From Blautia sp. (GTDB lineage Bacteria; Bacillota; Clostridia; Lachnospirales; Lachnospiraceae), in contig JALFGN010000089.1 in assembly GCA_022777285.1 (NCBI GenBank), positions 1-34,707 of the forward strand: DNA of 34,707 bases, read 5' to 3'. The notes below the pieces were generated by a model. The model did not search any database, had not been told where the DNA came from, and saw only the letters and a list, made by a program, of their open reading frames with translations. Positions 1 to 34,707 of this stretch are shown here, piece by piece. Position 1 is the first letter of the stretch, and every line of letters starts with the position of its first letter. The translations under genes and the position numbers were made by a program.

Positions 1-1032
1 GGACGTATCCTGCAGATGCATGCGAATAAGAGACAGGAACTTGACAAAGTTTACTCTGGTGATATTGCAGCAGCTGTTGGTTTCAAAACAACAACAACAG
101 GTGATACAATCTGTGACGAACAGCATCCGGTTATTCTGGAATCCATGGAATTCCCGGAACCAGTTATCGAGCTGGCTATTGAGCCTAAGACAAAAGCTGG
201 TCAGGGTAAACTTGGTGAAGCACTGGCAAAACTGGCTGAAGAAGACCCGACATTCCGTGCACACACAGATCAGGAAACTGGTCAGACAATCATTGCAGGT
301 ATGGGTGAACTTCATCTGGAAATCATCGTTGACCGTCTGCTTCGTGAATTCAAAGTAGAAGCTAACGTTGGTGCACCTCAGGTTGCTTACAAAGAAACCT
401 TCACAAAACCGGTTGATGTTGACAGCAAATACGCAAAACAGTCCGGTGGTCGTGGTCAGTATGGTCACTGTAAAGTTAAATTCGAGCCAATGGATGCCAA
501 CGGAGAAGAACTCTTCAAGTTCGAATCCACAGTTGTTGGTGGTGCTATTCCGAAGGAATACATTCCGGCAGTTGGCGAAGGTATCGAAGAAGCAATGAAA
601 GCCGGTGTTCTGGGTGGATTCCCGGTAGTTGGCGTTCATGCAAATGTATATGATGGTTCTTATCATGAAGTCGACTCTTCTGAAATGGCATTCCACATTG
701 CAGGTTCTCTTGCATTCAAAGATGCTATGTCAAAAGCAGCTCCTGTACTTCTTGAGCCTATTATGAAAGTAGAAGTTACTACACCGGAAGATTACATGGG
801 TGATGTTATCGGTGATATTAACTCACGTCGTGGTCGTATCGAAGGTATGGAGGATATCGGCGGTGGTAAGATGATCCGCGGATTCGTTCCTCTGGCTGAA
901 ATGTTCGGATATGCAACAGATCTGCGTTCCAGAACACAGGGCCGTGGTAACTATTCCATGTTCTTCGAGAAATACGAGCCAGTACCGAAATCCGTACAGG
1001 AAAAAGTACTTGCCGGTAAATCTGCGAAATAA
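1..1032 (+). CDS. fusA: Elongation factor G, C-terminal part (5' end outside window)
   Basis: EF-G is the ribosomal translocase GTPase. Only the last ~343 codons are here; the reading frame is open from base 1 ([13 protein letters not shown]), so the gene begins upstream and the first Met in view is internal. The visible part covers domains II-V. Recognisable stretches are the domain III segment with GMGELHLEI, the domain IV segment with [12 protein letters not shown] and [12 protein letters not shown], and the domain V segment with [11 protein letters not shown] and [14 protein letters not shown]. The G-domain (P-loop, DxxG, NKxD) lies outside the window. It sits 178 bases upstream of tuf, the usual end of the str operon. 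No T-tailed terminator follows, so some readthrough into tuf is possible. Confidence 0.97.
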
Positions 1033-1073
1033 TTGAACAGTCGCGATAAAGTTATATAGATTAATAAAAAAAC

Positions 1074-1102
1074 TTGCAAATATCCTTGATTTGCAATATA
1101 AT
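1074..1102 (+). promoter_or_regulatory. Probable tuf promoter
   Basis: TTGCAA (1074-1079), a 17-base spacer and TATAAT (1097-1102) make a near-consensus vegetative promoter about 100 bases before the tuf start. A strong dedicated promoter would fit the high demand for EF-Tu. Confidence 0.75.
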
Positions 1103-1110
1103 CAAGGATA
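1081..1110. repeat. 10-bp perfect inverted repeat overlapping the tuf -10 box
   Basis: TATCCTTGAT (1081-1090) and ATCAAGGATA (1101-1110) are exact reverse complements separated by 10 bases. The dyad lies in the spacer, the -10 element and the probable start point of the tuf promoter. No T-run follows, so it is not a standard terminator. It could be an operator or a 5' RNA element, or it may be chance. Confidence 0.6.
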
Positions 1111-1139
1111 GCAGGTCGAATATATATTGTATATTCACC

Positions 1140-1184
1140 GCCTCGTTATGAGGCAACAACTAAAAATCTTTGCCCAAACGGGGC
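1140..1184 (+). other. tuf 5' leader with two small hairpins
   Basis: GCCTC (1140-1144) pairs with GAGGC (1150-1154) and GCCC (1172-1175) pairs with GGGC (1181-1184). Both lie in the ~100-base untranslated leader between promoter and ribosome binding site (AAGGAGG, 1195-1201). Their role is unknown. They may stabilise the message or simply be part of the leader fold. Confidence 0.35.
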
Positions 1185-1210
1185 GTATGTGAACAAGGAG
1201 GAAATTCAAA

Positions 1211-2404
1211 ATGGCTAAAGCTAAATTTGAAAGAAGCAAACCGCATTGTAACATTGGTACCATTGGACACGTTGACCATGGTAAAACAACTTTAACAGCT
1301 GCTATTACAAAAACTCTTCACGAAAGATTAGGTACAGGTGAAGCTGTAGCATTCGAAAATATCGATAAAGCTCCAGAAGAAAGAGAACGTGGTATCACAA
1401 TTTCTACAGCTCACGTTGAATATGAAACAAACAAACGTCACTATGCACACGTTGACTGCCCAGGACATGCTGACTACGTTAAGAACATGATCACTGGTGC
1501 TGCTCAGATGGATGGCGCTATCCTGGTTGTTGCTGCAACTGATGGTGTTATGGCTCAGACAAAAGAACACATCCTTCTGTCTCGTCAGGTAGGTGTTCCT
1601 TACATCGTTGTATTCATGAACAAATGTGATATGGTTGATGATGAAGAACTTCTTGAACTGGTAGATATGGAAATCCGTGAACTGTTAAATGAATATGACT
1701 TCCCAGGCGATGATACACCAATCATCCAGGGTTCTGCTCTGAAAGCTCTGGAAGATCCTTCAAGCGAATGGGGCGACAAAATCCTTGAACTGATGGATGC
1801 TGTTGACTCTTGGGTTCCAGATCCACAGCGTGACACAGATAAACCGTTCATCATGCCTGTAGAAGACGTATTCTCTATCACAGGTCGTGGTACAGTTGCT
1901 ACAGGTAGAGTAGAAGCTGGTACTCTGCATGTATCTGAAGAAGTTGAAATCGTAGGTCTGAAAGAAGAATCACGTAAAGTTGTTGTAACAGGTATCGAAA
2001 TGTTCCGTAAACTGTTAGACGAAGCTCAGGCTGGTGATAACATCGGTGCACTGCTTCGTGGTGTTCAGAGAAACGAAATCGAAAGAGGACAGGTTCTCGC
2101 TAAACCAGGAACAATCACATGCCATACAAAATTCACAGCTCAGGTTTACGTTCTGACAAAAGATGAAGGTGGCCGTCATACTCCATTCTTCAACAACTAT
2201 CGTCCACAGTTCTACTTCAGAACAACAGACGTAACAGGTGTTTGTATGTTACCAGAAGGTACAGAAATGTGCATGCCTGGTGATAACGTAGAAATGACAA
2301 TCGAACTGATCCATCCAATCGCTATGAGCCAGGGTCTTACTTTCGCTATTCGTGAAGGTGGACGTACTGTTGGATCAGGCCGTGTTGCTACAATTATCGA
2401 GTAA
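1211..2404 (+). CDS. tuf: Elongation factor Tu
   Basis: EF-Tu is the GTPase that carries aminoacyl-tRNA to the ribosomal A site. At 397 aa it is the normal bacterial length. Domain I shows the P-loop GHVDHGKT, switch I ending in RERGITI, DCPGH (DxxG) and NKCD (NKxD). Domain II starts near residue 205 ([20 protein letters not shown]). Domain III closes with the family-typical [13 protein letters not shown]. The start codon is 9 bases after AAGGAGG. The gene has its own promoter and a strong terminator, so it can be transcribed separately from fusA. Confidence 0.99.
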
Positions 2405-2460
2405 TACAATCTGAATATAGATTTGTTATCGCAAGATAACGTTGTGTCCAAACGTAAGAT

Positions 2461-2490
2461 ACCCGTAGAACTTCGGTTCTACGGGTTTTT
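2461..2490 (+). terminator. tuf terminator
   Basis: ACCCGTAGAAC (2461-2471) and GTTCTACGGGT (2476-2486) form an 11-bp stem closed by a TTCG tetraloop and followed by a T-run to 2490. A smaller hairpin with a GCAA loop (GTTATC 2425-2430, GATAAC 2435-2440) lies between the stop codon and this terminator and may protect the 3' end. Confidence 0.93.
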
Positions 2491-2534
2491 CTGTTGTGAA
2501 AAAGTTCAATCAATATTAATGTGTTAAGATCCAC

Positions 2535-2563
2535 TTGTTATTCTTTTTTACACAAAGTATAAT
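2535..2563 (+). promoter_or_regulatory. Promoter of the zinc-ribbon / PucR gene pair
   Basis: TTGTTA (2535-2540), 17 bases, TATAAT (2558-2563), placed 38 bases before the first start codon at 2602. This probably drives both the zinc-ribbon gene and the regulator 13 bases behind it. Confidence 0.65.
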
Positions 2564-2601
2564 TTGAGTAAAAGAATTTACAGCAGAGAAGGGAGAAGAA
2601 G

Positions 2602-3516
2602 ATGAAATATTGTAAAAAATGTGGTACAGCATATGAGGAAAGTCCGAAGTTTTGTAAAAAGTGCGGAGCACTGTTAGGAGGTCAGGAGAAAAAAGAGAAG
2701 AAATCCAAAAAGTTTGTTGTAATTCTGGCGGTTTTGGTGGTTGTATTGGTTGTTGCTGGTGGCGGGATCTTCTTTGCGAGCCAATTTCTGAGAGAAGACA
2801 GGCAGGAAGAGGAGATAGAAAAAGAGGAGAAGACAGAATCTGAAGAAGATTTAGAGGAAAAGGAGAAGGAGCAGCAGGATACAAAAGAGGAAGAGATTCA
2901 GGAAGAAGAAGCAACAGAAGAAGATCCATTGACAGAAGAAGAAAAGGCCAGAGAAGAAGAGAAAAAGAGAGAAGAAGAAGAGCAGGCAGAGTTGTGGAAG
3001 AAATACGAAGAACAGGAAAAGGCAGAAGCAGAGGCTCAGGCGAAACAAGAAAAAGAGGCAGCTGCTCAGAATGAGAATACTGCTATAACGGAAATGCATC
3101 AGGTCCTGGAGAACAGTGAGGTGGAAGGAGAAGTACTCAGGATCCGGGCTATTTTCACGGAATGTATAGAAAAATCAAACAGTGGTAGTTATCAGAAAGT
3201 AGCGATTGAAGGCGGATACAATGCCTGGTTTGATGGAGATGTACTGAAGATGATCAATACTACTGCAGAAACTACAACTTCTTCTTATGAAAGAATTTTC
3301 AATTATGAAAACGGTCAGTTGATATTTGCTTATTTGAAGCAAGATGGAAACGAAAGCCGTTTGTATTACAAAGATGGAAACATTTTCAGATGGAGTTATC
3401 CGGAAACAACACAGATTCAGGATAATAATTTTAGTAATCCGGATTTTGTGGAAAATGGTATCAGTGGTATGAAACTGGGAATGGAATTATATCAGACAGC
3501 AATGGATGTAAAATAG
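2602..3516 (+). CDS. Zinc-ribbon membrane protein with Glu-rich coiled-coil region (function unknown)
   Basis: The 304-aa protein begins with a zinc ribbon (Cys4, Cys7, Cys18, Cys21; YCKKCG...FCKKCG). A basic stretch and one hydrophobic segment (about residues 38-58) follow. Residues ~66-155 are extremely Glu/Lys-rich and likely a long charged coiled coil. A folded C-terminal domain (~165-304) has no motif I recognise. Such zinc_ribbon_2 proteins with one membrane span are common in Clostridia and mostly unstudied. The topology is probably cytoplasmic ribbon and extracytoplasmic C-terminus, by inference. The start follows AGAAGGGAGAAGAAG. The PucR-type gene starts 13 bases after its stop, so the two are probably cotranscribed. 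Low-complexity acidic sequence makes homology matches to the middle unreliable. Confidence 0.85.
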   Translation: MKYCKKCGTAYEESPKFCKKCGALLGGQEKKEKKSKKFVVILAVLVVVLVVAGGGIFFASQFLREDRQEEEIEKEEKTESEEDLEEKEKEQQDTKEEEIQEEEATEEDPLTEEEKAREEEKKREEEEQAELWKKYEEQEKAEAEAQAKQEKEAAAQNENTAITEMHQVLENSEVEGEVLRIRAIFTECIEKSNSGSYQKVAIEGGYNAWFDGDVLKMINTTAETTTSSYERIFNYENGQLIFAYLKQDGNESRLYYKDGNIFRWSYPETTQIQDNNFSNPDFVENGISGMKLGMELYQTAMDVK

Positions 3517-3529
3517 CGGAGGAAACGAA

Positions 3530-5164
3530 ATGTCAGTTACGGTCAGAGAAGCTCTGGCAATGAAAGAATGGAAAGACTGCAGATTGATTGCCGGTGAAGA
3601 AGGATTGGATCGGGAGATTCATTATATTGACAGTATGGAAGTGCCGGATATTATCCCTTGGCTGAAAAAGGATGAATTGTTGATTACGACAGCCTATGCA
3701 GTTCGGGACAGTGAGGAACAGTTGTTGAATATTATCCGGGCACTGGGAAAGAATCAGTCTGCAGGAATTGCGTTAAAGACAAAATTTCTCGGGACGATTC
3801 CGGATAGTATTAAGAAAATAGCAGATGAGTTAAAGCTTCCTGTGATAGAGATCCCAAGAGACATGCCAGCTATCGATCTGACGAATCCATTGATGAAAAA
3901 AATTGTAAATTCTCAGAATAGAAAGCTGGAATTTAATAAGGCTATGAATGAAAAATTTCTGGCAGTCCAGATAGAAGGCGGGAGTTTTGAGGAAATAGGA
4001 AAAATTCTGGGGGAACTTCTTTCCTGTGAAATTCTGGTGGCAGACAGCAAACAGAATCTGATCTGTTACTTTCCGGAGCATGTCAGGGAACAGGAAAAGT
4101 GGGTAGAATTGGATACTTGTGGCGATAAGATCATAAGCAGAGCTCTGCGGGAATTTGCATTTCTGAATGGAGAGGGACTTGGTGTAAACAGAACAGACAC
4201 AGAGGAAATCTGGATTCACGGGGTTTATGTAAAGAATAAGTGCCATGGATATCTTTATGTAATTGGTAAAATGGGAAAATTCAATGAAATGAGTGAAATT
4301 GCTGTTCGTCAGGCAGCCGTTTATCTGGCATTGGAATTTTCGAAGCTTGGTCTGAAAGAACAGAAGGAATATTATCAGGATAATAATTTTTTTCTGGATC
4401 TGATAAGCAGTAATGTACTGACTGAAGAAGATGCTTTGCGTCGTGCAGGAAGGCTCCATTGGCCACAGTTTCCTTATTACATGGTAGTATCAGATATTGA
4501 CCGATTTGAAGGGATTACCAGAGGAAAAGAAGAAGAAGAAATTCAGGCAATCAAAGATGAAATCATGCAGATTCATAAAGACGTAGTAAAACAGAAAAGC
4601 AATTGTTTTTTTGTTGGAAATAAAAGTGACAGTTTTCATTGTCTTTTTACCGGACAGGCTGACAGAAAGGAAATCAGAGTATGTATGGAAGAAATCCAGA
4701 AGCAGATCAGCAGAGATTTCGGTTTGATTATAACTACCGGGATTTCCAGAGAAGTGCTGCGGTACTCGGATTTTGAAAAGGCATATAAAGAAACGAGAAC
4801 AGCAATTACCATCGGTAAAAAGAAAAGTAAAATGAAAATTTGTTTTATTGATGAAGTCCAGATGGAAGAAGGATTTTTCCAGATGGCGAAAATGGATGTG
4901 TTCCAAAAGTTTGTTTTGGATTCACTTCATATTTTGGAAGAATATGATGAAAAGCATGGAAGCTGTCTTCTGGATACCCTGCGTGTCCTTACAGAAAATC
5001 AGGGTGCCAGAAAAGAAACAGCAGATTCTTTATTTCTGCATAGGAATACATTAGCGTATCGTATTAGGCAGATTGAACAACTGACAGGATATGATTTGAA
5101 TGATCCGCAGACTCTTTTTAAACTGCAATTGGCAATAAAAGTAAATAGTTATATAGAAACCTGA
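3530..5164 (+). CDS. PucR-family transcriptional regulator
   Basis: 544 aa, the usual length for PucR/CdaR-type regulators. Residues ~1-125 form the PucR N-terminal domain (SVTVREALAMKEWKDCRLIAG ... PVIEIPRDMPAIDL). The middle holds a poorly conserved sensory / degenerate GGDEF-like region. The last ~60 residues are the PucR-type HTH (LLDTLRVLTENQGARKETAD, then LFLHRNTLAYRIRQIEQLTG). In characterised relatives this architecture activates catabolic operons for purines, amino acids or similar compounds. The start has GGAGG 8 bases upstream. It directly precedes the peptide-uptake operon, with a 17-bp perfect inverted repeat between them, so it is the obvious candidate regulator of that operon. 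The effector cannot be read from the sequence. Confidence 0.92.
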   Translation: MSVTVREALAMKEWKDCRLIAGEEGLDREIHYIDSMEVPDIIPWLKKDELLITTAYAVRDSEEQLLNIIRALGKNQSAGIALKTKFLGTIPDSIKKIADELKLPVIEIPRDMPAIDLTNPLMKKIVNSQNRKLEFNKAMNEKFLAVQIEGGSFEEIGKILGELLSCEILVADSKQNLICYFPEHVREQEKWVELDTCGDKIISRALREFAFLNGEGLGVNRTDTEEIWIHGVYVKNKCHGYLYVIGKMGKFNEMSEIAVRQAAVYLALEFSKLGLKEQKEYYQDNNFFLDLISSNVLTEEDALRRAGRLHWPQFPYYMVVSDIDRFEGITRGKEEEEIQAIKDEIMQIHKDVVKQKSNCFFVGNKSDSFHCLFTGQADRKEIRVCMEEIQKQISRDFGLIITTGISREVLRYSDFEKAYKETRTAITIGKKKSKMKICFIDEVQMEEGFFQMAKMDVFQKFVLDSLHILEEYDEKHGSCLLDTLRVLTENQGARKETADSLFLHRNTLAYRIRQIEQLTGYDLNDPQTLFKLQLAIKVNSYIET

Positions 5165-5187
5165 TTTAGGTAAAATAGATATCATTG

Positions 5188-5230
5188 TTCGTCATGCACA
5201 ATTTAGTGTATTAAAATTGTGCATGACGAA
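5188..5230. promoter_or_regulatory. 17-bp perfect inverted repeat, candidate PucR-type operator
   Basis: The left arm (5188-5204, starting TTCGTCATGCAC) and right arm (5214-5230, ending GTGCATGACGAA) are exact reverse complements over 17 bases around a 9-base centre. It lies just after the regulator gene and ends 2 bases before a probable -35 box. The centre is near -59 of the predicted start point, a usual place for an activator. It could also act as a hairpin ending the regulator transcript, but no solid T-run follows. Confidence 0.65.
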
Positions 5231-5232
5231 TA

Positions 5233-5261
5233 TTGTTTGTATAGGACAGATATGGTATCTT
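5233..5261 (+). promoter_or_regulatory. Probable promoter of the peptide-uptake operon
   Basis: TTGTTT (5233-5238), 17 bases, TATCTT (5256-5261). Both boxes are sub-consensus, as expected for an activator-dependent promoter. The leader to the start codon at 5425 would be about 155 bases. Confidence 0.4.
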
Positions 5262-5296
5262 TTTTTCAGCGGAAAAATGAATCAGTTGAGCAAAGG

Positions 5297-5349
5297 AGCT
5301 GCAGAGAAAAAAGTAAAGGAGACTTTATTTCGCATGCAGCTTTTCTATT
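5297..5349 (+). other. Possible leader hairpin before the peptide-binding protein gene
   Basis: AGCTGCA (5297-5303) pairs with TGCAGCT (5335-5341), with an inner AAAGT/ACTTT stem and a T-rich tail (TTTCTATTC). It resembles a weak terminator or attenuator inside the leader. No competing anti-terminator was worked out. Confidence 0.25.
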
Positions 5350-5424
5350 CATATTTCCAGAAGGATTTCCGGTAAGAGAGGAAGAGACCGGAAAAATATA
5401 TTGACATCGAGGAGGAAGAAGACG

Positions 5425-7098
5425 ATGAAAAAGAAAATACTTGCACTTTTTCTTGCGGGTACAATGGTAGTTGCCGGAATGGCCGGATGCGGAAGCAAAG
5501 ATAATGGCGGATCGGAAGATACCAAAGGCCAGGAAAGTACAGAGAGTCCGGAAGGTGAAGACACAGGAGAAGAATCCAAAGCAGTAGAAAACAAGGAAGC
5601 TACAATTGAAGTTCCGGATGAAGTGACTAAAGGAGGAGAACTGAAAATTGCCCTGACATCTTCACCGAAAAATCTGGATCCTGTAAAATATACAGGTACT
5701 TATGAATCGCAGATTATTTATCAGGTCTGTGATACAGTGGTTACCTATGACAAAGAACTGACAGAGATCCTTCCTTCACTGGCTACAGAGTGGACGATTA
5801 GTGATGATGGTATGGAATATACTTTTACAATTCGTGATGATGTGTATTTCCAGCCGGGACAGTATCAGGACGGAAGAAAGATGACAGCAGAAGATGTTGC
5901 ATACAGCCTGAATCGTTCCGCAACAGAATCTGCTATGAATCGTCTGGATATGCTGGATTACGCAGAGGCAGTTGATGAAACACACGTAAAAGCAGTTTTG
6001 AAAGCACCAAGTGCTGTATTCCTTACTGCACTTACCAACTCAGGAAATGCAGTTGTTCCGAAAGAAGAAGTAGAAGGATGGGGAGACGAATTCGGTAACC
6101 ATCTGGTAGGTACCGGCCCTTATGCAATGGAATCTTTCGAATTGGATCAGCAGGCAGTTCTGGTGAAAAATGATAAATATTTCCTGGGAGAGCCAAACCT
6201 GGATAAAGTAATCTTCAAAGTAATCACGGATCAGAATCAGGAAGCAAATGCTTTGAGAACCGGTGAAGTTGATATTGCTCTGCAGCTTACAGGAGAGACG
6301 GTTAAGATTGTAGCAGAAGACGAAACCGTAAATCTGTTGAAAAAACCTGGTATTCAGATTAATTACGCATATTTCAATATGGTAAATGGGCCGACAGCTG
6401 ATCCGAAAGTCAGAGAAGCGCTCATTAAAGCAGTTGATTACGACGAACTGGCAGCAGGTGTATATCAGTATGGAGAAGGTGAAGGTGCATGTCTTCCACT
6501 TCCAAAAGCTTCCTGGGGTTATGATGCATCCGTAGAAGCAGATGTTCCGGAATATGATCCGGAGGGAGCAAAGAAACTCCTTGAAGAAGCAGGATATGGA
6601 GATGGCTTTACATTAAATATGTATATTACAAATGAAACATTCCGTCAAAAAGCCTCTACAATTCTTCAGTCTTACTGGAAGATGATCGGTGTGGATCTGA
6701 AGATTAATACAGTGGAATGGGGAACCTTCAGTGAGACAGCAGCAAGCGGAAAAGCAGATGTATTTGCTATGGGATGGTCCTGGTATCCGGATCCGTATTT
6801 CTTCTTTGATAAAATGTTTGCATCTTCTGCAATCGGAACATTAGGAAACGGACAGGGATACAGTAATCCGGAGGTAGACCAGCTTCTGTCTGATGCATTG
6901 ATTGAAACCGATCAGGCAAAACGTGCAGAAATTTATAAGAAAGCCTTGAAACTTATCACAAATGATGATCCTGGTATTTTCTACGGAAACCCTGCAGAAT
7001 GTCTGGGAATCAGCCCGAAGGTACAGGATTTCAACCAGAGAGCAGATGGAACCGTCAAACTCTTCACATCAGAAGAAAATGTATGGCTTGTTCAGTAA
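5425..7098 (+). CDS. Peptide-type ABC transporter substrate-binding lipoprotein (family 5, DppA/OppA-like)
   Basis: 557 aa from the ATG preceded by GAGGAGG; an in-frame TTG 24 bases upstream lies before that site and is not the start. The N-terminus is a lipoprotein signal (MKKKILALFLAGTMVVAG, then MAGC lipobox), followed by an acidic Ser/Glu linker to residue ~55. The mature part is a family 5 extracellular solute-binding domain, with LKIALTSSPKNLDPVK near its start, DVAYSLNR, and VREALIKAVDYDELAAGVY. These proteins capture di/oligopeptides, nickel chelates or related compounds for uptake. The ligand here is unknown. It is first in the operon and followed by a hairpin that probably makes its transcript more abundant than the permease genes. 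Confidence 0.93.
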   Translation: MKKKILALFLAGTMVVAGMAGCGSKDNGGSEDTKGQESTESPEGEDTGEESKAVENKEATIEVPDEVTKGGELKIALTSSPKNLDPVKYTGTYESQIIYQVCDTVVTYDKELTEILPSLATEWTISDDGMEYTFTIRDDVYFQPGQYQDGRKMTAEDVAYSLNRSATESAMNRLDMLDYAEAVDETHVKAVLKAPSAVFLTALTNSGNAVVPKEEVEGWGDEFGNHLVGTGPYAMESFELDQQAVLVKNDKYFLGEPNLDKVIFKVITDQNQEANALRTGEVDIALQLTGETVKIVAEDETVNLLKKPGIQINYAYFNMVNGPTADPKVREALIKAVDYDELAAGVYQYGEGEGACLPLPKASWGYDASVEADVPEYDPEGAKKLLEEAGYGDGFTLNMYITNETFRQKASTILQSYWKMIGVDLKINTVEWGTFSETAASGKADVFAMGWSWYPDPYFFFDKMFASSAIGTLGNGQGYSNPEVDQLLSDALIETDQAKRAEIYKKALKLITNDDPGIFYGNPAECLGISPKVQDFNQRADGTVKLFTSEENVWLVQ

Positions 7099-7135
7099 TG
7101 CCTGAAATTTCTAAATTAATTTAAGAAGTAACACC

Positions 7136-7165
7136 GACGGACGTAGAAAACTACGTCCGTCTTTT
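7136..7165 (+). terminator. Intra-operon terminator after the binding-protein gene
   Basis: GACGGACGTAG (7136-7146) and CTACGTCCGTC (7151-7161) form an 11-bp stem with an AAAA loop and only four T residues after it. Placed between binding protein and permeases, it probably ends part of the transcripts and raises the binding protein to permease ratio. It may also block 3' decay. Confidence 0.8.
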
Positions 7166-7200
7166 ACCCTGGAAACAAAAATAAAAAAAGGAGGCATAAC

Positions 7201-8163
7201 ATGCTGAAGACAATATTAAAAAGAATTCTGCAGAGTATTCCAACATTATTTATTGTCATCACCTTTACCTTTATTCTTACGCGTATGATTCCCGGAAACC
7301 CTGCACTTACCATGTTGGGTCCTCAGGCACCAAAGGAATCTGTGGAAAAACTGGAAGAAGAGCTTGGTTTAAATAAAAGCAAAGGTGAGCAATATGTAAT
7401 TTATATGAAGAGTATCATGAAAGGGGATTTTGGAAGATCGTATTCTTACAATAAACCGGTAGTGGATCTGATTCTGGAACGCGTTCCGAATACATTGATC
7501 ATAACGCTTACCAGTCTCTTTATTGCTTTGATACTTGGTATGATTGTAGGAATCGTGTCAGCGGTTCATCAATACTCCATACTGGACTATATTTTTATGG
7601 TGCTTGCACTGATTGGTGTATCAATGCCGATTTTCTGGATGGGACTGATGCTGGTTCTGGTATTTAGTGTAAATCTTGGATGGCTGCCTGCTATGGGCAT
7701 GGGAGATGCTGCAAAAGGAGCCTGGGATGTGATCAGTCATATGATTCTTCCATGTTTCTGTCTTTCTACGATTCCTATGGCCACCTTTGCCAGAATTACA
7801 CGTTCCAGTATGCTGGATGTAGTAAACAGTGATTCTGTAAAGGCTCTTCGTGCAAGAGGTCTGAAAGAAGGCGTGGTGATCTGGAAACACGCATTGAAAA
7901 ATGCTCTTCCGCCAATTGTGACTGTATTAGGACTTCAGCTTGCATCTGCATTTACAGGTGCGATTCTTACAGAAAGCATTTTTGCATGGCCTGGAATGGG
8001 TACTATGATCGTCAGTGCAATTGATAACCGGGATTATGCTTTGATTCAGGGCGTGGTACTTTTTACAGCGATTGTATTTGTAGTCGTGAATCTGATCGTA
8101 GATATTGTCTATACGATCATTAATCCGAAAGTAAATTATGAAAGTGGGAATGGAGGGAAATAA
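7201..8163 (+). CDS. Peptide-type ABC transporter permease (DppB-like)
   Basis: 320 aa, normal for DppB/OppB. An N-terminal membrane span (ILQSIPTLFIVITFTFILTR) is followed by the family-typical MIPGNPALTMLGPQAP and an external loop. Five further spans follow, with the BPD transmembrane region and EAA-like loop near VKALRARGLKEGVVIWKHAL. It forms the heterodimeric channel with the next gene product. The start has AAAGGAGG 7 bases upstream. The next gene starts directly after its stop codon, so translation is probably coupled. Confidence 0.94.
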   Translation: MLKTILKRILQSIPTLFIVITFTFILTRMIPGNPALTMLGPQAPKESVEKLEEELGLNKSKGEQYVIYMKSIMKGDFGRSYSYNKPVVDLILERVPNTLIITLTSLFIALILGMIVGIVSAVHQYSILDYIFMVLALIGVSMPIFWMGLMLVLVFSVNLGWLPAMGMGDAAKGAWDVISHMILPCFCLSTIPMATFARITRSSMLDVVNSDSVKALRARGLKEGVVIWKHALKNALPPIVTVLGLQLASAFTGAILTESIFAWPGMGTMIVSAIDNRDYALIQGVVLFTAIVFVVVNLIVDIVYTIINPKVNYESGNGGK

Positions 8164-9060
8164 ATGGCAGAGACAAAGATTCTGAGCCAGGAAGCACATT
8201 CTCAGCTTGTAAAAAGAGAACGTCGCGCAAACAATGTATGGAACAAACTGAGAAGAAATAAGACAGCCATGATTGGTCTGGTGATTGTTGTATTTATGAT
8301 GGCAATGGCAATTCTGGCACCGATGATAGCAACCCATGATCCAAATGCCATTAAACCGTCAGAGACATATCTTGGTTTTGGGGAAAAGGGACATATTTTT
8401 GGAACCGATGAATTTGGAAGAGATTTATTTTCCCGTATTGTATATGGTGCAAGGATTTCATTGATCGCTGCAATCGGAGGAACTTTTGTAGGTGGAATCA
8501 TCGGAATCCTTCTGGGATTGATTGCAGGTTATGCAGGTGGAATTGTGGATGCAGTTATCATGCGTTTTATGGATGGGCTTCTGGCTTTTCCTTTTGTATT
8601 GCTGGCAATCATCCTTATGACTATTTTAGGTTCTGGTCTGCAAAATGTAATTCTTGCGATCGGAATCGGAAATGTACCGACATTTGCCCGTGTTGTCCGG
8701 GGACAGGTACATATTGTAAAAAATGAAGAATACTGCAATGCAGGGCGGGTAATCGGTATTTCAAATGCGCGAATGTTGTTCTGTCACATTCTTCCGAATA
8801 CGATTTCTCCTATTATTGTATATGCTACATTGAACGTGGCAGGCGCCATCATTTCAGAAGCTACGTTAAGTTTTCTGGGGCTGGGAATTTCACAGCCTAC
8901 TGCATCCTGGGGAAATATCCTGCGTGCAGGCAGAGATTGTCTGAATACAGCTCCCCATATAGCGACCATATCCGGTGTATTTATTCTTGTGACTGTACTT
9001 GGATTTAACCTGTTAGGAGACGGTGTCCGGGATGTGCTGGATCCAAAGATGAAGCGATAA
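8164..9060 (+). CDS. Peptide-type ABC transporter permease (DppC-like)
   Basis: 298 aa, normal for DppC/OppC. It has the OppC N-terminal segment (NKLRRNKTAMIGLVIVVFM, first span), then HIFGTDEFGRDLFSRIVYGARISL, a hallmark of this family. The five-span BPD domain follows, with an EAA-like loop around CNAGRVIGISNARMLFCHIL. The C-terminus reads NLLGDGVRDVLDPKMKR, as expected. The start codon abuts the stop of the preceding permease gene and has GGAGGG upstream. It pairs with the DppB-like subunit. Confidence 0.95.
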   Translation: MAETKILSQEAHSQLVKRERRANNVWNKLRRNKTAMIGLVIVVFMMAMAILAPMIATHDPNAIKPSETYLGFGEKGHIFGTDEFGRDLFSRIVYGARISLIAAIGGTFVGGIIGILLGLIAGYAGGIVDAVIMRFMDGLLAFPFVLLAIILMTILGSGLQNVILAIGIGNVPTFARVVRGQVHIVKNEEYCNAGRVIGISNARMLFCHILPNTISPIIVYATLNVAGAIISEATLSFLGLGISQPTASWGNILRAGRDCLNTAPHIATISGVFILVTVLGFNLLGDGVRDVLDPKMKR

Positions 9061-9091
9061 CAGAGGGAAGATTAGATAGCGAGGAGAAAAG

Positions 9092-10102
9092 ATGAGTAAC
9101 GACTTACTGAAAGTAAAAGACCTGAAGACTTATTTCTTTACTGCCAGCGGTGTATCAAAAGCAGTGGATGGTGTAAGCTTCACTTTAAAGAAGGGACAGA
9201 CCATGGGAATCGTGGGAGAGTCCGGATCTGGAAAAAGTGTGACAGCATCTTCCGTAATACGTCTGTTGCCGAAGATAGGAAAAATCGTTGACGGAAGCAT
9301 AAAGTTTGAAGGAAGAGATATACGAAATCTGAGTAAAAAAGAATTATTGAATTTCAGAGGAAAAGATATTGCAGTGATTTTTCAGGATCCTATGACCTCT
9401 CTTGATCCGGTATTTAAAATCGGTAATCAGATGGTGGAAATGATCTGTGCACATCAGAATGTATCAAAAGAAAAAGCAAGGAAAATGGCAGTAGAAGCGT
9501 TGAAAAAAGTAGGAATTCCACAGCCGGAGAAAAGGATGGATTCTTATCCTTATGAGTTGTCCGGTGGTATGTGTCAGCGTGTGATTATTGCAATGGCAGT
9601 ATGCTGCAAACCGAAAATGATCATTGCAGATGAGCCTACAACCGCACTGGATGTGACGGTTCAAGCACAGGTACTGGAACTTCTTCAGGAACTGCAGGAT
9701 GAAATGGATACTTCCATATTACTGATTACGCATAATCTTGGTGTTGTGTGGAAAATGTGTGATACAGTCATGGTTATGTATGCAGGAAAAACAGTCGAAT
9801 ATGCAGATGCAAAACAGTTATATGAAGAACCGCTTCATCCTTATACATGGGGGCTTCTGGACTCCATGCCAAAACTCAGTGATACAGTAAAGGGAGAACT
9901 GAAGGCAATTCCCGGTGTACCGCCGGATCTGCGTCTTACAGGGAACTGCTGCAATTTTTATAATCGATGTCCTTATGCAGCAGAAATCTGCAGCAAAGAA
10001 GTACCACCTTTATGTGAGGTAAAAGAGGGACATTTTGTGGCCTGTCACAGGCAGAATGGAAAAAATACACTGGTGAGAGGAGAGGGAAAAAATAATGAGT
10101 GA
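9092..10102 (+). CDS. Peptide-type ABC transporter ATPase (DppD-like)
   Basis: 336 aa. Walker A is GESGSGKS, the Q-loop is FQDPMTSLDP, the signature is LSGGMCQR, Walker B is MIIADEPTTALD, and the switch His is in LLITHNL. The C-terminal oligopeptide-family extension carries cysteines (NCCNFYNRCPYAAEIC ... VACHR) of the type that binds an iron-sulfur cluster in characterised DppD/DppF proteins; whether it does so here is inferred. The signature has Met-Cys where Gln-Arg is more usual (GGMCQR for GGQRQR), a common DppD variant. It overlaps the next gene by 8 bases. Confidence 0.95.
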   Translation: MSNDLLKVKDLKTYFFTASGVSKAVDGVSFTLKKGQTMGIVGESGSGKSVTASSVIRLLPKIGKIVDGSIKFEGRDIRNLSKKELLNFRGKDIAVIFQDPMTSLDPVFKIGNQMVEMICAHQNVSKEKARKMAVEALKKVGIPQPEKRMDSYPYELSGGMCQRVIIAMAVCCKPKMIIADEPTTALDVTVQAQVLELLQELQDEMDTSILLITHNLGVVWKMCDTVMVMYAGKTVEYADAKQLYEEPLHPYTWGLLDSMPKLSDTVKGELKAIPGVPPDLRLTGNCCNFYNRCPYAAEICSKEVPPLCEVKEGHFVACHRQNGKNTLVRGEGKNNE

Positions 10103-11072
10103 CAAAAAAGTAATTATGAAAGTCAGGAATCTCACCAAAGAGTTCAAGATACGAAGCAGAAAATTGGGAGAAAAACCGCAGATTCTTCATGCACTTACAG
10201 ATGTGTCCGTAGATATTTATGAAGGAGAAACGCTTGGTGTGATCGGAGAATCCGGATGTGGGAAATCTACTTTTGGAAAATGTCTTGTTCAGCTTCATCA
10301 GGCTACTCATGGTACGGTAGAGTATCAAGGGGAGAACATTCTCGGGTTAAAAGGAGAGGCTCTCAAAAAGATAAAACGGGATATTCAGATGGTGTTTCAG
10401 GATCCGTTTTCTTCTCTGGATCCCAGAATGACAGCAGGAAAACTGGTAGAAGAGCCTATGATTGCTCATAAGATTATAAAAGATAAAAAAGAAAGAAGTA
10501 AGAGGGCTTTGGAACTTCTGAAGACAGTAGGACTGGACGTACAGCATGTACATCGTTATCCCCATGAATTTTCAGGAGGGCAGAGGCAGAGAATCAATAT
10601 TGCCAGGGCGCTGGCACTGAATCCAAAACTCATTGTCTGTGATGAACCGGTGTCTGCTCTGGATGTATCGATTCAGGCGCAGGTTTTGAACTTGTTTAAT
10701 CAACTACAGAAAGAATATAAGCTGACCTATGTGTTTATTTCTCATGATTTAAGTGTTATTAAACACATCAGCGACAGAATTGCCATTATGTATCTGGGAA
10801 GAATCGTAGAATTGTGCGATGCACAGGGAATTTATGAAAATCCTCTTCATCCTTATACAAAAGCTTTGTTATCTGCAATTCCTCCGGAGTCTCCATTTGA
10901 AAAACGGGAGAGAATTGTACTGAAAGGGGAAATTCCAAGTCCGATCGGGGAACAGAAAGGATGCCCGTTGGCAGGCCGTTGTCCTTCTTGTATGGAAAAA
11001 TGCAGAAGCCAGGTTCCGCAGTTGAAAGACAGGGGAGATGGTCATCAGGTTGCCTGTTTTTTGTATGAATAA
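10095..11072 (+). CDS. Peptide-type ABC transporter ATPase (DppF-like)
   Basis: 325 aa. Walker A is GESGCGKS, the Q-loop is FQDPFSSLDP, the signature is FSGGQRQR, Walker B is LIVCDEPVSALD, and the His switch is in FISHDLSV. The C-terminal oligopeptide/dipeptide transporter segment has PLAGRCPSCMEKC with a cysteine set like its partner. DppD- and DppF-type ATPases form a heterodimer under the two permeases. The start ATG lies inside the end of the preceding ATPase gene behind GAGAGGGAAA, showing coupled translation. With this gene the transporter is complete. Confidence 0.95.
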   Translation: MSDKKVIMKVRNLTKEFKIRSRKLGEKPQILHALTDVSVDIYEGETLGVIGESGCGKSTFGKCLVQLHQATHGTVEYQGENILGLKGEALKKIKRDIQMVFQDPFSSLDPRMTAGKLVEEPMIAHKIIKDKKERSKRALELLKTVGLDVQHVHRYPHEFSGGQRQRINIARALALNPKLIVCDEPVSALDVSIQAQVLNLFNQLQKEYKLTYVFISHDLSVIKHISDRIAIMYLGRIVELCDAQGIYENPLHPYTKALLSAIPPESPFEKRERIVLKGEIPSPIGEQKGCPLAGRCPSCMEKCRSQVPQLKDRGDGHQVACFLYE

Positions 11073-11109
11073 GAAAAAATAAGTAAAGATAATAAAGGAG
11101 AGAAACGAA

Positions 11110-12369
11110 ATGAGCAATGTAACAAAAGCGCAGGTGCTGGAACTGGCACAGAGCAAGCTGGACGAGCTGGTAGAACTGGTGTCTCAACTGATTCAGATTC
11201 CAAGCGAGAACCCAGTAGGAACCCAGCGGGAAGTTGTGGATTTTGTGAAAAATTATTTGAAAGAGGCAGGAATTCCATGTGAAGAAACAGGAAGCAATCC
11301 TGAATTTCCATGTGTGGTTGCAAAAATCGGACAGGAAGAAGGATTCAGTGTGATTTTAAACGGACATGTGGATGTGGTTCCAGCAGGAGACAGAAATCAG
11401 TGGGATTTTGATCCTTTTTCCGGAGAAATTACAGAGAAAGAGATTCTTGGAAGAGGAACCTCCGATATGAAAGCCGGGGTAGCAGGAATTCTTTTTGCTA
11501 TGAAGATTCTGACAGAATCCGGTGCAAAGTTAAAGGGAAATATTCGCCTTCATATTGTCTCAGATGAGGAAAGCGGCGGAGAATTTGGAACGAAGTGGTT
11601 GTGTGCCAATGGTTATGCAGAACATGCAGATGCATGTCTGGTGGCAGAGCCGACTTCACATAATACCATTGAAATCGGACAGAAGGGAAGAGCAGAACTG
11701 ATTTTTAAATCTCATGGAGTCTCTGCTCATGGAAGTCTTGCCGGATTCAAAGGAGAAAATGCTATTCTGAAACTGATGAAAGTGCTGGAGCATGTGGATC
11801 TGTTAAGAGAAATCGAAGGGCATTATGGACCAACTCAGACCAAAGCACTGGAAAATTCCAAGATTATTGCAGGAGAAAAGAACGGAGCAGGAACCGGAGA
11901 AGTCATTGATCATGTATCGGTTAATGTAGGAATGATCGAAGGAGGTGTACGTCCAAATATGGTGCCGGATTCCTGCCAGGCAATTCTGGATATCCGTCTT
12001 CCAATCGGTGTGGAAGCAGAAGAAATTGAAAACTGTGTAAAAGTGATTCTTGAAAAGAGCGGTGTCAAAGGAGTGGATTATGAATTAAACTTCCAGACAT
12101 TTGGAAATTATACAGAGATCGACGCTCCAATTGTGGAAGCCATTAAAAAACATGCAGAAGATCTCTGGAAAACAGATGTACTTCCTGCATATCAGTGGGC
12201 ATCCAGTGATGCAAGAGATTATCGTGTAAAGGGAATTCCTACGATTCAGTATGGACCGTCCAATACCGTAGGTATTCATTCCTATAATGAAACAGTAGAT
12301 ATTGAAGATGTCAAAAATGCAGGACAGATTTATATTCTGTCTCTGTGCGATTTGATGGGAATTGAATAA
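11110..12369 (+). CDS. M20-family metallo-amidohydrolase/peptidase (ArgE/DapE/CPG2-like)
   Basis: 419 aa, the usual M20A length. The two-zinc site is complete: HVD (His86, Asp88), bridging Asp119 in GRGTSDMKAG, the Glu153-Glu154 pair in SDEESGG, Glu180 in LVAEPTS, and His390 in GIHSYNE. The lid/dimer domain has SAHGS near the middle. M20 enzymes hydrolyse peptide or N-acyl bonds, as in acetylornithine deacetylase, succinyl-DAP desuccinylase and carboxypeptidase G2. Sequence alone does not pick the substrate. It follows the DppF-like gene by 37 bases with GGAG upstream and lacks a signal peptide. It is therefore expected to act in the cytoplasm on the imported compound. Confidence 0.93.
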   Translation: MSNVTKAQVLELAQSKLDELVELVSQLIQIPSENPVGTQREVVDFVKNYLKEAGIPCEETGSNPEFPCVVAKIGQEEGFSVILNGHVDVVPAGDRNQWDFDPFSGEITEKEILGRGTSDMKAGVAGILFAMKILTESGAKLKGNIRLHIVSDEESGGEFGTKWLCANGYAEHADACLVAEPTSHNTIEIGQKGRAELIFKSHGVSAHGSLAGFKGENAILKLMKVLEHVDLLREIEGHYGPTQTKALENSKIIAGEKNGAGTGEVIDHVSVNVGMIEGGVRPNMVPDSCQAILDIRLPIGVEAEEIENCVKVILEKSGVKGVDYELNFQTFGNYTEIDAPIVEAIKKHAEDLWKTDVLPAYQWASSDARDYRVKGIPTIQYGPSNTVGIHSYNETVDIEDVKNAGQIYILSLCDLMGIE

Positions 12370-12395
12370 GAAAATTAAGGTGAGAGGAAAAAGTT

Positions 12396-13352
12396 ATGTT
12401 AGTAAAAGAAATTATCGATCTTTATGAAATTTTGGATTCTGCTTATGCCAGTGGAGCGAAAGTCGCTGAATTTTTGAAAAATATTCGTCCAGACTGCAAG
12501 GTTTCCGTAGAGACAATTCAGGGAAAAAAGGGAAAGACAACGGACGTTGTGAAAGTTCTGATCCCAGGAAAAAATGGAAAAACAAAAGACGGCACTGCAC
12601 CTACGATTGGGCTTCTGGGACGATTGGGAGGTCTTGGAGCGAGACCGGAAAGAATCGGTTTTGTATCTGATGGAGATGGTGCGCTGACAGTTCTGGCAGC
12701 GGCAGCGAAATTATTAAAGATGCAGAATGAAGGGGATGAGCTGGATGGAGATGTGATTATTTCGACTCATGTATGCCCAGATGCTCCAACGCAGCCTCAT
12801 AAACCGGTAGCTTTTATGGATTCACCTGTAAGTATGAAACAGATTAATCAGAGTGAAGTAGATGCTTCTGCAGATGCCATTCTGTCAGTAGACACAACAA
12901 AAGGAAACCGGATTATGAATCATAAAGGATTTGCAATCTCACCTACAGTAAAAGACGGATATATTTTAAAAGTCAGTGAAGACCTGTTGAGCGTGATGGA
13001 AATTACAAGTGGACAGTCTCCAAAAGTATTTGCTCTGAGCACACAGGATATTACTCCTTACGGAAATGGTCTGTTCCATTTGAACAGTATTCTTCAGCCT
13101 GCTACGGCTACAGAAGCACCGGTAGTCGGTGTGGCAATTACAACTGAGACAGCAGTTCCGGGTTGTGCGACAGGAGCTACCAGTATGGCATCCATTGACG
13201 AAGCAGGACGTTTCATTATTGAAGTGGCAAAAGCATTTACAAGGGGTGAATGTTCTTTCTACGATGCAGAAGAGTATGAAAGGATCCAGAAGCTGTATGG
13301 TTCTATGTCAAATCTCCGTACTTTTGGCACGATGGAGTGCAGTGCAGAATGA
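12396..13352 (+). CDS. DUF1177 family protein
   Basis: 318 aa, full length for this family as I recall it. There is no signal peptide or membrane span. Conserved-looking motifs that could bind metal or substrate are VSDGDGA (Asp92, Asp94), STHVCPDAPTQPH (His125, Cys127, Asp129, His135), SVDTTKG (Asp166) and NHKGF (His176). A later Gly-rich GVAITTETAVPGCATGA contains Cys257. The function is unknown to me. Family members are, from general knowledge, often next to AroM-like proteins and peptide transporters. It sits 26 bases after the M20 gene and overlaps the AroM gene by 4 bases. It is therefore firmly part of the operon, and an enzymatic role on the same compound is likely but unproven. Confidence 0.85.
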   Translation: MLVKEIIDLYEILDSAYASGAKVAEFLKNIRPDCKVSVETIQGKKGKTTDVVKVLIPGKNGKTKDGTAPTIGLLGRLGGLGARPERIGFVSDGDGALTVLAAAAKLLKMQNEGDELDGDVIISTHVCPDAPTQPHKPVAFMDSPVSMKQINQSEVDASADAILSVDTTKGNRIMNHKGFAISPTVKDGYILKVSEDLLSVMEITSGQSPKVFALSTQDITPYGNGLFHLNSILQPATATEAPVVGVAITTETAVPGCATGATSMASIDEAGRFIIEVAKAFTRGECSFYDAEEYERIQKLYGSMSNLRTFGTMECSAE

Positions 13353-14035
13353 AAATTGGAGCAGTGACAGTGGGGCAGGCTCCCAGAACGGATCTTACAC
13401 CGGATATTCTGCCTCTTCTGGGAGAGCATGTGGAATTTATGGAAAGAGGTGCACTGGATTTTATTACACCGGAAGAAATCTTACAGATTCAGCCGGAAGA
13501 GGGGGATTATGTACTGGTCTCACGTATGAGAGACGGAAGCCAGATAAGATTTGCAGAGCGAAAAATTTTGAATCGGATTCAGGAAGCAATAGAGGATCTG
13601 CAGAAACGTGGGGCGGAATGTATTCTTATGTTGTGTACCGGAAAATTTCCAAAAGCATTTCAGTCAGAAGTTCCGCTTATCTATCCTTATGATCTGCTGG
13701 GAGCGATTGTACCATTGCTGGCAGAAAATCGGGATGTTGCTGTGATGATTCCGGATAAAAGTCAGGAAAAACAGTGTGCCAGGCGTTGGAGCAGGCTGGA
13801 AGGAAGGGTTACAGTTGTAAGCGGTTCGCCCTATAAAGGCATCGAAGGAGTCAGAGAGGCAGCGCAGCAGATGAAAGGCGGAAGAAACAGTATGGTCATA
13901 TTGGATTGTATGGGATATACACAGGAAATGAAGAATGAGGTATGTCGTATTACAGGAAAACCGGTGATCCTTCCGAGAACGCTTCTTGCAAGAGTAGTAA
14001 GAGAATATATAGGAGAATGCTGTTCAAAGATATAA
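13349..14035 (+). CDS. AroM family protein (Asp/Glu racemase-like?)
   Basis: 228 aa from the ATG in the ATGA overlap with the DUF1177 gene. An in-frame GTG 12 bases upstream is less likely because GGAG sits at 13334-13337, fitting the ATG. The start MKIGAVTVGQAPRTDLTPD is typical of AroM. Two cysteine motifs stand out: Cys96 in LMLCTGKF and Cys187 in LDCMGYT. Their spacing resembles the two catalytic cysteines of cofactor-independent Asp/Glu racemases, a fold AroM may share. AroM takes its name from a gene under TyrR control in E. coli; its reaction is not known to me. It is last in the operon. Racemase or isomerase activity is my inference. Confidence 0.87.
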   Translation: MKIGAVTVGQAPRTDLTPDILPLLGEHVEFMERGALDFITPEEILQIQPEEGDYVLVSRMRDGSQIRFAERKILNRIQEAIEDLQKRGAECILMLCTGKFPKAFQSEVPLIYPYDLLGAIVPLLAENRDVAVMIPDKSQEKQCARRWSRLEGRVTVVSGSPYKGIEGVREAAQQMKGGRNSMVILDCMGYTQEMKNEVCRITGKPVILPRTLLARVVREYIGECCSKI

Positions 14036-14049
14036 CCATAAGTTATGGT
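14035..14049. promoter_or_regulatory. 15-base palindrome upstream of the cstA-unit promoter
   Basis: ACCATAAGTTATGGT is a perfect odd palindrome (7-bp arms, one central base). It begins at the last base of the AroM stop codon and lies 24 bases before the -35 box of the next unit. It is a candidate operator. Its sequence differs from the inverted repeat at 5188-5230, so a different regulator is likely. Confidence 0.5.
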
Positions 14050-14073
14050 AGATATGAAATAATAAGCAAAGAC

Positions 14074-14102
14074 TTGAAATAGAGGAATAGAAGTGCTATA
14101 TT
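14074..14102 (+). promoter_or_regulatory. Promoter of the unknown-protein / CstA unit
   Basis: TTGAAA (14074-14079), 17 bases, TATATT (14097-14102). It lies between the AroM stop codon and the start at 14145, so this unit can be expressed separately from the peptide operon. Confidence 0.6.
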
Positions 14103-14144
14103 TTATACATGTTTTATAAAGATTTTATAAATGGAGAAGTTTTG

Positions 14145-14669
14145 ATGGATGGAAATTCCTTATTGGAAAAAATAGTGGATACTTACCGTGCCAATTTTGA
14201 CGTGGTAGAACCTTATGAATACCATGGGGTTCTGTATGATGCCTATGCAGGATTTAACCTTACAAGTGCGAAATATGTTCTTGTAAAGAAGGCGGAACTG
14301 TGGCGGGCAAATTGTTTTGAACATGTTTTTTTCCTTTACAGACCAAGAATTACGCTTGCCGATGTGGAGCAATTTCAGAGTCAGCTCCTGGAATATATGG
14401 AGCCGGAGCTGGTATGTCAGGGAGAAAAGGTGCCAAAGAAAAATCATATGTATACGTATCTTACAGGAATTTTCCTGTCTGATGAACCGGCAGATCCGGA
14501 AGTGATAAAAGTAGTCAGAAAACTTCATTTCCGCAAAAATTATCGCTTTGCTGTGCGGGGATTTTCAGAAGAGCGGGTTGTTCTGTTTGATATAAAAAAC
14601 AGAAAAATCACAGGAAATCCTGCAGCAAAAGAGTTGATAAAAGGATATAAAAAAATGCTGAAGTCCTGA
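14145..14669 (+). CDS. Unrecognised 174-aa protein upstream of cstA
   Basis: I do not recognise the family. The ATG at 14145 is chosen because GGAG lies at 14133-14136; an in-frame ATG at 14109 falls on the predicted transcription start and has no ribosome site. The protein (MDGNSLLEKIVDTYRANFDV...) is soluble, with no signal peptide or membrane span. It is rich in Tyr, Phe, Lys and Glu, with segments such as YHGVLYDAYAGFNLTSAKYVLVKK and HFRKNYRFAVRGFSEERVVLFD that look like mixed alpha/beta structure. The C-terminus is basic (ELIKGYKKMLKS). It is 73 bases ahead of the CstA gene on the same strand with no terminator between, so it may be a regulator or partner of CstA. Confidence 0.75.
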   Translation: MDGNSLLEKIVDTYRANFDVVEPYEYHGVLYDAYAGFNLTSAKYVLVKKAELWRANCFEHVFFLYRPRITLADVEQFQSQLLEYMEPELVCQGEKVPKKNHMYTYLTGIFLSDEPADPEVIKVVRKLHFRKNYRFAVRGFSEERVVLFDIKNRKITGNPAAKELIKGYKKMLKS

Positions 14670-14742
14670 GGACAAAGAAAATCAGCTCTGTTTATAAAAG
14701 TAAAAACTTCATTACAAAAATACTTAAGAGGAGGGTAAAAAC

Positions 14743-16419
14743 ATGAGTGGAGTTTTAATTTTAGGCGTTTCTATTCTGGCTTTTGTGATTGCCTATGTAA
14801 CTTATGGTTCCTGGCTGGCAAAACAGTGGGGCGTTGACCCGAAGCAGCAGACTCCGGCACACACAGAAGAAGATGGTGTGGACTTTGTTCCTGCGAAAGC
14901 ACCGGTTCTTTTGGGGCATCATTTCTCATCCATTGCAGGTGCAGGTCCGATTAATGGTCCGATTCAGGCAGCGATTTTCGGATGGGTACCAGTACTTCTG
15001 TGGATCATCATCGGTGGTATTTTCTTTGGTGCTGTACAGGATTTTTCAGCATTGTTTGCATCGGTACGTCACAAAGGAAAATCTCTTGGTGAAGTTATCG
15101 AAGAAAATATTTCTCACAAATCAAAAGTATGCTTTACCGTGTTTGCATGGCTGGTTCTGATTCTGGTTGTTGCAGCATTTGCAGATATCGTAGCAGGAAC
15201 ATTTGCAGGATTTACAGTAAGCGCAGATGGAGAGATGGTAAAAAATGCAGCAAACGGTTCTGTTGCAGTAGCATCTCTGCTGTTCATTCCTCTGGCTGTA
15301 GGATTTGGATTCCTGAACAGAAAGAACATTAATCTTGGTGTTTCCACAATCGTAGGGGTTGCTTTGTTGGCTTTCTGTATCTTCGTAGGTCTGAAATGTC
15401 CAATTTTTGTTTCAAAAAATGTATGGCTGTTTGTAGTATTTATTTATATCTTTATTGCTTCCGTAGCACCGGTATGGATTTTGCTGCAGCCTCGTGATTA
15501 TCTGAACAGTTTTCTTCTGTACTTTATGATGATTGCAGCAGCAATCGGTATTATCTTTACAAATCCTACTGTACAGCTTCAGCCATTCACAGGCTGGAAC
15601 ATTAACGGACAGACACTGTTCCCATTTCTGTTTATTACGGTTGCCTGTGGTGCAGTTTCCGGTTTCCACAGTCTGATTGGTTCCGGTACAACATCCAAAC
15701 AGCTGAACAGTGAAAAAGATGCAAAAATGATTGGTTACGGTTCTATGTTGATTGAATGTGCATTGGCTGTCATTGCTCTGATCGCAGTTGGTTATCTGAC
15801 AAGTGACGGTGCTTATGCACAGATTGGAACACCTCCGGTTGTATTTGCAACTGCTATCAGTACTTTCTTTGCTGAAATGGGTATGGGAGAAATGGCAGTT
15901 AGCACTATGAAGACAATTATTCTTCTGGCAATCTCTGCTTTTGCTCTTACTTCGCTTGATACAGCAACACGTCTGGGACGTTTCCTGTTCCAGGAATTGT
16001 TTGCAACAAATAAAAATGGACAGAAGAACATTCTGAGCAATATGTATGTGGCAACATTTATAACAATTGCATGTTCCGCATTACTGACAATTGCAGGATA
16101 TCAGAAAATCTGGGCTCTGTTTGGTGCCTGCAATCAGCTGGTATCTGTACCTGCTTTCCTGGCAGTTGCATGCTGGCTCAAGAAAATCGGAAGAAACAAT
16201 AAGATGTTCTACTTCCCGATGTTCTTTATGCTTGCAGCTACACTGAGCACACTGGTTCTGACATTCAAGAACAACATTATCAAACTTACAGGCGGCGAGG
16301 GTCAGATGCTTGTAGAAGGTCTTCAGTGTCTTCTGATCGTTCCGATCGTTGTACTTGCTGTGATTATGGCAATCGACGGACTGAAAACTCTTTTTGGAAA
16401 AAATGTAAAAACTGCTTAA
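14743..16419 (+). CDS. cstA: CstA-family transporter (carbon starvation protein A type)
   Basis: 558 aa, a short CstA (E. coli CstA is about 700). It is a polytopic membrane protein with well over ten hydrophobic segments. Family hallmarks are present: GHHFSSIAGAGPINGPIQAA, FGAVQDFSALFASVRHKGKS, VSGFHSLIGSGTTSKQL, and SLDTATRLGRFLFQEL. CstA proteins have been linked to uptake of peptides and of pyruvate during nutrient limitation. The start is preceded by AAGAGGAGGG. It ends the unit, followed by a strong bidirectional terminator. Its place after a peptide-uptake operon suggests a shared starvation or scavenging role, but it has a separate promoter and operator-like site. Confidence 0.95.
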   Translation: MSGVLILGVSILAFVIAYVTYGSWLAKQWGVDPKQQTPAHTEEDGVDFVPAKAPVLLGHHFSSIAGAGPINGPIQAAIFGWVPVLLWIIIGGIFFGAVQDFSALFASVRHKGKSLGEVIEENISHKSKVCFTVFAWLVLILVVAAFADIVAGTFAGFTVSADGEMVKNAANGSVAVASLLFIPLAVGFGFLNRKNINLGVSTIVGVALLAFCIFVGLKCPIFVSKNVWLFVVFIYIFIASVAPVWILLQPRDYLNSFLLYFMMIAAAIGIIFTNPTVQLQPFTGWNINGQTLFPFLFITVACGAVSGFHSLIGSGTTSKQLNSEKDAKMIGYGSMLIECALAVIALIAVGYLTSDGAYAQIGTPPVVFATAISTFFAEMGMGEMAVSTMKTIILLAISAFALTSLDTATRLGRFLFQELFATNKNGQKNILSNMYVATFITIACSALLTIAGYQKIWALFGACNQLVSVPAFLAVACWLKKIGRNNKMFYFPMFFMLAATLSTLVLTFKNNIIKLTGGEGQMLVEGLQCLLIVPIVVLAVIMAIDGLKTLFGKNVKTA

Positions 16420-16426
16420 TGCAGAT

Positions 16427-16470
16427 AAAAAAGCGTCACTTCACAGGAATTTGTGAAGTGACGCTTTTTT
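16427..16470. terminator. Bidirectional terminator between cstA and the Crp/Fnr gene
   Basis: AAGCGTCACTTCACA (16431-16445) pairs exactly with TGTGAAGTGACGCTT (16452-16466), flanked by A-run and T-run. The 15-bp stem serves the + strand cstA unit and, read the other way, the convergent regulator gene ending at 16479. Confidence 0.95.
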
Positions 16471-16478
16471 GTTTCGCA

Positions 16479-17141
16479 TTATAAAACGGTAAACAGATTT
16501 TTGGAGAAATCAATCATTCCTTCTTCTTTCATTTTATACAATTCTACGGTCATGGAACTGCGGTCTACAGAGAGATAATCAGCCAGCTGCTGTCGGGTAA
16601 GGGGTATGGAAAATGTCCGACTGCCGGTGATTCGCATTTGTTGTGAGAAATATTCCATAAGTCTGGTACGGATGGTATGAGGCGTGAGGCAGTCGATTTT
16701 CCTGGAAAAGTTCAGATTTTTCTGTGCAAGTACACCCAGGAGATTTCGAATCAGCCGAGTATGAAAAGGACAGGCAGAGGAACAGGTAGTAACAACACGG
16801 CTGAGATCGAGAAAAAGAATATCCGTATCTGTGATTGCTTTTGCTGTTCCGTCAAAGGCTGTCTGAGGAAGGCAGGCATAAATCTCCCCGAACAGATCTC
16901 CGGGTCCCAGGCGTGCCATCAGGGATTCCTTTCCCCAATAACTTTCCCGGATGATGTGGACATTTCCTTTTACGACCAGACCGATTTTTGTGATTTTATC
17001 GCCCCAGCGAAAAATAGAAACATTTTTGGGATAAGTTTTTACACTGCCGGACAGACAGTTCAGCATGGCAGACAGTTCTTTTTCTTCAATTCCTTGAAAT
17101 AAAGGAGAAAAAATTAGTTCTTTTACAGGTAAATCTTTCAT
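16479..17141 (-). CDS. Crp/Fnr-family transcriptional regulator
   Basis: 220 aa, normal length. The N-terminal cyclic-nucleotide-binding-like fold runs to ~residue 115 (GDKITKIGLVVKGNVHIIRE, GPGDLFGEIYACL). A helix with cysteines follows (TTCSSACPFHTRLIRNLL). The C-terminal winged helix has LTRQQLADYLSVDRSSMTVELYKMK. It lacks the N-terminal Cys cluster of Fnr, so a [4Fe-4S] oxygen sensor of the E. coli type is not indicated. The CxxxCxxH-like pattern could be a redox or heme/metal site, by inference. The start follows CGGAGG. It is divergent from hcp, sharing an operator-like repeat, so it probably controls hcp and itself in response to nitrosative or redox stress. Confidence 0.93.
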   Translation of the reverse strand: MKDLPVKELIFSPLFQGIEEKELSAMLNCLSGSVKTYPKNVSIFRWGDKITKIGLVVKGNVHIIRESYWGKESLMARLGPGDLFGEIYACLPQTAFDGTAKAITDTDILFLDLSRVVTTCSSACPFHTRLIRNLLGVLAQKNLNFSRKIDCLTPHTIRTRLMEYFSQQMRITGSRTFSIPLTRQQLADYLSVDRSSMTVELYKMKEEGMIDFSKNLFTVL

Positions 17142-17194
17142 GAAAAAACCTCCGTTTATGTTGTAGTTCCAACAGATACTTTTGTTTTTTTATA

Positions 17195-17223
17195 GTATAT
17201 TCCATTACAGATAAACAAATCAA
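17195..17223 (-). promoter_or_regulatory. Promoter of the Crp/Fnr gene
   Basis: On the minus strand TTGATT (17223-17218), 17 bases, TATACT (17200-17195). The inverted repeat at 17210-17230 covers the -35 box, consistent with autoregulation. Confidence 0.6.
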
Positions 17224-17230
17224 GTTTATC
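17210..17230. promoter_or_regulatory. Operator-like inverted repeat between the Crp/Fnr gene and hcp
   Basis: GATAAAC (17210-17216) and GTTTATC (17224-17230) are exact reverse complements around a 7-base centre. It lies in the 147-base divergent region, 58 bases before the hcp start. It is the best candidate binding site for the adjacent Crp/Fnr-type protein. It does not match the classic Fnr site exactly. Confidence 0.55.
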
Positions 17231-17288
17231 AGAAACGATTGGAAAAATGCTCCTAAAGGAGAAGAAATAGAAGGAGGATGTATGGATT

Positions 17289-18827
17289 ATGTTTTGTTAT
17301 CAGTGTGAACAGACAGCAGGATGTAGTGGATGTAAAGGAAAACAGGGGGTATGTGGAAAATCAGATGCAGTTGCGCAGTTACAGGATACTTTGACAGGTG
17401 CTCTGATCGGACTTGCACAGGCAGCAGGAGAAGAAAAAACATCCCCTCAGACAGATCGTCTTATGATAGAGGGATTATTTGCTACGCTTACAAATGTAAA
17501 TTTTGATGAAGAAGCTTTAAAAGAATTGATTCAGAAGGTACAGAAAGAGAAGGCTACAGCCGATTATGCTATGGAAAAACTGTGGAAAGAACCGGAGGAA
17601 GATATTCGTTCTCTGAAATCTCTGTTACTTTTCGGTATTCGGGGAATTGCCGCCTATGCATATCATGCAATGGTTCTTGGATATACAGATGAAACAGTCA
17701 ATCGATTTTTATATAAAGGAATGGCAGCGGCAGGACAGGAAAAAACAATGGAAGCTTTGCTGGAAATCGTAATGGAAGCAGGAGCTGTAAATCTAAAGTG
17801 TATGGAACTGCTTGATAAAGCCAATACAGAGACTTATGGAATCCCTGCACCCACAGAGGTCCCGCTGACTGTAGAAAAAGGTCCTTTCATTGTGATTACC
17901 GGACATGACCTGAAAGATCTGAAGGCGCTTCTGGAACAGACAGAAGGAAAAGGAATCAATATTTATACCCATGGGGAGATGCTGCCTGCACATGCATATC
18001 CGGAACTGAAAAAATATGCGCATCTGAAAGGAAACTTCGGAACTGCATGGCAGAATCAGCAGAAAGAATTTGCAGAACTTCCTGCTCCGATTCTTTTTAC
18101 TACCAACTGTATTATGCCTCCAAAAGCAAGTTATGCAGATCGGGTATTTACCACAGGAGTTGTGGGATATCCACAGATGCAGCATATAGGGGAAGAGAAA
18201 GATTTTACTCCTGTGATCGAAAAGGCACTGGAGCTTGGCGGTTTTGAGGAAGATCGAATCTTTACAGGAATCAATGGAGGAAGCAGTCTGACAACGGGCT
18301 TCGGACATCATGCGATTCTGGGAGCAGCAGAACAGGTGATAGATGCAGTAAAAGCCGGACAGATTCATCATTTCTTTCTGGTAGGAGGCTGTGATGGAGC
18401 ACGTACAGGAAGAAGTTACTATACAGATTTTGTAAAACAGGCTCCACAAGATTCCATCATTTTGACATTAGCCTGTGGAAAATACCGTTTCAATGATCTG
18501 GACCTTGGAAGCATCGGAGGTCTTCCAAGATTGATGGATATGGGACAATGCAATGATGCATTCGGCGCCATTCAAGTGGCAGTGGCACTGGCTGAGGCTT
18601 TTGGATGTGGAGTCAATGAATTGCCGCTTACTCTGGTGCTTTCCTGGTATGAACAGAAAGCAGTCAGTATTCTGCTCACACTACTGCATCTTGGAATTAA
18701 AAATATTTATCTTGGCCCGACTCTTCCGGCTTTCCTGTCATCCAATGTACGCAATTATCTGGTAGAGAATTTCCGGATTTCACCTGTAAGTACACCGGAA
18801 GAAGATCTCAGGAAAATCCTGGGCTAG
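17289..18827 (+). CDS. hcp: Hybrid cluster protein (Hcp)
   Basis: 512 aa. Hcp is an anaerobic Fe-S / Fe-S-O enzyme linked to NO and hydroxylamine detoxification and to protein S-nitrosylation. The N-terminal cluster cysteines are Cys3, Cys6, Cys15 and Cys22, with an extra Cys12. All eight hybrid-cluster ligands can be assigned: His206, Glu230, Cys274, Cys368, Cys396, Cys421, Glu455 and Lys457. Their spacing matches the Desulfovibrio enzyme as I recall it, to within one residue. No separate reductase (Hcr) gene is adjacent. The start is 11 bases after AAGGAGG; an out-of-frame ATG lies 7 bases earlier. It is divergent from the Crp/Fnr gene, its likely regulator. Confidence 0.97.
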   Translation: MFCYQCEQTAGCSGCKGKQGVCGKSDAVAQLQDTLTGALIGLAQAAGEEKTSPQTDRLMIEGLFATLTNVNFDEEALKELIQKVQKEKATADYAMEKLWKEPEEDIRSLKSLLLFGIRGIAAYAYHAMVLGYTDETVNRFLYKGMAAAGQEKTMEALLEIVMEAGAVNLKCMELLDKANTETYGIPAPTEVPLTVEKGPFIVITGHDLKDLKALLEQTEGKGINIYTHGEMLPAHAYPELKKYAHLKGNFGTAWQNQQKEFAELPAPILFTTNCIMPPKASYADRVFTTGVVGYPQMQHIGEEKDFTPVIEKALELGGFEEDRIFTGINGGSSLTTGFGHHAILGAAEQVIDAVKAGQIHHFFLVGGCDGARTGRSYYTDFVKQAPQDSIILTLACGKYRFNDLDLGSIGGLPRLMDMGQCNDAFGAIQVAVALAEAFGCGVNELPLTLVLSWYEQKAVSILLTLLHLGIKNIYLGPTLPAFLSSNVRNYLVENFRISPVSTPEEDLRKILG

Positions 18828-18854
18828 AGCGTGTTTGAAAATTATCCACGCTCT
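18826..18854. terminator. Weak hairpin between hcp and the AraC-type gene
   Basis: AGAGCGTG (18826-18833) pairs with CACGCTCT (18847-18854) around a 13-base AT-rich loop. It fills the 31-base gap between two convergent genes, but no T-run follows on either strand. It may end or stabilise either transcript. Confidence 0.4.
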
Positions 18855-18858
18855 AAGA

Positions 18859-19710
18859 TCAGGGAAGAATTCTGTTGGTATCCCGCCAGTTTCTGGGGGA
18901 AGATCCGTAAATATTTTTGAAAGCTCTGGAAAAATGTAGCTGGTTCTCATAACCGACGGCTTTGCTGATATCGCCGATGGAAAGCTGAGTCATCCGCAGG
19001 AGTTCGGTAGCTTTGATCATCCGGTAATTCATCAAGAAATCCTGGGGAGATTTGCCCAGGCTTTCACGAAAGATTTTTCCAAAATAACTGCGGTTCAGGC
19101 CGCAGAAACTGGCAATATCTTCTACCGAAATATTATTCTGGAAGTTCTGTTCAATAAAGGACAGAGCTTCTTTTATGTAAAAATCGCGCATACGGCCGCC
19201 GTGAGTTTTTCGTACGGTTGCCGCGGAGCGTGTCAGATAATCCATGAAGAGATAAAGGTGCCCGATCAGATGCAGTGAGGAGGCATCTTTATTTTTTACG
19301 ATATACATCATTTCTTTGAACATGTTATCCCGCAAATCTCTGGAACGGGCTTTGTACACAGGAGTATCCCGGGTAAGTCCTGCGATTTCAATGGCTTCTT
19401 TTGCCCGTACGCCGTCAAATTCCATCCAGGTGTATTCCCATGGAATCTGTTCGTCTGCAATGTAGGTGTTAATCTGATCAGGGAAAATCATAAAACCCTG
19501 ACCGCTTTTGATGTGATAGGTTTGTGTGTTTCCGTGGCTGTCATCTGCCATAAGTATGCCGGTACCGGAGATGACATAGTGAAAAAGAAAGTGGTTTCTC
19601 ACAGCAGGGCCATAGGAATGGCCGGGGGCGCAGTTTTCCCAACCGAACTGATAAAGCCCCAGGTCAATGAAATTTTCATTTGGAAAAACAGAGAATAAAA
19701 TATTGTCCAT
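18859..19710 (-). CDS. AraC-family transcriptional regulator
   Basis: 283 aa. The N-terminal cupin-like ligand domain (about 1-150) includes HYVISGTGILMADD and YHIKSGQGFMIFPDQINTY, typical of sugar-responsive AraC proteins. The C-terminal ~100 residues are the double HTH (ISVEDIASFCGLNRSYFGKIF; LSIGDISKAVGYENQLHFSRAFK). The start follows TATGGAGG. It is divergent from a sugar ABC transporter and is most likely its ligand-dependent activator. The sugar is unknown. Confidence 0.94.
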   Translation of the reverse strand: MDNILFSVFPNENFIDLGLYQFGWENCAPGHSYGPAVRNHFLFHYVISGTGILMADDSHGNTQTYHIKSGQGFMIFPDQINTYIADEQIPWEYTWMEFDGVRAKEAIEIAGLTRDTPVYKARSRDLRDNMFKEMMYIVKNKDASSLHLIGHLYLFMDYLTRSAATVRKTHGGRMRDFYIKEALSFIEQNFQNNISVEDIASFCGLNRSYFGKIFRESLGKSPQDFLMNYRMIKATELLRMTQLSIGDISKAVGYENQLHFSRAFKNIYGSSPRNWRDTNRILP

Positions 19711-19740
19711 AAAGCCTCCATACTTACAATCTTTTTATTT

Positions 19741-19769
19741 ATTTTATATGTATCATTCAGAAAAAGCAA
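19741..19769 (-). promoter_or_regulatory. Promoter of the AraC-type gene
   Basis: On the minus strand TTGCTT (19769-19764), 17 bases, TAAAAT (19746-19741), ending 30 bases before the start codon. Confidence 0.5.
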
Positions 19770-19774
19770 TAAAT

Positions 19775-19871
19775 ATAGCAAAACACAACATAATATATTA
19801 TATTTTTAAAAAAAATAGTATAAAGGTATAAAAATGGAAAAACATAGATATTCATGAACGCATTTTGCTAT
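19775..19871. repeat. Paired 9-bp inverted arms in the AraC / sugar-transporter intergenic region
   Basis: ATAGCAAAA (19775-19783) and TTTTGCTAT (19863-19871) are exact reverse complements 88 bases apart. One arm lies just upstream of the regulator's -35 box. The other overlaps the spacer of the transporter promoter. They are candidate sites for the AraC-type protein, possibly with looping. Confidence 0.4.
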
Positions 19872-19879
19872 GTTAGAAT
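19851..19879 (+). promoter_or_regulatory. Possible promoter of the sugar transporter operon
   Basis: TTCATG (19851-19856), 17 bases, TAGAAT (19874-19879), with an extended TG at 19871-19872. The -35 box is poor, as expected for an activator-dependent promoter. Confidence 0.4.
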
Positions 19880-19927
19880 AATTTACGAAGACAAGAGAAA
19901 ATCATAAGGAAGGAGCAGAAAGCAGGT

Positions 19928-21214
19928 ATGAAAAAGAAAAAATATGGGGTCGGATTATGTCTGGCGGGAGCCACAGTATCTGCCCTGATGCTTCAGGGAT
20001 GTACAGCAGACAAAAACAAAGAGGGTGTGACAGAAATTGAACTGGTGCAGTACAAACAGGAAGCAGTTGCGATATTCGAGGAACTGGAGAAAAAATTTAA
20101 TGAGACACATGAAGATGTACATCTTACGATTTCTTCTCCAAATGATGCAATGACAATTTTAAAAACAAGATTTATCCGGGAAGATTATCCGGATATCATC
20201 GGAATCGGTGGAGATATTAATTATTCTTATTTTATTGATTCGGATATTCTGGCAGATGTATCTGATTATGAAGGGATTTCCACAATTAAACCGGCATATT
20301 TAGACATTCTTGAGGGGTTGGAATTTGTACCGGAAGAGGGAACTTATGGTGTGCCTTATGTGGCAAATGCGGCCGGTGTGCTTTATAATCGTGATCTGTT
20401 TGAAGAACATGGATGGGAAATTCCGGAAACCTGGGATGAATTTACAGCCTTATGTGAAGCGATTCAGGCAGAGGGGATTCAGCCTTTGTATTTTGGATTT
20501 AAAGATACCTGGACCTGTCTGGCGCCATGGAATGCATTGGCAGTAGATTTGGCACCGGCAGATGTATGTAAACAGGTAAATCAGGGCAAGACAACATTTA
20601 GTCAGGAGTATGGAGAAATTGCAGACAAAATGCTGCAGCTTCTTGCTTATGCAGAAGAAGGCCCTTTTGCATATGGATATAATGATGCATGTACAGCGTT
20701 TGCAAACGGAGAATCTGCTATGTATACCATCGGAAGTTATGCGATTCCACAGATCAAATCTGTAAATCCGGATCTGAATATTGATTCTTTTGTGATGCCG
20801 GGAAGCAACGATACCGAGCAGAATTACCTGAATTCCGGTGTAGACTTGCAGTTTTGTGTAACGGAAGCATGTGAAAATAAAGAAGCAGCGTATGAAGTAC
20901 TGGATTTTCTCCTGGAAAATGAAAATATTCAGCTGTATCTGGATGCGCAGAATGCAGTTCCATGTAAAGACGATGTATTTGAACTGTCTCCTATGTTGGA
21001 CGGTATGAAGACTTATATTGAAGAAGGCAAAATGAAGGATTACCAGGATCATTATTATCCTTCGGAGATGGCTGTCGATGCACAGATTCAGACATTTCTC
21101 ATTAATCAGGATAAAGATGCATTCCTGAAGAAATTTGATAAAGACTGGCTCCGGTATAACCGTGATATTATCCGCATGGCAGAAGAGTACCAGAAAGAAC
21201 ATGGAAATAACTAA
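19928..21214 (+). CDS. Sugar ABC transporter substrate-binding lipoprotein (family 1)
   Basis: 428 aa. The lipoprotein signal is MKKKKYGVGLCLAGATVSALML, then QGC with the lipid-anchored Cys. The mature part is a family 1 solute-binding protein, with EELEKKFNETHEDV, YGVPYVANAAGVLYNRDLFE, and PETWDEFTALCEAIQAEGIQP near the middle. These motifs are typical of binding proteins for oligosaccharides such as raffinose- or multiple-sugar types. The ligand cannot be named. The next gene is 20 bases downstream. It has no ATPase partner in the window; a shared MsmK/UgpC-type ATPase encoded elsewhere is the usual arrangement. Confidence 0.94.
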   Translation: MKKKKYGVGLCLAGATVSALMLQGCTADKNKEGVTEIELVQYKQEAVAIFEELEKKFNETHEDVHLTISSPNDAMTILKTRFIREDYPDIIGIGGDINYSYFIDSDILADVSDYEGISTIKPAYLDILEGLEFVPEEGTYGVPYVANAAGVLYNRDLFEEHGWEIPETWDEFTALCEAIQAEGIQPLYFGFKDTWTCLAPWNALAVDLAPADVCKQVNQGKTTFSQEYGEIADKMLQLLAYAEEGPFAYGYNDACTAFANGESAMYTIGSYAIPQIKSVNPDLNIDSFVMPGSNDTEQNYLNSGVDLQFCVTEACENKEAAYEVLDFLLENENIQLYLDAQNAVPCKDDVFELSPMLDGMKTYIEEGKMKDYQDHYYPSEMAVDAQIQTFLINQDKDAFLKKFDKDWLRYNRDIIRMAEEYQKEHGNN

Positions 21215-21234
21215 GCAGGGTAAGGAGAGAGAAA

Positions 21235-22101
21235 ATGAAAAAAATGAATAACAGAGAGCGGACATTTATGTTAATTACAGTGCCGATTCTTGCGCTGTTC
21301 TTCTGTTTTAATACATTGCCGCTGATCAAGGGTGTGATTTACAGCTTCACGAATTTCAAAGGCTATGGTACATATGACTGGGTGGGATTTCGGAATTATA
21401 TCGATTTATTTCAGGATGCACGTGTGGGAAAATCCTACCTGTTTACCTTTAAACTGGCAGTTGTTTCTACAGTGGCAGTCAATCTGATCAGCCTGATCAT
21501 GGCACTGGCATTGAATGCAAAGATTAAATTTAAAAGTGCTTTGAGAGGCTTTTACTTTGTTCCGAATATTTTGGGAGCATTGGTTGTCGGTTATATTTTT
21601 AATTATTTCTTTACCTATATTCTTCCTGCACTTTCCAGGATGATGGGTGGAGCAGGCACCAGTATTCTGGCAGACGAGAAATGGGCATGGGTTGCCATTG
21701 TAGCAGTCTGTGCATGGCAGTCAATCGCTATGAATACGATTATCTATATTTCCGGTCTTCAGACAGTTCCGGAAGATGTATATGAAGCAGGTGCAATTGA
21801 CGGTGCCACCGGTTTTGCAAGATTTAAAAATCTTACATTCCCGCTGATTCTTCCGTTCTTCACCATTAATATGGTTTTATGTATGAAAAACTTTCTGATG
21901 GTATTTGATCAGATCATGGCATTGACGAAAGGTGGTCCTGCACAGAGTACAGAATCAATTTCTTACCTGATTTATAACAATGGTATGGCAGGCGGCCAGT
22001 TTGGTTTCCAGAGTGCCAATGCAGTTATTTTCTTTGTTGTGATCGTGGTGATTTCCGTATTACAGATGAACTTCTTAGGGAAAAAGGAGGAGCAGTTATA
22101 A
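21235..22101 (+). CDS. Sugar ABC transporter permease (MalF/UgpA-like)
   Basis: 288 aa with six membrane spans. The first (TFMLITVPILALFFCFNTLPLI) is followed by the family motif YSFTNFKGYGTYDWVGFRNY. The EAA loop is VYEAGAIDGATGFARFKNLTFPLILP. It lacks the long extra N-terminal segment of MalF, as expected for the UgpA/LacF type. The start has AAGGAGAGAG upstream. Its stop codon shares one base with the next gene's start, so translation is coupled. Confidence 0.95.
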   Translation: MKKMNNRERTFMLITVPILALFFCFNTLPLIKGVIYSFTNFKGYGTYDWVGFRNYIDLFQDARVGKSYLFTFKLAVVSTVAVNLISLIMALALNAKIKFKSALRGFYFVPNILGALVVGYIFNYFFTYILPALSRMMGGAGTSILADEKWAWVAIVAVCAWQSIAMNTIIYISGLQTVPEDVYEAGAIDGATGFARFKNLTFPLILPFFTINMVLCMKNFLMVFDQIMALTKGGPAQSTESISYLIYNNGMAGGQFGFQSANAVIFFVVIVVISVLQMNFLGKKEEQL

Positions 22102-22943
22102 TGAAAATCAAAGTAAAAGAAAAATTCAACTGGCCGGTTACAATCTTATTGATCCTTGGACTGATTACTGTTATTTTTCCTCTCTATATGGCAGTTGTCA
22201 TTGCTTTTAAACAGCCTTCTGAAATGACAAACAGCATTACCGGAATTCTGTCTCTGCCGAAGAGCTGGAGTCTGGCAAACTTTTCAGAAGCTATGCGTGT
22301 GACGGATTTCTGGCATTCTTTGCTGAACAGTATTCTGATTACCGTAGTAACCGTAGTTCTTTCCATTCTGATTCATTCTCTTCTGGGCTATGCCATCGGA
22401 AGAAATAAAGGAAAAAGTAAATTTTATAATTTTGCATATTTGTATGTAGTAAGTGGTATGTTCGTACCATTTGCGATTCTTATGATGCCTCTGGTAAAAC
22501 AGACAGCGCAGATGGGAATTGCAAACGTAGTGGGTGTTATTATTCTTTACGTAGTTTTTTATATGCCTATGAATCTTCTTCTGTATGCCGGATATCTGAA
22601 AAACATTCCGGTAGCACTGGAAGAAGCGGCATGGGTAGATGGTGCAAGTACCTGGACGACTTACTGGAAAATCATTTTCCCGATTATGTCCCCTATGCAT
22701 GCAACAGTTGCTGTACTTACTGCGCTTGGTACCTGGAATGACGTTATGACACCACTTGTTATTATGTCGGGAAGCGGTATGAATACACTGCCTCTGGCAC
22801 AGCTTACCTTCCAGACACAGTTCGGAACAAATTATAACCTTGCTTTTGCATCTTACCTGTTGGCTCTTTTACCGATTTTGATTTTCTATCTGTTCTGTCA
22901 GAAACAGATTTTAAATGGTGTGGTAAATGGAGCAGTAAAATAA
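22101..22943 (+). CDS. Sugar ABC transporter permease (MalG/UgpE-like)
   Basis: 280 aa with six membrane spans. The first span (VTILLILGLITVIFPLYMAV) is followed by AFKQPSEM, typical of this family. The EAA loop is LEEAAWVDGASTWTTYWKIIFP, and the tail ends in FYLFCQKQILNGVVNGAVK, the usual MalG-type C-terminus. AAGGAGGAG lies inside the end of the preceding gene. A strong terminator follows, closing the three-gene operon without an ATPase or glycosidase. Confidence 0.95.
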   Translation: MKIKVKEKFNWPVTILLILGLITVIFPLYMAVVIAFKQPSEMTNSITGILSLPKSWSLANFSEAMRVTDFWHSLLNSILITVVTVVLSILIHSLLGYAIGRNKGKSKFYNFAYLYVVSGMFVPFAILMMPLVKQTAQMGIANVVGVIILYVVFYMPMNLLLYAGYLKNIPVALEEAAWVDGASTWTTYWKIIFPIMSPMHATVAVLTALGTWNDVMTPLVIMSGSGMNTLPLAQLTFQTQFGTNYNLAFASYLLALLPILIFYLFCQKQILNGVVNGAVK

Positions 22944-22952
22944 AAAAAGTCT

Positions 22953-22985
22953 TACGGCAGCCTGTTTTCGGGCTGCCGTATTTTT
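22953..22985 (+). terminator. Terminator of the sugar transporter operon
   Basis: TACGGCAGCC (22953-22962) pairs exactly with GGCTGCCGTA (22971-22980) around an 8-base loop, followed by TTTTT. Confidence 0.93.
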
Positions 22986-23009
22986 GTATACAAAATTGTG
23001 AAAATAAGG

Positions 23010-23015
23010 TATAAT
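23010..23015 (+). promoter_or_regulatory. -10 box before the esterase gene
   Basis: A perfect TATAAT lies 26 bases before the start at 23042. No good -35 sits at normal spacing (ATACAA at 22988-22993 is 16 bases away). The promoter call is therefore tentative. Confidence 0.35.
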
Positions 23016-23041
23016 AATTCCATATAGAAGGAGAAAAATAA

Positions 23042-24028
23042 ATGAATAAAACCATGCATAAAGTACTGAAAGCCCTGTCCGATCCGGACACGAAACTGGA
23101 TCTGCAGAAATCGAGAAGAATTATGAATATGAAGATTCTGGATCCTTTTAAGCCTTTTTACAGAACTCTGGATGCCAAAATTTATAACGAAGGAAGAGAA
23201 GTGCCGGTTCGTATTTATTTTCCAAATGAAGCGTCTTATGATACGGTGGATATTGAGGCCTATCAGAAAAAAGTGCAGAGTACAGATACAGGAAGTATGG
23301 TGGATAATACCTACCCGGTGATTCTTTATATTCATGGTGGAGGATTTGTGACAGAAAGTGTGGAGTCCTATAACCGGGTATGCTGGAATCTTGCAAAGCA
23401 TACAGAGCATGTGGTGGTTTCTATTGATTATCCACTGGCACCGGAGCATCGCTTTCCAACCCAGATTGAGGATTGCTATGCAGTGGCCAAGGCTGTGTTT
23501 CGTGATCAGACACTGTTGAATGTGGGGTCGGAGCGTATTACATTGATGGGAGACAGTGCAGGAGGGAACATAGCAGCCGTTCTCTGTCAGATGGCCAGAG
23601 ACAGAGGAGACTTTACGCCGAGAAATCAGATTCTGATCTATCCCTGCACAAATAATGATTACAGTCCGTCCTGTCCGTTTCGTTCTGTGCATGAGAATGG
23701 AACGGACTATCTGCTTACCCGACAGAATATGGAAGATTATCTTGAATTGTATGCAAGTTGTGAAGAAGACAGGAGGAATCCTTATTTTGCACCGCTTCTT
23801 GCCGCAGATTTTTCGAATCTTCCAAGGGCATTGGTGATTACAGGAGAGTTTGATCCTCTTCGCGATGAAGGAGAGGCTTATGCCCGCAACATGCAGGAAG
23901 CAGGGGTAGAGGTCATACATCACAGAATCAAAGATGCGATTCATGGGTTTTTTCTGTTGGAACCGGTTTATCCTCCTGTGAGAGAAACTTATGATTATAT
24001 TAATGAATTTTTGAAAGCAGGGATGTAA
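23042..24028 (+). CDS. Alpha/beta hydrolase, acetyl-esterase / hormone-sensitive-lipase type
   Basis: 328 aa without a signal peptide, so cytoplasmic. The oxyanion-hole motif HGGG is at 98-101 (YIHGGGFVTES). The nucleophile elbow is GDSAGG with Ser172, and the rest of the triad is Asp271 (EFDPLRDEG) and His301 (AIHGFF). SIDYPLAPEHRFP is also family-typical. Such enzymes cleave short acyl esters, including acetyl groups on sugars or xenobiotics. It starts after AAGGAGAAAAATAA. The next gene begins 2 bases after its stop, and that product looks like an acyltransferase. The two may handle the same acyl group in opposite directions, by inference. Confidence 0.94.
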   Translation: MNKTMHKVLKALSDPDTKLDLQKSRRIMNMKILDPFKPFYRTLDAKIYNEGREVPVRIYFPNEASYDTVDIEAYQKKVQSTDTGSMVDNTYPVILYIHGGGFVTESVESYNRVCWNLAKHTEHVVVSIDYPLAPEHRFPTQIEDCYAVAKAVFRDQTLLNVGSERITLMGDSAGGNIAAVLCQMARDRGDFTPRNQILIYPCTNNDYSPSCPFRSVHENGTDYLLTRQNMEDYLELYASCEEDRRNPYFAPLLAADFSNLPRALVITGEFDPLRDEGEAYARNMQEAGVEVIHHRIKDAIHGFFLLEPVYPPVRETYDYINEFLKAGM

Positions 24029-24029
24029 G

Positions 24030-25319
24030 ATGAGTGGTTGGAACAGAAGCAAATGGCGCACGCTGGAAAATACCGCAAAGATTTTTCCGGCTACCAGCGG
24101 AAAAAAAGATGAGCGGGTATTTCGTCTTTCCTGTCAGATGACAGAAGAGATTTGGCCGGAGAAGCTGCAGAAAGCGCTTGATCGGTGTATGGAAGAATAT
24201 ACCTTATTTCTGTGTGTGCTGCGCCGGGGACTGTTCTGGAACTATCTGGAAGAGACAGAACTTCGGCCTGTAGTGAGAGAAGAGTATAAACCTCCATGCA
24301 GTCAGCTGTATGTGCGGGATCAGAAAAATCTTCTCTTTGAAGTAACCTATTATAAAAAGCGGATTAATTTTGAGACGTACCATGCGCTTACAGATGGAAC
24401 AGGAGCACTGCAGTTTGTGAGAAGCCTGGTGTATTTTTATTTGATGGAGGTACATCCGGAGAAAGTAAAAGGACCGGTTTCTCAGGTTCTGGCGGATGCA
24501 ACCGAAGAGGAAAAGGCAGAGGACAGTTTCAGCAAATATTATTCTGAAGAGGCACGGGCAAATGATATTCCGAAATATAAGGCACATCAGATGAAATATC
24601 ACAGACTGGAATATGGAGGAATTCGTCTGACGGAAGGAATTATATCTACAGAGGAATTGTTGAAAACAGCAAGAAGCTATGGGACGACCATAACGGTCTA
24701 TCTGACGGCTGTCTTTTTGTGTGCTATCGCAAAGGACATGAGCCCGAGGCAGAAGAAACGTCCTGTATCCCTTATGATTCCGGTTAATCTGAGAAGCTAT
24801 TTTCCCTCGGAATCTGTGAGAAATTTCTTTGGGTGGATTGATATTGGATATGATTTTTCCTCCGGGAAAGAGAGTCTGGAAGAGGTAATTGCATTTACAG
24901 CAGATTTCTTTAAAAAAGAGCTGACCAGAGAACGGATTGCAGCCCGTATGAATACCCTCATGCGTATGGAGAAAAATCCTTTTATGCGAATATTGCCTCT
25001 GGGTTTAAAACTATGGGGAATGCAAATTGGTGCGGCATTGAGCACAAGTGCGGATACAGCAATCTTTTCTAATATAGGAAGAATTTCTATGCCGGAAGAA
25101 TGCAAAGCATATATTGACTGGTTTGATTTCTACACGACGACACCTAAGATTGAAATCTGTATGTGTTCCTGGCAGGATAAACTGACCGTGAATATTACTT
25201 CTGCCTATGCAAATACCAAGATTGAGCGAAATTTTTTCCGGATTCTGACAGAAAAAGGAATCCATGTGGAGATTATTGCCCGGGGAATAGAAGGAGGAGA
25301 AAAGAATGCAGAAATGTAA
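24030..25319 (+). CDS. HxxxDG acyltransferase-like protein (condensation / alcohol acetyltransferase fold)
   Basis: 429 aa. The catalytic-type motif HALTDG (His118, Asp122, Gly123) lies in FETYHALTDGTGALQFVR. It matches the HxxxDG signature of CoA- or carrier-dependent acyltransferases (chloramphenicol acetyltransferase / condensation / PapA5 superfamily). The length fits the two-lobed fold of that superfamily. The C-terminal half has MIPVNLRSYFPSESVRNFFGW, which resembles the second-lobe region of wax-ester and alcohol acyltransferases. There is no membrane span. The acceptor and acyl donor are unknown. It is tightly placed between the esterase gene (2-base gap) and the zinc-ribbon membrane gene (14-base overlap), so all three are cotranscribed. 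Confidence 0.82.
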   Translation: MSGWNRSKWRTLENTAKIFPATSGKKDERVFRLSCQMTEEIWPEKLQKALDRCMEEYTLFLCVLRRGLFWNYLEETELRPVVREEYKPPCSQLYVRDQKNLLFEVTYYKKRINFETYHALTDGTGALQFVRSLVYFYLMEVHPEKVKGPVSQVLADATEEEKAEDSFSKYYSEEARANDIPKYKAHQMKYHRLEYGGIRLTEGIISTEELLKTARSYGTTITVYLTAVFLCAIAKDMSPRQKKRPVSLMIPVNLRSYFPSESVRNFFGWIDIGYDFSSGKESLEEVIAFTADFFKKELTRERIAARMNTLMRMEKNPFMRILPLGLKLWGMQIGAALSTSADTAIFSNIGRISMPEECKAYIDWFDFYTTTPKIEICMCSWQDKLTVNITSAYANTKIERNFFRILTEKGIHVEIIARGIEGGEKNAEM

Positions 25320-25971
25320 GCGTTGCGGAATTATGATTCGTAATCCGCAGAGACGATGTCCCCTTTGTCAGGGTCCCCTGGAAGGAGAAATGAATCCGGA
25401 GGATCGGATGTTTCCGGATTTAAAGTACAATACGTCGAGATTTATGTTGGTTATGAAAATCTTTACTTTTGTATGTGTCGCAATATGTGTAGGTGCTGCA
25501 GCAATCAACTGGATAGGCGGATTTTCCGTATTCTGGGCAGGATATGTGATGGCAGGCGTGCTCTGCCTCTGGATCATCACGATTGTAGGTGTTGGAAAAA
25601 GAAGAAACCTGTTGAAAAATACCATGTGGCAGATGGTGATTTTGTGGTGTGTATTTTTGTTTTGGGACAGGGCAACCGGATGGTATGGATGGTCTTTGGA
25701 CTATGGAATTCCCGGTGTATGGATAGTCACACTGGTGGTGCTTGGAACACTGATCCGGATTCTGAAAGTACCTGTCAGGCACTATATGGTCTATCTGATT
25801 CTGGCTTTTCTGGGCAGCCTGGTTCCTGCTTTTTTGCTGGCGGGCAGTCTGGTAAAATGCAGGATTCCTTCGGTGATCTGCGTGGCAGCAGGTGTTCTGC
25901 TTTTGTGTGGGCTTGCTATTTTTAAGGGGCGGGAACTTGCGGAAGAACTAAAGAAAAATGCACATATATAA
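25306..25971 (+). CDS. Zinc-ribbon polytopic membrane protein (DUF6320-like)
   Basis: 221 aa. An N-terminal zinc ribbon uses Cys4, Cys7, Cys18 and Cys21 (KCKRCGIMI ... RCPLCQG). Then come about six hydrophobic segments from residue ~45 to 205 and a charged tail (KGRELAEELKKNAHI). I associate this layout with the DUF6320 label, but that assignment is from memory. It overlaps the acyltransferase-like gene by 14 bases with GGAGGAG inside that gene. It could anchor the soluble acyltransferase and esterase at the membrane or transport their substrate. Nothing in the sequence shows the reaction. Confidence 0.82.
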   Translation: MQKCKRCGIMIRNPQRRCPLCQGPLEGEMNPEDRMFPDLKYNTSRFMLVMKIFTFVCVAICVGAAAINWIGGFSVFWAGYVMAGVLCLWIITIVGVGKRRNLLKNTMWQMVILWCVFLFWDRATGWYGWSLDYGIPGVWIVTLVVLGTLIRILKVPVRHYMVYLILAFLGSLVPAFLLAGSLVKCRIPSVICVAAGVLLLCGLAIFKGRELAEELKKNAHI

Positions 25972-26019
25972 ATGGGATGCCATAAAAATGCGTTGCGTAT
26001 TGGAAGGAAAAGAACTATA

Positions 26020-26718
26020 ATGATAGATAATCAAAGAAATGACTCGGATATCGTACGATTTTTGAGAAACAGAAGAACAGTGCCAATGAATACGATGATG
26101 ATTTTCATTAATCTTGTGGCATTTTTGTTGACAGAACTGACCGGTTCTTCTCTGGACGGCGGGCATCTGGTATCTTGGGGAGCAGTATATACGCCCTTTA
26201 TGGAGGCGGGAAAGGACTATTATCGGCTGTTTACCTGTATGTTTTTGCACTTTGGACTCTCCCATCTGGGAAACAATATGCTGGTTCTTTTATTTATGGG
26301 AGATGCACTGGAGCGGGCGGCAGGCAAGATTCGATATCTGCTCATTTATCTTTTGGGAGGATTGGGCGCCAGCTGTATTTCCTGTTATCTAGATATAAAA
26401 AAAGGAGTACCGGTGATTTCAGCAGGAGCTTCCGGAGCGGTCTTTGCCGTAATCGGTGCATTGATCTATATTGTACTCAGAAAGAGAGGTAAACTGGAAA
26501 ATTTTACTGCCAGACAGCTGATTTTTTTAGCTTTTCTTAGTTTGTATCATGGTTATACCAGTGCAGGGGTGGACAATGCCGCCCATGTAGGGGGTCTGGT
26601 ATGCGGATTCTTTCTGGGAATTCTGCTTTACTGGGGTCGGGGAAAAGGTTCCCGTTATCCAAAAAGATCAGGAAACGGGCAGAACCAGACAAAAAGTTGT
26701 TCCTTTTCCGGGCACTGA
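26020..26718 (+). CDS. Rhomboid-family intramembrane serine protease
   Basis: 232 aa from the ATG at 26020, behind GGAAGG at 26002-26007. An in-frame ATG at 25972 directly after the preceding stop has no ribosome site. Six to seven membrane spans are visible. The catalytic Ser138 lies in AGASGAVF and the catalytic His189 in NAAHVGGLVCGF. The conserved HFGLSHLGNNM (HxxxN-type) is also present. Rhomboids cut single-span membrane proteins within the bilayer. It follows the acyltransferase cassette closely and is probably cotranscribed. Its 3' end overlaps the convergent histidine kinase gene by 51 bases. Confidence 0.93.
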   Translation: MIDNQRNDSDIVRFLRNRRTVPMNTMMIFINLVAFLLTELTGSSLDGGHLVSWGAVYTPFMEAGKDYYRLFTCMFLHFGLSHLGNNMLVLLFMGDALERAAGKIRYLLIYLLGGLGASCISCYLDIKKGVPVISAGASGAVFAVIGALIYIVLRKRGKLENFTARQLIFLAFLSLYHGYTSAGVDNAAHVGGLVCGFFLGILLYWGRGKGSRYPKRSGNGQNQTKSCSFSGH

Positions 26719-27363
26719 GGTGAAAGAAAGGGTTCCGTTGTGCGCTTCGGCAATTCGTTTGCATATAGGAAGACCGAGACCGGTTCCTTCCTGTTTGAAG
26801 GTTGTAAAGGGTTCAAAGATCTGGTCCTGCTGTTCCGGCAGAATTCCGCATCCGGTATCTGTAACAGAAAGGGTGATAGTTTTTCCGTCTGATTCAATGG
26901 CACAGGTGATGGCACCTTTTTCTTCGATTGATTCTGCAGCATTTCGAATCAGATTCAGCAGAAGCTGACGGATCTTTGTCTCATCAACAGGAATCAGGGG
27001 AATCGGAGAACGTTTTTCCAGGACGATGGAAATGCCCTTTTCGGAAAGTTTCGGCATAGTGGAATCTGTGATGGAAGAAAAAAGACGATATAAATTTACT
27101 GGTTGTAAGGTGATTTTTTCCGAGTTATTGAAATTTGAGAATTCATTGAGGAGTTTTTTCAGAAAATCCATATTATCCATGACTTTCATCCAACAGCTGT
27201 CTTCGGTCAGTTCCGGATGATGATCTTCCAGAATCTGCAGAAAACTGTTGACTAATGTGACAGGGTTGCGGATTTCGTGAGAGATTTTAGAAAGCATAAA
27301 CTGGTGTTGGATTTTCTGTTCCTGATAAAGTGTTTTATAATCTTGTGTATCTGGTTTTGTCAT
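26668..27363 (-). CDS. Soluble sensor histidine kinase (orphan)
   Basis: 231 aa from the ATG preceded by AAAGGAGG; a longer frame upstream of that site is not used. The protein is short and cytoplasmic, with no membrane span and no clear PAS or GAF domain. The H-box is SHEIRNPV with His29. The HATPase domain shows the N-box LLLNLIRNAAESI, G1 DTGCGI, the F-box FEPFTTFK, G2 GTGLGLPICK and a final GKGTTFCLVLP. The layout resembles the catalytic half of sporulation-type kinases. No response regulator gene lies nearby, so it may feed a distant regulator or phosphorelay. Its coding end overlaps the rhomboid gene in antisense. Confidence 0.92.
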   Translation of the reverse strand: MTKPDTQDYKTLYQEQKIQHQFMLSKISHEIRNPVTLVNSFLQILEDHHPELTEDSCWMKVMDNMDFLKKLLNEFSNFNNSEKITLQPVNLYRLFSSITDSTMPKLSEKGISIVLEKRSPIPLIPVDETKIRQLLLNLIRNAAESIEEKGAITCAIESDGKTITLSVTDTGCGILPEQQDQIFEPFTTFKQEGTGLGLPICKRIAEAHNGTLSFTSVPGKGTTFCLVLPVS

Positions 27364-27392
27364 TTTGGTGTTACCTCCTTTTTTTCTTTGAT

Positions 27393-27421
27393 AGTGTAGC
27401 ACCTATGTATAGAAATATCAA
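27393..27421 (-). promoter_or_regulatory. Promoter of the histidine kinase gene
   Basis: On the minus strand TTGATA (27421-27416), 17 bases, TACACT (27398-27393), ending 29 bases before the start codon. Confidence 0.55.
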
Positions 27422-27491
27422 ATGGTTTTGTATTACAAAAAAGTTTTTACTTCGACAACAATGAAAAGAGCAGGAGAAAGGAGAGATTTAT

Positions 27492-27899
27492 ATGAAAGAA
27501 TGTATTTTCTGTAAAATAGCAGGAGGAGAGATTCCGGCTGCAACAATTTATGAAGACGAGGAATTTCGTGTGATTCTGGATCTGGGACCGGCCAGCAAGG
27601 GACATGCATTGATCATTCCGAAAGCCCATTATGCAAATCTGTATGAGATGCCGGATGAGTTGGCTGGAAAAGCAATGATTCTTGCAAAGAAAATCATTAC
27701 AAAGATGACAGAAGTTCTGCAGTGTGACGGATATAATATAGTACAGAATAATGGAGAGGCAGCAGGACAGACAGTTTTTCATTTCCATATGCACTTAATT
27801 CCGAGACGAAAAGAAGATAATGTGGGCGTAACCTGGACACCTGGCAAATTAAAGGAAGAAGATAAACAGGAAATCCTTGAGAAATTTTCCTTGTGTTAA
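27492..27899 (+). CDS. HIT-family protein (nucleotide hydrolase, Hint-like)
   Basis: 135 aa. The histidine triad motif is HFHMHLIPR near residue 100, with the N-terminal CIFCKIAGGEIPAATIYEDE typical of the Hint branch; Cys4 and Cys7 can join a zinc site in some members. HIT proteins hydrolyse nucleoside phosphoramidates or similar nucleotides. The start follows GAAAGGAGAG. The sigma factor gene begins 18 bases after its stop, so the two are probably cotranscribed. Confidence 0.96.
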   Translation: MKECIFCKIAGGEIPAATIYEDEEFRVILDLGPASKGHALIIPKAHYANLYEMPDELAGKAMILAKKIITKMTEVLQCDGYNIVQNNGEAAGQTVFHFHMHLIPRRKEDNVGVTWTPGKLKEEDKQEILEKFSLC

Positions 27900-27917
27900 A
27901 CTTCGATAAAGGTAAAA

Positions 27918-28472
27918 ATGACAGAGGAAAAATTACGTGAATTATATTCACAATATTATCGATTGGTAATGAAGGCTGCGTATGAAGTGCTTCATGATTT
28001 TGATTATTCTCAGGATATTTGTCAGGAAGTATTCACGAAACTTGCAGTGAAATTTGATGAAGTGCGTCCGGAACAGTATTCTCAGTGGCTGGCGACAGTA
28101 GCAAGAAGAAAAGCACTGGATTTCAGAAAAAAGAATTACCAGCAGCATGAGTTTATGCTGTTAGATGGACAGGAAGAAGATGAGGAAAACCTGGCTGGAG
28201 TTCTGGCCGAAACAGGAGAAAGTCAGGGGTATCATTCAGACGATACATTGAATCGTATGATCCGCAGAGAATTTACAAAGAGTTTTATGGATGCTCTGTA
28301 TGAGAAAAATCCAGAATGGTATGACATTATGAGTCTTATGGTATTTGAAGAGAAGAGCAATGCAGAAATTGCACAGGAACTTGGCATTACCATAGAAAGT
28401 CTGAGAGTGAAGAAACACCGAATGAAGAAGTGGATCGATCAGAATTATGGAGACGAGTACAGAGATTTATAA
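27918..28472 (+). CDS. Sigma-70 family (ECF-type) RNA polymerase sigma factor
   Basis: 184 aa. Region 2 covers about residues 8-75 (YRLVMKAAYEVLHDFDYSQDICQEVF, then WLATVARRKALDFRKK). An acidic linker follows (DGQEEDEENLAGVLAETGE). Region 4 is the C-terminal HTH (FEEKSNAEIAQELGITIESLRVKKHRMKKW). The start has AAAGG upstream, 18 bases after the HIT gene. No anti-sigma gene is directly attached. The nearest candidate is the DUF4367-like membrane protein at 29711, beyond the divergently placed murG. Confidence 0.9.
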   Translation: MTEEKLRELYSQYYRLVMKAAYEVLHDFDYSQDICQEVFTKLAVKFDEVRPEQYSQWLATVARRKALDFRKKNYQQHEFMLLDGQEEDEENLAGVLAETGESQGYHSDDTLNRMIRREFTKSFMDALYEKNPEWYDIMSLMVFEEKSNAEIAQELGITIESLRVKKHRMKKWIDQNYGDEYRDL

Positions 28473-28486
28473 AGAAGAGACCTGAT

Positions 28487-28518
28487 CCGGATCTGACCTG
28501 TAAAAGGACAGATTCCGG
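28487..28518. terminator. Imperfect hairpin between the sigma factor gene and murG
   Basis: CCGGATCTG (28487-28495) pairs with CAGATTCCGG (28509-28518) with one bulged T. A CCT/AGG extension closes a 5-base loop. No true T-run follows on the + strand; on the minus strand the sequence beyond is T/C-rich. It may end either convergent transcript. Confidence 0.4.
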
Positions 28519-28532
28519 GAGGACTCTCTGAG

Positions 28533-29609
28533 TTAAGATTTGCTTTGGCTCACAGCCTGCTCGAAAAGCTGTACGATCTGTTCAATGGAATCGGTCTGTT
28601 TGCTTTTCGCCATGGCATCTGTATACTGACTGCGGTTTTCATAAAGTTCATGAATAGCGTTCAGCATTTTTTCATTGGTAATCTCTTCTTCTTCCAGAAC
28701 GACACTGTAACCCAGACGCTGGAAGGAGCGGGCGTTGAGAATCTGGTCACCTCTGCTGGCACGAGCAGACAGAGGAATCAGAAGATTTGGTTTCTTCAGC
28801 GCACTGATTTCACAGATGGCATTGGCGCCGGCCCGTGATATTACAACATCAGCCAGAGCAAATAAATCAGCCAGTTCTTTTTTGATATATTCATATTGTA
28901 CATAGCCTTTTGTGTCTTTCAGTGATTCATCCAGTTTGCCTTTGCCGCACAGATGAATGACCTGGAAGTCTTTCAGAAGTTCAGGAAGAACTGCGCGAAC
29001 AGCATTATTTACAGCAACAGCCCCAAGACTTCCGCCGATGACCATGATGACAGGCTTGTCATTGGAGAGACCGGTAAATGCAAGTGCTTTCTGCGGATCA
29101 CCGCTTAACAGTTCCTGACGGATCGGAGTACCTGTGAGCACTGCTTTATCAGCAGGCAGCTCAGAGACTGTTTCCGGGAAGTTACAGCACACTTTCGTAG
29201 CAAATGGAATGGAAATTTTATTTGCAAGACCCGGTGTCATATCGGATTCATGGATGAAAGTAGGTACTTTGCTGCGGCTTGCAGCAATAACAACCGGTAC
29301 CGTAACAAAACCGCCTTTTGAGAAGACTACATCGGGTTTTAACTGCTTCATAAGCTTTCTGGCTTCTCCGAAGCCTTTGAGTACCCGGAAAGGATCTGTA
29401 AAGTTTTTCAAATCGAAATAGCGTCTCAGTTTTCCGGAAGATATTCCGTAGTAAGGAATTCCCATTTCTTCAATCAGTTTTTTTTCGATTCCTTCATAGG
29501 AACCGATGTAGGAAATGGTATAACCAAGTTCCTGAAGACGTGGAATCATGGCAATATTTGGGGTAACGTGTCCGGCAGTACCTCCGCCGGTAAGTATAAT
29601 ATGTTTCAT
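28533..29609 (-). CDS. murG: MurG, UDP-GlcNAc:undecaprenyl-PP-MurNAc-pentapeptide GlcNAc transferase
   Basis: 358 aa, normal length. MurG makes lipid II from lipid I at the inner face of the membrane. The GT-B N-domain starts with GGGTAGHVTPN. VFSKGGFVTVPVVIAA and FIHESDMTPGLANK are family-typical. The C-domain has GGSLGAVAVN and the donor-site segment SRAGANAICEISALKKPNLLIP. The start follows AGGAGG. It is alone here rather than inside a cell-wall dcw cluster, and it separates a sigma factor gene from a possible anti-sigma gene. Standalone murG genes occur in some Firmicutes. Confidence 0.97.
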   Translation of the reverse strand: MKHIILTGGGTAGHVTPNIAMIPRLQELGYTISYIGSYEGIEKKLIEEMGIPYYGISSGKLRRYFDLKNFTDPFRVLKGFGEARKLMKQLKPDVVFSKGGFVTVPVVIAASRSKVPTFIHESDMTPGLANKISIPFATKVCCNFPETVSELPADKAVLTGTPIRQELLSGDPQKALAFTGLSNDKPVIMVIGGSLGAVAVNNAVRAVLPELLKDFQVIHLCGKGKLDESLKDTKGYVQYEYIKKELADLFALADVVISRAGANAICEISALKKPNLLIPLSARASRGDQILNARSFQRLGYSVVLEEEEITNEKMLNAIHELYENRSQYTDAMAKSKQTDSIEQIVQLFEQAVSQSKS

Positions 29610-29664
29610 TGGAACCTCCTGTTCAGTCAGTGTTTCGATGTAAAATCAATGTTCACTATATGAT

Positions 29665-29693
29665 AATATGATACACTTGCTGTGAAAAGTCAA
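29665..29693 (-). promoter_or_regulatory. Probable murG promoter
   Basis: On the minus strand TTGACT (29693-29688), 17 bases, CATATT (29670-29665). TATTAT two bases further on is an alternative -10. The -35 box is good and the -10 box is weaker. Confidence 0.4.
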
Positions 29694-29710
29694 GGAAAGA
29701 TAGGAGTTTC

Positions 29711-30601
29711 ATGAGTAAAAAATTAGAAAATGACAGACAAGATCAGGACTGTAAATCGGATTGCAGTTCCTGCGGAAACATTTCTGCAGAAGATATAGAG
29801 ATTCCATCATGGGCTCTGCAGCGTTTTCAGGAAGATGCATCCCGGTTGGTGGAACGTCTGGAAAAGAATCATGAGTTGAAATATTTGGAACCACCGGAAG
29901 AACTGTTTCAGAAAATTCTGGGAGAAACCCGTGAAAAGGGCTTGCTTCGGGAAGAAACACAAAAACAGAAAAAAAGAAACAAAAAAGAAGAGAACTCCCG
30001 TCCGAGTGCGCCGCATCCAGGGAAAAGAAAGTATCTTGGATGGGCTGCAGCTGCTGCTATTACCTGTATTGGAATTTTCGGTGTCAGTATGAGTACCAAA
30101 GCCGACAGAAGTTATCTGATGGAGAAAATCACAGGGGCAACTGGGGATAAGACCAAAATTACGGCAGAAGGGAATGAAGAAGTTCTAATCAGTGATACCA
30201 CGGAGGAAGAAGTGAGATATGAACTGGAGAACATTCTTCAGGCAAAACTTCCTATATTTCTATATCTGCCGGATGGAATGGGTCTTGTATCTTATACATT
30301 AGATGAAGACGCCCAGACGGTTTATATGAAATATGAGTATCAAGGGAAATATTTATATAGTGTCGTACATGCAAATTATAAAGATAATAGAGGTATTTAC
30401 AGGAATGATAAAGGTGAAAATCTTGGAATGATCTCTGGGGAACTGGCAGATATTGCAGCAGAACTCTGGAAAATCCAGGAGGAAAGTGATATAGAACCTG
30501 CTTATCTGGCGCAGTGGGATTATAAGAACTCTTATTATCGTATCTGGGGGAAAGTTTCAGAACAGGAAATGGAGGATATCGTTAAAAATATTATGTACTG
30601 A
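29711..30601 (+). CDS. Single-span membrane protein with DUF4367-like C-terminal domain (possible anti-sigma factor)
   Basis: 296 aa. The cytoplasmic N-terminus carries three cysteines (Cys14, Cys18, Cys21; DCKSDCSSCGN) and amphipathic, charged segments. One membrane span follows at about residues 110-127 (YLGWAAAAAITCIGIFGVSM). The external C-terminal half (LPIFLYLPDGMGLVSYTLDE ... YRIWGKVSEQEMEDIVKNI) resembles DUF4367 domains of clostridial anti-sigma-like proteins. The cysteine pattern is not the classical HxxxCxxC zinc anti-sigma motif. The start has AGGAG upstream. A link to the sigma factor at 27918 is inferred from type and proximity only, since murG lies between them on the other strand. 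Confidence 0.8.
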   Translation: MSKKLENDRQDQDCKSDCSSCGNISAEDIEIPSWALQRFQEDASRLVERLEKNHELKYLEPPEELFQKILGETREKGLLREETQKQKKRNKKEENSRPSAPHPGKRKYLGWAAAAAITCIGIFGVSMSTKADRSYLMEKITGATGDKTKITAEGNEEVLISDTTEEEVRYELENILQAKLPIFLYLPDGMGLVSYTLDEDAQTVYMKYEYQGKYLYSVVHANYKDNRGIYRNDKGENLGMISGELADIAAELWKIQEESDIEPAYLAQWDYKNSYYRIWGKVSEQEMEDIVKNIMY

Positions 30602-30619
30602 TTTTGTAAGGGGAATGCT

Positions 30620-30778
30620 ATGAAAAAGAGAATGAAAAAACTTAAGAAATCAGTAGTGACAATGCTTGCTTTATCTCCAGGGCAGTACAACAGAATCTCA
30701 GAATCCCGTTACGGATGGTATCTGGATTCCATAATTCCTTTGCCGCACTTTTTTGCATTCTGCCATATGATTTATTAA
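30620..30778 (+). CDS. Orphan small ORF, 52 aa (real peptide gene or remnant)
   Basis: ATG follows AAGGGG by 6 bases, 18 bases after the DUF4367-like gene. The product starts MKKRMKKLKKSVVTMLALSP, which looks like the charged n-region and h-region start of a secreted protein. It then changes to SESRYGWYLDSIIPLPHFFAF and ends CHMIY. A good ribosome site and a signal-like start argue for translation. The abrupt loss of hydrophobic continuity suggests a truncated or decayed gene. I do not recognise a family. A terminator-like structure begins 31 bases later. Confidence 0.4.
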   Translation: MKKRMKKLKKSVVTMLALSPGQYNRISESRYGWYLDSIIPLPHFFAFCHMIY

Positions 30779-30804
30779 TTTTTTTAAAATAATCTGAAAA
30801 GTCC

Positions 30805-30833
30805 TGTCAAAGACCCCTTATTTGCGATATAAT
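30805..30833 (+). promoter_or_regulatory. Promoter of the beta-CASP gene, embedded in a terminator-like loop
   Basis: TGTCAA (30805-30810), 17 bases, TATAAT (30828-30833). The -10 box is consensus and the -35 box is weak. It gives a leader of about 32 bases before the start at 30872. Confidence 0.55.
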
Positions 30834-30871
30834 AACAATAAGTTATATTATACTGCAAAGGGGGTCTTTTT
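30809..30871 (+). terminator. Long stem-loop whose 3' arm is the next gene's ribosome binding site
   Basis: AAAGACCCC (30809-30817) pairs exactly with GGGGTCTTT (30861-30869), and TTTGC (30821-30825) with GCAAA (30855-30859). Only TTA on one side and one G on the other are unpaired. A T-run follows to 30871, so it can end transcripts from upstream. The 3' arm includes AAGGGGG, the ribosome site of the gene starting at 30872. RNA started at the internal promoter lacks the 5' arm and stays translatable. Confidence 0.6.
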
Positions 30872-32479
30872 ATGAAGCTGACGTTTATCGGCGCTACCCA
30901 TGAGGTGACTGGAAGTTGTTATTTTCTGGAAGCGGCAGGAAAGAAGTTTCTGGTAGATTGTGGTATGGAACAGGGACCGGATCAGTATGAGAATCAGGAG
31001 ATACCGGTGGCTTTATCCGATGTGGATTTTGCTCTGCTGACCCATGCTCACATTGATCATTCCGGAAATTTTCCGCTGGCTTATGCAAAGGGATTCCGGG
31101 GACCGATCTATGCTACAGCAGCTACCTGTGATTTGTGCGATATTATGCTCCGTGATAGCGCACATATTCAGATGTTTGAGGCAGAATGGAGGAACCGGAA
31201 GGGAAAGAGAAACGGCCAGCCGGAATTTGTCCCTGCATATACCATGGAAGATGCATTGGGCGTAATCCGGCTGTTCGTGGAATGTGATTATAATAAAGTC
31301 ATAGAACTTGCAGAAGGGATTCGAGTACGTTTTGTAGATGCAGGTCATTTGCTGGGATCATCAAGTATTGAACTGTGGGTTACAGAGGATGGGGTAGAGA
31401 AAAAGGTTGTATTCTCCGGGGATATCGGAAACCTGGAGCAACCGTTGATCAAAGATCCGGAATATATAGATACTGCAGATTATGTAGTTATGGAATCCAC
31501 CTATGGAGACAGAAGTCATGGAGAAAGACCGGATTATGTACAGGAACTGGTAGAGATTCTCAGACGGACCTTCCGAAGAAACGGAAATGTGGTCGTTCCT
31601 TCTTTTGCAGTAGGAAGAACACAGGAGATGCTTTATTTCCTCCGGAAGATCAAAGCAGACAATCTGTTGCCGGAATATCCGGATTTTGAAGTGTATGTAG
31701 ACAGTCCGCTGGCTGTGCAGGCGACCAATATCTTTAAAGATCATTATGTGGAATGTTATGATGAGGAAGCAATGGAACTTCTGGATCAGGGAATCAATCC
31801 CATTGCTTTTCCGGGGCTGAAGCTTTCGATTACCAGTGATGAATCAAGAGCCATCAATATGGATGATCATTACAAAGTCATTCTCTCTGCCAGCGGTATG
31901 TGTGATGCAGGCCGTATCAAACATCATCTGAAGCATAATCTGTGGAGACCGGAATCAACCATTGTATTTGTGGGATATCAGGCAGTTGGTACGCTTGGTC
32001 GGGCACTTCTGGAAGGGGCACCGGAAGTCCGTTTGTTTGGTGAGGATATTAAAGTATATGCGGAAATTGTGCGAATGTCCGGAATCAGCGGCCATGCAGA
32101 CAATGAAGGTCTTATGCGCTGGGCCTCCTCTTTTAAAGAAAAGCCGGCTCATGTATTTGTTACACATGGAGAGGATCAGGTATGTGAAGTATTCGCAGAA
32201 CGTTTGAGGCAGGAACTGGGTTATGAAGTGCTGACACCATTTAGCGGCACAATCTTTGATCTGGCAGCGAATGTAATAGAGAAAGAGACACAGGGAGTTG
32301 CCATTCACCGGGTAAGAGAGAAAGCGAAAGCCCGGAAAGCATCCGGTGTTTATGCAAGACTGATTGCAGCCGGACAGAGACTGATGACCGTCATCCGCCA
32401 TAATGAAGGTGGGACAAACAAAGATCTGGCAAGATTTGCAGATCAGATAAATTCCCTGTGCGATAAGTGGGATCGATAG
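30872..32479 (+). CDS. MBL-fold beta-CASP metallo-hydrolase (RNA-processing type)
   Basis: 535 aa. The metallo-beta-lactamase core has HAHIDH (His58, His60, Asp62, His63), DAGHLLGSSSIEL with its His, and FSGDIGN with its Asp. The beta-CASP part shows VVPSFAVGRTQEMLYFL, SASGMCDAGRIKHHLKHNL and GYQAVGTLGRALLEG. The RNA-specificity motif is SGHADNEGLMRW, followed by HGE. This is the bacterial CPSF73-like (YSH1-type) branch rather than RNase J. Relatives act as ribonucleases. It has a ~60-residue basic C-terminal extension beyond the usual core. The DUF6171-like gene follows 20 bases later. Confidence 0.94.
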   Translation: MKLTFIGATHEVTGSCYFLEAAGKKFLVDCGMEQGPDQYENQEIPVALSDVDFALLTHAHIDHSGNFPLAYAKGFRGPIYATAATCDLCDIMLRDSAHIQMFEAEWRNRKGKRNGQPEFVPAYTMEDALGVIRLFVECDYNKVIELAEGIRVRFVDAGHLLGSSSIELWVTEDGVEKKVVFSGDIGNLEQPLIKDPEYIDTADYVVMESTYGDRSHGERPDYVQELVEILRRTFRRNGNVVVPSFAVGRTQEMLYFLRKIKADNLLPEYPDFEVYVDSPLAVQATNIFKDHYVECYDEEAMELLDQGINPIAFPGLKLSITSDESRAINMDDHYKVILSASGMCDAGRIKHHLKHNLWRPESTIVFVGYQAVGTLGRALLEGAPEVRLFGEDIKVYAEIVRMSGISGHADNEGLMRWASSFKEKPAHVFVTHGEDQVCEVFAERLRQELGYEVLTPFSGTIFDLAANVIEKETQGVAIHRVREKAKARKASGVYARLIAAGQRLMTVIRHNEGGTNKDLARFADQINSLCDKWDR

Positions 32480-32499
32480 TACAGGCAGGTAACAGAAAA

Positions 32500-32787
32500 A
32501 TGGAAAGTATGAGTAAATCTGCAGGAAGAATCTGCAGGAAATGTCTTCTTCAGGATATGGATGAAAGTGAATATTTTGAGGATTTGCGTCAATATATTGC
32601 AAGGATTGATACAGATTTGAAAGTGGAAGATGACAAATATCAGGAACGTTTGGATATATGCAGAACATGTGATCATCTGATGAATGGCATGTGTCGGGTG
32701 TGTGGCTGCTTTGTGGAAATGCGGGCAGTTATGAAGAAAAACAGTTGTCCGGGAATTCCATCCAGATGGAAAGCGATAGAAGTATAA
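32500..32787 (+). CDS. Small Cys-rich protein (DUF6171-like)
   Basis: 95 aa from the ATG at 32500 (GGCAGGT at 32484-32490 upstream). An in-frame GTG at 32467 lies inside the preceding gene. Eight cysteines are arranged as CRKC (12, 15), CRTC (54, 57), CRVCGC (65, 68, 70) and Cys83 in SCPG. This suggests one or two zinc sites. I associate the pattern with DUF6171 from memory. It follows the beta-CASP gene by 20 bases and shares its terminator, so it may be a cofactor of that nuclease; this is inference. Confidence 0.82.
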   Translation: MESMSKSAGRICRKCLLQDMDESEYFEDLRQYIARIDTDLKVEDDKYQERLDICRTCDHLMNGMCRVCGCFVEMRAVMKKNSCPGIPSRWKAIEV

Positions 32788-32806
32788 AAAACGAAACACA
32801 AAAAGA

Positions 32807-32851
32807 AAAAGCAGGCTGATTATGTTTCAAACATAAAAACAGTCTGCTTTT
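32807..32851. terminator. Bidirectional terminator between convergent small genes
   Basis: AAAAGCAGGCTG (32807-32818) pairs with CAGTCTGCTTTT (32840-32851), one G-T pair included. An inner TTATGT/ACATAA stem extends it. A-run and T-run flank it, so it serves both the + strand beta-CASP unit and the - strand TSCPD gene. Confidence 0.85.
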
Positions 32852-32862
32852 CTACTTAAGGG

Positions 32863-33114
32863 TTATGCGTTCTGCGCCTTCATAGCTTCCAGAGCTTTTG
32901 CAAGATGATCCGGGCAGGAAGTACCGCGTCCGCCACAGTCGGTACCTTTCCAACGCGCAATGACTTCATCAACCTCCATTCCTTTTACAAGGCTGGAGAT
33001 TCCTTTGGTATTTCCGTTGCATCCTCCATTGAATTTTACAGATTTGATTTTGCTGCCCTCCAGTTCAATTTCGATTGAACGGGAACAGACACCCTTTGTC
33101 TGGTATACTGCCAT
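32863..33114 (-). CDS. TSCPD domain-containing protein
   Basis: 83 aa from the ATG behind ATGGAGG; a longer frame upstream is not used. The family motif TSCPD is present in TDCGGRGTSCPDHLAKAL. Four cysteines (Cys10, Cys32, Cys60, Cys67) probably bind a metal, as in the related C-terminal domain of B12-dependent ribonucleotide reductases. Standalone TSCPD proteins of this size (TIGR03905 type) are common in Clostridia and have no settled function. It is divergent from a BTAD-type regulator gene. Confidence 0.93.
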   Translation of the reverse strand: MAVYQTKGVCSRSIEIELEGSKIKSVKFNGGCNGNTKGISSLVKGMEVDEVIARWKGTDCGGRGTSCPDHLAKALEAMKAQNA

Positions 33115-33160
33115 AAAACATAACCTCCATTCTTTCATGTGCTGTTGTTCTTCATGGGTC

Positions 33161-33190
33161 ATTATAACAGAAAAGATGCAGGCATGTAAA
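33161..33190 (-). promoter_or_regulatory. Promoter of the TSCPD gene
   Basis: On the minus strand TTTACA (33190-33185), 18 bases, TATAAT (33166-33161), 47 bases before the start codon. Confidence 0.65.
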
Positions 33191-33253
33191 CACGTCATTG
33201 ACAAAGAAAGAATCAAAAGATACAATCAGTATAAAACAGAGTCAGTGTTTACA
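33185..33253. repeat. 9-bp inverted arms flanking the divergent TSCPD / BTAD promoters
   Basis: TGTAAACAC (33185-33193) and GTGTTTACA (33245-33253) are exact reverse complements with centres 60 bases apart. The first covers the -35 box of the TSCPD gene. The second lies just after the start region of the BTAD gene promoter and before its ribosome site. Confidence 0.5.
33198..33226 (+). promoter_or_regulatory. Promoter of the BTAD-type regulator gene
   Basis: TTGACA (33198-33203), 17 bases, TACAAT (33221-33226). The -35 is consensus, and the element ends 52 bases before the start codon at 33279. Confidence 0.7.
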
Positions 33254-33278
33254 AGCCTGTATTGAAGGAGAGTAATAG

Positions 33279-34505
33279 ATGAGTGATAAGAAACCGGTTC
33301 TGAAAGTTCATATGTTGGGAGGCCTTTCCCTGAGCTACGATGAAACCCCCATTGCTTTTCGAAAAAACACAGCAACAAAGGCTATGAAATTACTTCAGAT
33401 TCTTCTATATACAAAAGAAACAGGAATTGCAAGAACAGATTTGCTGGATGCTTTATATGGAAGAGAAGATCTGGCAGATATGTCAAATAATCTTCGTGTT
33501 ACTTCTCACAGACTGAAGAAAATACTTGGTGATGCGGGATTTCCTGAGTATGATTACATTCTGATCAAACATGGAATCTATCATTGGAACAGTCCTATGG
33601 AAGTCTGGGTAGATGCACTGGAATTTGATAAAATTATGGAACAGGCGAATCAGGAGCGGGAACAGGAAAAACGGATGGAACTTCTGGAAGAAGCCTGTAG
33701 CCTGTATAAAGGAGAATTTCTTCCGGGACTTTCCGGGGAAGATTGGGTATTGATTGCAAGTGTTCAATATAAAAGGAAATATATGGAGGCATTGCAGGAA
33801 CTTTGTGAGTATAAGAAACAGCAAAGAGAATACGAAAGAGTATTGGAATTGTGCAATGCTGCAGTGGAGATGTATCCTTTTGACGAATGGCAGGCAGTCA
33901 AGATTGATATCCTGATGGCTATGAATCGTTATAAAGAAGCAATTGAAGTGTATGAAGATACGGCAAAGCTCTATTTTGAAGAATTGGGCATCAGTCCCTC
34001 TGAGCGGATGATGGAACAGTTTAAAGATATGAGTGAGAAGATCAGCTATAAACCACAGGTCATTACAGAGATTAAAAGCGGTTTGAAGGAAGAGGAAGAA
34101 AGAGACGGTGCATTTTACTGCAGTCTTCCAAGTTTCCGTGACAGTTACCGTCTTGTAAGCCGTATTATCGAAAGAAATGGTCAGTCTGTTTATCTTATGC
34201 TGGTAAGTATCACAGACGGGAAAGGACATCCGCTGGAAAATAAAAAACGGTTGTCTGCATTATCTGAGGAATTGTATGATACCATTATGCATTCTCTGCG
34301 TCGAGGGGATTCTTTTACCCAATACAGTCCAAGCCAGTTTTTGATTCTTCTGGTAGGAACCAGTAAAGAAAACTGTCAGATGATTTTTGAAAGAATCGCA
34401 AGATATTATAGTCGTGAACATAAAACATGGTCCCAGTATCTGGAGTATTATGTTTCTTCTGTAGCTGATGTGGAAAAAAATAATTCGAAGATTAGCCTCA
34501 AGTAG
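33279..34505 (+). CDS. BTAD (SARP-like) transcriptional regulator with degenerate GGDEF-like C-terminus
   Basis: 408 aa. Residues ~8-95 form an OmpR-type winged helix (VHMLGGLSLSYDE ... LRVTSHRLKKIL). Residues ~115-255 form the bacterial transcriptional activation domain with TPR-like helices (FDKIMEQANQEREQEKRMEL, VELCNAAVEMYPFDEWQAV-like repeats, YFEELGISPSERM). The C-terminal ~130 residues have the outline of a GGDEF fold (YLMLVSITDG ... LRRGDSFTQYSPSQFLILL), but the GGDEF signature is replaced by SPSQF, so cyclase activity is unlikely. The start follows GAAGGAGAG. It is a single-gene unit with its own promoter and terminator, and its target genes are unknown. Confidence 0.88.
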   Translation: MSDKKPVLKVHMLGGLSLSYDETPIAFRKNTATKAMKLLQILLYTKETGIARTDLLDALYGREDLADMSNNLRVTSHRLKKILGDAGFPEYDYILIKHGIYHWNSPMEVWVDALEFDKIMEQANQEREQEKRMELLEEACSLYKGEFLPGLSGEDWVLIASVQYKRKYMEALQELCEYKKQQREYERVLELCNAAVEMYPFDEWQAVKIDILMAMNRYKEAIEVYEDTAKLYFEELGISPSERMMEQFKDMSEKISYKPQVITEIKSGLKEEEERDGAFYCSLPSFRDSYRLVSRIIERNGQSVYLMLVSITDGKGHPLENKKRLSALSEELYDTIMHSLRRGDSFTQYSPSQFLILLVGTSKENCQMIFERIARYYSREHKTWSQYLEYYVSSVADVEKNNSKISLK

Positions 34506-34561
34506 GACAAAATGCAGTGGAACAAAGAGTATAATCACATAATAGAATCGGAAAGAAAAGT

Positions 34562-34607
34562 AAAAAGTACCGAGAAGGATAGATAAAATCCGGATCGGTA
34601 CTTTTTT
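34562..34607 (+). terminator. Terminator of the BTAD regulator gene
   Basis: AAAAAGTACCGA (34562-34573) pairs exactly with TCGGTACTTTTT (34595-34606), with T-run to 34607. The ~100 bases after it are AT-rich and hold no supported gene. Confidence 0.9.
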
Positions 34608-34707
34608 AATAAAAAATAATAATGTAATGCTTTGGGTAATGGGGGACTTTGTAAAATAGATTTAAGAAATAATTAGTAATTTGTTTTTGAAGAGAGTGCA
34701 ATTATGA

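Follow-up and report, generated by a model that had tools for sequence, protein, structure and literature searches.

A conserved DUF1177–AroM pair in a PucR-associated Dpp/Opp operon of Blautia sp.: a candidate catabolic system for peptide-like compounds

In a contig of Blautia sp. (JALFGN010000089.1, positions 1 to 34,707; the whole stretch of 34,707 nucleotides is called the window here), a regulator, a peptide-type importer and a metallo-hydrolase stand in line with two proteins of the families DUF1177 and AroM. What would such an operon take up, and what would its last two proteins do with it? Three known arrangements offer partial parallels. Hydantoin utilisation (hyu) systems combine a racemase-superfamily enzyme, an M20-fold hydrolase and an uptake protein, all of which are paralleled in the operon, but the operon lacks a hydantoinase, its M20 enzyme belongs to the ArgE/DapE subfamily and its importer is of the Opp type. 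PucR-controlled purine and ureide catabolism uses the same regulator family, yet no purine genes are seen here. Dpp/Opp uptake operons with a dipeptidase join a complete importer to a cytoplasmic M20 enzyme, as is the case here, and to these the window operon adds DUF1177 and AroM.

The first-pass annotation had placed a PucR regulator, a complete Dpp/Opp importer, M20, DUF1177 and AroM between 3530 and 14035, and searches with Pfam profiles located all of them there. The features are as follows.

3530..5164, plus strand: PucR-type transcriptional regulator, 544 aa (PF07905, 106.5 bits; PF13556 (HTH_30), 79.1; PF17853, 38.3)
5186..5232, no strand: inverted repeat, candidate PucR operator (19-base arms with 1 mismatch, 9-base loop, TGCACAA...TTGTGCA)
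5425..7098, plus strand: oppA/dppA-type solute-binding lipoprotein (PF00496 (SBP_bac_5), 290.8 bits; start and lipobox from sequence)
7136..7161, plus strand: strong hairpin in the oppA–oppB gap (11-bp stem, 4-nt loop)
7201..8163, plus strand: permease oppB/dppB (PF00528 (BPD_transp_1), 156.3 bits)
8164..9060, plus strand: permease oppC/dppC (PF00528, 103.1 bits; PF12911, 55.6 bits)
9092..10102, plus strand: ATPase oppD/dppD (PF00005 (ABC_tran) and PF08352 (oligo_HPY))
10095..11072, plus strand: ATPase oppF/dppF (PF00005 and PF08352)
11110..12369, plus strand: M20 metallo-hydrolase, ArgE/DapE deacylase subfamily (PF01546, PF07687, TIGR01910, conserved residues)
12396..13352, plus strand: DUF1177 protein (PF06675, 447 bits), M42/M28/M20-like fold in a model
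13349..14035, plus strand: AroM protein, two-cysteine Asp/Glu/hydantoin-racemase superfamily (PF07302, 252.8 bits; frame open from GTG 13337)

By this directly computed gene content, the importer is complete, with a family-5 binding protein, two permeases and two ATPases carrying the oligo_HPY tail, and the regulator has both the PucR N-terminal domain and the C-terminal HTH_30. The genes had been described as separated by fewer than 40 bases. This is accurate from oppB onward, where the distances are 0, 31, -8, 37 and 26 bases, followed by the DUF1177/AroM overlap, but not for pucR–oppA (260 bases, measured to the oppA ATG) or oppA–oppB (102 bases). Since the gaps are short only from oppB, the transporter genes join those of the cytoplasmic proteins as described, and pucR and oppA stand off. 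The reported 4-base overlap of DUF1177 and AroM applies if AroM starts at ATG 13349; from GTG 13337 the overlap is 16 bases. The longest oppA frame opens at TTG 5401, and the likely start is ATG 5425, preceded by AGGAGG at 5410. The hairpin lies in the oppA–oppB stretch 7099–7200, which has a folding z of -5.86; terminator-like sites in the window number 17, against 8.1 expected by chance (sd 3.2). Promoter-like sites in the window are at chance level (26 versus 25.8), and an Rfam search of the window returned no match.

The M20 enzyme passes the ArgE/DapE model TIGR01910 with 268.8 bits against a cut-off of 217.6. Residues H86, D119, E153, E154, E180 and H390, which we take to be its zinc and catalytic residues, show no exception among 18 distinct relatives. 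H86, D119, E154, E180 and H390 would form the metal site, in keeping with the original description of an M20 enzyme with all zinc ligands.

AroM scores 253 bits against a gathering threshold of 23.8 bits for PF07302, and hhalign comparison with a racemase-superfamily profile gave 96.9% (E 1.7e-10). Its cysteines C100 and C191 (numbered from GTG 13337), present in 80 and 79 of 81 sequences, align with both invariant cysteines, the two catalytic positions, of PF01177-type racemases found as neighbours. By homology, AroM is a member of the Asp/Glu/hydantoin racemase superfamily with both cysteines kept, and it looks like an amino-acid racemase or epimerase, as predicted from sequence. A PDB sequence search with AroM found nothing (best E 0.15). 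Because the sole PF01177 match in the operon's own genome is glutamate racemase, no candidate for a catabolic racemase besides AroM turned up there.

DUF1177 scores 447 bits against a gathering threshold of 25 bits (PF06675). From 51 input sequences, AlphaFold2 predicted with confidence (pLDDT 87) the M42/M28/M20 zinc-exopeptidase (MH-clan) fold; single-sequence input gave an unusable model (pLDDT 35.5). Profile comparisons by hhalign revealed no sequence kinship with M42 (13 proteins, 0.41%) or two M20 sets (0.55% and 0.20%), nor with M29-like, AroM, racemase and other sets, and a PDB sequence search found nothing (best E 0.53). The highest profile similarity, to PucR at 6.4%, was taken as noise. 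The MH-clan zinc exopeptidases hold a dimetal site of His/Asp/Glu/Asp/His. In the DUF1177 alignment, D92, D94, D166, D218 and H228 are invariant and H125, C127 and H135 occur in 114 to 116 of 117 sequences. Judged by topology and conservation rather than by coordinates, D92/D94 and D166 lie at the places of two expected acidic ligands; by topology, DUF1177 differs from the M42/M28/M20 enzymes in having GRLGGxGARP and THxCPxAP in place of the His and Glu ligand motifs. Since three of the usual metal-site motifs look changed on this topological view, DUF1177 might be non-hydrolytic. Our reading of the model is that it would be an amide hydrolase with a zinc-exopeptidase fold and a rearranged site.

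Conserved linkage of these families was what the first-pass annotation had proposed to look for, naming its absence as grounds for refutation, and it was found. Among 398 genomes of the same phylum, DUF1177 occurs in 46, AroM in 41 and both in 36; in 28 of the last the two lie within 5 kb on one strand. This co-occurrence is far beyond chance by a test that takes no account of genome relatedness, and the tight linkage recurs outside the phylum as well as on plasmids and in one archaeon. DUF1177 itself was confirmed at at least 586 places in a species-level genome collection, on 7 of 72,556 plasmids, and in archaea as well. Haloferax volcanii, a genetically tractable host, is one of the control genomes that gave matches to DUF1177, AroM and S-Me-THD alike. 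Neighbours were then counted within 9 kb at 130 DUF1177 loci: AroM at 77, PucR at 62, a PF01177-type racemase at 53, an M29-like peptidase at 49, DUF917 at 48, OPT at 47, any M20 at 44 and Opp at 33. Both sets of counts place DUF1177 and AroM in a single module together with an importer, a peptidase and, in many cases, PucR. For import the loci have Opp, OPT, a Liv-type system or none of these, with repeated switches on the DUF1177 tree, and all three types are absent from 46 of the 130 loci. Opp-only loci carry M20 in 26 of 32 cases and OPT-only loci an M29-like peptidase in 36 of 46, the OPT loci mostly having DUF917 also. Thus M20, claimed as part of the module, belongs to it in this operon but is not its constant partner; elsewhere its place is taken by the M29-like peptidase or by PepE (at L183, at L188 and on a plasmid of Sodalis). 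Such a varying peptidase slot is what one would expect if the intermediate resembled a dipeptide. The comparison of the M20–Opp link with descent counted 4 pairs, on starred branches of the tree, and has low power; the link may simply reflect shared descent. AroM is missing within 9 kb from 53 of the 130 loci, some of them ended by contig ends. The nearest operon (L127, left end missing) has identical genes in identical order, on a Paenibacillus plasmid these genes recur in a different order, and loci of the same genus (L116/L128 and L117) share the operon without AroM, L116 and L117 being among the 53.

Our preferred reading, tentative at a probability of roughly 0.38, is a regulated catabolic operon for which we infer the order of steps, the reactions, the control by PucR and the class of substrate. 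PucR would control the operon, probably through the palindrome at 5186–5232, and Dpp/Opp would import a small peptide-like compound made resistant to ordinary peptidases by odd stereochemistry or a cyclic amide. AroM would epimerise an alpha carbon, DUF1177 would then hydrolyse the amide or open the ring, and M20 would turn the linear dipeptide or N-acyl product into amino acids. The substrate is perhaps a 2,5-diketopiperazine (cyclic dipeptide), with hydantoin-like compounds ranked second. Cyclic dipeptides arise readily from peptides. At two loci (L141 and L170) the cyclodipeptide-oxidase subunits PF00881 and PF19585 stand near DUF1177. DUF917, HyuA, an NCS1 permease and a carbamoylase, neighbours at other loci that likewise deal with cyclic amides or what comes of them, also speak for this reading. 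The operon's own genome (93% complete) has no match to the oxidase subunit CDOB (PF19585) or to DUF917 (PF06032), so the case for a cyclic amide has to be drawn from loci elsewhere. The counts do not support the oxidase as a regular companion of DUF1177: PF19585 occurs in 10 and DUF1177 in 46 of the 398 genomes, with 3 shared (p 0.10).

AroM, DUF917, PF01177 racemases and Opp/OPT importers have been described as enriched around cyclodipeptide oxidases, peptidases are also named in the non-CDPS clusters, and such oxidases are reported from Blautia and Clostridium too (PMC11055893, Nat Commun 2024). To call the system undescribed, as was done initially, is therefore too strong. AroM, the racemases, the importers and the peptidases are common to those clusters (PMC11055893) and the DUF1177 loci, whereas the present genome has neither PF19585 nor PF06032 matches and the shared constant is DUF1177 with AroM. 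DUF1177 was not found in the available text of PMC11055893. In the text available from 5.39 million open papers, its sole mention is in work on fungal DUF1996 proteins, and searches of such text for the catabolism of cyclic dipeptides or for hydrolases named after them turned up a single paper, on caprolactam degradation; searches of the open literature for PucR with peptide transporters and for ring opening yielded no more than one review, on hydantoins. The DUF1177–AroM pair with its named residues, together with the candidate operator and a tractable host, opens this gap to direct experiment. A bolder version, which we consider unlikely, would see in DUF1177 an amide hydrolase of a new class, folded like a zinc exopeptidase but with a new active site, and in DUF1177 with AroM a widespread, importer-independent core by which both bacteria and archaea degrade cyclic dipeptides (or cyclic amides akin to them); the window operon would be a stripped-down form of it.

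Linear dipeptides of unusual stereochemistry (D-, beta- or iso-) could instead be the substrate, with AroM racemising a released or terminal residue, DUF1177 acting as a dipeptidase or accessory subunit, and no ring involved. The Opp and OPT importers, the peptidases from several families and the racemase-type AroM are all consistent with this account, as is a genome of its own that matches neither DUF917 nor PF19585 nor a second catabolic racemase. It leaves unexplained the DUF917, HyuA, NCS1, carbamoylase and cyclodipeptide-oxidase neighbours seen elsewhere, and we regard it as possible, if somewhat unlikely. Those same neighbours bear on the use of hydantoins or N-carbamoyl peptides, in which AroM would be a hydantoin racemase, DUF1177 hydantoinase-like and M20 an N-carbamoyl amino-acid hydrolase. 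At some loci DUF1177 stands beside HyuA (PF05378/PF01968) and an NCS1 permease (PF02133), both at L195, a carbamoylase (TIGR01879, at L087), an adjoining carbon-nitrogen hydrolase, or DUF917, whose best NCBIfam models are named thiohydantoin desulfurase, with scores below their cut-offs; AroM's kinship with PF01177-type racemases also fits. Against this, the window M20 passes TIGR01910, and the 25 models listed for it, of 55, do not include the carbamoylase model TIGR01879; a search of the genome for hydantoinase-type families, covering PF06032 and PF20906, gave no PF06032 match; and hydantoins are not known to be Opp substrates. We hold the hydantoin account to be rather improbable. Still less probable is catabolism of N-acyl amino acids or opine-like compounds by Opp and the deacylase, with DUF1177 and AroM acting on the released part only: the ArgE/DapE type of the M20 enzyme agrees with it, as do agrocinopine binders among the lipoprotein's 50 PDB matches, which also include many peptide binders, but the module can do without M20 (found at 44 of 130 loci), and DUF1177 is kept where other peptidases stand in. 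That DUF1177 and AroM are housekeeping proteins lying behind a peptide transporter by accident is hardly credible, even though E. coli, a control genome, has AroM without DUF1177 and four loci (L092, L097, L099, L100) show DUF1177 among genes unlabelled by the profiles used, for the patchy presence (46 of 398) and the tight linkage across phyla, plasmids and an archaeon largely refute it.

On the preferred reading of a PucR-controlled catabolic operon, control probably runs through the palindrome. The 7-mer half-site TTGTGCA ranks top in PucR-adjacent intergenic DNA, and TGCACAA-N(3-17)-TTGTGCA occurs at a single site in the operon's own genome. Across 52 genomes with DUF1177, exact palindromes in two arrangements gave 8 and 13 distinct sites, against 0 and 3 for a reversed-pattern control. 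Only those of three genomes (G141, G000 and G410) are located at the DUF1177 locus, and the idea of an operator peculiar to the DUF1177 module is weakened, most exact palindromes lying away from it. TTGTGCA, which differs from the B. subtilis PucR box, may be a more general PucR half-site. It is also matched in 25 of 799 other intergenic stretches, some of them upstream of DUF1177 (L136, L137, L139) or of M20d-Opp genes (L132, L133).

Open reading frame listing together with Pfam and NCBIfam scans recovered every gene that the first-pass annotation had placed at 3530–14035, all of them on the forward strand:

3530–5164, +, pucR
5425–7098, +, family-5 binding lipoprotein (oppA); ATG 5425, behind AGGAGG, is the likely start
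7201–8163, +, permease 1 (oppB)
8164–9060, +, permease 2
9092–10102, +, ATPase 1
10095–11072, +, ATPase 2
11110–12369, +, M20
12396–13352, +, DUF1177
ends 14035, +, AroM

The short gaps described by that annotation hold from oppB onward, but 260 bases separate pucR from oppA and 102 separate oppA from oppB. Its 4-base overlap of DUF1177 with AroM is correct if AroM begins at ATG (ATGA), and grows to 16 bases with the GTG start at 13337. Hairpins after binding-protein genes are a usual means of yielding more binding protein than permease, and the strong hairpin at 7136–7161, between oppA and oppB (z −5.86 for 7099–7200), probably acts on the binding-protein transcript, either terminating it in part or stabilising the mRNA.

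The survey for conserved linkage that the first-pass annotation had proposed revealed a tight association of DUF1177 with AroM. Among 398 same-phylum genomes, profile searches found DUF1177 (PF06675) in 46 and AroM (PF07302, E 0.001) in 45, of which G052, G088, G200 and G226 had weak matches only and were excluded, leaving 41. Both families occur together in 36 genomes (odds 250; Fisher p 1.3e-36, a value that ignores genome relatedness); the genes lie within 5 kb on the same strand in 28 of these; in another 7 they are on separate contigs, and in the remaining one 43 kb lies between them. S-Me-THD_C (DUF917) was present in 64 of the 398, 23 of them also carrying DUF1177 (p 7e-9). The association with the cyclodipeptide-oxidase subunit PF19585 was not significant (10 genomes, 3 shared; p 0.10). 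In 14 control genomes, DUF1177 and S-Me-THD matched the same two, Haloferax volcanii and Sulfolobus acidocaldarius, and AroM matched E. coli and H. volcanii.

Gene neighborhoods were compared in 60 stretches (first set), from which the labeling profiles were built, plus 80 titled loci; 133 loci were entered and 130 counted after removal of those lacking a DUF1177 frame or identical in the last 200 residues. The titled loci are the best 80 of at least 586 confirmed DUF1177 relatives and bias the sample towards close relatives. Within 9 kb of DUF1177, some loci being truncated by contig ends, we found AroM in 77 of 130, PucR in 62, a PF01177-type racemase in 53, M29-like in 49, DUF917 in 48, OPT in 47, any M20 in 44 and an Opp permease in 33. 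By importer, the loci divided into OPT only (46), Opp only (32), both (1), Liv-type (5) and none of these (46). OPT-only loci carried DUF917 (37/46), M29-like (36/46) and M20 (10/46); Opp-only loci, the kind to which the window locus belongs, carried M20 (26/32), AroM (22/32), M29-like (8/32) and DUF917 (1/32). The importer around DUF1177 has been exchanged repeatedly, since the OPT/Opp state requires 13 changes on a FastTree phylogeny of 125 DUF1177 proteins; when either importer is set against all the remaining rows, the starred branches require a minimum of 5 changes for Opp and of 7 for OPT.

Three of seven plasmid matches to DUF1177 were examined by annotation, and they show this pattern again: Paenibacillus (Opp, ArgE/DapE, DUF1177, AroM), Sodalis (OPT, DUF1177, AroM, PepE, racemase) and the archaeon Salinigranum (ABC importer, DUF917, DUF1177, AroM, aminopeptidase, racemase). 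NCS1-like permease, HyuA-like and DUF917 genes occur together in loci L168, L181, L195 and L202 (Pfam scan of L195 proteins only); L181 and L195 also encode a carbon-nitrogen hydrolase. Cyclodipeptide-oxidase subunits were found in L141 (fused), L170 (two genes), genome G045 (locus L087) and genome G215 (contig C50). DUF3100 and M20 lie near DUF1177 in L187 (scanned, 1610–5057), with similar frames in L136, L137, L139 and L193; in all five a smaller frame (154–163 aa) adjoins the DUF3100 membrane protein, possibly forming a further importer type of the same module. On a Sutterella contig (L186, 8318–13354), two DUF1177 genes flank a racemase, followed by OPT and AroM, and may give hetero-oligomers or two specificities. 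A family of about 280 aa, c12_286, occurs in 12 of 130 loci (e.g., L068, L149, L178), and 10 sequences of it share a Cys-Cys-His-Cys set near the C terminus; one member, from L080, had no Pfam match.

AroM is homologous to the racemases. Its profile matched that of the PF01177-type neighbors at 96.9% (E 1.7e-10, 149 columns), and those of the OppC, DUF917, M29-like and c12 sets at <1% each. C100 (80/81) and C191 (79/81), numbered from GTG 13337, align with the two invariant racemase cysteines (49/49 each). The racemase view had been drawn from predicted structures in PMC11055893, which also places AroM, DUF917, PF01177 and Opp/OPT genes around cyclodipeptide oxidases and proposes hydantoin/allantoin modification in purine metabolism, or secondary metabolism. 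Within the open literature searched, one paper names DUF1177. New here are DUF1177 as a core together with AroM, the DUF1177 fold, the two importer/peptidase architectures, the residue-level cysteine equivalence, a candidate operator, and a minimal module in which DUF917 and cyclodipeptide oxidase were not detected.

That minimal form is the one in the source genome (2.72 Mb, 93% complete), which has one DUF1177 and one AroM. Because PF06032, PF20906 and PF19585 gave no match there, and because the sole PF01177 match is glutamate racemase by TIGR00067, the operon looks like a stripped-down version with AroM as the only candidate catabolic racemase. DUF1177 occurs in 7 of 61 relatives, source genome included. 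Closest to the window protein are the DUF1177 proteins of L127, from an uncultured Lachnospiraceae (87% identity), and of L116 and L117, which belong to the same genus as the source. At the L116/L128 and L117 loci, DUF1177 is followed by a gene other than AroM.

Since neighbors in other genomes include racemases, DUF917, HyuA, carbamoylase, cyclodipeptide oxidase and M20, M29-like or PepE peptidases, we judge that the substrate class would fit a cyclic dipeptide or a compound resembling a hydantoin, whose opening would yield an intermediate like a dipeptide. Almost as likely is a role of the Opp/M20 branch in handling linear dipeptides of unusual stereochemistry. The computation establishes the gene content, the linkage, the exchange of importers, the homology of AroM and the fold of DUF1177; in the inferred mechanism, AroM would catalyze epimerization, DUF1177 amide hydrolysis and M20 the final step, with PucR presumably regulating the operon.

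Between pucR and oppA lies an inverted repeat (5186–5232) whose arms are 19 bases long. The top-enriched 7-mer in pucR-adjacent intergenic DNA was TTGTGCA/TGCACAA (29 of 95 stretches; 4.2 expected), and paired half-sites, with at most one mismatch each, occur in 27 of 95 such stretches (23.6 kb) versus 25 of 799 others (187 kb), preceding Opp, OPT and Liv-type importers alike. The wide-spaced form occurs once in the source genome, at this operon. The palindrome may serve several PucR paralogues, because exact copies in whole genomes are not confined to the DUF1177 locus. TGCACAA...TTGTGCA palindromes away from DUF1177 were seen at G006:C6:43591-45406 and, as identical copies, on G045 contigs C71, C93, C95 and C96; they may belong to a mobile element or mark a further target of PucR.

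Upstream of pucR lie an EF-G gene, an EF-Tu-like frame (judged by eye from the ORF listing) and a protein whose zinc-ribbon match falls below threshold. Directly after AroM come a 186-aa frame lacking a Pfam match and then a CstA family transporter, which could be a functional neighbor (14109–16419). Further on, a Crp-like regulator gene diverges from a prismane (hybrid-cluster) protein gene (16479–18827), and an alpha/beta hydrolase precedes a protein matching PapA_C (31.8 bits) and AATase (25.7 bits), each barely above its cut-off, an unusual pair (23042–25319).
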